From the NCBI GenBank assembly GCA_037349105.1, contig JAYJMM010000099.1:2976001-3040000 (forward strand): DNA of 64,000 nucleotides, in the 5' to 3' direction. This stretch comes from Limnomonas spitsbergensis (lineage: Eukaryota > Chlorophyta > Chlorophyceae > Chlamydomonadales). Shown here one piece after another: positions 1 through 64,000 of this stretch; position 1 is the stretch's first letter, and each line of letters begins with the position of its first letter. The notes below the pieces were generated by a model. The model searched no databases, was not told the DNA's origin, and was given only the letters and a program-made list of their open reading frames with translations. The translations under genes and the position numbers were made by a program.

Positions 1-150
1 GATGATGCATTGGGACTTGTACTGCCCCCATATTCAGATGCTGGTGCAGTAAATCCAGCAGGTGCATATGCCGGCCATTCTCAATGTTATGTGCAGGGAT
101 GGGGACGGACCAGCAGCCGCGGTGTACGGCCATGGGGCAGCAGTAGCTGA
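1..150 (+). CDS. Trypsin-like (S1) serine protease, partial exon at window edge
   Basis: Frame 1 is open from the first base to a TGA at 148-150. The peptide contains Leu-Pro-Pro-Tyr followed later by Cys-Tyr-Val-Gln-Gly-Trp-Gly-Arg-Thr. This matches the conserved S1-family segment in which a cysteine precedes the Gly-Trp-Gly motif between the catalytic Asp and Ser regions. The catalytic residues themselves would lie outside this exon and are not seen: His and Asp to the left of the window, and the Gly-Asp-Ser-Gly-Gly loop to the right. A GT at about 122 (after an Arg-Gly codon pair) could be a donor, so the TGA may not be the real stop. No downstream protease exon was recognised before the repeats at 1.1 kb. 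The gene may be truncated or have a long intron. Family call is by motif only. Confidence 0.5.
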   Translation, partial: DDALGLVLPPYSDAGAVNPAGAYAGHSQCYVQGWGRTSSRGVRPWGSSS

Positions 151-1092
151 GTGTGGAGAATGTGTGGGCCATGGCCAAGGTGAGGCGAGGGGGGAACGCG
201 CGGAGTGTGGGAGGGGGTCTGATGCCTGACGGTGCCATTGTTTCTGTATTAGGAACAGTGAGTGCCATTGGCAACCAGGAGGGTGAGTCGAAAGTAAGTT
301 GGATTGGTCATTTCAGCATAGCCATTCATCAAAATAAGTCGGCTCGTCAAAGGCGAGTGCCCCCATGTCCACACCTTTTCCAGCTCCTGGTTGAGTAAGT
401 AAATTATTTGAAACGAGGAACACTCAGAGAGGGCACACTGGATGATGTATGTGGAAGCTGTGAGGCAGGTGGGAATCCCAGTGGACTGGCCTGGTGGTTG
501 GGAGTTACATGGAGCGCAAACCCTTGGGTCCAATTGGGTGCCTGAAACCTGAAACCCGTATCCTCTCGACAGCTGTAACCCTGCCCCTCTGTCCTTGCCC
601 TCTCTCAGGCCCTGGTTCGGTATGACCACCTGCAAACTGCCCTGTCCCCTCCCTATCCCATGCCCTTGTCCGGTACGACCACCTGAAACCCGCCACCTGC
701 AAACTGCCCCCTGTCCCCTCCCTCTGTCAGGCCCTCATCCAGTTAAATCACCTGAACCCTGCGTCCCTGGTGTTTTAGACCTGAAGCTTCATACCTGAGA
801 TTGCATACCTGAGATTGCATACCTGAGATTGCTTACCTGAGACTTCATACCTGAGACTTCACATATGTGTGGGGCGGTCTGCTACGCAGAAACGCAGTAA
901 TATTTTAGCTGGAGACCCGTACTTTTTTTATGACATTGCAACGAGGTCGATCGTTACGACTGACACTTGCCCCTCTGCCTGTACCTGCACCTAATTATCC
1001 TGAACCCTTAACCATTGCATGCAGGCTCCCGGCTGAGGGCACCTGCCTCCCTGCCTGCCAATGAGGGGTTGGGAGCGCTGCAGGGGGCAAGC
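151..1092. other. No confident gene; short duplications and a 14-bp repeat
   Basis: A 46-codon open stretch on the plus strand (412-552, ending Trp-Val-Pro-Glu-Thr) has a protein-like composition, but no family was recognised. About 70 bp rich in CCTG/CCCT is duplicated between 545 and 745. From 779 to 862 a 14-bp unit (ACCTGAGATTGCAT and variants) is repeated six times. Confidence 0.5.
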
Positions 1093-1640
1093 CCTGGACC
1101 CCCGACCTGCCCAGCGACAAGGCCTTGGTGAGTGCCTGTGACGTGTTTAGGGTTTCACTTGAAGCCTAAACCCTGAACCCCTGGACCCCCGACCTGCCCA
1201 GCGACACGGCCTTGGTGATTGCCTGTGACGGTTGTGGGGTTCACCTGAAGCCTAAACCCTGAACCCCTGGATCCCCGACCTGCCCAGCAACACGGCCTTG
1301 GTGAGTGCCTGTGACGCTTTTTGGGTTCACCTGAAACCTAAACCCTGAACCCCTGGACCCCCGACCTGCCCAGCGACACAGCCTTGGTGAGTGTCTGTGA
1401 CGGTGTTGGGTTTCAGCTGAAGCCTAAACCCTGAACCCCTGGACCCCCGACCTGCCCAGCGACACAGCCTTGGTGAGTGCCTGTGACGGTTTTGGGGTTC
1501 ACCTGAAGCCTAAACCCTGAACCCCTGGACCCCCGACCTGCCCAGCGACACAGCCTTGGTGAGTGCCTGTGACGGTTTTGGGGTTCACCTGAAGCCTAAA
1601 CCCTGAAGCCCTGGACCCCTGACCTGCACAGCCAAGGTGA
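1093..1640 (+). repeat. 86-bp minisatellite, about 6.4 copies, each with splice-like junctions
   Basis: The phrase CTGGACCCCCGACCTGCC recurs at about 1093, 1181, 1267, 1353, 1439, 1525 and 1611, a period of 86-88 bp. On the plus strand each unit contains a pyrimidine-rich CGACCTGCCCAG, then 13 bases (CGACACGGCCTTG), then GTGAGTG. That is the form of a 3' splice site, a mini-exon and a 5' splice site. Units also carry CCTAAACCCTGAACCC, which resembles plant-type telomeric sequence only superficially. Confidence 0.85.
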
Positions 1641-2745
1641 GTTTTTGTGACGGTATAACCTACACACCCTGTAGCTCATGTTGCACACACAGTCAACAAG
1701 TAACGGTGCTCACCCAGTCACCCACCCATTAGTGTATTGTGCTGACACACCCAGCCAGTGATATATCCCACCTACTATGCACACCCACCTATTAATAGAT
1801 GTTGCCTAGACACTCATCCAGTAATATATTTATTGCCTTCCCACCCATCCAAACACATATTTGATATTTCACATGGTCACCCATCCCGGAATAGTTATAT
1901 CAATGATGGAGTGCGTGTCGAAGAGGTGGTGCAGAGAAAGGATGGATGACGTTTGAAGTGTGAGGTGCAGGGGTGTCATGGACCGGACACATGCAGGCTG
2001 AGGCTTGAGGAAGGTTTAGGGTTGTGAAGTGAAGCATAATTGGAGTTTGCTGTGAAGCAGAACGGGACACATGCCATCAGGTGGGGATTCAAAGCAACGG
2101 AAGGTTTAGGGTTGAATTAGCAGCCCTGACGTTAAGCAGAAGAGCACTTAGGCCATCAGGTTAGGGGGGGGGGCTTCAAACGCAATGAGAGACTTCACTG
2201 CGAGGTCAATACGGGGAATTACAGATTTCTTGCGCCCTTGTCTGCCCAGGATAAGGGATGTACGATGGCCGTAAGTCTGCTAAGGCTGCTCCTACCTCCC
2301 GCTCAGAAGTCGAGAGACATATTTGAGAGATTACAAAACCTCTTCAAACGTCTTTCCTCTTGCTTGTGGTTCCTTTCCTTTTTCCTCCCTACGAGATAGG
2401 AACTAGGGTAGCCTGTAAGTAGGAGTGGGAGGCCCTGGGACCTTGTTCAACAAGGCTAGGCTGTTTGGGCGCCCAACTGTTTGGTGGGAGAGTGTTCAAT
2501 GCAAGAAGGGGCTAAGAGAACGAAAGACAAAAAAACAGGATAAAGCGCTCCCCTCCCCCACAAAAAAACCCATTCCCCATTCCAATTAAAGCCTAGCCCT
2601 TGACAATGTGTACCACATCGTCCCCAAAGGTTTGTTGTCCTCCTGACCAGCCAGTCAGGCATCCATGCGGCTGAGCCTTGGCATCATGGCTCGGTGGTAT
2701 TTGTCATTGACCTCCTCTAAAAATCCCAATGCCTCCCACCAGCCT
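1641..2745. other. No gene recognised; dispersed-repeat fragment at 2350-2460
   Basis: 1680-1880 is rich in CACCCA and CATCCA. 1960-2210 has loosely repeated GGTTTAGGGTT / GCCATCAGGT phrases. The stretch 2350-2460 (TTCCTTTCCTTTTTCCTCCC, then ACGAGA, then GTGGGAGGCCCTG, then CAACAAGGCTAG) is a diverged copy of 54485-54605, so it is probably a transposon fragment. No coding exon was recognised. Confidence 0.5.
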
Positions 2746-3010
2746 CTCTCTTTAGTGCTCACCACCATGATGACCTACCTCTCCGCATCCTACATCGAAT
2801 CCCAAATGGCCAACTCAACACTTCGCGTCCAGCTGTTTTGTGTCTAGCATTTGACTGACTGGCTGGTACAGAAAGAGTCCAAGCAAGACGCTCATCACCA
2901 TGACCTACCCCTCCGCATCTTGCACCAAAGCCCAAACGGCCACCTCATCCCTGCTTGCCCAACTGACTCCCCTAGAGTCTCATGACCGTCTCAGCCGCTC
3001 AACTAGCTCA
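2745..3010 (-). repeat. Degenerate duplicates of the 3' end of the PDIL5-like gene
   Basis: The minus strand of 2822-2890 reads as a diverged copy of the gene's last codons (compare Leu-Tyr-Gln-x-x-x-x-Met-Leu with Leu-Tyr-Gln-Ser-Val-Lys-Met-Leu at 3314-3400). The phrase CTCATCACCATGACCTACC with the following 60 bp occurs twice (about 2758 and 2890). This looks like a series of old tandem duplications just downstream of the stop codon. Confidence 0.5.
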
Positions 3011-3167
3011 ACCACCTCTTGAACACCGCAACCATCTCATCCCTGCTTGCCCGGATGGTGAGGGAAGCCTTCATACAGGATGAGAGTCCAAAATGTTTTA
3101 CATGATGAACCCTCTGCCCCCCGCAACCAAATCCAGGTGGCCAGCTCATCAGCACGACCAGCCCAGC

Positions 3168-3262
3168 ACCTTAGCCAGCTCAACCACCCGGCTCAACCAC
3201 CCAGCTCAACCACCCAGCTCAACCACCCGGCTCAACCACCCAGCTCAACTACCCAACTCAAC
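3168..3262. repeat. 13-bp minisatellite (CAGCTCAACCACC), about 7 copies
   Basis: Units CCAGCTCAACCAC and CCGGCTCAACCAC alternate in perfect 13-bp register, ending in degenerate copies. It lies downstream of the PDIL5-like stop codon, probably in its 3' UTR or just beyond. Confidence 0.85.
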
Positions 3263-3313
3263 CACACAACCATGTCAACACATCCGCTCCAACCACATAT
3301 GACAACCAGCAAC

Positions 3314-6300
3314 TTAGCCTTGCTTGCCCAGCTGATTTTGTTTTAGCATTTTGACGGATTGGTACAAGATGGAGTCCAGGATGCCCGCCACGGTGAAAAC
3401 CCCGCCCACAAAGGTGCAAGTCGTCGTGAGGAAATGGTACAACGGCTTGCCGGCCTGCCACACCAATATCTGCGACAGATACCACTCCCTACCTTTACAC
3501 TGGTCAGAACAACCTGAGAGGGGAGGGGGGGCTGCAGTGCAGCAGGGAAGCTCAGCTACGCTTCAGCTACAATTCAACCATGTGTCAGCTACATAGTGGT
3601 ACTGGCCCAGCTGACGGGTACCACTCCCATCCCTTAACACTGGTCAGAACAACCTGAGAGGGGGGGGGGGGGGCTGCAGTGCAGCAGGGAAGCTCAGCTA
3701 CGCTTCAGCTACAATTCAACCATGTGTCAGCTACATAGTGGTAGTGGCTCAGCTGACGGGCACCACTCCCTAGCTCAACACTGGTCAGAACAACCTGAGG
3801 GGGGGGACAGCAGTGCAGCAGGGAAGCTCAGCTACAATTCAAAAATGTGTCAGCAACATGGTGGTAGTGGCTCAGCTGACGGGTACCACTCCCTACCTCA
3901 ACACTGGTCAGAACAACCTGAGGGGGGGGGGCAGCGGTGCAGCAGGGAAGCTCAGCTACGCTTCAGCCACGCTTCAACCATGTGTCAGCTACATAGTGGT
4001 ACTGGCTCAGCTGACGGGTACCACTCCCTATCTCAACACTGGCCAGAACAACCTGAGGGGGGGGGGCAGTGGTGCAGCAGGGAAGCTCAGCTACGCTTCA
4101 GCTACAATTCAACCATGTGTAAGCTACATAGCGATAGTGGCTCAGCTGACGGGTACCACTCCCTACCTCAACACTGGTCAGAACAACCTGAGGGGGGGGG
4201 GCAGCAGGGAAGCTATCCTACACTTCAGCTACAATTCAACCATGTGTCAGCTACATAGTGGTAGTGGCTCAGCTGACGGGTACCACTCCCTAGCTCAACA
4301 CTGGTCAGAACAGCCTGAGGGAAAGAGGGCAGCGGTGCAGCAGGGAACCTCAGCTACACTTCAGCTACAATTCAACCATGTACGTCAGCTACGTAATCAT
4401 AGTGGCTCAGCTGACGGGTACCACTCCCTACCTCAACACTGGTCAGAACAACCTGAGGGGGGGGGGGGGGGCAGCAGTGCAGCAGGGAAGCTCAGCTGCG
4501 CTTCAGCTACAATTCAACCATGTGTCAGCTACATAGTGGTAGTGGCTCAGCTGACGGGTACCACTCCCTAGCTCAACACTGGTCCGAACAACTTGAGGGG
4601 GGGGGCAGCGGTGCAGCAGGGAAGCTCAGCTACACTTCAGCTGCAATTCAAGCATGTGTCAGCTACATAGTGGTAGTGGCTCAGCTGACGGGTACCACTC
4701 CCTACCTCAACACTGGTCAGAACAACCTGAGGGGGGGGGGGGGGCAGCCGTGCAGCAGGAAAGCTCAGCTACGCTTCAGCTACAATTCAACCATGTGTCA
4801 GCTACACAGTGGTAGTGGCTCAGCTGACGGGCACCACTCCCTAGCTCAACACTGGTCAGAACAACCTGTGGGGGGGGGACAGCAGTGCAGCAGGGAAGCT
4901 CAGCTACGCTTCAGCTACAATTCAACCATGTGTCAGCTACATAGTGGTAGTGGCTCAGCTCACGGGTACCACTCCCTAGCTCAACACTGGTCAGAACAAC
5001 CTGAGGGGGGGGGGGGCAGCGGTGCAGCAGGGAAGCTCAGCTACGCTTCAGCCACGCTTCAACCATGTGTCAGCTACATAGTGGTACTGGCTCAGCTGAC
5101 GGGTACCACTCCCTATTTCAACACTGGCCAGAACAACCTGAGGGGGGGGTTGCGGTGCAGCAGGGAAGCTCAGCTACACTTCAGCTACAATTCAACCATG
5201 TGTCAGCTACATAGTGGTAGTGGCTCAGCTGTCGGGTACCACTCCCTACCTCAACACTGGTCAGAACAACCTGAGGGGGGGGTGGGGCAGCGGTGCAGCA
5301 GGGAAGCTCAGCTGCGCTGCAGCTACAATTCAACCATGTGTCAGCTACATAGTGGTAGTGGCTCAGCTGACGGGTACCACTCCCTAGCTCAACACTGGTC
5401 AGAACAACCTGATGAGGGGGGGGGGCAGCAGGGAAGCTATCCTACACTTCAGCTACAATTCAACCATGTGTCAGCTACATAGTGGTAGTGGCTCAGCTGA
5501 CGGGTACCACTCCCTAGCTCAACACTGGTCAGAACAGCCTGAGGGAAAGAGGGCAGCGGTGCAGCAGGGAACCTCAGCTACACTTCAGCTACAATTCAAC
5601 CATGTGTCAGCTACATAGTGGTAGTGGCTCAGCTGACGGGTACCACTCCCTACCTCTACACTAGTCAAAACAACATGAGGGGGGGGGGGGCAGCAGGGAA
5701 GCTCAGCTACGCTTCAGCTACAATTCAACCATGTACGTCAGCTATTTAATCATAGTGGCTCAGCTGACGGGTACCACTCCCTACCTCAACACTGGTCAGA
5801 ACAACCTGAGGGGGGGGGGGCAGCAGTGCAGCAGGGAAGCTCAGCTGCGCTTCAGCTACAATTCAACCATGTGTCAGCTACATAGTGGTAGTGGCTCAGC
5901 TGACGGGTACCACTCCCTAGCTCAACACTGGTCAGAACAGCCTGAGGGAAAGAGGGCAGCGGTGCAGCAGGGAACCTCAGCTACACTTCAGCTACAATTC
6001 AACCATGTGTCAGCTACATAGTGGTAGTGGCTCAGCTGACGGGTACCACTCCCTACCTCTACACTAGTCAAAACAACATGAGGGGGGGGGGGGGCAGCAG
6101 GGAAGCTCAGCTACGCTTCAGCTACAATTCAACCATGTACGTCAGCTACGTAATCATAGTGGCTCAGCTGACGGGTACCACTCCCTACCTCAACACTGGT
6201 CAGAACAACCTGAGGGGGGGGGGGGGCAGCAGTGCAGCAGGGAAGCTCAGCTGCGCTTCAGCTACATTTCAACCATGTGTCAGCTACATAGTGGTAGTGG

Positions 6301-9300
6301 CTCAGCTGACGGGTACCACTCCCTAGCTCAACACTGGTCCGAACAACTTGAGGGGGGGGGCAGCGGTGCAGCAGGGAAGCTCAGCTACACTTCAGCTGCA
6401 ATTCAAGCATGTGTCAGCTACATAGTGGTAGTGGCTCAGCTGACGGGTACCACTCTCTAGCTCAACACTGGTCAGAACAACTTGAGGGGGGGGGCAGCAG
6501 TGCAGCAGGGAACCTCAGCTACACTTCAGCTACAATTCAACCATGTGTCAGCTACATAGTGGTAGTGGCTCAGCTGACGGGTACCACTCCCTACCTCAAC
6601 ACTGGTCAGAACAACCTGAGGGGGGGGGGGGCAGCGGTGCAGCAGGGAAGCTCAGCTACGCTTCAGCCACGCTTCAACCATGTGTCAGCTACATAGTGGT
6701 ACTGGCTCAGCTGACGGGTACCACTCCCTATCTCAACACTGGCCAGAACAACCTGAGGGGGGGGGTTGCGGTGCAGCAGGGAAGCTCAGCTACACTTCAG
6801 CTACAATTCAACCATGTGTCAGCTACATAGTGGTAGTGGCTCAGCTGTCGGGTACCACTCCCAACCTCAACACTGGTCAGAACAACCTGAGGGGGGGGTG
6901 GGGCAGCGGTGCAGCAGGGAAGCTCAGCTGCGCTGCAGCTACAATTCAACCATGTGTCAGCTACATAGTGGTAGTGGCTCAGCTGACGGGCACCACTCCC
7001 TAGCTCAACACTGGTCAGAACAACCTGAGGGGGGGGGGCAGCAGGGAAGCTATCCTACACTTCAGCTACAACTCAACCATGTGTCAGCTACATAGTGGTA
7101 GTGGCTCAGCTGACGGGTACCACTCCCTAGCTCAACACTGGTCAGAACAGCCTGAGGGAAAGAGGGCAGCGGTGCAGCAGGGAACCTCAGCTACACTTCA
7201 GCTACAATTCAACCATGTGTCAGCTACATAGTGGTAGTGGCTCAGCTGACGGGTACCACTACCTACCTCTACACTAGTCAAAACAACATGAGGGGGGGGG
7301 GGGGGGGGCAGCAGGGAAGCTCAGCTACGCTTCAGCTACAATTCAACCATGTACGTCAGCTACGTAATCATAGTGGCTCAGCTGACGGGTACCACTCCCT
7401 ACCTCAACACTGGTCAGAACAACCTGAGGGGGGGGGGGGCAGCAGTGCAGCAGGGAAGCTCAGCTGCGCTTCAGCTACAATTCAACCATGTGTCAGCTAC
7501 ATAGTGGTAGTGGCTCAGCTGACGGGTACCACTCCCTAGCTCAACACTGGTCCGAACAACTTGAGGGGGGGGGCAGCGGTGCAGCAGGGAAGCTCAGCTA
7601 CACTTCAGCTGCAATTCAAGCATGTGTCAGCTACATAGTGGTAGTGGCTCAGCTGACGGGTACCACTCCCTACCTCAACACTGGTCAGAACAACCTGAGG
7701 GGGGGGGGGGGGCAGCCGTGCAGCAGGAAAGCTCAGCTACGCTTCAGCTACAATTCAACCATGTGTCAGCTACACAGTGGTAGTGGCTCAGCTGACGGGC
7801 ACCACTCCCTAGCTCAACACTGGTCAGAACAACCTGTGGGGGGGGGACAGCAGTGCAGCAGGGAAGCTCAGCTACAATTCAGCTACAATTCAACCATGTG
7901 TCAGCTACATAGTGGTAGTGGCTCAGCTCACGGGTACCACTCCCTACCTCAACACTGGTCAGAACAACCTGGGGGGGGGGGGGGGCAGCGGTGCAGCAGG
8001 GAAGCTCAGCTACGCTTCAGCCACGCTTCAACCATGTGTCAGCTACATAGTGGTACTGGCTCAGCTGACGGGTACCACTCCCTATCTCAACACTGGCCAG
8101 AACAACCTGAGGGGGGGGGTTGCGGTGCAGGAGGGAAGCTCAGCTACACTTCAGCTACAATTCAACCATGTGTCAGCTACATAGTGGTAGTGGCTCAGCT
8201 GTCGGGTACCACTTCCAACCTCAACACTGGTCAGAACAACCTGAGGGGGGGGTGGGGCAGCGGTGCAGCAGGGAAGCTCAGCTGCGCTGCAGCTACAATT
8301 CAACCATGTGTCAGCTACATAGTGGTAGTGGCTCAGCTGACGGGTACCACTCCCTAGCTCAACACTGGTCAGAACAACCTGAGGGGGGGGGGGGCAGCAG
8401 GGAAGCTATCCTACACTTCAGCTACAATTCAACCATGTGTCAGCTACATAGTGGTAGTGGTTCAGCTGACGGGTACCACTCCCTAGCTCAACACTGGTCA
8501 GAACAGCCTGAGGGAAAGAGGGCAGCGGTGCAGCAGGGAACCTCAGCTACACTTCAGCTACAATTCAACCATGTGTCAGCTACATAGTGGTAGTGGCTCA
8601 GCTGACGGGTACCACTCCCTACCTCTACACTAGTCAAAACAACATGAGGGGGGGGGGGGGGGGCAGCAGGGAAGCTCAGCTACGCTTCAGCTACAATTCA
8701 ACCATGTACGTCAGCTACGTAATCATAGTGGCTCAGCTGACGGGTACCACTCCCTACCTCAACACTGGTCAGAACAACCTGAGGGGGGGGGGGGGGCAGC
8801 AGTGCAGCAGGGAAGCTCAGCTGCGCTGCAGCTACAATTCAACCATGTGTCAGCTACATAGTGGTAGTGGCTCAGCTGACGGGTACCACTCCCTAGCTCA
8901 ACACTGGTCCGAACAACTTGAGGGGGGGGGCAGCGGTGCAGCAGGGAAGCTCAGCTACACTTCAGCTGCAATTCAAGCATGTGTCAGCTACATAGTGGTA
9001 GTGGCTCAGCTGACGGGTACCACTCTCTAGCTCAACACTGGTCAGAACAACCTGAGGGGGGGGGGGGGGGGGCAGCAGTGCAGCAGGGAAGCTCAGCTAC
9101 ACTTCAGCTACAATTCAACCATGTGTCAGCTACATAGTGGTAGTGGCTCAGCTGTCGGGTACCACTCCCTACCTCAACACTGGTCAGAACAACCTGAGGG
9201 GGGGGTGGGGCAGCGGTGCAGCAGGGAAGCTCAGCTGCGCTGCAGCTACAATTCAACCATGTGTCAGCTACATAGTGGTAGTGGCTCAGCTGACGGGCAC

Positions 9301-12300
9301 CACTCCCTACCTCAACACTGGTCAGAACAACCTGAGGGGGGGGGGGGCAGCAGTGCAGCAGGGAAGCTCAGCTACGCTTCAGCTACAATTCAACCATGTG
9401 TCAGCTACATAGTGGTAGTGGCTCAGCTCACGGGTACCACTCCCTACCTCAACACTGGTCAGAACAACCTGAGGGGGGGGGGGGCAGCGGTGCAGCAGGG
9501 AAGCTCAGCTACGCTTCAGCCACGCTTCAACCATGTGTCAGCTACATAGTGGTACTGGCTCAGCTGACGGGTACCACTCCCTATCTCAACACTGGCCAGA
9601 ACAACCTGAGGGGGGGGGTAGCGGTGCAGCAGGGAAGCTCAGCGACACTTCAGCTACAATTCAACCATGTGTCAGCTACATAGTGGTAGTGGCTCAGCTG
9701 TCGGGTACCACTCCCTACCTCAACACTGGTCAGAACAACCTGAGGGGGGGGTGGGGCAGTGGTGCAGCAGGGAAGCTCAGCTGCGCTGCAGCTACAATTC
9801 AACCATGTGTCAGCTACATAGTGGTAGTGGCTCAGCTGACGGGTACCACTCTCTAGCTCAACACTGGTCAGAACAACCTGAGGGGGGGGGGGGGTAGCAG
9901 TGCAGCAGGGAAGCTCAGCTACGCTGCAGCTACAATTCAACCATGTGTCAGCTACATAGTGGTAGTGGCTCAGCTGACGGGTACCACTCCCTAGCTCAAC
10001 ACTGGTCAGAACAGCCTGATAGAAAGAGGGCAGCGGTGCAGCAGGGAACCTCAGCTACACTTCAGCTACAATTCAACCATGTGTCAGCTACATAGTGGTA
10101 GTGGCTCAGCTGACGGGTACCACTCCCTACCTCTACACTAGTCAAAACAACATGAGGGGGGGGGGGGGGGGGGCAGCAGGGAAGCTCAGCTACGCTTCAG
10201 CTACAATTCAACCATGTACGTCAGCTACGTAATCATAGTGGCTCAGCTGACGGGTACCACTCCCTACCTCTACACTGGTCAGAACAACCTGAGGGGGGGG
10301 GGGGGGGCAGCAGTGCAGCAGGGAAGCTCAGCTGCGCTTCAGCTACAATTCAACCATGTGTCAGCTACATAGTGGTAGTGGCTCAGCTCACGGGTACCAC
10401 TCCCTACCTCAACACTGGTCAGAACAACCTGGGGGGGGGGGGGGGCAGCGGTGCAGCAGGGAAGCTCAGCTACGCTTCAGCCACGCTTCAACCATGTGTC
10501 AGCTACATAGTGGTACTGGCTCAGCTGACGGGTACCACTCCCTATCTCAACACTGGCCAGAACAACCTGAGGGGGGGGGTTGCGGTGCAGGAGGGAAGCT
10601 CAGCTACACTTCAGCTACAATTCAACCATGTGTCAGCTACATAGTGGTAGTGGCTCAGCTGTCGGGTACCACTTCCAACCTCAACACTGGTCAGAACAAC
10701 CTGAGGGGGGGGTGGGGCAGCGGTGCAGCAGGGAAGCTCAGCTGCGCTGCAGCTACAATTCAACCATGTGTCAGCTACATAGTGGTAGTGGCTCAGCTGA
10801 CGGGCACCACTCCCTAGCTCAACACTGGTCAGAACAACCTGAGGGGGGGGGGGGCAGCAGGGAAGCTATCCTACACTTCAGCTACAATTCAACCATGTGT
10901 CAGCTACATAGTGGTAGTGGTTCAGCTGACGGGTACCACTCCCTAGCTCAACACTGGTCAGAACAGCCTGAGGGAAAGAGGGCAGCGGTGCAGCAGGGAA
11001 CCTCAGCTACACTTCAGCTACAATTCAACCATGTGTCAGCTACATAGTGGTAGTGGCTCAGCTGACGGGTACCACTCCCTACCTCTACACTAGTCAAAAC
11101 AACATGAGGGGGGGGGGGGGGGGCAGCAGGGAAGCTCAGCTACGCTTCAGCTACAATTCAACCATGTACGTCAGCTACGTAATCATAGTGGCTCAGCTGA
11201 CGGGTACCACTCCCTACCTCAACACTGGTCAGAACAACCTGAGGGGGGGGGGGGGGCAGCAGTGCAGCAGGGAAGCTCAGCTGCGCTGCAGCTACAATTC
11301 AACCATGTGTCAGCTACATAGTGGTAGTGGCTCAGCTGACGGGTACCACTCCCTAGCTCAACACTGGTCCGAACAACTTGAGGGGGGGGGCAGCGGTGCA
11401 GCAGGGAAGCTCAGCTACACTTCAGCTGCAATTCAAGCATGTGTCAGCTACATAGTGGTAGTGGCTCAGCTGACGGGTACCACTCTCTAGCTCAACACTG
11501 GTCAGAACAACCTGAGGGGGGGGGGGGGGGGCAGCAGTGCAGCAGGGAAGCTCAGCTACACTTCAGCTACAATTCAACCATGTGTCAGCTACATAGTGGT
11601 AGTGGCTCAGCTGTCGGGTACCACTCCCTACCTCAACACTGGTCAGAACAACCTGAGGGGGGGGTGGGGCAGCGGTGCAGCAGGGAAGCTCAGCTGCGCT
11701 GCAGCTACAATTCAACCATGTGTCAGCTACATAGTGGTAGTGGCTCAGCTGACGGGCACCACTCCCTACCTCAACACTGGTCAGAACAACCTGAGGGGGG
11801 GGGGGGCAGCAGTGCAGCAGGGAAGCTCAGCTACGCTTCAGCTACAATTCAACCATGTGTCAGCTACATAGTGGTAGTGGCTCAGCTCACGGGTACCACT
11901 CCCTACCTCAACACTGGTCAGAACAACCTGAGGGGGGGGGGGGCAGCGGTGCAGCAGGGAAGCTCAGCTACGCTTCAGCCACGCTTCAACCATGTGTCAG
12001 CTACATAGTGGTACTGGCTCAGCTGACGGGTACCACTCCCTATCTCAACACTGGCCAGAACAACCTGAGGGGGGGGGTAGCGGTGCAGCAGGGAAGCTCA
12101 GCGACACTTCAGCTACAATTCAACCATGTGTCAGCTACATAGTGGTAGTGGCTCAGCTGTCGGGTACCACTCCCTACCTCAACACTGGTCAGAACAACCT
12201 GAGGGGGGGTGGGGCAGTGGTGCAGCAGGGAAGCTCAGCTGCGCTGCAGCTACAATTCAACCATGTGTCAGCTACATAGTGGTAGTGGCTCAGCTGACGG

Positions 12301-15300
12301 GTACCACTCTCTAGCTCAACACTGGTCAGAACAACCTGAGGGGGGGGGGGGGGTAGCAGTGCAGCAGGGAAGCTCAGCTACGCTGCAGCTACAATTCAAC
12401 CATGTGTCAGCTACATAGTGGTAGTGGCTCAGCTGACGGGTACCACTCCCTAGCTCAACACTGGTCAGAACAGCCTGATAGAAAGAGGGCAGCGGTGCAG
12501 CAGGGAACCTCAGCTACACTTCAGCTACAATTCAACCATGTGTCAGCTACATAGTGGTAGTGGCTCAGCTGACGGGTACCACTCCCTACCTCTACACTAG
12601 TCAAAACAACATGAGGGGGGGGGGGGGGGGCAGCAGGGAAGCTCAGCTACGCTTCAGCTACAATTCAACCATGTACGTCAGCTACGTAATCATAGTGGCT
12701 CAGCTGACGGGTACCACTCCCTACCTCAACACTGGTCAGAACAACCTGAGGGGGGGGGGGGGGGCAGCAGTGCAGCAGGGAAGCTCAGCTGCGCTTCAGC
12801 TACAATTCAACCATGTGTCAGCTACATAGTGGTAGTGGCTCAGCTGACGGGTACCACTCCCTAGCTCAACACTGGTCCGAACAACTTGAGGGGGGGGGCA
12901 GCGGTGCAGCAGGGAAGCTCAGCTACACTTCAGCTGCAATTCAAGCATGTGTCAGCTACATAGTGGTAGTGGCTCAGCTGACGGGTACCACTCCCTACCT
13001 CAACACTGGTCAGAACAACCTGAGGGGGGGGGGGGGGGGGCAGCCGTGCAGCAGGAAAGCTCAGCTACGCTTCAGCTACAATTCAACCATGTGTCAGCTA
13101 CACAGTGGTAGTGGCTCAGCTCACGGGTACCACTCCCTACCTCAACACTGGTCAGAACAACCTGGGGGGGGGGGGGGGCAGCGGTGCAGCAGGGAAGCTC
13201 AGCTACGCTTCAGCCACGCTTCAACCATGTGTCAGCTACATAGTGGTACTGGCTCAGCTGACGGGTACCACTCCCTATCTCAACACTGGCCAGAACAACC
13301 TGAGGGGGGGGGTTGCGGTGCAGCAGGGAAGCTCAGCTACACTTCAGCTACAATTCAACCATGTGTCAGCTACATAGTGGTAGTGGCTCAGCTGTCGGGT
13401 ACCACTTCCAACCTCAACACTGGTCAGAACAACCTGAGGGGGGGGTGGGGCAGCGGTGCAGCTGGGAAGCTCAGCTGCGCTGCAGCTACAATTCAACCAT
13501 GTGTCAGCTACATAGTGGTAGTGGCTCAGCTGACGGGCACCACTCCCTAGCTCAACACTGGTCAGAACAACCTGAGGGGGGGGGGGGCAGCAGGGAAGCT
13601 ATCCTACACTTCAGCTACAATTCAACCATGTGTCAGCTACATAGTGGTAGTGGTTCAGCTGACGGGTACCACTCCCTAGCTCAACACTGGTCAGAACAGC
13701 CTGAGGGAAAGAGGGCAGCGGTGCAGCAGGGAACCTCAGCTACACTTCAGCTACAATTCAACCATGTGTCAGCTACATAGTGGTAGTGGCTCAGCTGACG
13801 GGTACCACTCCCTACCTCTACACTAGTCAAAACAACATGAGGGGGGGGGGGGGGCAGCAGGGAAGCTCAGCTACGCTTCAGCTACAATTCAACCATGTAC
13901 GTCAGCTACGTAATCATAGTGGCTCAGCTGACGGGTACCACTCCCTACCTCAACACTGGTCAGAACAACCTGAGGGGGGGGGGGGGCAGCAGTGCAGCAG
14001 GGAAGCTCAGCTGCGCTGCAGCTACAATTCAACCATGTGTCAGCTACATAGTGGTAGTGGCTCAGCTGACGGGTACCACTCCCTAGCTCAACACTGGTCC
14101 GAACAACTTGAGGGGGGGGGCAGCGGTGCAGCAGGGAAGCTCAGCTACACTTCAGCTGCAATTCAAGCATGTGTCAGCTACATAGTGGTAGTGGCTCAGC
14201 TGACGGGTACCACTCTCTAGCTCAACACTGGTCAGAACAACCTGAGGGGGGGGGGGGGGGCAGCAGTGCAGCAGGGAAGCTCAGCTACACTTCAGCTACA
14301 ATTCAACCATGTGTCAGCTACATAGTGGTAGTGGCTCAGCTGTCGGGTACCACTCCCTACCTCAACACTGGTCAGAACAACCTGAGGGGGGGGTGGGGCA
14401 GCGGTGCAGCAGGGAAGCTCAGCTGCGCTGCAGCTACAATTCAACCATGTGTCAGCTACATAGTGGTAGTGGCTCAGCTGACGGGCACCACTCCCTAGCT
14501 CAACACTGGTCAGAACAACCTGAGGGGGGGGGGGGCAGCAGTGCAGCAGGGAAGCTCAGCTACGCTTCAGCTACAATTCAACCATGTGTCAGCTACATAG
14601 TGGTAGTGGCTCAGCTCACGGGTACCACTCCCTACCTCAACACTGGTCAGAACAACCTGAGGGGGGGGGGGGCAGCGGTGCAGCAGGGAAGCTCAGCTAC
14701 GCTTCAGCCACGCTTCAACCATGTGTCAGCTACATAGTGGTACTGGCTCAGCTGACGGGTACCACTCCCTATCTCAACACTGGCCAGAACAACCTGAGGG
14801 GGGGGGTAGCGGTGCAGCAGGGAAGCTCAGCGACACTTCAGCTACAATTCAACCATGTGTCAGCTACATAGTGGTAGTGGCTCAGCTGTCGGGTACCACT
14901 CCCTACCTCAACACTGGTCAGAACAACCTGAGGGGGGGGTGGGGCAGTGGTGCAGCAGGGAAGCTCAGCTGCGCTGCAGCTACAATTCAACCATGTGTCA
15001 GCTACATAGTGGTAGTGGCTCAGCTGACGGGTACCACTCTCTAGCTCAACACTGGTCAGAACAACCTGAGGGGGGGGGGGGGTAGCAGTGCAGCAGGGAA
15101 GCTCAGCTACGCTGCAGCTACAATTCAACCATGTGTCAGCTACATAGTGGTAGTGGCTCAGCTGACGGGTACCACTCCCTAGCTCAACACTGGTCCGAAC
15201 AACTTGAGGGGGGGGGCAGCGGTGCAGCAGGGAAGCTCAGCTACACTTCAGCTGCAATTCAAGCATGTGTCAGCTACATAGTGGTAGTGGCTCAGCTGAC

Positions 15301-18300
15301 GGGTACCACTCTCTAGCTCAACACTGGTCAGAACAACCTGAGGGGGGGGGGGGGGCAGCAGTGCAGCAGGGAAGCTCAGCTACACTTCAGCTACAATTCA
15401 ACCATGTGTCAGCTACATAGTGGTAGTGGCTCAGCTGTCGGGTACCACTCCCTACCTCAACACTGGTCAGAACAACCTGAGGGGGGGGTGGGGCAGCGGT
15501 GCAGCAGGGAAGCTCAGCTGCGCTGCAGCTACAATTCAACCATGTGTCAGCTACATAGTGGTAGTGGCTCAGCTGACGGGCACCACTCCCTAGCTCAACA
15601 CTGGTCAGAACAACCTGAGGGGGGGGGGGGCAGCAGTGCAGCAGGGAAGCTCAGCTACGCTTCAGCTACAATTCAACCATGTGTCAGCTACATAGTGGTA
15701 GTGGCTCAGCTCACGGGTACCACTCCCTACCTCAACACTGGTCAGAACAACCTGAGGGGGGGGGGGCAGCGGTGCAGCAGGGAAGCTCAGCTACGCTTCA
15801 GCCACGCTTCAACCATGTGTCAGCTACATAGTGGTACTGGCTCAGCTGACGGGTACCACTCCCTATCTCAACACTGGCCAGAACAACCTGAGGGGGGGGG
15901 TAGCGGTGCAGCAGGGAAGCTCAGCGACACTTCAGCTACAATTCAACCATGTGTCAGCTACATAGTGGTAGTGGCTCAGCTGTCGGGTACCACTCCCTAC
16001 CTCAACACTGGTCAGAACAACCTGAGGGGGGGGTGGGGCAGTGGTGCAGCAGGGAAGCTCAGCTGCGCTGCAGCTACAATTCAACCATGTGTCAGCTACA
16101 TAGTGGTAGTGGCTCAGCTGACGGGTACCACTCTCTAGCTCAACACTGGTCAGAACAACCTGAGGGGGGGGGGGGTAGCAGTGCAGCAGGGAAGCTCAGC
16201 TACGCTGCAGCTACATTTCAACCATGTGTCAGCTACATAGTGGTAGTGGCTCAGCTGACGGGTACCACTCCCTAGCTCAACACTGGTCAAAACAACCTGA
16301 GGGGGGGGACAGCGTGGCAGCAGGGAAGCTCAGCTACGCTTCAGCTACAATTCAACCATGTGTCAACCACGCCTTTCACCACATCAGAACAGCTAATTAA
16401 CGCTAGTGTGTGCTTTGGGGTGCTCCGAAACCGTCAATTGCCTTCACACTCCCCAGCGCACACCTGTAGGTAATGCTCGTGTGTGCTCTGGGGGTGCTCC
16501 GAAAGAAAGCCCTGACCGTGCACTTTATCCGCCCACTCAGCTTGTAGACCTGATCAGAAGAAGGGGCACCCAACAGGGTGTGCACTTCATGCACACTGAA
16601 AATGGTATGTGGGAACCAAACAACTTGCATGCAAATGAGGGGAGCAGGCGGTGCAGGAGGGGGGTAGGGGGTAGCAGGCAAATTGAGACTGATCGTGCGG
16701 CACTTTTTTTTACTTGAACAAGCAGGAACAAGGGCAGGCATGCGTGGCACATGCTGCAGAGTAAACTGGCCTGAGGACAGACTACAGTAAAGAGTGACCA
16801 GCCAGAGACTACACACCATTAAGGAGTGACCAGCTGGAGACTACACACCATTAAGGAGTGACCAGCTGGAGACTACACACCATTAAGGAGTGACCAGCTG
16901 GAGACCACACACCATTAAGGAGTATCCTGGACAGGGCATGCGTTTGATAAAGAGTGGGCTGGCCAAGGGATACAAACAACTAAGGAGTGGGCTGGCCAGG
17001 GGATGCACTAGATAAAAGAGTGGGCTGGCCAGGGGATGCACTAGATAAAAGAGTGGGCTGGCCAGGGGATGCACTAGATGAAAGAGTGGGCTGGCCAGGG
17101 GATGCACTAGATGAAAGAGTGGGCTGGCCAGGGGATGCACTAGATGAAAGAGTGGGCTGGCCAGGGCATGCACTAGATAAAGAGTGGGCTGGCCAAATAG
17201 GATACACACAATAAACAGGCTGCGCTGTTTCCTTAACTCTCACGCCCCCCACGGGGCGTAGTTTTATTTCTTTCTTTCTACACACAATAAACACACAATA
17301 CAACAGTGGCATGTCCTGGGCATGCCTTATGTTCAAAAACGAACTGGCTAGGGCAGTATTCGTTGGCCTAGGCAAGCCCTAACAACACAAATATGGTTTA
17401 GTGCTTAAGTTGTCTCATACTTGCAGGCCGAGGTTCACCTTCATCAAAGGAAGCAGAAAACAAGAAAGCTATTACCTTTAGGGGCGTGGAGCAGGGGTCT
17501 AAAATGGGGTCTGGGAACTGACCGGTTTAGCCGGGCACTTTTTCCCTACTCTCCGGTCTTTTTTTCCGAGCCGGAGTCATCTTTTTTTCCCGTCCGGTTT
17601 TCCGAAATAGTGTGAAAAGTGTGATTTTTTCTTCCCGCTCATTACAAACTGTTCGATCTTCTCTAGTCTCAAAAGACACTCCTAGACACAAACCTGCACA
17701 CACACATAACTACAGTTTATCCTCCTCTTTTGGAGCTGTCGGAAGAGGTAGGGAATCGAGGGCGTATATCAGGTAGGCTTTCAAGGTGCCGGCTGCCTGA
17801 GGGAAGATCACCAGCGAGACGAGAGAGGAGGCTGTTTCGGCTGGGGCTGTTTCGTCTTTTTCGGCTGGGGCGGTTTCGGTGAGGTCGATCTCAACCTCGA
17901 CTTCGCGACGTTGCTCCTCGACTTCGAGACGTGGCTAGCTCCTTCGCTTTGTCTAACGACCACATGCCGAAGTTGAAGGGTTGGCTAGCAGACAAGCGCT
18001 CTTTAGAACCACTAGCCATAATGGCGTGCTGAGAGTATGTTCAAGGGAAGAAACATGGAACAGCCGGGGAGAATAAGAGCCGGATAAGAGTTTGTGGGTC
18101 TCCGGCCCCAAATCACGAAAGCCGGAGAACATTCATACTTTCCCCTTTTTTTCCGACTTCGCCGGAACCCCCCTCTCGCATTTCCCCGGCTTTTTTTTCT
18201 TTTGTCCAATTCTGTCCGGGAACCGACCGGTTTGTAGAGCCCTGGCGTGGAGATTAAGGGATCAACACCACTTGGGGCCAGAGCCACATCCGCACCGTCA

Positions 18301-20467
18301 CCATTAGTTGCTGTATTCCTGCTGCAGCCTGAACAAAAGGATGGCAAGCATGGTGCATGGCGCATGGTTCATGGCGCATGGTGCATGGCACATGGGTGAC
18401 ATGGCGCATGGCACATAACGGGTTGTTCAGGCACTCACTGTCTCACTGAACAATAACATGCCGTTCAGGGCACTCCCTGAACAAGGCCAGGCCCGACGCA
18501 CCTGCCGGGTGCAGGCGCTGAAGCAGGCTGAGCTTCCGAGCCGACGGCCGGCTTTCAAAATAGAAGCTGTGTATTGTGTGCCTCATGTCCATCCGGGAGT
18601 GGTCGAAGGTGAGCGCCGTGCTGTGCGCCGCAAAGCGCCAAGTGCCTGGCACCTTCTTGACCAGGACAAAGCCTGTGGGATTGCATGTGTGAGGGTTGAG
18701 GGATCCGGGGCTGATTAGGGTTTATAATTTAATTAGGGTTCTTGGCTCTGTCATATTGAGCGCAAGGTGCCTGGCACCTTCTTGATCTGAAGGAAGCCTG
18801 TGCGGATTGCATGTGAGGGGGGTTCAAAGGGTGGGGTTTGATCAGGGTTCCTAACTTTGCGTGATGCAAAGCGCGAGTTACTTGACGAAACGAAGCTTGT
18901 GTACGTTTATGTCTTTTGGGGGTAAAGGGTTTGGGGTTTGATAAGGGTTCCTGGCTTTGTGAAGATAAGCGTAGGTTGCCTGGCACCTTCTTGATATGAA
19001 CGATGCATGTGCATGCCATGTGTGGGTGCATGTGGGGGGAGGTCAAAGTTTGGGAATATGATTGGGGTGATTGGCTCTGCGCCGCGAAGTGCAGTGTTCT
19101 AAACTGTCCTGCCTCACCTCAACTGCCACGTAACCAACCAACTGCTGCTCAAACCGCCTCACCTGCCATGTTGCACACACTGCTCGGTGGTGTTGGCTGC
19201 CATGAAACCGCCTATATTGTCATGCCTCACCTCAACTGCCACGTAACCAACCAACTGCTGCTCAAACCGCCTCACCTGCCATGTTGCACACACTGCTCGG
19301 TGGTGTTGGCTGCCATGAAACCGCCTATATTGTCATGCCTCACCTCAAATGCCACGTAACCACGCAACTGCCATGTGAACCGCCTCATCTGTCATGTTGC
19401 AACCATTGCTATTTGGCGCCTCCTTGACTGCCATGCAACCAAATCAACAGTCACTTAACCGCCTCAACTACCACATAACCACCCAACTGCCATTTGAGAC
19501 CACCCACCTGCCTGCAGGTGCTCGTGTCTCACATGGGGCTGGCCGACGCAGGGAATGAGGCTGTCAGCAAACGCAACCAACGCCTCCTTAGTGCTGGTCT
19601 CCGGTGTAGGACTGGTGATCTTGCGCCTACGCTGGCAGGCAGGGCAGGGGGGTTGGTGCAGGGAGAGGGCTAGGTGTTGGTAACGATGAAATAAGCTTGT
19701 CGGCAAATTTGACCAGGCCCCCCTTCCTGCGATCTCATAGCCTTGCTCCCACGGTTTTGATGTGGGAATTAGTGATTGGTGTATTGGGGTAGCAAAGTAG
19801 GTGTTGGGGAGGGGGAGGGGGATCGGCAGATGCAACCTGCGCCTGTAAAGTTCGGTCCCCGGTGTGGGACTGGATGTCTCCCATGCCTTTAAACAGTCAT
19901 CAGTTCTAGCCAAACTGCTTCGGTTGGTCTGCCTTAAGAGCAGTTAGGTAGAACATTTTGTCGGGTAGGTTATCTGGGTCAGAAGGGGTTGAAAGCTCTC
20001 CTAGATAGATCCATCCAACAAGTCTCTTTGCCTCATATATATGCAATATATCACCCATCAAGGGCATGAAGCTCAGGCAAAGCCGGGGCAGGGGGGGTGG
20101 GGGTGGGAGGGTGCGGGCACCCAAGTCCTCACCCCCCCGAGGCCAACATAGCGTTCCAACATAACACGAATTAGGCCTGGGGTCACTTGCCCCTCCCGCA
20201 CTGTCATCAGCATGGAGCCGCTCACGTGACTCACCCCTCCAATGCTCATCTCAATGGACAAGGGACGCTCACCCCCCCCACTCCATCCACCAGGTCACTC
20301 AGCCTCCTACCACATAGACCAAGTTACTCAACCTCCCCCCCCATCAGCCTTGAGCCACTCACCCCTCCAATCCTGATCTCATTGTGACCCTTCCTGAAGA
20401 CCCTGATGGCAGGGAATCCCATGATGAAGTAGCCTTGACACTGATCCACCTCAGCAGTGCAGTCCAC
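3314..20467 (-). CDS. PDIL5: PDIL5-type protein: PDI thioredoxin domain fused to ERV41/46-ERGIC cargo-receptor domain (C-terminal exons)
   Basis: This is a multi-exon minus-strand gene. Recognised exons:
- 20467-20363: thioredoxin-like part with Val-Asp-Cys-Thr, Gly-Phe-Pro-Ala-Ile-Arg-Val and Phe-Arg-Lys-Gly, then GTGAGT.
- 19619-19508: Glu-Ala-Leu-Val-Ala-Phe-Ala-Asp-Ser-Leu.
- 18672-18502: Val-Lys-Lys-Val-Pro-Gly, then a FDHSRMDMRHTIHSFYF segment.
- 16549-16464: ends Glu-His-Tyr-Leu-Gln, donor GTGTGC.
- 3469-3314: Phe-Val-Gly-Gly-Val-Phe-Thr-Val-Ala-Gly-Ile-Leu-Asp-Ser, the conserved last membrane segment, a basic tail and TAA.
Intron phases agree at these junctions (0, 1, 1, 0). Family knowledge: such proteins are ER/Golgi membrane proteins of the early secretory pathway. 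The N-terminus (including the Cys-x-x-x catalytic region) and the stretch just before the last exon were not found as unique exons. The exon at 19619 carries a frame drift relative to its family (an Asp-His-Gln-Ser-Tyr-x-Gly-Asp reading lies in another frame). Function may be intact or failing. Confidence 0.85.
3514..16376 (-). repeat. ~135-bp satellite, about 95 monomers, inside an intron of the PDIL5-like gene; each full monomer carries an exon copy
   Basis: Monomers run 123-142 bp, mostly about 135. Each has KpnI (GGTACC) and PvuII (CAGCTG) sites and a G-run of 7 to about 18 bases on the plus strand. On the minus (gene-sense) strand the G-run becomes a C-tract followed by CTCAG, a textbook 3' splice acceptor. 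It is followed in phase 0 by codons beginning Val-Val-Leu-Thr-Ser-Val-Glu-Val and containing Ser-His-Tyr-His-Tyr-Val-Ala-Asp. The upstream exon ends Glu-His-Tyr-Leu-Gln in phase 0, and PDIL5 homologues continue with a comparable Val-x-Thr-x-Val ... Tyr-x-Tyr segment. Monomer variants (for example His-Tyr-Asp-Tyr-Val-Ala-Asp) keep the frame. Blocks of ~2.46-2.97 kb recur as higher-order repeats. Open frames on the plus strand here are by-products. Confidence 0.9.
16385..16464 (-). repeat. Partial duplicate of the EHYLQ-exon beside its donor
   Basis: Immediately downstream of the GTGTGC donor (minus strand), the phrase TTTCGGAGCACCCC with the following AGCACACAC repeats the exon's own internal sequence at about 16,470-16,510. 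It is followed by a TTAG and a diverged first copy of the satellite exon start (TGTTCTGATGTGGTGAAAGG). The exon boundary was therefore duplicated before the array proper begins. Confidence 0.55.
16787..16925. repeat. 33-bp minisatellite, about 4 copies
   Basis: Units read AAGGAGTGACCAGCTGGAGA followed by CTACACACCATT. They lie in the intron between the 18.6-kb and 16.5-kb exons of the PDIL5-like gene. Confidence 0.85.
16935..17205. repeat. 33-bp minisatellite (GAGTGGGCTGGCCAGGGGAT), about 8 copies
   Basis: Units are GAGTGGGCTGGCCAGGGGAT plus GCACTAGATAAAA or GCACTAGATGAAA. The 33-bp length keeps one frame open on each strand (repeated Gly-Trp-Pro-Gly-Asp-Ala-Leu-Asp), which is a repeat artefact. 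The edge units are more diverged than the central ones. Confidence 0.88.
17215..17282 (+). mobile_element. LINE 3' tail fragment with conserved hairpin
   Basis: CAGGCTGCGCTGTTTCCTTA, a hairpin at 17242-17259 (ACGCCCC / GGGGCGT) and a (CTTT)n tail match the 3' end of the LINE remnant at 26255-26316. This is an extremely 5'-truncated insertion or a short element sharing the same 3' tail. Confidence 0.7.
17492..18244. mobile_element. Non-autonomous hAT-type DNA transposon, 753 bp, with 8-bp target-site duplication
   Basis: The element begins CAGGGGTCTAAAA and ends with the inverse of CAGGGCTCTACAA (11 of 13 bases match). It is flanked on both sides by the identical 8-mer GCGTGGAG (17484-17491 and 18245-18252). 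Eight-base duplications and CAGGG-type ends are hallmarks of the hAT superfamily. Subterminal copies of ACYGACCGGTTT lie near both ends. No transposase is encoded. A minus-strand open stretch (about 17.72-17.94 kb, Glu/Ala-rich then Leu-Val-Ile-Phe-Pro) has no start codon and may be captured coding sequence. It sits inside an intron of the PDIL5-like gene. Confidence 0.88.
18338..18422. repeat. Short ATGG-rich repeat
   Basis: GCATGGTGCATGGCGCATGG-type 10-11 bp units repeat imperfectly about seven times, just downstream of the 18.5-kb exon. Confidence 0.7.
18640..19080 (-). repeat. ~115-bp tandem repeats containing copies of an exon's splice acceptor and first codons
   Basis: On the minus strand the real exon begins after CCCACAG with codons for Phe-Val-Leu-Val-Lys-Lys-Val-Pro-Gly. 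Upstream of it (18,750-18,800 and 18,970-19,010) diverged copies repeat the phrase TCAAGAAGGTGCCAGGCA, with leading ...GCACAGGCTTCC or similar and trailing AGGAACCCT. A third, more degenerate copy lies at about 18,870-18,900. Only the copy nearest the exon body leads into a long open frame. The others hit stops quickly. Confidence 0.75.
19111..19470. repeat. 113-bp intronic tandem repeat, about 3 copies
   Basis: GCCTCACCTCAACTGCCACG starts at 19111, 19224 and 19337. The first two copies are nearly identical and the third is diverged. On the gene-sense (minus) strand the units contain GGCAGGTGAGG and GAGGTGAGGC, both donor-like. Confidence 0.85.
19500..19910 (-). repeat. Diverged tandem copies of the Ala-Leu-Val-Ala-Phe-Ala-Asp exon
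   Basis: Besides the used exon (19619-19508), two further minus-strand segments read like the same exon. About 19,900-19,830 gives Asp-Ile-Gln-Ser-His-Thr-Gly-Asp-Arg-Thr. About 19,715-19,690 gives Gly-Leu-Val-Lys-Phe-Ala-Asp-Lys-Leu-Ile. They are mutated and out of mutual phase, so they are probably relics of exon-containing duplications. Confidence 0.55.
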
Positions 20468-20479
20468 CTTTGACCTTTG

Positions 20480-21506
20480 TGAACATCATATTGGTTGAAG
20501 TGTGAATGTGTCTTGGTTCACACAGCTGCACCTCTTGTCCAACTGGCCGTGGCGGCATCGCTCCCCCTAGCCACCAGCAAGGGGTCTTGTGTCGGGAGGG
20601 GGACAGAGCTTGCGCGCCGCCGACAACCCCGAGGCATCACGGGTAGAACTTGCGCGCAACCGACGGCCCCATGGCATCACGCACGGGCAGAGCTGCGCAC
20701 ACCCAAGGGAACATCACGAGTCTGCTGCTGTGGCTCAGCCGCGCTGGCAGCCCAGGCATGGCCCCTGTATTGCGGGCGTGGCCCCTATATTGCGAAACCC
20801 CCATCCTACACCACACCAAGATGTTGTTGTTGCACAAAAGTGTTGGCCTCTCTGCATGAAGGACAGGCATGAATAACCTCCCGCTCCTCATTCCCCTTCC
20901 CCTAACTGTGCGTACCATGGTGCAGGCCTCACCTGGTGTGGGCCATGTCGCCAAGAGCGAGCCACTAGTACAGCTAGTGCGAGGGCAAAGGGCAGACCTA
21001 ATATTCCCGGCAGCCTTCCGCTGCCCAGCCTCCAACTGGTTGTGGCGCCGCTTCCTCCCCACTAGCATGGGGAGCGCAGAACTCCAACCATGCATCGATG
21101 CAACAACTGCCATGTCAGCAACCGAGGCTCTACGAGGTGGCGTGCGCCACGCACCTACCAACCTCTTCAACAACTCCATTCATTCAGACCCATATGCAGC
21201 ATCTGACCCAAAGAGCCGTATGAGCATCTGCCAAACCTCTGGTTGAATAGGTAGGAACTAGAAGGTAGAACTACTGATTCGGTGATTCGGTGATTCGGAA
21301 ATTCGGAATCCCCGGTAGATTCACCCCGAGACCACCGCCCGTACCGCCCGAGACCAAATTCCCGGCGTCAAATTCTCGAAAGAAACCGTGGCCTCAATGC
21401 TGTGATATACTGGTGAGATAGTGTTTCTTAATTTAACCTCCTTTCATTCCTCTTGAATTTGGTCGGCTTACCCTTCCTCCCTACCTCCTTTTTTATGTGC
21501 ATGCAG
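20480..21506. other. No exon recognised; short tandem duplications
   Basis: This gap lies between the divergent PDIL5-like gene (minus) and an unknown plus-strand gene, so promoters may be here. AACTTGCGCGC-x-CCGAC phrases repeat at 20,607-20,690. The 9-bp unit GTGATTCGG repeats at 21,270-21,305. The missing N-terminal exons of the PDIL5-like protein were searched for here on the minus strand and not found. Confidence 0.4.
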
Positions 21507-22157
21507 GTCCTCGTCTTGGATTTTCTGCAGCATCAGCTGACCTTCGTACGGTACATAGAGAAGAAAAGGACAAGAGTTCTTGAGGTGAGTCGCTCATTCT
21601 GGATTGGTTACGTCGACCAGTTCATAGTTAAGATGACCGTGATGTTTGAGCGTTCGCTTGTACCGTATTCAGGGCGGGGGGCAGAAGCTGATTCTGTGGT
21701 CGGTGTTTTAGCTCAGGTCTGAGCTGGCCAGGAGGAAGACAACTGGAATTTGTGACCGGGGAAACTATCTATTTTTGCTGGGAGCTTCTCTGTGGTTGTG
21801 TTCTTGGGGTCAATCATTGCTTTATGCAGAGGCTTTTCTTGCCCTCCTTGCAGATTATTGGGCCTCAGGGCAGGATGGAAGCTTTTCTCCACGGCATCCA
21901 GCCTGGGTATGGAGTCCACGCTGACGCCTTCAACGCGGCGGGGTTTACGACCTCATTAGAGGTATCGACGCTGGTGGCGGCCGACCGACCGAGTACAATC
22001 CCAATCCAAGCATTCCGCGTCATCCAACGACACGCCGTGAACATGCACCTCTCCCCCTGCGCGTGGGAGGTTTTGTGATTTTGCCCCCCCTCCAGATATA
22101 TTCTGGGTGACCCCCCGCCCAGCCTTGGGCCCAGCCTTGGGCCCATGCAGCTAACAG
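21507..22157 (+). CDS. Exons of an unidentified gene
   Basis: Three exons are supported by splice signals.
- 21507-21584: acceptor TGCATGCAG, donor GTGAGT, 26 codons ending Arg-Thr-Arg-Val-Leu-Glu.
- 21854-21961: acceptor CCTTGCAG, donor GTATCG, 36 codons starting Ile-Ile-Gly-Pro-Gln-Gly-Arg.
- 22096-22157: C-rich acceptor, donor GTAAGT.
The first two join in phase 0 into a continuous, protein-like sequence. The third needs a different phase, so another donor may be used. No family was recognised. The gene runs rightward into the palindrome arm that starts within the next intron. Confidence 0.5.
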
Positions 22158-22660
22158 GTAAGTATTGAGGTTGCATGGAGGGTGGGGGCGCCATCGCAAG
22201 GCAAGCCCTTTTTTCGCCTCCATGTTGGGTGATGCACCAAAAGACGGCGTGGGGGTGTGATGCTGACCGTAGCGGCAGCGGGAGCAGGTATGCTAGTGGC
22301 AGATGCGAAAGGAGAGGTGGGGGGGGAGTCATGAGTGGAGTATGTGACGCATGGTGTGTACCTTTCACCCCAACATCCCACTGCTGAGAGGCCACAACGC
22401 CGGCCAATGTACAATGACTGCATGGGAGCCCCCCCCCCTTCATGTCAGATGATGGGCACTCCACATGTTGGTGTACTCCCCAACTCCATCATGGGAGTGC
22501 AGGGGAATCCTGCCATCCCCCCCAACTGACCATGAACTCCCATGCCCTCCTGTCGGCCCTCATGCCACCAACCTCCTCTCCGCTCCGCCCTCTTGTCCAC
22601 CCACCTGCCCAGCCAACTTCATGTTTGGGGCCCACCCGATGCCCGAACAGGAGGATCCAG

Positions 22661-23302
22661 AAAAGTGACGCTAGAGAGCCTCGACAAGAAATTGTATGCC
22701 ATTCTGGACATGTCCTTGTTCGGGGTTTTGTCGAGCTGCCTAGGTGGCCCCCCCGAGATCAAACGGAAGTTGGCCAAGGAATTTGAAGACTATCAACCGC
22801 CCGTGCCTCACCCCTGTCCGGCAAACCCCAACAAGATGTGTTCTTCAATTATGCTTGTTTCAAAGGGGGCACTTAGGCATGCAACTCTTAAAATTTAGTG
22901 GATGCCTTGTCCAATGGCAGAGCTTTTAGCTATGCGTTAATAATGTTGCTATTGATGTTTAAAGGCTAATGTGATGAAGAGTCATTTTAAGTCACACATC
23001 TAAACTTTGTTTTGAACGTGTATTATATGTGGGATGTACATCGCGAAACCATATGTGCATTTTTGCAACCGAATGTATTCGCATGAGACGTCACTTCACT
23101 TAGGCTGCAACGCATGCAATAACTGCTCTCAATGCCGGCTCGCGCGGAAAGCATATAGTGGAAGGTCCTGGCCAACATCACTGACCAAGATGATTGAGAC
23201 CAAGCCAACCAAACTGGCGGCCTTGACAAAGAAGATGTTGCTTAAGCCTAAGGACGTTTTGGCGTGCTTGAAGATCAAGCCAGAGGTCCTGCTGTCTCCA
23301 AG
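22661..23302 (+). CDS. Unidentified gene with a C-x2-C-x2-C-x2-C cluster (left palindrome arm)
   Basis: There are two exon-like parts. The first begins after GGATCCAG at 22661 and encodes a helical-looking segment (Glu-Ser-Leu-Asp-Lys-Lys-Leu ... Glu-Ile-Lys-Arg-Lys-Leu-Ala-Lys-Glu). The second, 23104-23302, lies between acceptor CTTCACTTAG and donor GTAAGG. It encodes Cys-Asn-Ala-Cys-Asn-Asn-Cys-Ser-Gln-Cys followed by a basic Lys/Arg-rich tail. Four cysteines at two-residue spacing suggest metal binding, but no named family is assigned. The same exons occur inverted in the right arm. How the two parts join was not resolved. Confidence 0.45.
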
Positions 23303-23497
23303 GTAAGGAGCTAGTTTTCTTCAATAAGTAGTTCTCAGTGTTACCGGTCTACCGTATGCAGCTGCGTAAGGCCCGATCACCCCGACCTGGGCGGCCAAGT
23401 CACCGAGAGTGTTATTACGTGTGAAAAACGCAGCCGCCTACGGTAGATAGGTAACACTGAGAAGTACTTATTGAACTGAAGAAAACTAGCTCCTTAC

Positions 23498-24160
23498 CTT
23501 GAAGACAGTTGGACCTCTGGCTTGATCTTCAAGCACGCCAAGACGTCCTAAGGCTTCATCACCATCTTCTTTGTCAAGGCCGCCAGTTTGGCTGGCTTGG
23601 TCTCAATCATCTTGGTCAGTGATGCTGGCCAGGACCTTCCACTCCATGCTTTCCGCGCGAGCCGGCACTGAGAGCATTTCTTGCATGCGTTGCAGCCTAA
23701 GTGAAGTGACGTCTCTTGCAAATACATTCGGTTGCAAAAATGCACATATGGTTTCGCGATGTACATCCCACACATAATACACGCTCAAAACAAAGTTTAG
23801 ATGTGCGACTTAAAATGACTCTTCATCACATTGGCCTTTGAACATCAATAGCAACATTATTAACACATAATTAAAAACTCTGCCATTGGACAAGGCATCC
23901 ATTGAATTTTAAGGGTTTCAGGCCTAAGTGCCCCCTTTGAAACAAGCATACATAAAGAACACACATTGTTGGGGTATGCCGGGCAGGGGTGAGGCACGGG
24001 ATGCTAACAGTCTTCAAATTCCTTGGCCAACTTCCGTTTGATCTCGGGGGGGCCATCTCGGAAGCTCGACAAAACCCCGACCAAAGCCATGTCCAGAATG
24101 GCATCCAATTTCTTGTCGAGGCTCTCTAGCGTCACTTTTCTGGATCCTCATGTTCAGGCA
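23498..24160 (-). pseudogene. Inverted second copy of the Cys-cluster gene, with a premature stop
   Basis: The minus-strand copy has the matching 199-base exon (23696-23498, same acceptor and donor). It reads Cys-Asn-Ala-Cys-Lys-Lys-Cys-Ser-Gln-Cys, but a Lys codon of the left copy is TAG here (after Met-Lys-Pro). The first part (24160-24010) ends in a stop after Glu-Asp-Cys, where the left copy reads on. Most other differences are substitutions. Confidence 0.55.
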
Positions 24161-24739
24161 TCGGGTGGGCCCCGTACATGAGGTTGGCTGGGTAGGTGGG
24201 TGGACAAGAGGGCGGAGCGGACAGGAGGTTGGTGGGCAGGACGGCCGACAGGAGGGCATGGGAGTTAAGGGTCAGTTCAGGGGGATGGCATGATTCCGCT
24301 GCACTCCCATGTTGGTGTAAGGGAGTGAACCAACATGAGGAGTGCCCATCATCTGACATGAAGGTGTGTATGTGTTCCCATGCAGTCATTGTATATTGGC
24401 CGGCGCTGTGGCCTCTCAACAGGGGGATGTTGGGGCGACAGGTCGGTACATACCTGGCGCGACATATTCCACTCATGACCCCCCCACACACCTCCCCTTT
24501 CGCACCTGCCTTTGGCAGACCTGCTCCCGCTGCCGCCACGGTCAGCATCACACCCCCACGCCGTCTTGTGGTGCATCACCCAACAGGGAGGCGAAAAAAA
24601 GGCTCACCTTGCGATGGCGCCCCCACCCTCCGTGAAACACGTCCGTGACTACGGTATATCATACATACCATACATAAATCACTGTGACAGTACCGTATCT
24701 CACGTTTTACAGCTCTTCCACATCCGCCTTTGAAGACAT

Positions 24740-26316
24740 CTGGATGTGTCCCTTAATGGTTAGTGGCAGCATGCTTCGTTGGCCTTGGAATGTTTCAGTC
24801 TTAAGATCACCATTAACCCGGGTGGAGAAGGTCCCACAAACACCATAAACAGAGCCGAGTTGGCAGGAATCTATGGAGCCCTAGTAAAAGAACATACCAA
24901 AATAGCTATTGACAGCGCCACATCCTTGTACCAAATCCGAAAAGCTATCCGATCCCCCATGTCTCTCACCTACCACAAGCACAAAGACCTCCTCCAGCAT
25001 GTTGTGGGCCAACTCCAGCTCATGGCGTCCCAAGGAAAAATAGTCGAATTCCATAAGGTGAAGGCCCACAACGGAGATATCGGAAACGAGAAAGCCGACG
25101 GGGTCGCTAAACGGGAAGCCACTCAAAAGGGAGAATGCGATCTGACCGTTCAAGTGAGCTCCGAACCCTCACAATACGGCTCTTTCTGGCTTTTCACAAA
25201 ACCTGACGAAGAGGACCCTAGCCAGGGAGAGCCGCAAGGATTAGAGGATCTGAAGGGTGCCTTGAAGACACACACTCACGAGCGCCAAAAGCTGGGCCGA
25301 TCCAACATCGATAGCGTATACTTTCAAGGGTGGAAACGGTTGCACTCGATTGCTGATGGGACCCTCAGCAACAGTTTCTTTAACCACCCAGGAGTCACTC
25401 TGGCGGAGAAGAAAACAGCCCTTCGATGGTGACATGGATGCCTTTGGAATAACAAGGTGGCTTTCAAGTGGGGCAAAAGTACCACGGACAAATGCCCCTT
25501 GTGTTGTGAGCACGACAGTGCATGCCATATCACGGGCGCATGCAGGCACCCCGAAATGCAAAAGATGTACATAGAGCGCCACCATGGCACATGAAGGTTT
25601 TTGCTGAGGGCTGTATCGAAAGGCAGCATGGGAGGGGACATCGTCATGGCAGACATGGGGACGGCCGATAAGTGTGAGAGAGCAGGAGCACCAGCCATGC
25701 TGATGAATAAAGTCCCCTCGTACTTTATCCCCCACGCTGCGGCACCAGCACTTGGAGCCGTCCAAATGAAAACGAAAATGCAGCCTGGCATGTTGTTGAT
25801 GCAAACGACAAGACAAAAAAAGGACTTTGTAGTCCACATTGGGGAATTGAAGTATTGCAGAGACAATGAGCATGGGGACCAGTTAAAAGCGTGCTTAAAA
25901 CAACACACTAACCTCGTTGAGCTACTGATCCTGAACGGGCACCAACGAAACAATATAAAAATTATTCCAATCTTGATCGGCACATCGGGCACTATTTATA
26001 ATAAGCACACAATTGAAGCCATGATGTCTCTAGGGATCACCGCGTTCCATGCCAAGAAATGCGCCCAGAAAATGCATGTCCATTCGATAAAACTCTTGCA
26101 TAGCATAGTACAAGCCAGACGCAGACTCGAATATTTTTCCGCCACAAAGCCTGTCACTGGGCCAATAAAGCACACCCATAAGAGGAAACCACCGTGAGGA
26201 AGTTTTTTTTTTTTTTGCCTCATGGTAACGGCGCGGATGTGGCTACGGCCCCAAGCTGCGTTGTTTCCTTACCCTCCACGCCCTAATAGGGCGTAGCTTT
26301 CTTTCTTTCTTTCTAT
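24740..26316 (+). mobile_element. 5'-truncated non-LTR retrotransposon (LINE) end
   Basis: The order RNase H domain, zinc knuckle, conserved C-terminal region, hairpin (26278-26294) and (CTTT)n tail is that of a LINE 3' portion. Reverse transcriptase and endonuclease domains are absent, as expected for 5' truncation on insertion. A T-run lies at 26203-26216 in the 3' UTR. No target-site duplication was identified. The left end is uncertain. Confidence 0.8.
24779..26197 (+). pseudogene. LINE polyprotein remnant: RNase H, zinc knuckle and C-terminal region
   Basis: One frame runs through with two in-frame TGA codons (about 25430 and 25591). RNase H features: Asn-Arg-Ala-Glu-Leu-Ala-Gly-Ile (catalytic Glu), Ile-Ala-Ile-Asp-Ser-Ala (catalytic Asp) and His-Asn-Gly-Asp-x-Gly-Asn-Glu-Lys-Ala-Asp (last Asp). 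The first catalytic Asp is missing at the truncated 5' end. Past the first stop a Cys-Pro-Leu-Cys ... His ... Cys knuckle of the RVT-associated type and an Arg-His-His segment follow. The last 200 codons are the conserved tail seen after such knuckles in LINEs. Not functional. Confidence 0.82.
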
Positions 26317-26808
26317 CGCGGACCTTTTGGTTGTTTTGATTCGTTGCCCCTTAGCGAATGCCAACTTTTTGGTTCGTTTAGCCTTACCCGCTTGTTTACG
26401 CTAATGAAAAGGCAGTAACAGAGCAAAGTTCATCTAGTAAAATGCATGACTCACCCAGGTTGTGCTTGGCAGAGAGTTGGGACCGTTACCAGTCAGCACC
26501 ATACTGGCCGTATTGCCGTACGTGTCGAACGTCGTGTCGAAGGATCTTATTTTTTATGATTCGTTCCCCTTAAGCACGTCTAAAATGTTCATTCTTTATG
26601 ATTTGTTGTCCCTTGAACAACGATCAAAACAACGAAACACGTCCGTAACTACGGTACTCAAGGGATATGGTCACTGAATGTAAGGTGGCAGGGGGGCTAC
26701 AGGTGGGAAGGCAGTAGAGGCAGGCAAGGAGCAATATATGAAGCACAATGCAAGGAATTGGGGACTAAAATGAAAAATGGGAGCATTAACTTGAATCTGC
26801 GCATATAG
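26317..26808. other. No gene recognised; degenerate repeats
   Basis: TTTGATTCGTTGCCCCTTA, TATGATTCGTTCCCCTTA and TATGATTTGTTGTCCCTTG recur at about 26336, 26557 and 26600. The 23-base phrase beginning GAAACACGTCCGT and ending in CTACGGTA occurs at about 24632 (right edge of the palindrome) and 26635. It contains a CCGTA..TACGG inverted repeat. Confidence 0.45.
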
Positions 26809-27029
26809 GTCTCAAGATCAGGGCAAAGGGACTGCAACGTTTCAAAGAGCTAGTTAAGCCACTGGATTTCAATGGATTGACTAGGAGATCCGACCACGAT
26901 GCTTTCCTCATGGATATTGTGCAGAAGGGACAAGTGGGACAACCTCAAGCTGCACATGTGGACTTCCCGGCTAGCTCTGGAGAAGAGTTGCTGCGAGGTG
27001 CTATTCTGGTAGAGGGGTCCGACCCATAG
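26809..27029 (+). CDS. Exon of an unknown gene, interrupted by the 20-kb element
   Basis: After an acceptor (GCATATAG, 26801-26808) the frame is open for 73 codons: Gly-Leu-Lys-Ile-Arg-Ala-Lys ... Ala-Ile-Leu-Val-Glu-Gly-Ser-Asp-Pro, then TAG at 27027-27029. The last six codons and the stop lie within the left terminal inverted repeat that starts at 27010, so the true reading was probably cut by the insertion. No family recognised. Confidence 0.45.
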
Positions 27030-27321
27030 AACCGCTGTGTCTCTAGGCTACTTTCGACGTACTGTTGAAATCGACAGCGCGCTGTCAATTACTGACTTCC
27101 ACTGTTGGAAATTGCGTGCGCTGTCGATAACTTTGTTGTACCTTAGAGAACTTTCCAACAGCGAAAAAACAACAGCCGAGTAGCCGAGTAGCGGAATGCC
27201 CACTCTTTCCATCATCGCCCCAACAGTTAACGCTTTCGCTGGCTTTGCCTGGTTTCAAATAAGAACGTCGCGATGTATGCATATTTAAGTGTATTTAACA
27301 GTGGCGGGTTTCATATGCCCT
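27010..27321 (+). repeat. Left terminal inverted repeat
   Basis: Pairs with 46837-47148. Identity is high over most of the length (for example the block around GCCGAGTAGCGGAATGCC against its inverse) with several small indels. It contains nested short palindromes built on CGACAGCG and CGCTGTC. Confidence 0.9.
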
Positions 27322-27329
27322 CACCACGG

Positions 27330-27520
27330 TTGGATTACCGGAGCTGCTGGCTAAATTGCTTTCGTGTCAGGTTGGACGTACGTGTTGCCAAGCTTTCGTG
27401 ACCACATGGACATGTTGCCCAACTCGCGCACCAGCCTGAAACTGCTGGCCAGCTTGCTTGCGCGCCAGCCTAGACATGTCGCCAAGCTTCCGCGCCAACA
27501 TGGACTTGCATTTTCCTTGC
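27330..27520 (+). repeat. Subterminal 34-bp-family units (left)
   Basis: Phrases such as CTGCTGGCCAGCTTGCTTGC, GCGCGCCAGCCTAGAC and GACATGTTGCCCAACT occur here. They belong to the same family as the arrays at 30.6-32.0 kb and are mirrored at 46.5-46.8 kb. Confidence 0.75.
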
Positions 27521-27525
27521 ATTCC

Positions 27526-29745
27526 TCCTGGCTGTGCAGCATTTTCTCAGGCCGTGCGGCATTCTTTCAGGTTGTACGGCATTCCTCCCGGCTATGAGAC
27601 AATTTCACAAGTTGTGTGACATTCCTTAAGGTTGTGCAGCTTTCCTCCCGGCTGTGCGGCATTTTCTCAGGCCGTGCGGCATTCCTTCATCAGGTTGTAA
27701 CGCATCCCTCCCGGTTGTGAGGCTTTTACTCAGGTTGTGCGGTCTTTCTTCAGGTTGTGCGGCATTCCTCTTGGTTGTGAAGCATTTTCTCAGGTTGTGA
27801 GGCATTCCTTCAAGTTGTGCGGCATTCCTCCCGGCAGCCAACAAGTTTCTCAGGCTGTGAGGCATTCCACCAGGATGTGCGGCATTACTCCCGGCTGTGC
27901 GGCACTTTCTCAGTTTGTGCAACATTTCTTCAGGTTGTGCGGCATTCCTCCAGGCTGTGAGGCATTTTCTCTGGCTGTGAGGCATTCCATCAGGTTGTGC
28001 GGCATTTCTCCCAGATGTGCAGCATTTTCTCAGGCTGCTGTGAGGCATTCCTTCAGGTTGTGCGGCATTTCAACCTATTGTGCGGCATTTTCTCAGGCTG
28101 TGAGGCATTCCTTTACGTTGTGCGGCATACCTCCCGGCTGTGCGGCATTTTCTCAGGTTTTGCAGCATTTCTTTAGGTTGTGCGGTATTCCTCCTGGCTG
28201 TGAGGCATTTTCTCTGGTTGTGAGGCATTCCTTTAAGTTGTGAGGCATGAGGCATGAGGCATGTGGCTGTGAGGCATTCCTTAGGCTGTGCGGCATTCCG
28301 TCAAGTTGTGCGGCATTCCTCCCGGCTGTCAGCAAGTTTCTCAAGCTGAGCAGCATTTCTTCAGGTTGTGCGGCATTTCTCCCACCGGTGCAGCATTTTC
28401 TCTGGCTGTGAGGCATTCCTTCAAGTTGTGCGGCATTCCTTCAAGTTGTGCGGCATTCCTTCCGGCTGTGAAGCGTTTTCTCAGGCTGTAAGACATTCCT
28501 TCAGGTTTTGCAACATTCCAACCAACTGTGAGGCATTTTCTCAGGCGGTGCGGCATTCCTTCAGGTTGTGCGGCATTCTTCCCGGCTGTGCGGCATTCCT
28601 TCAGGCTGTGCAACATTCCCTCAGATTGTGCAACATTCCAACCTACTGTGAGGCATTTTCTCTGGTTGTGAGGCATTCCTTCAAGTTGTGCGCCATTCCG
28701 CCCGGCTGTCACCAAGTTTCTCAGGCTGTAAGGCGTTCCTTCACGTTGTGCGGCATTCCTCCCGGCTGTGCGGCATTTTCTCAGGCTGTGAGGCATTCCT
28801 ACAGGTTGTGCAACATTCCTCCCGGCTGTGCGGCATTTTCTCAGGCTGTGCAGCATTTCTTCAAGTTGTGCGGCATTTTTTCTGGCTGTGAGGTATTCCT
28901 TCAAGTTGTGCGGCATTCCTCCCGGCTGTTATGCATTTTCTCAGGCTGTGCAGCATTTCTTCAGGCTGTGCGGCATTCCTCCCGCGGCTGAGAGGCATTT
29001 TCTCAGGACTATGTTGCATGCCTTCAGGTTGTGTTGCATTCCTCCCCGTTGTGAGGCATTTTCTCAGGTTGTGCGGCAATCCTCCCGGCTGTGCGGCATT
29101 TTCTCAGGTTGTGAGGCATTCCTTCAGGTTGTGTGGCATTCCTCCCGGCTGTGCGGCAACCTCTCAGGCTGTGCAACATTTCTTCAGGTCGTGAAGCAAT
29201 CCTCCCGGTTGTGAGGCATTTTTTCTGGCTGTGAGGTATTCCTTCAAGTTGTGCGGCATTCCTCCCGGCTGTTAGGCATTTTCTCAGGCTGTGCAGCATT
29301 TCTTCAGGCTGTGCGGCATTCCTCCCGCGGTAGAGAGGCATTTTCTCAGGACTATGTTGCATGCCTTCAGGTTGTGTGGCATTCCTCCCCGTTGTGAGGC
29401 ATTTTCTCAGGCTGTGCGGCATTCCTTCAGGTTGTGCGGCATTCCTCCCGGCTGTACGGCATTTTCTCAGGTTGTGAAGCATTCCTTCAAGTTGTGCGAC
29501 ATTCCTCCCGGCTGTGCGGCATTTTCTCAGGCTGTGAGGCATTCCTTCAAGTTGTGCGGCATTCCTCCCGGTTGTGAGGCATTTTCTCAGGTTGTGACGC
29601 ATTCCTTCAAGTTGTGCGGCATTCCTTAGGCTGTGAGGCATTCCTTCAAGTTGTGTGGCATTCTTCCCGGCTTTGAGGCATTTCTTTTGGTTGTGCGGCA
29701 TTCCTCCCAGCTGTGAGGCATTTTCTCAGGCTCTGAGGTGTATAT
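27526..29745 (+). repeat. 20-bp minisatellite, about 110 units (left arm)
   Basis: Unit GTGCGGCATTCCTTCAGGTT with three recurring variants (ending CCTCCCGGCT, TTCTCAGGCT, CCTTCAGGTT) that often follow in order, giving a 60-bp super-period. The long open frames across it (repeats of Cys-Gly-Ile-Pro, Ala-Phe-Ser-Gln) follow from that 60-bp period. On the plus strand TTTTCTCAGG and TTCCTTCAGG look like reiterated splice acceptors. Confidence 0.92.
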
Positions 29746-30430
29746 CTCTCTTGCTTTCAAAGGTGGTATCAGCCATTTTGACCTGTAAGACCACTGCTTG
29801 TGTTTCTGACTGCACTCAGAGTAACTGCTTAATCACCTCAAAAAATCACAAAGATTGGACATAAACCTATGTCAAAATTATTTGAAACAGCAGAAATGAT
29901 ATATGCCAATTGTACACGTTTGTGGTGATGCATCACCCCGAAAACAAACGGCAACATTCGTGCATAAGCCAATCAGAATAATTTATTTCTAGCCTTTGCC
30001 CTACTTTCCCTTCCCTCCTTTGCTTGCAACGCGCCTGCGTTTCGCATCTCCTCCATTGCCTTGGCTTTGGCTGCCTCTTCCCATACTCAGTGCGTGATTC
30101 CCATACTTAGTGAGTGATTCCCCCACTTCGTGTGTGATTCCCATACTCACTGCGGCGATAAGAAGCCCACCGTCGACAAATGATCTATCATACATTGCAT
30201 TCGTATGACCTCGCCTTGAGCGGTGGAAGAAATCCGACCGCCGTCGAATGGACCTCCCGTCTACTAGCACGACCCGCCATCCCCATCCACATTCCGCATT
30301 TAGTGCCCTATCCGCCTAATCCGCCTGTCAGCAAGTGCACTACTTCATCCATCGGTGGTTTCGCATGAGCGCATGAAGTCCTCAACATCAAGCCCATGCG
30401 CTTAGCGTCAGGTACTAGGCTTAGGATTTG
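29746..30430. other. Left-arm spacer with CCCATACT repeats and an inverted segment
   Basis: 29,746-30,084 shows no gene. 30,085-30,215 has units like GTGATTCCCATACTTAGTGA and is a direct copy of 37,350-37,480. 30,222-30,312 (CCGACCGCCGTCGAATGG ... CATTCCGCATTTAGTGC) is the inverse of 36,836-36,925. Confidence 0.75.
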
Positions 30431-30580
30431 CAAAAAAATGAAATTGCTGACGACGATGAGGCAGAGCAGGCATTCCCTCAAGATCACATCTCACCTATCA
30501 ACGACACAATAATTATTCGTCAAGTCTTGATGATGTCTTCAAACATGAAAATGGTCGCCTACCCTCAACTCTATACATTC
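30426..30580 (+). pseudogene. Acidic exon-like fragment
   Basis: After a TTAG the frame reads Glu-Ile-Ala-Asp-Asp-Asp-Glu-Ala-Glu-Gln and on to Met-Ser-Ser-Asn-Met-Lys-Met before running into the 34-bp array. The composition is protein-like, with no start codon signal and no family. It may be an exon of a gene carried by the element. Confidence 0.3.
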
Positions 30581-32035
30581 GTCATGTTGCCCAGCTTACA
30601 CACCATGGTACTACTGCTGGCCAGCTTGCTTGCGCACCCGCCTAGACATGTCGTCAAGTTTCAGCGCCCACATGGACATGCTGCCCAGCTTATGCACCAG
30701 CCTAGTTCTCCAGGCGAGCTTGCTGGCGCACCAACCAAATACTGCTGGCCAGCTCGCTAGCACGCCATTCTAAACCCATTGTCAATCTCCTACGCCCACA
30801 TGGACATGCTGCCCATCTTATGCACCACCCTAGTTATGTTGCCCAACTTGTTTGCGCACCACTTTAGTACTGATGGCCAGCTTGATTGCGCACCAACCTG
30901 ATACTGTTAGCCATCTTGCTTGTGCACCACGCTAGACATGTTGCCGTGCTTCCGCACCAACATGGACATCATGCCCAACTTGCGCACTAGCTTGGTAATG
31001 CATGCCAGTTTGCTTGCGCTCCAGCCTGAATATGCCATCAAGCGTCCACGCCCACAAAGACATGTTGCCCAGCTTACGGACCAGCCTTATACTGCTGGCC
31101 TGCTTGCTTGCGCACCACCCTGCCTAGTATTGCTGGCATAAATGCTTGCGCAGCACCATAGTACTCCTGGCCCGCTTACTTGCACACCACCTAGTACTGA
31201 TGGCCAGCTTACTTGTGCACCACCTATAACTACATGTTAGCTTGTTAGCGCACCAACCTAGTACTTCTGCCTAGCTTGCTTACGCACCAGCCCAATACTG
31301 CATGCCAGCTTGCTTACGCACCACCCTAGTGTTGTTGGCATGCTTGCTAGCGCACCAGCCTAGTACTGCTGGCCAGCTTGCTTACTCACCAACCTATTAC
31401 TACTGGTATGCTTGCTTGCGCACCAGCCTAGTACTGCTGGCCAAGTTGCCAACGCACCATCCTAGGTATGTTGGCCATAATGTTTGCACACCACCCTAAT
31501 ACTGCTGGCCATGTGATGGCCGTGATGGATCAGCAACATCCATGGCTTGGGTTGGCAAAGTTGGTGCCCTGCTCAAGGTGCCAGCTCACAAGGCCATTCC
31601 CCTTTGCAATGTCAACCTCCACTTCTCGGGTATCATGGCGACGTGTGAGGTGTCGACCCTGGAAACCATCTTCAGCTGGCTGACTGCCCAAGTGGCGAGG
31701 GTCCCCAATCAGCTTTCACTAGGTTCACGCCACAGCTTGAGCATGCCAGCTGACATCCAGTACCAAGGCAATATACCTAGTACTACTAGTTTGCTTGCTT
31801 GCGCACCAGCCTAGTAATGCATGCCAACTTGCTTCTGCACCACTTAGTACAACTGGCTAGCTTGCTTGCGCACCACCCTAGTACTATAGGTATGCTTGCT
31901 TGCGCACCAACCTAGTATTGTTGGTTAGGTTGCTTGCACACCACCCTAAAACTGCTGGCCAGCTTGCTTGCGCACCACCCTAGTACATACTGATGGCTAG
32001 CTTGCTTGTGCACTAACCTAGTTCTCCTGGCCAGC
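30580..32035 (+). repeat. 34-bp minisatellite (left inner arm), interrupted at 31.51-31.78 kb
   Basis: The unit is roughly CTAGTACTGCTGGCCAGCTT then GCTTGCGCACCAAC, with many substitutions, about 33-34 bp. The mirrored array is at 35.80-36.83 kb. The interruption (31,510-31,780) is non-repetitive. Confidence 0.88.
31520..31775 (+). pseudogene. Exon-like island within the 34-bp array
   Basis: A GC-richer, non-repetitive 260-bp island is open in the frame starting Met-Ala-Trp-Val-Gly-Lys-Val-Gly-Ala-Leu-Leu (31542). It continues Phe-Ser-Gly-Ile-Met-Ala-Thr-Cys-Glu-Val. It looks coding by composition, but its splice sites are unclear and no family was recognised. It is flanked on both sides by array units, so it was either inserted into the array or is an original exon around which the array grew. 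Confidence 0.35.
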
Positions 32036-32077
32036 ACGCTTACGTCCTGTATATTTTTTGCCATTTTCCTTCTACAG

Positions 32078-32623
32078 CAACAGGGGCAGTGTTGCATCAA
32101 GACTGCGGTCTTCGGCCCGCTACACCTCTTCGCTGGCTACGACGCAGGATTTGAGCGGTTGAAGAAACTCTACTCGGAGTTGGAGCCCCCTATTCCATTC
32201 TATGTCCAGGTAATAGCTTTTAGCAATTCTTGTGAATGTTAAGGAATTAAAAAAAAAAATCCTAACGAGCCTGGTGATCAGTGAATCAAATGTATACATT
32301 GTCTCAACATGCAAATGGAAGAAGAGAGCGAAGATGAGAGCGACGATGAGACGCTTTCTAATCCCAAATCCGTGGGCAAGGCCAACCAGGCCCAGAAGAG
32401 CATGGTCGAGAAGGTATGATGACTGTTGTTTAATAAGTCATGACAATCCTCATTGAATGCTGCATTATTTTCGTAGGAGATCTGGTTCTTGTTTTCTGAA
32501 CTAGGTGGACTGGGCAGCGCCGGTGCGGGCATGATTGGAAGCTTAGTTCACCTACGCATCTTTGAAAAAAATCTTTGCACGAGTGCACGAACAGGGCGGG
32601 TCAGATGTATCGACACGTTTTAG
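32078..32623 (+). CDS. Three-exon 3' part of an unidentified gene carried in the element core
   Basis: - Exon 32078-32209 (acceptor TTCTACAG, donor GTAATA): 44 codons with Gly-Pro-Leu-His-Leu-Phe-Ala-Gly-Tyr-Asp and Leu-Glu-Pro-Pro-Ile-Pro-Phe.
- Exon about 32327-32413: strongly acidic (Ser-Glu-Asp-Glu-Ser-Asp-Asp-Glu), donor GTATGA.
- Exon 32477-32623 (acceptor TTTCGTAG): 48 codons with Phe-Ser-Glu-Leu-Gly-Gly-Leu-Gly-Ser-Ala-Gly-Ala-Gly and a TAG stop.
All junctions can be joined in phase 0, giving a 121-residue C-terminus without internal stops. Upstream exons may be the island at 31.5 kb. No family recognised. It points toward the methyltransferase-like gene on the same strand. Confidence 0.5.
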
Positions 32624-32912
32624 GGGTCCACTGAGGTTTGACCTGCCGTCCCAACCTGGTTCACACTAGCAGTACCAACTGCAATTTGAAGTAATCTCTC
32701 TAGGAACTGCCTCGATCGACCTGGTGTGTTGCTACATCGTCAAGTGCTGTAATCAGCTTGCCATACACGGTTTATTAAGGTATGTTGGGGTATCATTTGA
32801 ATCCGAATGGCAGTTGGATGCCAAAAACTGCCCCGTTGGGTACCAAACTTGCGGCGGCTGAGCCTGAAAAGTGGCCAAAACCCGGTTAAGGTAGAAACTT
32901 AAGCGGGTGTAG

Positions 32913-34273
32913 GTGGGCCATAGACGGAGGCATTGCCACCTTCCCTGGGTCATTTGGCCAATCCAACATGCAGATATGGCCTTCCATGTGGCCCACATCA
33001 GGGCTGTCTTTGATGGATTGGAATTCACTCCATACCTGTCTGATTGCTATGATGTCTGGTGATTCAGAGAGCCTGAGAGTAGCTCATTAAGACTGCTCAC
33101 CCAATTTTTGCACCATTCCCAACTCCAGAGGCTGCAAATTTGGGGCAAAGGTGGCTTGTCAGGAAGCCATGCCCCTTGCCCCATGCAGCCCCTCAGCCAT
33201 GCAAGCTCCCATATCACTGCCACTGAGTTCCAGAATGCCTCAAGTCAGGTATCCACTCTTTATTCACACATCTTGATTTCCATGTCCTTTATTCCAGGCT
33301 CCCCTTCTTATCTGAGCTGAGCCAACCAGATCTGCCGAGGACTGGTTTTGCGAGAGGATGGAAAAAAACAGCACTGGTGGTTTCAGAGTCACAACCCTAG
33401 GCTGTACAACAGGTAATACTTCAGATATGGAGGCCAGCACTGCAATATAACATCCTCAAAAAAATAGAGGCAGGCCCCTCAGCATGGCCAAGTTATCTCA
33501 AAACATAAATTTATTGGAGTTGGTGATTCTGTCAAGTGGACTCCTTAAGCCCATTGTGTTTGCGTTTGATTATCTCAAGGGACAGTTGGTGCCTACCAGT
33601 ATTAGTGCACTGCTAGCAATCAGGTTAGAGCACAGTCAATGTGTAACTGATATCAAGTCATGACCTCACCTCCTTGCACTGCTGGGCCTGTCCACGTTTT
33701 TACGATACATATGACCCGCCCTGAATGGGTTGGCTCTGGAATGGACCATGAGCTTTTGGACATAGGAGCAGGATGTGGTATTGTGTTGGCTCTTGGCTTG
33801 TGTTTTGGAGCCAGGCTGGCCACGGGTGTTGAAGTTAAAAATACAAGGCAATGTCATATCTTGGCTGCTTTTTCAGACGCTTTGGCTGATGGTGGAATTG
33901 CCTCGTCCCGCATCTCTGTCCAGTATGGTGTCGATATTGTGGTTTGCACAGAGTTGCCCTCGCTTGCGGTGTGTGTGGATGGCTGCCGTATGCCTCAGGT
34001 CGTGTTTGCTTCTTGTGATGGCTGGAAGGAGGAGGACAGGACTACAGGAGGCATCTGTTCCACTTGGTCGGGGCAAATCCTGATGTGCAAATGTTTGTTT
34101 GCAATGTAAGGAAGGCTGGGGGTGATGTTTTCTTCAAGCCTGATTTAATTACGGCTGTTCTCAACCTTTCTTCTCCTGTTGCTATTGTGTTTATTCACCA
34201 TGGCTGCTGCAAAGTGTCCATGTATGGTAGCAATGCACAGAAGCATATGCACTTTTTTGTGCGCCTCCGCTAG
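32913..34273 (+). pseudogene. SAM-dependent methyltransferase-like gene, multi-exon, with frameshifts
   Basis: Exons by splice signals: 32913-33058, 33129-33248, 33298-33412, 33468-about 33623, about 33658-34273. The last carries Glu-Leu-Leu-Asp-Ile-Gly-Ala-Gly-Cys-Gly, the glycine-rich SAM-binding motif I. It is followed by Thr-Gly-Val-Glu-Val with the acidic residue expected at the end of strand 2. Spacing resembles DOT1-like and related Rossmann methyltransferases. The third exon encodes an aromatic segment (Gln-His-Trp-Trp-Phe-Gln-Ser-His-Asn-Pro), reached only by a frame change near 33,340. Further frame changes are needed near 33,655 and 34,035. The C-terminus ends Phe-Phe-Val-Arg-Leu-Arg-TAG. 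Likely a decayed cargo gene of the 20-kb element. Confidence 0.6.
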
Positions 34274-35388
34274 GTTTGTGGGTTGCTATCGAGAAAAGGA
34301 GTGTGAACTATTCAAACAAGGATTTATGTAAGCGTGTGTGAAAAGATGTGGCACCAAATCTAGGATATAAATTCCTAATATGTCTTACTTGAATGAATTT
34401 CTGGCATATTACATTTCTAGTGTTACTAGTATATCCGCCGCATGATGTAATATAAAAATATACGTTGCCCGTGTCCACTACCATTCCCAATGTTTTATCA
34501 TGTGCACATATTAACCGCCACTCAAAGTTAATGACATAACACCTAGGTTATGCTAAAATACAGCTCAGCCAATTCGGCAATCATGAAGTCACCTAGGAAG
34601 GCAGTAGAGGAAAGAAAGGATCGCAAGTTCATTGTGGACTGGGATGGGAGAGGCCTTTCCTCTTTGTCTGTAATTCTTGTAATTACGTATAATTGCACTT
34701 TACAACCCATTATTTTTGCGCCAGAATAAGACGATTGCCTTAAAACATACACAGTTCAATCGAAGCAAGGTCAAAACAAGGCACATGAGGTGAGTGCCTG
34801 TAGCCATGGCATTAAATGCAATGATGTTATGCCGATGGGCCGAGATGAGAAGGCAAAGTGGCCATAAATAACTACATTTATTAAAGGTTGGAATATGCAG
34901 GGAAAGATGTGGGGCAATGGCTGTGATCTACACATAGCTGTTTTATATTCATGTGTTCAACTAGTTCAACAAAAACACTAACTCTGTATGGGTGGCATGC
35001 CCATTCCCGTCACATTTCAATGACACTACGACTCTGGGATCAACTGTGACAGCGCCCCGCTGTTTGGGTGAAAAGGAAAGGCAGAGAGGAAGATAAAGAA
35101 GACCACTAACAAAATCCACCACACATAAAAAGGAAGTATGGTGATTCCCCAGTTCCTTGTGAGTCAAATTATTAACAACCACATTGTGTACGGAAGTTAG
35201 GTCCTCACACTCATGCCTACCCCGGAGCAACTACTTGAAATCAGTGGACCCCTATTTGGGCCTACCAAACCACGCTCCTTGGCATGCTCCTCAATGCTGA
35301 TCATTGGTAGCAAACATGTATCAGGTCCTTCACATGTGCGCAATTTTATAATTCACACCACATAACCTTTGTTCTGCCCAGTAGATGT
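34274..35388. other. Core spacer without recognised gene
   Basis: AT-richer sequence between the convergent methyltransferase-like and oxygenase-like remnants. No domain was recognised. Short open frames at 34,543-34,752 and 34,961-35,230 (minus) have no support. A GGGTCCGACCC palindrome at 35,403-35,414 matches the core of the terminal repeat ends. Confidence 0.5.
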
Positions 35389-35812
35389 TTATAAATCAGT
35401 GGGGTCCGACCCATGTACTTGTGCATACTTGCCCGCAACCCGCATGCTCTCAATGTCACCGTGGATTCGTTGTATCGGGAAGGTCAATGTGTGTCCCTTG
35501 GTATCCTTAACAGACACTTTGTTCTCGACAGCTTGAAGGTAGAAGTGCAATCTGAGTCTGCTTTTGCCATGTTCGCCTTCCGTGCCCGCATGTACGACTC
35601 GGTAGCCATCAAAGATGATGAGCTCCCCTGGCTGAACAAGAAGGCGCACCGGATTTTGCTGCTGCATGTCTTGGGCAATGGCCTCATCCTTCTCAGTTGT
35701 ACTGTCTAGTGTCTAGTAGAAAGTTGGGCCCATGAGCCTTCATCATTCTCCGCATAAAGGTGTGGCTGCTTGGGTGGACATAAAGAGAAAACTCCTCTAA
35801 AGCAAGCAGGCC
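35389..35812 (-). pseudogene. 2OG-Fe(II) oxygenase-like C-terminal remnant
   Basis: The minus strand reads Glu-Phe-Ser-Leu-Tyr-Val-His-Pro-Ser-Ser-His from the edge of the 34-bp array. After a 1-nt frame change near 35,700 it reads Pro-Gly-Glu-Leu-Ile-Ile-Phe-Asp-Gly-Tyr-Arg-Val-Val-His-Ala-Gly ... Arg-Leu-Arg-Leu-His-Phe-Tyr. A Gly-Asp/Glu-Leu-x-x-Phe-Asp, then His, then Arg about 12 residues on, fits the distal metal-binding His and 2-oxoglutarate-binding Arg of double-stranded beta-helix dioxygenases. The proximal His-x-Asp part is missing, replaced by the array. Stop at 35389. Family is by motif only. Tail-to-tail with the methyltransferase-like gene. Confidence 0.5.
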
Positions 35813-36830
35813 AACAGTACTAGGGTGGTGCGTAAGCAAACTGGCTAGGAGTACTAGGTTGGTGCACAAGCAAGCAAGCCATCAGTACTAGGATGGTGCG
35901 CAAACAAGTTGACCAGCAGTTTTAGGGTGGTGTGCAAGCAACTTGGCCAACAGCACTAGGCTGATGCGCAAGCAAACAGGCCAGCCATACTAGGCTGGTG
36001 CGCATGCAAGCATGCCAACAGTACTTAGTGGTGCGCAAGCAAGCAGGACAGCAATACTAGGGTGGTGCGCAAGCAAGCAGGCCAGTAATACTAGGCTGGT
36101 ACACAAGCAAGCTGACCAACAGTTGTAGGGTGGTGCGTAAGCAACCTGGCCAGGAGTACTAGGTTGGTGCACAAGCATGCTAGCCATGAGTACCAGGGTG
36201 GGGTGCAAGCAAGATGGCCAACAGTATTAGGTTGGTGCGCAAGCAAGCATACCAACAATAATAGGTTTGTGCGTAAGCAAGCTGGCTAGAAGCACTAGGG
36301 TGGTGCGCAAGCAAGGTAGCAAGCAGTATCAGGCTGGTGTGCATGCAAGCATGCCAACAGTACTAGGGTGGTGCGTACGCAAGCTGGCCAGCAGTACTAG
36401 GGTGGTGCGCAAGCAAGCAGGCCAACAGTAGTAGGGTGGTGCGTAAGCAAACTGGCTAGGAGTACTAGGTTGGTGCACAAGCAAGCTAGCCATCAATACT
36501 AGGGTGGTGCGCAAGCAAGCTGACCAGCAGTTTTAGGGTCGTGTGCAAGCAACTTGGCCAACAACACAAGGCTGCCTAGTGGTGCGCAAGCAAACAAGCC
36601 AGCCATACTAGGTTGGTGCGCATGCAAGCATGCCAACAGTACTTAGTGGTGCCCAAGCAAGCTTGACAGCAATACTAGGCTGGTGCGTAATAAGCAAGTT
36701 GGCCAGCAGCAGTACTAGGCTGGTGCGTTGTGTAAAGAAGATGGGAAGCAGAAATACCGGTAGCGTGGTGCGCAAGCAAGCAGACCTATAGTACTCGGGT
36801 GGTGCGCAAGACGAATGTATACAGGTGAGG
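35800..36830 (-). repeat. 34-bp minisatellite (right inner arm), inverse of 30.6-32.0 kb
   Basis: Units GTGCGCAAGCAAGCTGGCCA then GCAGTACTAGGGTG, the reverse complement of the left-arm unit, about 30 copies with many variants. Confidence 0.9.
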
Positions 36831-36835
36831 GTATG

Positions 36836-37480
36836 CACTAAATGCGGAATGTGGATGGGGATGGCGGGCCGTGCTAGTAGACGGGAGTTCCATTCGACGG
36901 CGGTCGGATTCCTTCCACCGCACAAGCAAGTATGAGAATCGCCGAGGAAGTGGGGAAACCACATCGTAAGTATGGGAATCAAGTCGTGAGTATGAGAATC
37001 CAGTCGTAAGTATGGGAATCCAGTCGGAAGTATGAGAAACACCGCAGGAGTATGAGGCGCACTTAGGAAGTGAGGAATTCGCCGCGGGGGTACGACAACT
37101 GTCGAATCTCAACAGTGGCGGTACTATTTCGACTGCGACCGTCGCTATTTCACAGTAGAAGTTGCCGAATTTTCGACAACTGTTAATTACAAACAGTCAC
37201 GGTTGTATGAAAGCCACAGCCGCTGTCGAAATAGTACTGTCAATGTTGAGATTCGACTGTTCGCATACTACTTCCGGACTGATTCTCGTACTCCTGAGTT
37301 GATTTTTCATACTCCTGAAGTGACTTTTCATACTTACGACTTGTTTCCCTTACTTCGTAGGTGATTCCCATACTTAGTGGGTGATTCCCATACTTCGTGG
37401 ATGATTCCCATACTCGTTGCGGCTATAAGAAGCCCACCGCCGACAAATGATCTAACTTACATTGCATTCGTATGACATCG
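36836..37480. repeat. Fold-back segment with CCCATACT repeats
   Basis: 36,836-36,925 is the inverse of 30,222-30,312. Then GTATGGGAATCCAGTCGTAA-type units (36,930-37,060) face inverse units GTGATTCCCATACTTAGTGG (37,270-37,430). These flank a centre with a ~50-bp inverted repeat, GAATCTCAACA...GTACTATTTCGAC at 37,104-37,150 against about 37,215-37,258. 37,350-37,480 is a direct copy of 30,085-30,215. The central CGACAACTGT motifs resemble those of the 312-bp terminal repeats, which suggests a related smaller element nested here. Confidence 0.75.
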
Positions 37481-37489
37481 CCTAGAGGG

Positions 37490-40400
37490 ACTCCCAAATT
37501 GCTTCCCGTCGACGATATAACGTATGAAGTCCCTTGCACCTGATCTGCCACACACCAACTTAGGGTCCCCAATCCCTTGCACCTGATCTGCCACACACCA
37601 ACTTGGCGTCCCCAGTCCCTCAAACCTGATCTGCCTCATACCAGCTTAGGGTCCCCAGTCCCTCACACTTGATCTGCCTCACACCAGTTTCGGGTCCCCA
37701 GTCCCTCTCATCACCTGATATGCCTCATACCAGCTTAGGGTCCCCAGTCCCTCACACTTGATCTGCCTCATACCAGCTTAGGGTCCCCAGTCCCTCACAC
37801 ATGATCTGCTTCACACCATCTTCAGGTCCCCGGTCCCACACACCTGATCTGCCTCACACTAGCTTAGGGTCCCCAGTCCCTTGCACCTGATCTGCCACAC
37901 ACCAACTTCGCGTCCCCAATCCCTCAAACCTGATCTGACTCATACCAACTTAGGGTCCCCAGTCCCTCACACCTGTTCTCCCTCACACCAACTTAGGGTC
38001 CCCAGTCCCTCACACCTGATCTGCCTCACACCAACTAAGGGTCCCCAATCCCTCACACCTGATCTGCCTCACACCAGCTTAGGGTCCCCAGTCCCTCACA
38101 CCTGATATGCCTCATACCAGCTTAGGGTCCCCAGTCCCTCAAACCTGATCTCCCTCGCACCAATTTAGGTTCCCCAGTCCCTCACACATGATCTGCCTCA
38201 CACCAATTTAGGGTCCCCAGTCCCTCACACCTGATCTGACTCATACCAGCTTAGGGTCCCCAGTCCCTCACACCTGATCTCCCTTACACCAACTTAGGGT
38301 CCCCAGTCCCTCACACCTGATCTGACTCATACCAGCTTAGGGTCCCCAGTCCCTCACACCTGATCTCCCTCACACCAATTTAGGGTCCCCAGTCCCTCAC
38401 ACCTGATCTGCCTCGCACCTGCTCAAGGTTTCCAGTCCCTCACACCTTATATGCCTCGCACCTGCTCAAGGTACTCAGTCCCTCACACCTGATTTGCCTC
38501 GCACCTGCTCAAGGTACCCAGCCCCTCACACCTGATCTGCCTCGCACCTGCTCAAGGTACCCAGTCCCTCACACCTGATTTGCCTCGCACCTGCTCAAGG
38601 TACCCAGTCCCTCACACCTGATCTGCCTCGCACCTGCTCAAGGTACCCAGTCCCTCACACCTGATCTGCCTCGCACCTGCTCAAGGTACCCAGTCCCTCA
38701 CACTTGTTCGCCTCGCACCTGCTCAAGGTACCCAGTCCCTCACACCTGATCTGCCTCGCTCCTGCTCAGGGTCCCCAGTCCCTCACACCTGATCTGCCTC
38801 GCACCTGCTCAAGGTACCCAGTCCCTCACACCTGATCTGCCTCGCACCTGCTCAAGGTTCCCAGTCCCTCACACCTGATCTGCCTCGCACCTGCTCAAGG
38901 TCCCCAGTCCCTCACACCTGATCTGCCTCGCACCTGCTCAAGGTCCCCAGTCCCTCACACCTGATTTGCCTCGCACCTGCTCAAGGTACTCAGTCCCTCA
39001 CACCTGATATGCCTCGCACCTGCTCAGGGTCCCCAGTCCCTCACACCTGATCTGCCTCGCACCTGCTCAAGGTACCCAGTCCCTCACACCTGATTTGCCT
39101 CGCACCTGCTCAAGGTACCCAGTCCCTCACACCTGATCTGCCTCGCTCCTGCTCAGGGTCCCCAGTCCCTCACACCTGATCTGCCTCGCTCCTGCTCAGG
39201 GTCCCCAGTCCCTCACACCTGATCTGCCTCGCACCTGCTCAAGGTACCCAGTCCCTCACACCTGATCTGCCTCGCACCTGCTCAAGGTTCCCAGTCCCTC
39301 ACACCTGATCTGCCTCGCACCTGCTCAAGGTACCCAGTCCCTCACACCTGATCTGCCTCGCACCTGCTCAAGGTACCCAGTCCCTGACACCTTATATGCC
39401 TCGCACTTGCTCTGGGTCCCCAGTCCCTCACACCTGATCTGCCTCGCACCTGCTCAAGGTACCCAGTCCCTCACACCTGATCTGCCTCGCACCTGCTCAA
39501 GGTTCCCAGTCCCTCACACCTGATATGCCTCGCACCTGCTCAAGGTACCCAGTCCCTCACACCTGATCTGCCTCGCACCTGCTCAAGGTACCCAGTCCCT
39601 CACACCTGATATGCCTCGCACCTGCTCAAGGTACCCAGTCCCTCACACCTTATATGCCTCGCACCTGCTCAAGGTACCCAGTCCCTCACACCTTATATGC
39701 CTCGCACCTGCTCAAGGTACCCAGTCCCTCACACCTGATCTGCCTCGCACCTGCTCAAGGTACCCAGTCCCTCACACCTGATCTGCCTCGCACCTGCTCA
39801 AGGTACCCAGTCCCTCACACCTTATATGCCTCGCACCTGCTCAAGGTACCCAGTCCCTCACACCTTATATGCCTCGCACCTGCTCAAGGTACCCAGTCCC
39901 TCACACCTGATCTGCCTCGCACCTGCTCAAGGTACCCAGTCCCTCACACCTTATATGCCTCGCACCTGCTCAAGGTTCCCAGTCCCTCACACCTGATCTG
40001 CCTCGCACCTGCTCAAGGTTCCCAGTCCCTCACACCTGATATGCCTCGCACGTGCTCAAGGTACCCAGTCCCTCACACCTTATATGCCTCGCACCTGCTC
40101 AAGGTACCCAGTCCCTCACACCTTATATGCCTCGTACCTGCTCAAGGTACCCAGTCCCTCACACCTTATATGCCTCGCACCTGCTCAAGGTTCCCAGTCC
40201 CTCACACCTGGTATGCCTCGCACCTGCTCAAGGTACCCAGTCCCTCACACCTTATATGCCTCGCACCTGCTCAAGGTACCCAGTCCCTCACACCTGATTT
40301 GCCTCGTACCTGCTCAAGGTCCCCAGTCCCTCACACCTGATCTGGCTCGCACCTGCTCAAGGTACCCAGTCCCTCACACCTGATCTGCCTCGCACCTGCT

Positions 40401-41055
40401 CAAGGTCCCCAGTCCCTCACACCTGATCTGGCTCGCACCTGCTCAAGGTACCCAGTCCCTCACACCTGATATGCCTCGCACCTGCTCAAGGTACCCAGTC
40501 CCTCACACCTTATATGCCTCGCACCTGCTCAAGGTACCCAGTCCCTAACACCTCATCTGCCTCGTACCTGCTCAAGGTACCCAGTCCCTCACACCTTATA
40601 TGCCTCGCACCTGCTCAAGGTTCCCAGTCCCTCACACCTGGTATGCCTCGCACCTGCTCAAGGTACCCAGTCCCTCACACCTTATATGCCTCGCACCTGC
40701 TCAAGGTACCCAGTCCCTCACACCTCATCTGCCTCGTACCTGCTCAAGGTCCCCAGTCCCTCACACCTGATCTGGCTCGCACCTGCTCAAGGTACCCAGT
40801 CCCTCACACCTGATCTGCCTCGCACCTGCTCAAGGTACCCAGTCCCTCACACCTTATATGCCTCGCACCTGCTCAAGGTACCCAGTCCCTCACACCTTAT
40901 ATGCCTCGCACCTGCTCAAGGTACCCAGTCCCTCACACCTTATATGCCTCGCACCTGCTCAAGGTACCCAGTCCCTCACACCTTATATGCCTCGCACCAG
41001 CTTAGGGTCCTCAGTCCCTTACACCTGATATGCCTCGCACCAGCTTAGGGTCCCA
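37490..41055 (+). repeat. 43-bp minisatellite, about 82 units
   Basis: Unit: CTCAAGGTACCCAGTCCCTC then ACACCTGATCTGCCTCGCACCTG, with an older, more diverged type (CAGCTTAGGGTCCCCAGTCC) at 37.5-38.4 kb. In the later part TGATCTG and TTATATG variants alternate. Because 43 is 3x14+1, a frame meets the same unit phase every third copy. Long open frames (for example 39,654-40,340) arise where every third unit has TTATATG. Confidence 0.95.
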
Positions 41056-41114
41056 TAATATTAGACAACAGAAATCCCTAATCCATGACCCCCATTATTT
41101 CCAATTCCTTATAG

Positions 41115-41965
41115 CTGATGTTCTAGTCGATGATAGCAATAAAAGTCTAGTGAAGTCTCTTCGGAGGATTGCATATCTAGTGAATGGCTCCATGGCCAGT
41201 CAAGGGGGCGAGCGAGGCAAGGGATTTCACCAGAATCAAGTCCGTGATGATTCAGCGCGTGGAGAGGGCACGGTGAAGCCCAAGGATGTCATTGAGGTTG
41301 CTTTTCGGGTATGTACCCTTTGGAAGTGTCGTTCTTATGACTTTCACATCGGGTATGTATCAATTGAACTTAATCAACTGTATTTCTGGGAAATACTCAA
41401 CTTGTACTGAGGGGTTGAGAATATTGAATCATTTGGCTTCAATCTTTGCACCTAACAAGTTTCTCTGTGGATTCTGCAGATGGTTAGAGATGACCAGTCG
41501 GAGTACCTTGATGTCCTCTATGGCGAGGTGCTGAGGTTACTGAAGAATACTAGTGTCAAGGGTGGGAGAATCAAGGTCAAGGAGCAGACTTCTATACATT
41601 AGGATGATGACCAGGCAACATTTTACTGCAAGTGGTTTGAGCGGGAGCCAATACGGGGATCGGCCGGTGAAGATGCAGCTTACCGTGCCTTTACTATGCC
41701 ATTAGCATGTCATTATGGTTACAACTGGGAGGTCCGGGCCCAAGACGGGATGGTTTGTTTTATGCCCCGTTAAGATGGTGTGGCGAGAAGATAAGGCACA
41801 GTCCTGGCTAGATGTGCACGAAGGAGGAGACCCTAGCTCATGAACATGCCATGGCTGTCACTAACCCAGGGGAGTTTGCTGCGGTGGGTGATCTTCGAGT
41901 GTTGCCACAGCAGATGTCGGCTCCAGCCACTGCGGCAGCAACCCTGGAGGAAGGTATTAGAGAGA
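41115..41965 (+). pseudogene. Broken multi-exon gene between two blocks of the 43-bp array
   Basis: Exon 41115-41308 (acceptor TTCCTTATAG, donor GTATGT) encodes Asp-Asp-Ser-Asn-Lys-Ser-Leu-Val-Lys-Ser-Leu-Arg-Arg. Exon 41480-41773 (acceptor TTCTGCAG) joins in phase 0 and begins Met-Val-Arg-Asp-Asp-Gln-Ser-Glu-Tyr. A TAG at 41600 interrupts it, after which the frame continues for 57 codons (Phe-Tyr-Cys-Lys-Trp-Phe-Glu-Arg-Glu-Pro ...) to TAA. A further exon-like stretch 41812-41974 runs in frame to Arg-Leu-Lys exactly where GTACCC, the first base block of the array unit, begins. No family recognised. Confidence 0.55.
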
Positions 41966-42712
41966 GGCTCAAGGTACCCAGTCCCTCACACCTGGTATGC
42001 CTCGCACCTGCTCAAGGTTCCCAGTCCCTCACACCTGATCTGCCTCGCACCTGCTCAAGGTACCCAGTCCCTCACACCTTATATGCCTCGCACCTGCTCA
42101 AGGTTCCCAGTCCCTCACACCTGATATGCCTCGCACCTGCTCAAGGTACCCAGTCCCTCACACCTTATATGCCTCGCACCTGCTCAAGGTACCCAGTCCC
42201 TCACACCTCATCTGCCTCGTACCTGCTCAAGGTACCCAGTCCCTCACACCTTATATGCCTCGCACCTGCTCAAGGTTCCCAGTCCCTCACACCTGGTATG
42301 CCTCGCACCTGCTCAAGGTACCCAGTCCCTCACACCTGATCTGCCTCGCACCTGCTCAAGGTACCCAGTCCCTCACACCTTATATGCCTCGCACCTGCTC
42401 AAGGTACCCAGTCCCTCACACCTCATCTGCCTCGTACCTGCTCAAGGTCCCCAGTCCCTCACACCTGATCTGGCTCGCACCTGCTCAAGGTACCCAGTCC
42501 CTCACACCTGATCTGCCTCGCACCTGCTCAAGGTACCCAGTCCCTCACACCTTATATGCCTCGCACCTGCTCAAGGTACCCAGTCCCTCACACCTTATAT
42601 GCCTCGCACCTGCTCAAGGTACCCAGTCCCTCACACCTTATATGCCTCGCACCTGCTCAAGGTACCCAGTCCCTCACACCTTATATGCCTCGCACCAGCT
42701 CAGGGTCCCATA
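41966..42712 (+). repeat. 43-bp minisatellite, second block, about 17 units
   Basis: Same unit and same variants as 37.49-41.06 kb. It starts at the end of an exon-like sequence (AGAGAGGCTCAAG|GTACCC), and CTCAAGGTACCC is itself part of the unit. Confidence 0.93.
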
Positions 42713-42898
42713 ATATTAGACAACAGAAATCCCTAATCCATGACCCCCATTATTTCCAATTCCTTATAGCTGATGTTCATGTCGACGATAGCAAGAAAAG
42801 TCTAGTGAAGTCTCTTCGGAGGTATGCATATCCAGTGAATGGCTCCATGGCCAGTCAAGGGGGCGGGCGAGGCGAGCGATTTCACCAGAATCAAGTCC
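42705..42898 (+). pseudogene. Truncated duplicate of the 41.05-41.25 kb exon
   Basis: The intron end, acceptor (TTCCTTATAG) and first ~130 bases of exon 41115-41308 are repeated with few changes (GATGTTCATGTCGACG for GATGTTCTAGTCGATG). The copy stops abruptly at AATCAAGTCCG, where the 20-bp array begins. This marks a tandem duplication of array plus exon. Confidence 0.85.
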
Positions 42899-45800
42899 GC
42901 ACAACTTGAAGGAATGCCTCACAGCCTGAGAAAATGCTGCACAGCTGGGAGAAATACCGCACAACTTGAAGGAATGCCTCACAGCCTGAGAAAATGCCTC
43001 ACAGCAGGTTGGAATGCCGCAAAACCTGAAGGAATGCCTCACAGCCTGAGAAAATGCTGCACAGTTGGCAGAAATGCTGCACAACCTGAAGAAATGCTGC
43101 ACAGCCTGAGAAACTTGCTGACATCGGGGAGAAATGCCGCACAACCTGAAGGATTGCCGCACAGCCTGAGAAAATGCCTCACCTCCGGGAGGAATGCCGC
43201 ACAACCTGAAGGAATGCCTTACAGCCTGAGAAATGCCTCACAGCCAGAAGGAATGCCGCACAACTTGAAGGAATGCCTCACAGCCTGAGAAAATGCCTCA
43301 CAGCAAGTTGGAATGCCGCACAACCTGAAGAAATGCTGCACAGCCTATGAAAATGCCGCACAGCGGGGAGAAATGCCGCACAACCTGAAGGAATGCCGCA
43401 CAGCCTATGAAAATGCCTCACAGCCGGGAGGAATGCTGCACAACCTGAAGGAATGCCGCACAGCCTGAGAAAATGCTGCACATCCGGGAGTAATGCCGCA
43501 CAACATGAAGGAATGCCTTACAGCCAGAGAAATGCCTCACAGCCGGAAGGAATGCCGCACAACTTGAAGGAATGCCTCACATCCTGAGAAAATGCCTTAC
43601 AGCAGGTGGGAATGCCACACAACCTGAAGGAATGCCTCACAGCCTGAGAAAATGCCTCACAGCAGGTTGGATGCCACACAACCTGAAGGAATGCCTGACA
43701 GCCTGAGAAAATCCCGCACAGCGGGGAGAAATGCTGCACAACCTGAAGGAATGCCTCACAGCCTGAGAAAATGCATCACAGCCGGGAGGAATGCCACCCA
43801 ACTTGAAGAAATGCTGCACAGCCTCAGAAAATGCCTCACAGCCGGGAGGAATGCTGCACAACCTGAAGGAATTCCTCACAGCCTGAGAAAATGCCTCACA
43901 GTTGGGAGAAATGCCACCCAACTTGAAGAAATGCTACACAGCCTGAGAAAATGACTCACAGCCGGGAGGAATGCCGCACAACCTGAAGAATTGCCTCACA
44001 GCCTGAGAACATGCCACACAGCCGGGAGGGTTGCCGCACAACCTGAAGGACTGCCGCACAGCCTGAGAAAATGTTGCACAGCCGGGAGGAATACTGCAGA
44101 ACCTGAAGAAATGCTGCACAGCTTGAGAAAATGCTTCACAGCCGAAAGGAATGCCGCACAACTTGAAGGAATGCCTCACAGCCAGAGGAAATGCCTCACA
44201 GTTGCGAGGAATTACCTCACAGTAGGTTGGAATGCCGCACAGCCTGGAGGAATGCCGCACAACCTGTAGGCATGCCTCACAGCCTGAGAAAATGCCTCAC
44301 AGCCGGGAGCAATGCCGCACAACCTGAAGAAATGCTGCACAGCCTCATAAAAATGCCTCATAACCGGTTGGAATGCTGCACAACCTGAAGGAATGCCTTA
44401 CAGCCTAAGAAAATGCTGCACAGCTGGGAGGAATCCCGCACAACTTGAAGGAAAGCCTCACAGCCAGAGGAAATGCCTCACAGTTGCGAGGAATGCCGCA
44501 CATCCTAAAAAATGCTTCACCGCCTGAGATAATGCCGCAAAGTCGGGAGGAATGCCGCACAACCTGATGGAATGCCGCACAGCCTGAGAAAATGCCTCAA
44601 AGCCGGTAGAAATACCGCATAACCTGAAGAAATGCCTCACAGCCTGAGAAAATGCCTCACAGCTGAGAGGAATGCCGCACAACCTGAAGAAATGCTGCAC
44701 AGCCTATGAAAATGCCTCACAGCCGGGAGGAATGCCGCACAACCTGAAGAAATGCCTCACAGCCTGAGAAAATGCCTCACAACCGGGAGGAATGCCGAAC
44801 AACCTGAAGAAATGCTGCACTGAGAAATGCCTCACAGCCAGGAGGAATGCCGCACAACCTGAAGGAATGCCTCACAGCCTGAGAAAATGCCTCACAGTTG
44901 GGAGAAATGCCACCCAACTTGAAGAAATGCTGCACAGCCTGAGAAAATGCCTCACAGCCGGGAGGAATGCCGCACAACCTGAAGGAATGCCTTACAGCCT
45001 TAGAAAATGCCTCACAGTTGGGAGGAATGCCGCACAACCTGAAGAAATGCTACACAGCCTGAGAAAAAGCCTCACAGCCGGGAGGAATGCCGCACAACCT
45101 GAAGAATTGCCTCACAGCCTGAGAAAATGCCTCACAGCGGGGAGAAATGCCGCACAACCTGAAGAAATGCCGCACAGCCTGAGAAATTGCCGCACATCCG
45201 GGAGGAATTTCGCACAACCTGAAGGAATGCCTTACATGATGAGAAAATGCATCACGGCCAGAAGGAATGCCGCACAACCTGAGAAAATGCTGCACAACTG
45301 GGAGAAATGCCGTGCAATCTGAAGGAATGACACACAGCCAGAGAAAATTCCGCACAGCCGGGAGGAATGCCGCACAACCTTAAGGAATGCTGCACAGCCA
45401 GATAAAAAGCCACACAGCCGGGAGGAATGCCGCACAACCTGAAGGAATGCTGCACAGCCTAGAAAATGCCGCACAGCTGGGTGGATTGCCGCACAACCTG
45501 AAGGAATGCCGCACAGCCAGAGAAAATGCTGACAGCGGGGAGGAATGCCGCACAACTTGAAGGAATGCCTCACAGCCAGAGAAAATGCCGCGCACAGGTT
45601 GGAATGTTGCACAACCTGAAGGAATGCCTCACAGCCTGAGAAAATGCTGCACAGCTGGGAGAAATGCCTCACAACCTGAAGAGATGTGCACAGCCTGAGA
45701 AAATGCTGGCAGCGGGGAGGAATGCCGCACAACCTGAAGGAATGCCTCACATCCTGAGAAAATGCCTCACAGTCTAGAAAATGCCGCACAGCTGGGTGGA

Positions 45801-46500
45801 ATGCCGCACAACCTGAAGGAATGCCTCACAGCCAGAGAAAATGCCTCACAGCCGGAAGGAATGCCGCACAACTTGAAGGAATGCCTCACAGCCAGAGAAA
45901 ATGCCGCGCACAGGTTGGAATGCCGCACAACCTGAAGGAATGCCTCACAGCCTGAGAAAATGCTGCACAGCTGGGAGAAATGCCGCACAACCTGAAGGAA
46001 TGCTGCACAGCCTGAGAAAATGCCGCAAAGTCGGGAGGAATGCCGCACAACCTGAAGGAATGCCGCACAACCTGAAGGAATGCCGCACAGCCTGAGAAAA
46101 TGCCTCACAGCCGGTAGGAATGCCGCACAACCTGAAGAAATGCCTCACAGCCTGAGGAAATGCCTCACAGCTGAGAGGAATGCCGCACAACCTGAAGAAA
46201 TGCTGCACAGCCTATGAAAATGCCTCACAGCCGGGAGGAATGCCGCACAACCTGAAGAAATGCCTTACAGCCTGAGAAAATGCTGCACAGCTGGGAGGAA
46301 TGCCGCACAACCTGAAGGAATGCCTCACAGCCTGAGAAAATGCTGCACAGCTGGGAGGAATGCCGCACAACCTGAAGAAATGCCTCACAGCCTGAGAAAA
46401 TGCCTCACAACCGGGAGGAATGCCGCACAACCTGAAGAAATGCTGCACTGAGAAATGCCTCACAGCCGGGAGGAATGCCGCACAACCTGAAGGAATGCCT
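42899..46500 (-). repeat. 20-bp minisatellite, about 180 units (right arm), inverse of 27.5-29.7 kb
   Basis: Units AACCTGAAGGAATGCCGCAC with variants CCGGGAGGAATGCCGCAC and CCTGAGAAAATGCCTCAC, the reverse complement of the left-arm array. The two arms differ in copy number (about 3.6 kb against 2.2 kb). Confidence 0.92.
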
Positions 46501-46504
46501 TACG

Positions 46505-46836
46505 TGAAAACAGGCCAGCAGCTCCAGGCTGGTGCGCAAGCCGGACAGTTGCTCCATGCTGGCGTCGTAGCTTGGCAGCATGTTCAGGCTCTATACTGGT
46601 GCGCAAGTAATCTTGCCAGTAGTACAAGGCCTGTGCGCAAGCTGGGCAGCAGGTCCATGCGGGCGCGGAAGCTTGACAACAGGTCTAGTCTGGCGCGCAA
46701 GCAAGCTGGCCAGCAGTCCTAGGATGGTGCGCAAGTTGGGCAGCAGGTCCATGTGGTCGCGAAAGCTTGGCAGCGAGGGTAGCTTGGCAGCGAGGGTAGC
46801 TTGGTAGCGAAAGCTTGGTAGCGAAAGCTTGGTAGC
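46505..46836 (-). repeat. Subterminal 34-bp-family units and AAGCTTGG repeats (right)
   Basis: GTGCGCAAGC and GCTGGCCAGCAGTCCTAGGA phrases mirror 27.33-27.52 kb. At 46,765-46,835 the 13-15 bp unit GAGGGTAGCTTGGCAGC / GCGAAAGCTTGGTA repeats next to the terminal inverted repeat. Confidence 0.8.
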
Positions 46837-47148
46837 GAGGGCATATGACATCCGCCATCTTTAAATGCACTGAAATATGTATAAATCACGACGTTATACT
46901 TTGAAACAAGGCAAAGCCAGCGAACGCGCAAAATGTAGGGGCGAAGACGGAAAGAGTGGGCATTCCGCTACTCGGCTACTCGGCTGTTGTTTTTCGCTGT
47001 TGAAACAGCACTCAATGATACAGCACAGTTATCGACAGCGAACGCAATTTTCAACAGTGGAAATCAGTAATTGACAGCACGCTGTCGATTTCAACAGTTC
47101 GCGAAAGTAGCCTAGGGACACAGCGGTTCTATGGGTCGGACCCCTCTA
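46837..47148 (-). repeat. Right terminal inverted repeat
   Basis: Inverse partner of 27010-27321. It ends GGGTCGGACCCCTCTA, after which unrelated flanking sequence (GTTTTCCCC) follows. Confidence 0.9.
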
Positions 47149-47154
47149 GTTTTC

Positions 47155-47760
47155 CCCTCTATCAGGGAGGTGCAATGATTGTAGAGCTGTTGCCCACATG
47201 CACAACCACGAGCTTGTATTATATTGGCTGCATGAAACCGGTGACAGTGAGCGGCTGTTTCTCCCTAGACATGCGCTTACGTGCCTGCAGCCCTGCATGG
47301 GCAACTGAGAGTAGGCTGGTATTGTTTGTTTCACTATGAGGAAGGTGCATGACCGGTCCAGCTTTTTTCCACGTGCGCAACCATAAACATGCAATAAACA
47401 GGCTGCATGTAACTGGTAGCAGTGAGCGGCCCATGCCACCCGGGTCCGCGCTTAGGTGTGTGCTGCTTCAGCGACCGACCTTTGGCCAGTCTTGTCCTGC
47501 ACTCTGTCAAAAAAATGCTGCGTCGGTTCAAGTGTTGGCCACATGCGCATCCATGAGCGTGCATTATATTGGCTGCATGAATCAGGTAGCAGTGAGCAGC
47601 CGCTGCTACACTGGTCCGCGCTACTTAGGCGACCAACTACCAGTATGGGCCGGTCTCGTTTATGCACCCCATGATAGAGGCGCAATACCAGTACAGTTAC
47701 TGGCCGCATGCGCAATCATGAACGTGCATTATCCTGGTTGCATGATACCGGTAGTAGCTC
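47155..47760 (+). repeat. ~175-bp degenerate tandem repeat, about 4 copies
   Basis: CACATGCGCAACCATGAGC-type phrases followed by GTGCATTATATTGGCTGCATG and CAGTGAGCGGCC recur at about 47190, 47370, 47540 and 47705. The copies are diverged, with no coding signal. Confidence 0.8.
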
Positions 47761-48306
47761 CTTCCCCCTGCCCCAGCTCCTGCCCCTTGTCCCAGCTCCT
47801 GCCTTCAATCCCTGCTCCTCCCTCCTGTCCCTGCTCATGTCCCATTTCCCTGCCCCCTGTCCCTGCTCCTACCCCATGTCCCTGTTCCTGCCCCCTGTCC
47901 CTGCTCCTGCCCCCTGTCCCTGCTCCTATCCCTGTTCCTGCTCCCTGTCCCTTCTCCTATCCCCTGTCCATGCTCATGCCCCCTGTTTCTGCTCCTGTCC
48001 CATTCCCTGCTCCTGCCCCCTGTCCATGCTCATGTCCCCTGTCTCTTCTCATGTCCCCTGTCTCTTCTCCTGTAGTCATGCCCTCTGCCCCTGCTCCTGC
48101 CCCCTGTCCCTGCTCCTGTCCCATGTCCCAGCTTCTGTCCCCTGTCCTTGCTCCTGTCCCTGCTCCTTTCCCCTGCTCCTTTCCCCTGCCCATGCTTCTG
48201 TACCCTGCTCCTGTCCCTTGTCCCCTGCTCTTGTCCCTGCTCATGTCCCTGCTCATGTCCCCTATCCCTGCCCATGCCCTCTGTCCCTGCTCCTGTCCCC
48301 TGTCCC
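47760..48306. repeat. Pyrimidine-rich low-complexity tract (CCCTGCTCCTGTC)
   Basis: About 550 bp with almost only C and T on the plus strand broken by single G and A. Irregular 12-18 bp units are built on CTGCTCCTGTCCC. The long Pro/Cys/Ser-rich open frames are artefacts. Confidence 0.9.
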
Positions 48307-48529
48307 AGTGGCGTGGGAATGAACCCCATCGTGCAGAAGATAAGCCCCAGTCATAAAACAAGACTTGGGTGCGAGAGAGTTCGATTAAGCACTGCCTAGA
48401 AAATCAGGGGGGAGACGGAAAACCAGGCAGAGTTTTGTGATGAACCTCTCTTTTCATCATGCACTGATATATAAAAGAACCCATTTTCTCCCAAAATGCA
48501 GATGCAGAAACCTATGGATTAAGCCTCAT

Positions 48530-49080
48530 ACTTCATTTGTGGTAGATCTCGAAATCTTCGATGATTTGATCCAAGAGCTTCACTTACGAGAACCGAAATC
48601 AAAGAAAGTTGAACCAACGAAGAAGGCCTGGCTGCCTCAGTCCTCATTGGACCTACGGCCGGTCAGAGACCAAGAGCTACCAAAAAATAGAGCGTCAAGC
48701 ATCTCCTGAACATAAAATCATGTGTCGTCAACATCTCATGTCATCCCAAACGGCAAACCCTAGCATCCAAAGTAGCCAATGCCTACAAAAAGAAAGTGTC
48801 ACTAGCCTCCATCGTGCCCGTATCCTTGATAGCGTTTGGCTCCCTTCAGCAGCGACACCGCGAGCTGCTCGGTGCAAAATGTGCGGCCCAGGTCAAGAGC
48901 AAAGGGAGAGGGGGCGAGCTGTTGCAAGTGATTGTTTTAGCGCACATGCCAGACCACCCTTGGGGGAACACTGGACAGGCGCACTGGGCCAATGCAGATG
49001 AAACACTGGCCGACCTATGGCTGGCCAGTGGCCCGAGCAGCATCGCATCTGCACCAGGCCCCCTCAGCCACATGCCGTGA
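48530..49080 (+). pseudogene. Plus-strand open reading pieces of unknown function (copy 1)
   Basis: One piece reads Phe-Val-Val-Asp-Leu-Glu-Ile-Phe-Asp-Asp-Leu-Ile-Gln-Glu-Leu (48537-48709). Another (about 48,735-49,080) reads Lys-Val-Ala-Asn-Ala-Tyr-Lys-Lys-Lys ... His-Met-Pro then TGA. The counterpart at 56.88-57.30 kb has the first piece with a 3-nt in-frame deletion, then a 4-nt deletion. The second piece there has a nonsense change (TTG to TAG). Probably remains of a gene or transposon ORF. No family recognised. Confidence 0.35.
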
Positions 49081-49203
49081 TTGATACTGCCCCCCATCAC
49101 ATGTTGAAGCAATCTGCATTGCTGCAACATCCCTGGAATAAAGGGCTTTTAAAGAAACCAGCTTAGTTTTGAAGACAACAGGCACGTTTTGGTATGGGGC
49201 ACC

Positions 49204-52200
49204 CTAGCGCCACACTTGGATATTGGACGAGAACGTACCATTCTCCACCGGAGCAGCTGTGATCTGGCACAATGTCGTCAGGCCAAAGTTGTGGCACCAT
49301 GATCTCATTGCGTGCCCCTCCTTTACCTCGTAGTCATCCAATGCCACCTGCCTGGTGAGATCCCAGGTTCTCAGCAGTCGCCTTCTGAAGAATGAGGCCA
49401 GCACGGTGGTGCCTGAAGCGTCTAGAGCGACCTCAGTTTGGCAATCAGCAATGCTGAGACCCTCAAATGCAGAGCCTCGGCACATGCCAGTACCAAGATC
49501 CCACACCCGGACAGTCCCATCATCAGAGCTGCTGACAGCTGTGCGGCCGCTGAAATCCATTCCAACGCTGTAGACGCTATCTTGGTGTCCCTCCATGGTG
49601 CGCACACATCCACCCGTGCGAGTATCCCACAAACGTATGGTCTTATCGTCCGAGCCTGAAATGATCAAGCTGCTTTCCTCCCATGATTGCCAGCTGTTGA
49701 TACATTCATCGTGCCCTTTCAGGCTCGGCATAGCCTCCAAACCTGTGGAAATGTCCCATATCTTGAGTACGTTGTCCACGTGTGAAACGCAGTGGTTGCC
49801 GTGCCAGCCAGTGTTGTAATGTTGCCGCCATCTGGTAGCTCAAACGCACTTTGGCGCTGACGGGTGGTCAGGTCCCAGATGTTAACAAACCCCTTGGCAT
49901 CAAAAACGAGTGCCAGGCCATTGGCGCTGACATTGATGCCGATCACCGTATGTTGGTCCCCATCTCCAATTGGTATGCGGTCTGCCATCATCTGCTTGTC
50001 AACATCCCAAATTTGGAGCGACACTTGGCCTTGATGGTAGACAGCAAGAACCAGTTGGGAGTTCCACAAGCAGCTGGTCAAGGGATAGTCGGTGCCAGCC
50101 CAATCTTCAAGAGGGCCATCACCCTAGGGATGGAAATACAAACAGGTTAGGCCAAGCTCAAGGCAGTCATCCCCCCCAGATCAATACAAATCAATTATAG
50201 GCGATCTCGTGGCCCAGGCGGCTCGAAACCAACCTATTTGCACCAGCCTCCAGCACTCACATTAGTCACAACTGGGCTGGACACTGAGGGTGGCTGACTG
50301 ATCCGAGGAACACACGATGATCCCTGTGGAGGTGGAGCAACATAATGCTATGTAGACTCTCAATGACTGAAGCGGCGATAAGAGAACAGGGCACCAGGGT
50401 ACAATAATTGAAGATTTCAGTGCTATAATGTGCACATAAGGCCAGAGCTGCATTTCCAAGACAGGATACCATAGGGTCCGTGCAGCAAAAATATTTTCAA
50501 TTATTTCGTCGCGCTGCAAAAAACGATTGAAAAAACGGACGCGCGGAAGCTGCCATGCACTCCCTCCCATTCTGGTGGCGTTCGACGTTTACAAGGTCAG
50601 CGGTACTATAGATGCTAAGGCCGCAAGTTGTCTGTGCATTCATGATCCACCAGACCAACACTATCATGCGCTGCGTGTAATACAGCTGTCTATAAGGCTG
50701 GCTCAGCTGGTTTCGGGGTGCGTCAAATAGAGCCAAACCCTCAGTATGGGGGGCCAGGGGGTCATGTGGTAATTCAATCAACATTTTAGGATGTAAATGG
50801 ATTCATGTTGGCATGGAGAATACAGAGGTGCTGCTGCCAGCCTCAACAGACCTCCAGAAAAAAAGAGAAGTTTTCCAAATACCGGGTACCATATTGGATT
50901 TTTTTGGAGACCACCCATGCCCCCGCCCCAACTTTGCCCCCCCCCCCTGAGCCAAAAGCATATTAAAACCAGCTATGGATAGCCTTTTGTTGAATCTATA
51001 ACTTTGGGGAATGGGGTATATTTTTTGTTTTTGCCCCCCCCCTCGTACACAGTGACGGACCTTTTGCCCTTTATTTAATTTAATGCCGAGTAGCATGTTC
51101 AACAGACACCAGACTGAAACTCCGCGCTGCAATTACGATGAAAACATGAGGTCAACTCCGCGCAGCAACGGTTTTTGAATTAATTTAAGTGCGGAGCCAT
51201 GTCCGCGCATCCCAAAAGTTAATTGTTTTTAAGCGAAGTCTATGTTGTGTATGGTGCACTAATCTCATAAACGCTGTAAACCGAGATGATGTGGATCTCA
51301 AACAACGTTGCGTGTTCATACTGTTGACCCTACCTTGAACCCATAAGGCAGGCCTGACATCATATGAATGACCTCCAAACATGTTTCCTGACGGAGCCCT
51401 TGCAGTAGGCCCCTCTGGACAGGGCTGTACAGGGCCCCCAGAATGGGCGAGACGGCAGGCTGTGTCGCCTCGGAGAGCTGAGACAGGCATGCCCGAATCA
51501 TGGGTGTGTACTGCAGGGAGTCAGATAACGCAAGCCATTCAAACAGATCTGGGTTGGGCGCTGAGCTGGCAGCTGATGCCGATGATGGCGTGGGTGCAAG
51601 AGGCGAGTTCCAGAGCTGAGGCTTGGCTGCATCAAAGGCGCCTTGACACCGCTTCAGCAGGGCCGGCATGTTGTACTGGTGTGCGATCGGGAGAATGCGG
51701 AAGGCAGTGGCCGGGGTCAACGTAGCGGCCTCCTCGCTGATGACTGCAGGAATGCATGGTCGATATTTGAATAGGGCATTCAGCGCTTAGGAATAGACTT
51801 GTCAATCTGAGATAGGAAGCCTTTATCATATTTTTAAAACCTGGCTCACCTCCATTGTACAAGAACCTGAGCACCTCCATCCAGTCTTCCAAGCAACCAT
51901 CAATCTGCGGTAAACAAAAATATTCAATGATGGACAGTTGCCAGTCGATGCCAGGTGCTGATATGTTGCTTACTCACAATGTATGTCTTAGGGTATTCAC
52001 CGACTTGTGCAGCAAGCTCTTCAAACATGCACTGCGCTCACTAGCATCGGGAGCGAGGCATGTGAAACATGGCAGGATACAAACATAAGTTGTACTCTCT
52101 GAACAGGCTTCACAAGTGACATCTGGGTTGAAGCTCACTAATACCGGTACTAAAAAAGTTAGAGATGGAAATCAGTTCATCAAGCAGCGCACTGTCACCG

Positions 52201-52597
52201 GCGGCTTATCCTTTGACAGGCTACATAAGCAGGATGGGCACATGAGGGAGGCCATGGAGGCCTCCACACCATGCATGGGACCATGGATTCAAACACGGAT
52301 GCATGGGGATTGATTCATGCATGGGATATAAGACTGGTCCACCAGAGAACTCATGCAGCTGGTACTGGGTTCACTTACTGACATAGTAGACGATGCTGCA
52401 TCAACAGCAGCCTGGCTAGCATGCCTCTTCAAAAAAGGTTCATCATGGTCCGCGTTTGATTCTGGCTGGAACTGTCGCATAACTGCAGACGCCAACTCAA
52501 GAAGTGCCCGGTGTGCCTTGACCCAGCGCCCATCGGGAAATCTCAATGTGACGTCACCCCGAGATAAAGTCTCGTCAAGCGTAAGCTGATCACTCAT
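49204..52597 (-). pseudogene. BTB/POZ-WD40 repeat protein, copy 1, frameshifted
   Basis: Five exons match copy 2 one for one: 52597-52379 (73 codons, starts Met-Ser-Asp-Gln), 51904-51850, 51743-51334, 50323-50261 (21-codon Pro/Ser linker) and 50123-49204. The BTB half shows Gly-Asp-Val-Thr-Leu-Arg-Phe-Pro-Asp-Gly and Ala-His-Arg-Ala-Leu-Leu-Glu. The last exon carries the WD40 blades (Ile-Trp-Asp, Leu-Trp-Asp, Val-Trp-Asp). Near 49,812 one base is missing relative to copy 2 (ACACTGGCTGG for ACAGCTAGCTGG). The propeller frame is therefore broken after the second blade, and the exon is 13 nt shorter (12 in-frame plus this 1). Intron 3 is swollen to 1,010 bp by an insertion. Probably non-functional unless the base is a sequencing error. 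Confidence 0.85.
50470..51255. mobile_element. ~780-bp insertion in intron 3 of BTB-WD40 copy 1
   Basis: Copy 2 has a 216-bp intron whose sequence matches both sides of this block. The insert contains several CTGCGCGGAGT / ACTCCGCGCAGCA motifs, also seen at 54.88-55.06 kb. Two G/C runs lie at 50,936-50,947 and 51,034-51,042. No clear terminal inverted repeats or target duplication were recognised, and its type is unknown. Confidence 0.6.
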
Positions 52598-52740
52598 GGG
52601 TTTTCCGGTATCAATAAGGTGATTTGTCGAGTCTATATTTCCCTCCTTTCGGATCAGGGGAAGGAGAGGCATCGGGTATTTTTGCCCTAGACCCTCGGGG
52701 TACTACCCCGAGTAAAGGCTTTAGAGCCAAAGTTGATGGA

Positions 52741-53381
52741 AGCCGATGTCCACAATTGCATTCATGTATGTATAAATTTGCCTCGCAGGTTTCGCCAAAA
52801 CAGGGGGCTAAATCACGGTCTTGCAAAATCTACGAATCCGCGTCATCGACCCATGCATCGACCCGGTGGCATCGACCCATGCATCGGGCCCAGGCAGGGT
52901 GACCCGATCAAAGAAAATAAGGACACAACAGGTATTGCCTTTATTCTTTATAGCTGTGTCATATTCAGAATCGTGAACAGCTCTTATTGTCCTGCCTAGA
53001 CTCGCGTCTCAGTCTCGTTGGAGGCAGACACTCGCGATCGCTAAAAAATGTACCGTACATAGAGGCTCAAGTGTTCATATTATCTTGATGAGCCTGTCTC
53101 AGATTTGCAAGATGTGAAGCAGCCAGGCCACAAGCCCTGTTCGATGTTGCAACACCTGGGCGACAACTGCCATGCCTGCATGCCTCATTGCCTGCTAAAT
53201 GCTCCAAGGCTGCTTGCTTGTTGCCCCCCCTGGTCCTTCCTTTCTGGATAGCAAAGAATCGCCTTCTTTTTAGAGAATAGCTCTTTAGCATTGCCAAAAC
53301 CTCACGCCAGCATCTGTGGGCAACGTAGAACTTGTATGCCCCTCTGCCCGCCCCCTAAAGCCTAAATCCTCCCCCACACAG
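52741..53381. other. Spacer upstream of BTB-WD40 copy 1
   Basis: Contains a small repeat (CATCGACCCATGCATCGACC at 52,846-52,895). No gene recognised. A promoter for the minus-strand gene should lie near 52.60-52.75 kb, but no motif is identified. Confidence 0.4.
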
Positions 53382-55502
53382 GGCATGCCTCTTATCTTGG
53401 GCCAGCTCCAGAACCACCTCTCGAACCAGTACAGCGCCATCCTGACGTACCGCCCCGAGAAGCCAAGTGTGCGGGTGGACGCGATCCTGGCCCTCAACCT
53501 GTCGGGCGAGGTGCCGCTCATGTGCTTCATGGCCGAGAGCAGGATACTGGCCTTGACGGGGTATCAGGTGACAACGAGGGTTTGGAAAGGGATTCTGAAG
53601 GGTTTAAATACTTTGTGTGTTATGACCAGGACACATTGTTTTCATGTGGTTCTCACGGCGGCCAATTCTTTGAACCCTGTACTAACGGTACTAGGGAAGT
53701 CTGCTGTTTAGTCAGGAACCTGGAGCACTGAACTCTGAATTCCTTGGGACCTACCACTACAGCTTTGAGGCTGGCTCGGGGGTCTGCTTTGCTGTCGCCG
53801 TACCTTTATAGCTTGAGAGCTTAGGGTTTGAAATTAAGATTAAGACAACTTATGCTGGAGCTGAAATAATTGAAATGCCTTGTATTCGCCTGGTTTGAAT
53901 GTGCCCTCAGAACAGGCGGGTTTATTCCTCTGGGCATGGAGTGATCTAGCAAAGCAGGCTGGAACAATTGCCTATCGCTTTAGATTGCCACGATGAACGC
54001 CGGCGCAGAGCCAGGTAAATCCATTCGAGTAAGTCCCGGTAACCGCAGCCTCCACGTGGAATCTGGCAGTTGGTTAACCTTTTTAAACTTGCCATACCGT
54101 AGATTTGCTTTGCCCTCCCTTATGCTAAACGTTGTTTGGGGTTGAAGGATCTATGAATTTACTAATAATTTACTAATACTCCACATTCAGTCAGAAATGA
54201 AGAGCTTTTGTCTACAGTTTACCCTGAGGGCAACATTGAACAGAACAGTTGTTTGATGCCCGCAGGAAGGCAAATCAAATCTACGGTATTTTACTTTATA
54301 TTATTGTCGAGGATGTGGTAGACTTTGATGAGGGCTAGTGTGCTGTATTTTTTTGCCTCCCTGGGGACTGGCTCTTTCCCTTTTTGTCGCTCCCTTGCTT
54401 TCAGAGTCTGGGATTATTGGGTCTACCTTTTGCGTTTTCTGGAGGGGCGTTTTTCTTTGCCCTTTGTGCTCTTCTCTGTCTTTCCTCCCTAAGTTCCTTT
54501 CCTTTTTCCTCCCAACGAGAGGACGTCGGAGAGCCCGCAGGCGGGGTGGGAGGCCCTGATTTTCTGCAACTTGTAGTTGAACTTGTTGAAGGCTAGTCTC
54601 TTCACGGGCAGGGGATAAGGTTTGCCAAACCTTTGTGCTCTTGTTGTTTGGTGGGTGAACTTGCTGTCCTCTCTTTCCTCTTGTGCCTTCTCCCTTGACT
54701 TTCCTAGCTGACTTTTTGTTTGCCGACGTGGCCGAGCCTTATTTCAGCATGGCCCAGAGGTGCAAGTCGTTAACTTTTGTATTAATCTGGCAGTTTGTTT
54801 ACCTGTTTAAATTCGCAATATTTCACCTTTTTATTACTGTAGAATGGGTTTCACTCCGCGTTTACTTAATTCCTCAGGGGGGTGCGCAGAGTACATGCGC
54901 CATATTAAATACCGTAGCAACTACTTTGGGGGGTGCGCGGAGTACTGGTTGTGTTTCTGGCACAAAATATTAAATATTTTCAGCTGCGCGTGCGCAGAGT
55001 ATGGTACGTTTTTGCTGCGCGACGAATTTGATATAATTGTTCTGAGAAGGGGTGCGCGGAGTTTATCCGGTTTACGGTAATCTGGCAGTTTGGTTACCTG
55101 TTTAAACTCGCAATATCTCACATTTTTTAATCTGGCAGTTTGTTTACCTGTTTAAATCGTAATAATTCACCTTATTATTAATTTGGCACTTTTCTTGCAA
55201 TTTAATGAATATTATTTGTTTAGCCTTTTTTATACAAACAGAAGAGGAAGCAGCAGGGATGATGTCTGTGGCAGGGCTGAGACGCCCCAGCTAGAGTTTC
55301 CTCGCTGAGACCATTCCCCCTTTTTTCAAACCCTGCCCCCTGCGCTCTGATGTTTGAGCATGCCCTCTTCCACGTCATCATCATGTTCATTCTGTACCAC
55401 AAACAGCACTACAACTCGGCCCTGGGCAACCGCTACCTCCACGACCCCGCGTTCAGCCTGGCCGCAGTGGTGGAGCCGAGCGCGTGTGTCGCGCCCGGGG
55501 AT
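53382..55502 (+). CDS. Exons of an unidentified, possibly membrane-associated protein
   Basis: Exon 53382-53567 (acceptor CCCCACACAG, donor GTGACA) has 62 codons in phase 0/0: Gly-Met-Pro-Leu-Ile-Leu-Gly-Gln-Leu-Gln ... Leu-Thr-Gly-Tyr-Gln. Exon about 55359-55502 has 48 codons in phase 0/0 and begins with a hydrophobic stretch (His-Ala-Leu-Phe-His-Val-Ile-Ile-Met-Phe-Ile-Leu). It ends Ala-Pro-Gly-Asp before GTACGC. Both are GC-richer than their surroundings and fully open, as expected for exons. The intron between them (1.8 kb) is full of AT-rich repeats. Whether both belong to one gene is inferred from strand and phase only. No family recognised. Confidence 0.45.
53568..55358. repeat. Intronic or intergenic repeats
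   Basis: The phrase AATCTGGCAGTTTGTTTACC with TGTTTAAA recurs at about 54060, 54785, 55079 and 55128. GGGTGCGCGGAGT-type units recur at about 54880, 54930, 54990 and 55050. 54,485-54,605 is a diverged copy of 2,350-2,460. 54,709-54,768 (GACTTTTTGTTTGCCGACGT ... AGCATGGCCCAGAGG) is repeated, inverted, at 61,612-61,670. Confidence 0.65.
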
Positions 55503-55738
55503 GTACGCAAGCAAACGGTTTTCGGCTGGTGGTTCCAAATGGAGCGGGGAGGCCATTTTAGGTGCAGCCTTTTTGCTCTAGAGGGTGTGTAGTGCGTGCG
55601 TGTTGCGTATGTTGGGGTGCGCCGGGCAGCTCATATTCCGAGTATATTTTCCTCCCTACCAGTTGAGCTTCCCAAAAACCTAAAAACCCAAAAACTGAAC
55701 ACCGGTCTACGGCGGCCTACCGCACCTGGTTTCAGTCT

Positions 55739-56044
55739 ATGGCGGGCGCCGTGCTGGCGCAGGCCAGGGGCCACACCAGTCGAAGGGAGTGTGCTTGCGA
55801 GCGCACAAACTTAAGGCTGCGGCTCGGCGCCGTCTGCACAGCTGACACTCGAGGACGGCGCAGCGGTCAGCAGCGTGACGGACGGTGCTGCCAACGGTGT
55901 TGGGCAAGGGGAGATGGCGAGCATGTGGAGGATGCGCTGCATGTCTGCTTTGTCGCACACACCAGGGCCGCAATCCTCCCCAGACCACCCTCTGGCAGGC
56001 CAGATGTCACGAAACTGGAATCCCTGTTGTCATGCATGGGGTAG
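55739..56044 (+). pseudogene. Zinc-knuckle fragment of a non-LTR retrotransposon (possible)
   Basis: A 101-codon frame contains Cys-Cys-Gln-Arg-Cys then His-Val-Glu-Asp-Ala-Leu-His-Val-Cys-Phe. This resembles the Cys-x2-Cys ... Glu-Asp-x-x-His-x-x-x-x-Cys knuckle that follows reverse transcriptase in LINEs. Upstream and downstream domains are not present. GC-rich block relative to neighbours. Confidence 0.4.
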
Positions 56045-56103
56045 TTATTTCCTTTGTTTTCTTATCCTTATTTCCCTCATAACTTGAGTTTATTTCTTCC
56101 AAA

Positions 56104-56140
56104 GATTGACATATTCCGATCCTCGGACTTGCAGTACCGG
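56104..56140 (+). pseudogene. Short exon-like duplicate (Ile-Phe-Arg-Ser-Ser-Asp)
   Basis: CATATTCCGATCCTCGGACT plus GCAGTACC occurs here and at 60,998-61,024, each after a pyrimidine-rich stretch. The frame reads Ile-x-Ile-Phe-Arg-Ser-Ser-Asp-x-Gln-Tyr. CAGCTCATATTCCGAGT with a following T/C-rich acceptor-like CAG is likewise present at both 55.63 and 60.90 kb. This is a duplicated exon or transposon piece. Confidence 0.4.
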
Positions 56141-56634
56141 TTAGTGATTCTTTTCTGATCCATGAATCGATCCCTCCTATGCCCCCCTGGAGAGGGCCTG
56201 ACCATGATAGCCGCAATTACTGGCATTCAATGTTTGAAGCAATCAGCTCAGGCTTTCTTGAGCTCCCAATGGAATCAAGCCCTGGTATTTTCAAGGGAAG
56301 AAAATCCACGAAGAACGTCAAACAGTACATCTGATACAAAGAAAGTGAACGGACAAAAGGAGACATTGCGACTCTTTCGATTTCTCCTTTACAAGAGGTC
56401 AGCCGGCTGTAGATAGGGAAGCCGATACTCCTTAGACTGTTAGATCTGTAAATAAGATCCAAGACAGATCGCTAAAAAGCGGATAAATGTTAAGATACGG
56501 TACCGGTAGAGGTGAAACAAATCCAGCTCGCTGTACCAAGTTTTTACAGTCCAGCAGAGCATCACATTTGATGCATGGGACATGTGCCCATACATCAGGA
56601 CACGAACAAGCAACTAACACACAACCACAAAACA
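56141..56634. other. No feature recognised
   Basis: Spacer between the exon-like fragment and the second segmental-duplication copy. No coding or repeat signal stood out. Confidence 0.4.
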
Positions 56635-59600
56635 GTGGCGTGGGAATGACCCCCATACCGGTAGTGCAGAAGATAAGCCCCAGTCATAAAACATGACGTG
56701 AGTGCGGAAGAGTTAGATCGAGCACCGACTAGAAAATCAGGAAGGGAGCGGAAAATCTGGCAGAGTTCTGAGATGAGAGATGATTATTGCATTTCTTCAT
56801 ACAGTGAAAGATAAAAGAACCCATATTCTTCCAAACTACAGATGCGGAAATGAACCTAAGCATTTACCTTGCCCAACACTCCATTTGTGGTAGAGCTCGA
56901 AATCTTTGATGATTTAATCCAAGAGCTTCCTTTACGAGAACCGCAATCAAAGAAAGTTGAAACAAAGAAGGCCTGCCTCAGTCCTCATTGGAACTACGGC
57001 CGGACAGAGACCGAGAGCCATAAAGGCCTGGCCCAAAGAAAGTACCAAGAGCTAGAGCGTCAAGCACCTCCTGAAACATAAAAGCATGTGTCGTCAACAT
57101 CTCATGTCATCCCAACGGTAAACCCTAGCATCCAAAGTAGCCAATGCCTGCAAAAAGGAAGTGCCACTAGCCTCCATCGTGCCCTTATCCTTGATAGCGT
57201 TTGGCTCCCTTCAGCAGCGACACCGCGAGCTGTTCAGTGCCAAATTTGCGGCCCAAGTCAAGAGCAAAGGAAGAGGGGCGAGCTGTAGCAAGTGATTGTT
57301 CTAGCGCACCTGCAAGACCACCCTTGGGGGAACACTGGGCAGGCGCAATGGGCATATGCAGATCAAACGGCATCTGCACCAGGCCCCCTCAGCCGCAGGC
57401 CGTGATTTACACCTCCCTTTATGGCATGTTGAAGCAATCTGCATCGTTGCAACATTCCTAAAATTAAGGGCTTTTAAAGAAACCATGCACTTCATTGTTG
57501 GGCATGGGGCACCCTAGCGCCACACTTGGATATTGGAGGGGAGTGCACCATGCTCCACCGGAGCAGCTGTGATGAGGCACAATGTCGTCAGGTCAGAGTT
57601 GTGGCACCATGATCTCCTTATGTGTCCCTTTTTAACCTCGTACTCATCCAATGCCACCTGCCTGGTGAGGTCCCAGGTTCTCAGCTGCCCTCTGGAGAAT
57701 GAGGCCAGCACAGTGGTGCCTGAAGGGTCTAGAGCGACCTTGGTATGGTAGTCAGCAATGCTGAGACCCTCAAACGCCTGGCCTCTGCACAAGCCAGTAC
57801 CAAGATCCCACACCCGCACAGTCCCATCACCAGAGCTGCTGACAGCTGCGCGGCCCCTGAAATCCATTCCAACGCTGATAACTGCATCCTGGTGTCCCTC
57901 CATGGTGCGCACACATTTACCCGTGCGAGTATCCCACAAACGTATGGTCTCATCGTCCGAGCCTGAAATGATCAAGCTGCTTTCCTCCCATGATTGATAG
58001 CTGTTGATACATTCATCGTGCCCTTTCAGGCTCGGCATAGCCTCCAAACCTGTGGAAATGTCCCACATCTGGAGTACGTTGTCAGTGTCTTCAAGATTAT
58101 AAACAACGTAGCCGATGCCGTGCCAGCTAGCTGTATCAATGCTGCTTCCGACACCTGATGGCTCAAAAGCACTTCGACGCTGACGGGACACCAGGTCCCA
58201 GATGTTAATCAGCCCATCCCCATTGTTAACAAGTGCCAGGCCATTGGCGCTGACATCGATTCCGGACACCGAATGTTGGTCCACATGTCCAATGGGTATG
58301 CGGTCTGCTATCATCTGTTTGTCAAGATCCCAAATTAGGAGCGACACTTGGCCTTGATGGTACACATCAAAAACCAGTTGGGAGTTCCACAAGCAGCTGG
58401 TCAAGAGAACGCGGGTGCCTGCCCAATCTTCATGAAGGCCATCACCCTAAGGACGTAAATAAAACATGTTAGGCCAAGCTCAAGGTAGTCACCCTTCCAA
58501 CATCAATAAAAGTCATTTCTAGCCGATCTCGTAGCCCAGGCGGCTCAAAACCAACCTATTTGCACCAACCTCCAGCACTCACACTAATCATAACTGGGCT
58601 GGACACTGAGGGTGGCTGACTGATCTGAGGAACAGATGATCCCTGTGGATGTGGAGCAACGTAATGCGTCGCAAACTCTCAATTACTTAAGCGGCGATAA
58701 GAGACCAGGGCAACAGGGAACAAAAGCATAAGATTTCAGTGCAATAATGTGCATATAAGGGCCAGAGCTGTATTTCCAAGGCATGATAATACGCTAATCT
58801 CACACATGCTCGAAACCGAAATTATGAGGATCTGAAACAACATTGCCTGTCGCCCTACCTTGAACCCATAAGGCAGGCCGGACATCATATGAATGACCTC
58901 CAAACATGTTTCCTGACGGAGCCCTTGCAGTAGGCCCCTCTGGACAGGGCTGTACAGGGCCCCCAGAATGGGCGAGACGGCAGGCTGTGTCGCCTCGGAG
59001 AGCTGAGACAAGCATGCCCGAATCATAGGCGTGTACTGCAGGGAGTCGGATAACGCAAGCCATTCAAACAGATCTGGGTTGGACGCTGAGCTGGCAGCTG
59101 ATGCCGATGATGGCGTGGGTGCAAGAGGCGAGTTCCAGAGCTGAGGCTTGGCTGTATCAAAGGCGCCTTGGCACCGCTTCAGCAGGGCCGGCATGTTGTA
59201 CTGGTGTGCGATCGGGAGAATGCGGAAGGCAGTGGCCGGGGTCAACGTGGTGGCCTCCTCGCTGATGACTGCAGGAATGCATGGTCGATATTTTAATAGG
59301 GCATGAAGCGCTAAGGAAGAGACTCATCATGCTGACATAAGTTGCCTATTTCATATTTGATCAACTTAGCTTACCTGATGAGTACAATAACTTTAGCACC
59401 TCCATCCAGTCTTCCAAGCAACCATCAACCTGCCATAAAGAAGAAAATTTAATGACTGACACTTGTCAGTCGACAGTAGGTGCTGATAAGTTGCTTGCTC
59501 AAAATGCATGTCTCAGAGCATTCACCGACTTTTGCAGCAAGCAATTCAAACATGCAATGCGCTCACTAGCATTGGGGGCGAGGCATGTGAAACAGGGCAG

Positions 59601-60270
59601 GATATAAACATTAGTGGTTGTCTCCAAACAGGCTACACAAGTGACATCTGAGTTTATTTAAGTCCACTAATACCGGTACTGAAGAGGTGGAAAGCAATTG
59701 AAGCAGCGCACAATCTCCGGCGGCTTATCCTTTGACAGGCTACATAAGCAGGATGGGCACATGAGGGAGGCCATGAAGGCCTCCACATCATGCATGGGAC
59801 CATGGATCAAACACGGAAGCATGGGAATTGATCCATGGGATGCAATATGTGTCCACCAAAAAACTCAAGCAGCCAGCTGATACTGGGTTCACTTACTGAC
59901 AAAGTAGAAGATGATGCATCAACGGCAGCCTGGATAGCATGCCTCTTCAAAGATGGTTCATCAGGGTCCGTGTTCGATTCCGGCAGGAGCTGTCGCATAA
60001 CTGCAGACGCCAACTCGAGCAGTGCCCGGTGTGCCTTGACGGAGCGCCCATCGGGAAATCTCAATGTGACGTCACCCCGAGATAAAGTCTCATCAAGCGT
60101 GAGCTGATCGCTCATGGGATTCCGGTTCAATTAGGTGATAGGTCGAGTCTATATTATCCTCCTTTCGGATCAGGGGAAGGGCAGATATCGCAGGGAGGTA
60201 TCGGGATATTGTTTTCACTAGACCCTCGAGGTTAGGTGATTGTAAAAAGGCTCAAAGGCCAAATTTGATC
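56635..60270. repeat. Segmental duplication, copy 2
   Basis: Direct repeat of 48307-52740, same orientation, about 8.3 kb apart. Order and introns are conserved. It lacks the 780-bp intron insertion of copy 1. Confidence 0.9.
57514..60115 (-). CDS. BTB/POZ-WD40 repeat protein, copy 2, apparently intact (558 aa)
   Basis: Exons 60115-59897, 59429-59375, 59268-58859, 58642-58583 and 58446-57514 sum to 1,677 nt (558 codons plus stop), with GT-AG introns of 467, 106, 216 and 136 bp. Domains: an N-terminal BTB fold (about residues 13-100; Asp-Val-Thr-Leu-Arg-Phe-Pro-Asp-Gly, Val-Lys-Ala-His-Arg-Ala), then a helical BACK-like region. A 20-codon Ser/Pro linker exon follows, then a propeller of about seven WD40 blades (Trp-Asp at Ile-Trp-Asp-Leu, Met-Trp-Asp-Ile, Leu-Trp-Asp-Thr, Val-Trp-Asp-Leu, Thr-Trp-Asp-Leu, with Gly-His in two blades). 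BTB proteins often act as CUL3 adaptors with the partner domain choosing substrate. That role is inference here. The start Met-Ser-Asp-Gln is conserved in both copies. Confidence 0.85.
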
Positions 60271-60424
60271 GTCTCGCCAAGTAAGCCTTACCCTGGGAGA
60301 TAACTTCAGAGTCTCACTTGAAAAAGGGCTTGCCGCGCCGCCCGCGCGCCCGTCAGAGTTTCCAGCCATTGAATCGCTAAAATTCTGCCCAGCCCTGTCT
60401 GCAGTCGAACTCTGCATGCAGCCC
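60271..60424. other. Upstream of BTB-WD40 copy 2
   Basis: Short spacer between the duplication end and the CTGCC tract. No motif recognised. Confidence 0.3.
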
Positions 60425-60720
60425 TGCCTTGCATGCAACTCTGCCCTGCCTTGCAGCCCTGCGGCCCTGCCCTGCCATGCAACCCTGCCCTGCCCTACAG
60501 CCCTGCCATGCATTACAGCCCTATCTTGCATGCAGCCCTGCCCTGCCCTGCCCTGAATGCAGCCCTGTCCTGTCCAGCAGTTCTGCCCTGCCCTACAGTT
60601 CTGCCTTGCCCTGCAATTCTATCTGCCCTGCTTGCAGCCCTGCCCTGCCCTGTAGCCCTGTCATGCATGCATCCTTGCCATGCATGCAGCCCTGCCCTGC
60701 CCTGCTACCGTACCCTGCCC
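60425..60720. repeat. CTGCCCTGC/ATGCAGCC low-complexity repeat
   Basis: Irregular units of CCCTGCCCTGC and GCATGCAGCCCTG over 300 bp. The open frames rich in Cys, Ala, Leu and Pro are artefacts. Confidence 0.9.
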
Positions 60721-61171
60721 TGGGGCTGCCAGGACGGGCGGTACGCCCGGGAAGCGCGTACAGCACGTTGCCCTTCTGTGGCTTTGGCCCGTGAACTATG
60801 TGCGGCTGGGGAAGCGAGCGGGATTGTTTTTTTAGTAAACCGTACTGCCCCAGAGGGAGTGCATTGCGTGCGCGTTGCGTTTGTTGGGCAACACCGGGCA
60901 GCTCATATTCCGAGTGTATTTTCTTCCTTTCCAGACAGTTGGGCGCCCACGCAGCCGAGCCTTTACATCATGGCCCAGAGGTATTTTGTCATTCACATAT
61001 TCCGATCCTCGGACTGGCAGTACCAGGGTAGTGAATAGGGTAGTCAATATTTTCTGATTCATGATCCGACCCCTATCGAGAAAAAAACATTATCTGGCTG
61101 GAAAATCCAGGTTTTGACTTTTTGTTCATTTCGTATGTATAAGGGCTCTGTAGTGACTGAATGCTAATTTC

Positions 61172-61631
61172 AGCATGGCCCAGAGGTGTAACGTCATTAT
61201 CTGGCTCTATAGTGACTTGCCTTATTTTCTTTTAAATGAAGAATTTCGGGGAAATTCTTGCTTGAAAGTGTAACCGGTCCTCTTGGCCTTAATTCGCCAT
61301 CTCTCACTTTCTTTCAATACTAATTTTGATAGCAGCCTTTAATAGCCCCACGCTGCCGAGTGTTCAGCGGGGCACACGGCTAAAGCACTTATATTTCGTG
61401 ACCGCTGTCAATGTAACGTCATTGACAGTTCGTGTCCGCTGCACTTTCATGCAAACAAGTGTGTTGCATGAGTGGATACAGGATACTGGAAAATACCGTT
61501 AGGCGTGTTGGAGTATTGTCACAACCCTAACAACGAAATGTTAAAATCCTGAAGTCGAAACGGAAGCACAGCTAGTACACTGTAACTGCTAAATACGTAT
61601 TATCAATGATGTTACACCTCTGGGCCATGCT
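61172..61631. mobile_element. 460-bp element with ~30-bp terminal inverted repeats
   Basis: Left end AGCATGGCCCAGAGG then TGTAACGTCATT; the right end (61631-61601) is the inverse of AGCATGGCCCAGAGG then TGTAACATCATT. An internal palindrome CTGTCAATG-x6-CATTGACAG lies at about 61,407-61,431. The same end sequence, alone, is at 54,748-54,768 and (partly) 60,970. No open frame and no certain target duplication. MITE-like. Confidence 0.65.
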
Positions 61632-62288
61632 AAAAACGAAAGCTCGGCCACGTCGGCAAACAAAAAGTCTGAAGATAGGTTTTTTCAACTCTCGCAATCG
61701 TAGTATTTTATTCTGTGCCCTGCTTAAAAAGGTTCAGCCAGCGCCCAACATTCAATTTGAGAGAATAAACTGAAGGGGAGGGAAAGGAAGCAGAGGGAAA
61801 TACCCCTCCCAGATGAAAGGCAGACCTTTATATAACCTGTATGTGACACCTCTTCCCCACCAATCGATGATACAAGGTCCATCTGTGCCCATACTCAATT
61901 CCTTGCCGACAACAAAGAAAATAGTACACCACCTCAGCAGCACACAACATCAATTCCTAGTAGATGGCATATGGAAGCAGTACACCAACATCAGCAGCAC
62001 ACAAAATCAATTTCTAGCAGATGGCATATGGAAGCAGTACACAACATCAGCGGTACGCAACGTCAGCAGTACACAACCTCAGCAGTAAACACCCTCAATC
62101 CTCATCAATGAAAAATAACATCACCCTGACGCATCAACCCTGACACGATGACCACCTCCACAGAGCCCCACACGTCCACACGGCTGTCAGTTTCCTCCAT
62201 CCTGAACACTGATGTGCAAAATAAGGGCCACAGCAAAGGCCACAGGTGCCTCATCAAAGATACTACCCATCAGGCCTAAAAGTATTTA
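61632..62288. other. Downstream region of the 62.3-kb gene; small duplications
   Basis: Two ~66-bp copies (CACAAAATCAATTTCTAGCA and GATGGCATATGGAAGCAGTA) lie at 61,940-62,045, followed by CAGCAGTACACAACNTCAG units. Likely 3' UTR or intergenic. Confidence 0.6.
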
Positions 62289-63008
62289 TCACTCGATTGT
62301 GAACACGCGGAATGGCGGGGGCGGGGTCGGGATCAGCTGGCCCTGCGCTCCCCTTGCCGCCGAATGCCCGGTGATCACGACATCATCCCCGTCATCGCTT
62401 GCGCAGAGCTGAGAACCACGCAGCCCCGCGCCGCCGGCAGCACTCTTCTGGCCCCGCGGGGTGTCTCCGCCCGCGCCGCCGCCGTCGCTCGGGCCTTGTA
62501 AACGATACCTGACGGGTGAACCGTCCGCTGCTCTCTTCTGTCCGCCGCCGCCGCCATTCGCAGCTGACAGCCTCGCAGCCGCAGCCGACGGCGGCGTCAT
62601 CTCCCCGTCGCCACCCTCCTCGCTCTCACTACTGAAAAAGCCTGACAAGTCGATCGTCCTCGCTTGCGCCCGGATCAACTCTGCCTTCCGCCGGTCCTCC
62701 GCCTCTCTAGGGCTCTCATCCGTGACCTGTTTCTGGTGCTGCTGCTCCTGCTGCTGCGACTGCGAGGTTCTATCCGGCATCCCCGGGCGTTTGCTGCCGG
62801 CTGGCGTGCCCAAGTTCGCAGATCTGCCTAGATCCGGCGACGCGCCGGCAGATCTGCCTGGATCCGGCGTTGCAGCGGCAGGCCCGCAGGCTGCTAGTGC
62901 TTTCTGCCAGGTCAGCGTGGAGCAGGCCAGGGTGCTGCCCTTGGCCTGAGCGGGGGAGCCGCCGGTGGCAGGCCTCACTGCATCCTCACCCAGGGAGCGT
63001 CCCACGAC
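62289..63008 (-). CDS. Last exon of a protein with a disordered Gly/Ala/Ser-rich C-terminus
   Basis: The frame opens at 63008 after acceptor CACCCTAAACAG and runs 239 codons to a stop at 62289. GC content is much higher than in the surroundings. Features include Gln-rich (Gln-Ser-Gln-Gln-Gln-Glu-Gln-Gln), acidic Ser (Phe-Phe-Ser-Ser-Glu-Ser-Glu-Glu) and Gly-rich runs, two short Asp-Pro-Gly/Asp-Leu-Gly-Arg-Ser repeats (Arg-Ser-Ala near residues 50-62), and a Lys-Arg pair. No domain was recognised. It may be a nuclear or regulatory protein with low-complexity tail. The intron before it contains the 63-bp array made of copies of its own acceptor and first codons. Confidence 0.6.
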   Translation of the reverse strand, partial: VVGRSLGEDAVRPATGGSPAQAKGSTLACSTLTWQKALAACGPAAATPDPGRSAGASPDLGRSANLGTPAGSKRPGMPDRTSQSQQQEQQHQKQVTDESPREAEDRRKAELIRAQARTIDLSGFFSSESEEGGDGEMTPPSAAAARLSAANGGGGGQKRAADGSPVRYRLQGPSDGGGAGGDTPRGQKSAAGGAGLRGSQLCASDDGDDVVITGHSAARGAQGQLIPTPPPPFRVFTIE

Positions 63009-63009
63009 C

Positions 63010-63415
63010 TGTTTAGGGTGAAGGGTGAAGTCTTAAGTATCTCATCCTTGCCTAGGGAGCTTCCCACAACCTAGTTTAGGGTGAAGGGTTAAGGTTTTAG
63101 TGACACATTCTTGCCTAGGGAGCGTCCCACAATCTAGTTTAGGGTGAAGGGTTTAGATTTTAGTGACGCATTCTTGCCTAGGGAGCGTCCCACAATCTAG
63201 TTTGGGGTGAAGGATAAAATGTTAAGTGGCGCATTCTTGCCTAGGGAGCGTCCCACAATCTAGTTTAGGGTGAAGGATTTGGGTTTTAGTGACGCATTCT
63301 TGCCTAGGGAGCGTCCCACAATCTAGTTCAGGGTGAAGGGTTTAGATTTTAGTGACACGTTCTTGCCTAGGAAGCGTCCCACAATCTAGCAGGCTCGTTG
63401 TCGAGGACAGGTTTT
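63010..63415 (-). repeat. 61-63-bp minisatellite, about 6.5 copies, built from an exon's acceptor and start
   Basis: Each unit on the minus strand reads CTTCACCCTAAACTAG, then ATTGTGGGACGCTCCCTAG, then GCAAGAATGCG. The genuine last exon begins CACCCTAAACAG|GTCGTGGGACGCTCCCTGG. The unit thus repeats the 3' splice site and about 20 bases of exon, and each copy also has an AG|GCAAG sequence (GC-type donor). Confidence 0.85.
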
Positions 63416-63690
63416 AACGGCTTTGGCCTGGCCAGTTTTTTTGTTGGGGAATATAGTTTTGTGAAGTTGCTTTTTTTAGCTACAAAACCCCGAACGTCAA
63501 CGACCCCCCAGGGCCCACCAGCTCCACTGCATATTGCTTGACTGATCTCAAAACATCCGTTGACAGCTCACCCGAATGGCCCACCATATGCAACACACAT
63601 TGCTTGAATGTTCAGAATCTGCTTCAAACCCTCATCAACAACAAACCCCGATGGCCCACGCACCTTAGGCTGATTCAGAATCATTAAGAG
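63367..63690 (-). CDS. Upstream exons of the 62.3-kb gene or a neighbouring gene
   Basis: Exon about 63690-63572 reads Lys-Val-Arg-Gly-Pro-Ser-Gly-Phe-Val-Val-Asp-Glu and ends Tyr-Gly-Gly-Pro-Phe-Gly at donor GTGAGC in phase 2. The next exon, from 63541 (acceptor GAGATCAG), restores the phase: Gln-Ala-Ile-Cys-Ser-Gly-Ala-Gly-Gly-Pro-Trp-Gly-Val-Val-Asp, then a Lys-rich tail ending in TAG at 63367 inside the first minisatellite unit. The Gly-Pro-x-Gly-x-Val-Val-Asp motif recurs, and the underlying DNA (TCAAGCAAT ... GGTGGGCC) is itself duplicated. No family recognised. Confidence 0.4.
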
Positions 63691-64000
63691 CCATTAAGAC
63701 GACGTATCCGACTGCGCTGCACCCAACACGACTGCGCCTGCATAATTTCGCTCCTGGATATTACAGAGATCTACTACAGAAAACTTGCAGACCCTAAACA
63801 CCTTAACCCTCCACCCCTAAAACCCTCAATAATTGCACCCTGAAGGTTCCCTCTACCCTTCAACACTTACACCCTCCACCCTTTTAATCCTCAACAAATA
63901 ACACCCCAGTCGCCCACCTTCAGCTACTCCTGCCGACAGAATAACACTGTGTCCCGCTGCACTGCAGTCAGGCAGCACCCTCCACAAGAATTTTCAACGT
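63691..64000. other. Window end; no gene recognised
   Basis: CCCT/CACCCT-rich phrases (CACCTTAACCCTCCACCCC) suggest an intron like those nearby. A short minus-strand open stretch at the edge (Thr-Leu-Lys-Ile-Leu-Val-Glu-Gly-Ala-Ala) cannot be assessed. Confidence 0.3.

Follow-up and report, generated by a model that had tools for sequence, protein, structure and literature searches.

An orphaned, satellite-sized array of 95 exon-edge units in a broken PDI5-4/ERGIC-type gene of a green alga

What does it mean for a gene to carry close to one hundred tandem copies of an exon start, most of them with a splice acceptor, between two of its exons? The question is raised by a locus of the green alga Limnomonas spitsbergensis, in a 64-kb stretch of DNA (hereafter the window, that is, the whole stretch analysed). 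The original prediction took the repeated monomer for an amplified exon of its host gene and proposed that the spliceosome would be forced to choose among about 95 acceptors, with exon skipping, multi-inclusion proteins, circular RNAs or a dead gene as the possible outcomes. The same genome contains two intact paralogues of the gene, C78 and C99a, and a gene fragment, C99b. The parts of the window copy are given here in the order in which the gene is read:

20363..20467, minus strand: exon 8, the first exon found in the window
20175..20253, minus strand: in intron 8, the 3′ edge of exon 8 with its donor region, repeated once
19508..19626, minus strand: what is left of exon 9, frameshifted and without the last 30 of its 148 nt
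19118..19419, minus strand: donor mirage in intron 9, made up of three copies of the 3′ edge of exon 9 with its donor region
18759..18994, minus strand: copies of the 5′ edge of exon 10 in degenerate form, one across the junction (18849-18759) and one from the exon side alone (18994-18967)
18502..18672, minus strand: exon 10, open
16464..16549, minus strand: exon 11 (...STHEHYLQ), with donor GTGTGC
16402..16431, minus strand: in intron 11, a degraded repeat of exon-side sequence from the 3′ edge of exon 11
3480..16365, minus strand: array of 95 exon-edge units, from TRF, a unit scan and homology with the exon 12 sequences of C99a and C78
3470..3520, minus strand: deletion scar, at which the exon part of the last unit, begun at 3513, breaks off and continues directly as the 3′ terminus of intron 12
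3317..3469, minus strand: exon 13, the last coding exon (ILVWQAGKPLYHFLTTTCTFVGG...), with stop TAA at 3314-3316

The existence of a large tandem array of about 95 copies is confirmed. Positions 3480-16365 form a single array on the minus strand, with a TRF period of 138 (94.8 copies) or of 272 as a dimer, and 95 units at a mean spacing of 136 bp (range 123-142) are recovered when the exon-start sequence serves as the probe, the exon start lying at 16296 in the first unit and at 3513 in the last. This count and the lengths of the C-runs are assembly values (the published assembly, if it is the same, comes from polished PacBio CLR reads). The paper on the L. spitsbergensis genome also reports IsoSeq (PMC11228838). 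Mean identity among the 94 full units is 90.6%, and its profile varies little with lag, apart from small peaks at 11, 18, 20, 22 and 28; the longest run of near-identical neighbours is eight, at lag 18, so that the structure of the array is nested and irregular, and a fixed higher-order repeat was rejected on this profile. TRF arrays make up 45% of the window.

Each unit consists of the 3′ end of an intron, usually a C-run followed by AG, and the opening ~48-51 nt of exon 12, boundaries that were set by comparison with C99a and C78. Exon 12 of this PDI5-4/ERGIC-type gene measures 141 nt, of which the unit covers only ~50; the monomer is linked to an exon of its host, as had been proposed, but the amplification of a whole exon is rejected. 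Several features ascribed to every monomer hold for the majority. CTCAG occurs in 70 of the 95 units and is lacking in the remaining 25, the acceptor AG being kept in 78 and lost in 17 (AA in nine, AT in eight), and the C-run is 7-18 long in 86 units and just 3 in the other nine. As for the open exon said to reach YHYVAD, 23 codons are open in 93 of the 95 units and YHYVAD is found in 79, but this part is unlike the true exon: past RQLS, the unit diverges from it (YDAYEYTAHNHAF...).

The host family (PDI5-4/ERGIC), the strand, the phase and the splice-acceptor content had been correctly recognised. Exon 11 of the window copy ends ...THEHYLQ at 16464 in phase 0, and the last exon resumes after the array with ILVWQAGKPLYHF at 3469, again in phase 0. 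C78 and C99a, whose gene models were built by hand, each have a frame of 476 aa; their 13 exons match one another in length, all introns are GT-AG, and the dN/dS between the two genes is 0.088. After EHYLQ one of them continues directly with VVLTTVE... and the other with VVLTSVE..., and this continuation is alike in the chlorophyte members among ten homologues compared, in agreement with what had been said of the family. The C99a protein matches PF13850, PF00085 and PF07970 (ERGIC_N, thioredoxin and COPIIcoated_ERV), each above the curated cut-off, and its best relative is 73% identical; those of its close relatives that have a name are chlorophytes (e.g. Volvox africanus, 68%). The expected likeness of the monomer peptide to the family did not appear in Pfam, where two peptides of 28 and 41 aa found no match; the homology of the monomer rests on the paralogues of the same genome.

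These paralogues carry the same family of units at the same junction. There are 95 units in the window, nine in C99a, ahead of its true exon 12, and two in the C99b fragment, which also retains its true exon 12, while C78 has no array at the intron 11/exon 12 junction. The inner units of C99a are almost identical to one another, and copy-number instability and homogenisation are both present between paralogues. Between the window, C99a and C99b, typical inner decoys agree at 88-94%. They share 69-75% with the true exon 12 edges of the latter two loci, and those two edges agree with each other at 90.5%; divergence is greater in the outermost units (A01, B01) and in W95, the cut last unit of the window. 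A tree of the 95 + 9 + 2 decoys and three true edges places the edges of C99a, C99b and C78 outside the decoy group, with a support of 0.89.

Copies of exon edges occur at other junctions as well. In C99a, 8 of the 24 junctions have junction-straddling copies in the adjacent intron (29 copies), which affect the donors of introns 6, 7, 9 and 11 and the acceptors of introns 4, 7, 9 and 11; among them, the 3′ edge of exon 11 forms a 74-bp repeat of 2.9 copies. Controls in the same gene gave straddling copies in 0 of 220 non-adjacent exon-intron pairs and at 0 of 24 junctions on the minus strand, and in C78 none of the 24 junctions has them in the adjacent intron. The window copy shows them at the donors of exons 8 and 9 and at the acceptor of exon 10, with an exon-side piece only for exon 11; the exon 9 donor mirage coincides with a 113-bp TRF array (19105-19401), and the exon 10 5′ edge copies are also among the tblastn matches.

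Taken as a whole, the explanation that we hold to be very probable is that the array is a “mirage” minisatellite, tolerated and then expanded in the window copy. The process would have begun on contig C99, where a short tandem duplication in an ancestor copied the end of an intron together with the start of the following exon. Such a copy, which has an acceptor and no partner donor, would become mere intron once splicing reaches the true exon, and could be tolerated for this reason. Unequal exchange or replication slippage may then have altered the number of units, and growth to 95 would have taken place in the window copy, possibly after the death of that copy.

An alternative engine for this amplification would be a mobile or introner-like element, as the units carry a dispersed motif, TGTAGCTGAA, which is present in 21,440 copies in 260 Mb versus 186 for the reversed word (2,422 versus 0 for the doubled motif) and forms part of an exon-edge repeat, next to the edge copies, in an ERGIC-type gene on C21. 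A forward pattern of this motif plus the acceptor side gives 125 matches, many of them within the window array itself. However, introns 4, 6 and 9 of C99a have mirages and no such motif at up to one mismatch. A genome search with the whole unit lists matches at C99a and C99b only besides the window, a weak test that gives a lower bound, the window array itself not being among the matches. A mobile driver seems unlikely to us.

The mirage reading has its precedent in the amphioxus globins BflGb6 and BflGb9, where minisatellites of this name are reported to lie across an intron/exon boundary, with 6 and 3 units in two haplotypes of BflGb6 (PMC3087553). A second paper reports a mirage in amphioxus PGBD5 and cites Adh and troponin C as well (PMC3902484). 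According to these texts, both 5′ and 3′ boundaries can be involved, and AG/GT is kept in many copies, not in all. The original prediction knew of no described case of this scale and had overlooked these minisatellites, although the amphioxus examples do not match the scale of the present one. As in the amphioxus mirages so described, the unit of the alga spans the boundary, donor and acceptor sides are both hit, and AG is kept in most copies (78/95). Unlike BflGb6, with its 6 and 3 units, there are nine in C99a and 95 in the window, in a green alga and not in a chordate; moreover, 8 of 24 junctions of a single gene (C99a) are affected, and the window host is a pseudogene that no longer has the parent exon edge. 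The authentic boundary beside the cluster, absent from the window, is present at C99a and C99b, and since true exon 12 is kept there, the array family fits the definition of a mirage in this respect and the window copy is its orphan, that is, a satellite-sized form of mirage minisatellite. Mirage repeats, restricted to amphioxus in the literature found, are hereby extended to a green alga, at three loci and at both intron ends, and the window array suggests the length that an exon-edge repeat may attain in a dead host.

What remains of the host in the window reads as a dead gene, 5′-truncated, frameshifted and with its true exon 12 deleted, one of the outcomes that had been foreseen. Exons 1-7 have no match anywhere in the 64-kb window, and the copy retains exons 8, 10, 11 and 13 and part of exon 9; the exon 12 material is partial only, the true exon being missing, and the last unit runs into exon 13 across the deletion. 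Private changes since the split from C99a, counted in exons 8-11 and 13 (209/219 codons compared), amount to 9 synonymous and 23 nonsynonymous in the window and to 8 and 5 in C99a (Fisher p=0.048). On these few changes, the nonsynonymous share is not different from neutral in the window (p=0.53) and differs in C99a (p=0.003), which suggests that the window copy, since leaving C99a, has evolved like neutral DNA.

A living PDI/ERGIC gene with ~95 competing acceptors, giving rise to skipping, multi-inclusion or circular RNAs, could appeal to the acceptors themselves, as none of the 78 AG-bearing units falls below the median of the true acceptors in a small model derived from the 24 introns modelled, and to exons 11 and 13, which are open and in phase. 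Nevertheless, with exons 1-7 lost, exon 9 frameshifted and exon 12 deleted together with its donor, there is no intact gene to choose among them; the AG losses in 17 of the 95 units and the neutral-like substitution, few as the changes are, point the same way, and this part of the prediction is very improbable.

A choice among acceptors would arise in C99a, which lies at C99:1284119-1296201 and has its true exon 12 at 1295730; intron 11 of this gene places eight AG-bearing decoy acceptors ahead of the true acceptor and two decoy donors past the true donor. How would the spliceosome ignore eight near-perfect copies of the acceptor it requires? Splicing would skip the decoys and reach true exon 12 through exon definition, presumably because only the exon of the true edge also has a donor, and the intron represents a natural test of exon definition versus nearest-site pairing. 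A branch-point-like CTGAC, located 28 nt (C99a) and 30 nt (C99b) ahead of the true AG, may aid this choice in C99a, since no CTNAY lies within 70 nt in the 9 + 2 decoys of the two loci; with CTNAY absent within ~70 nt of the end in 10 of the 24 modelled introns, it is a weak clue to the true edge.

The units of the window were also expected to bear the codon signature of an exon, which is absent. Their diversity by codon position is 0.084, 0.037 and 0.048, with no third-position excess, and the distinct variants are few (8 synonymous ones at 13.3 sites and 12 nonsynonymous ones at 34.7, which is a mild nonsynonymous deficit on small numbers), so that coding selection on the units was rejected. 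The exon-like part is less diverse (0.056) than the intron-like part with the C-run left aside (0.086), a comparison weakened by block copying.

A further reading would turn the array into a series of microexons, with 21 nt in phase 0 encoding VVLTSVE and n in-frame copies included between exons 11 and 13. A GT at unit position 22 (mostly GAG/GTAGGG) is found in 46 of the 95 units, with a median score of 6.8, above the true-donor minimum of 2.0, and 38 units combine it with AG, encoding VVLTSVE in 37 cases and VVLTSVK in one. However, none of the 46 sites reaches the true-donor median of 8.0, all nine decoys of C99a have CT instead, and the reading frame of the window gene is disrupted in exon 9, which leaves the microexon array scarcely credible. 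That an ordinary intronic satellite, in a window where TRF arrays are common, resembles an exon by chance is refuted for practical purposes, because 51 nt align to the start of C99a exon 12 with few differences and 0 of 220 control pairs match in this way, and because 95 units at 90.6% identity belong to a family that recurs at the same junction of two paralogous loci.

Tandem arrays of exons are familiar from the exon clusters of Dscam, from LPA kringle IV and from nebulin, in which the unit comprises complete exons and both splice sites are used. The orphaned mirage resembles them in its many exon-derived copies within one gene, and departs from them in a unit of about one third of an exon, with one genuine splice site, and in a host that is not intact. 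Intron gain by tandem genomic duplication is likewise reported to involve a tandem duplication in a gene that bears on splice sites (PMC4974935); here, in contrast, an existing intron grows, and no new intron was seen in coding sequence at the loci of the alga.

Exon-edge repeats were found at three gene loci among six examined, two of them in addition to C99a. Whether exon-edge tandem duplication is a main engine of intron growth across the genome of this alga is a more doubtful proposal, conceivable rather than probable. If it holds, the genes of the alga should contain several intact decoy donors and acceptors per intron with the true pair outermost, and splicing must then use exon definition and not nearest-site pairing. 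The summed intron lengths, 10.7 kb in C99a versus 6.2 kb in C78, suggest one route by which introns lengthen between paralogues.

The exons that flank the array are those of a host gene of the PDI5-4 type, whose protein carries ERGIC_N, thioredoxin and COPIIcoated_ERV domains. The best match among relatives of this protein (73%) carries no name, and the named close relatives are from chlorophyte algae. Within the assembly, the last exon matched contig C78 and three places on contig C99 (the window included), with weaker matches on contigs C28 and C21. The loci considered here are:

3480-16365, minus strand: tandem array of the window (TRF period 138, 94.8 copies; 272 as dimer)
C78:957452-949847, minus strand: intact paralogue C78, hand model with 13 exons, GT-AG introns and a 476-aa frame
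C99:1284119-1296201, plus strand: second intact paralogue C99a, hand model with 13 exons, GT-AG introns and a 476-aa frame
C99, around 1.371 Mb: fragment C99b, exons 12 and 13 only (judged from the 40 kb up to that point)

Scanned with the start of the exon, the window array resolves into 95 units, with a mean spacing of 136 nt and a mean pairwise identity of 90.6% among the 94 full ones. In gene sense, units run from a C run through CTCAG or a variant to GTTGTTCTGACCAGTGTTGAG... or a near variant. A run of 7-18 Cs followed by CTCAG had been claimed for every full monomer, which holds for most of them and not for all: over the 40 nt that precede the edge, 86 units have 7-18 as their longest C run and nine have 3, although run lengths are uncertain in this assembly, and a full CTCAG occurs in 70 of 95, the edge dinucleotide being AG in 78, AA in 9 and AT in 8. 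At least 23 codons are open in 93 units, and 79 encode YHYVAD. The original prediction of an amplified exon does not fit the extent of the unit, which covers the first ~48-51 of the 141 nt of exon 12 before diverging (51 nt aligned with C99a) and lacks the exon 12 donor, so that it represents a duplicated acceptor edge rather than an exon. An AG together with a GT at position 22, mostly as GAG followed by GTAGGG, occurs in 38 units, where the 21 in-phase nt in between encode VVLTSVE (37 units) or VVLTSVK (one); use of these segments in mRNA is very improbable. On the plus strand, 3638-16275 shows long stop-free frames of up to 341 aa, which most likely reflect the tandem periodicity. The published L. 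spitsbergensis genome comprises 260,248,090 bases in 124 contigs, from PacBio CLR reads with an L50 near 33 kb (PMC11228838). The assembly searched has 260,226,709 bases in 124 contigs and, if it is the published one, such reads can span 13 kb.

The C78 and C99a models have equal exon lengths, and their dN/dS of 0.088 at a dS of 1.56 (Nei-Gojobori) points to long-standing constraint on both. Nine array units precede the true exon 12 of C99a, VVLTSVELGSGVRQLSYDAYEYTAHNHAFQSDNVPATKVSFDLSPMQ followed by a donor, and two lie ahead of that of C99b. The intron 11/exon 12 junction of C78 is free of arrays, and the only array that TRF reports in this gene has a 13-bp unit and lies in intron 7. Intron 12 of C99b holds a stretch similar to the exon 12 3′ end plus a donor, ...AAGGTCTCTTTCGACCTTTCGCCGTATCAG followed by GTGAGG (C99:1371468-1371518).

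Each junction, taken with at most 90 nt of exon and 60 nt of intron, was compared with the adjacent intron by blastn (E 1e-3, self-matches removed). Copies straddling the junction, 29 in total, were found at 8 of the 24 junctions of C99a, namely the acceptors of introns 4, 7, 9 and 11 and the donors of introns 6, 7, 9 and 11, with any exon-derived match at 10 of 24; the controls gave 0/24 on the minus strand and 0/220 for non-adjacent introns. C78 had straddling copies at 0/24 junctions, and the same controls gave 0/24 and 0/220. An earlier version of the test, limited to 30 nt of exon and run with Markov shuffles, agrees (C99a 7/24, C78 0/24). In intron 11 of C99a, AG is kept in 8 of 9 acceptor copies and GT in both donor copies, and in intron 9 the splice dinucleotide is lost in three of six. 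Exon-edge duplication is gene-wide in C99a. The window copy has straddling copies at the exon 8 donor, the exon 9 donor and the exon 10 acceptor, and exon 11 is represented by an exon-side piece.

Counting C99a and C78, three of six gene loci were positive, in a small, non-random sample whose other exon segments are profile matches rather than full models. Of seven exon segments in a C99 chaperonin gene of the CCT type, three have their 5′ part copied upstream (81, 91 and 92% identity); this gene also shows a 20-nt identical stretch, G-rich simple-repeat matches and one 24-nt minus-strand match. An ERGIC-type exon on C21 (PF07970, E 2e-10) is preceded by acceptor-edge copies (87% and 78%, plus shorter ones) and has one 23-nt minus-strand match. 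No same-strand copy was found across seven exon segments of a CCT-type gene on contig C61 (one 25-nt minus-strand match), nor any edge copy at the one C28 exon checked. Within the window, an 86-bp tandem array at 1092-1632 (TRF, 6.3 copies), with the unit CCCAG CGACACAGCCTTG GTGAGT, has 13 nt flanked by an acceptor-like and a donor-like signal and may be a further exon-edge repeat.

With the C99a protein as query, exons 8, 9, 10, 11 and 13 and the array were matched in the window, and exons 1-7 had no match anywhere in its 64 kb. Exon 9 carries a frameshift and lacks its final 30 nt. The last unit (3513) breaks off after GGGAGTGGT and is fused there with the final (3′) stretch of intron 12; its intron side is of the decoy type, so that the true exon 12 has been lost. 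Straight read-through from this unit enters exon 13 in the wrong frame. Private changes since the window/C99a split, counted with C78 as outgroup over 209 of the 219 codons of exons 8-11 and 13 (without exon 12 or codons with gaps), number 9 synonymous and 23 nonsynonymous in the window copy and 8 and 5 in C99a. Against a neutral nonsynonymous share of 0.77, the window copy does not differ (p=0.53) and C99a does (p=0.003); the two differ from each other (Fisher p=0.048). The numbers are small, but the substitution pattern agrees with the damage to the gene's structure. A gene choosing among about 95 acceptors, as originally envisaged, is not at issue because no intact gene remains in the window (exons 1-7 absent, exon 9 frameshifted, exon 12 gone), and the option of a dead gene, also raised at the outset, is the one favoured by truncation, frameshift, exon loss and neutral-like substitution.

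The array shares the anatomy of a mirage minisatellite, the exon/intron-junction tandem repeat named from amphioxus (PMC3087553), but is longer by an order of magnitude, and it is an orphan because its parent edge is deleted. Similar junction repeats are described for lancelet PGBD5, with Adh and troponin C cited (PMC3902484). Among the papers listed from the literature searched, with most subscription papers beyond its scope, none reported a mirage outside amphioxus.

Typical inner decoys of the window, C99a and C99b are 88-94% alike and share 69-75% with the C99a and C99b true edges, which are 90.5% alike; divergence is greater in the outermost units of C99a and C99b and in the cut unit of the window. 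In a tree of three true edges and the decoys (95 from the window, nine from C99a, two from C99b), all decoys group together to the exclusion of the true edges (support 0.89), with C99a and C99b units interspersed among window units, so that the decoy family is older than the split of the C99 copies.

As the best reading, the process would start with a tandem duplication across a single junction, the extra copy being tolerated because it falls inside the intron, and units would afterwards be gained and lost through unequal exchange or slippage. A whole-exon duplication with both splice sites would alter the mRNA and be purged; this would account for the observed units straddling one junction only. 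The true acceptor edge of C99a is the outermost of its series, so nearest-site pairing would choose wrongly and exon definition rightly. CTGAC lies 28 nt (C99a) and 30 nt (C99b) before the true AG and is absent from the decoys; CTNAY is missing near the intron end in 10 of 24 modelled introns.

Contig C99 (3.27 Mb) begins with CCCTAAA telomere repeats and bears second copies of genes found elsewhere, PDI5-4 (C78) and a CCT-type gene (contig C39, judged by corresponding patterns of matches). TRF arrays cover 45, 25 and 39% of three large C99 stretches and 4% of a 10-kb one. Is C99 a repeat-rich chromosome of duplicated genes? The word TGTAGCTGAA occurs 21,440 times in the whole assembly, versus 186 for the word read backwards, and TGTAGCTGAANTGTAGCTGAA 2,422 times, versus 0 backwards and 0 for a permuted word. 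TGTAGCTGAA, perhaps a dispersed repeat end, is found inside the window array units, in two assembly stretches (L032 and L051, the latter with the C99 CCT-type gene) and in C99:1276101-1401800, often within minisatellites and often phased at 11 or 22 bp, and it adjoins exon-edge copies in the window array and in the C21 gene. The window also holds a large inverted repeat (22170-24638), whose longest arms, 22565-23323 and 23477-24235, are 759 nt long, 92% complementary and 153 nt apart, with additional paired blocks outside them. Two minus-strand WD40-repeat frames (PF00400; 57517-58446 and 49207-49839) with similar peptides are apparently duplicates, and an RNase H domain (PF00075, E 1.3e-10) at 24764-25429 on the plus strand is probably a retroelement piece.
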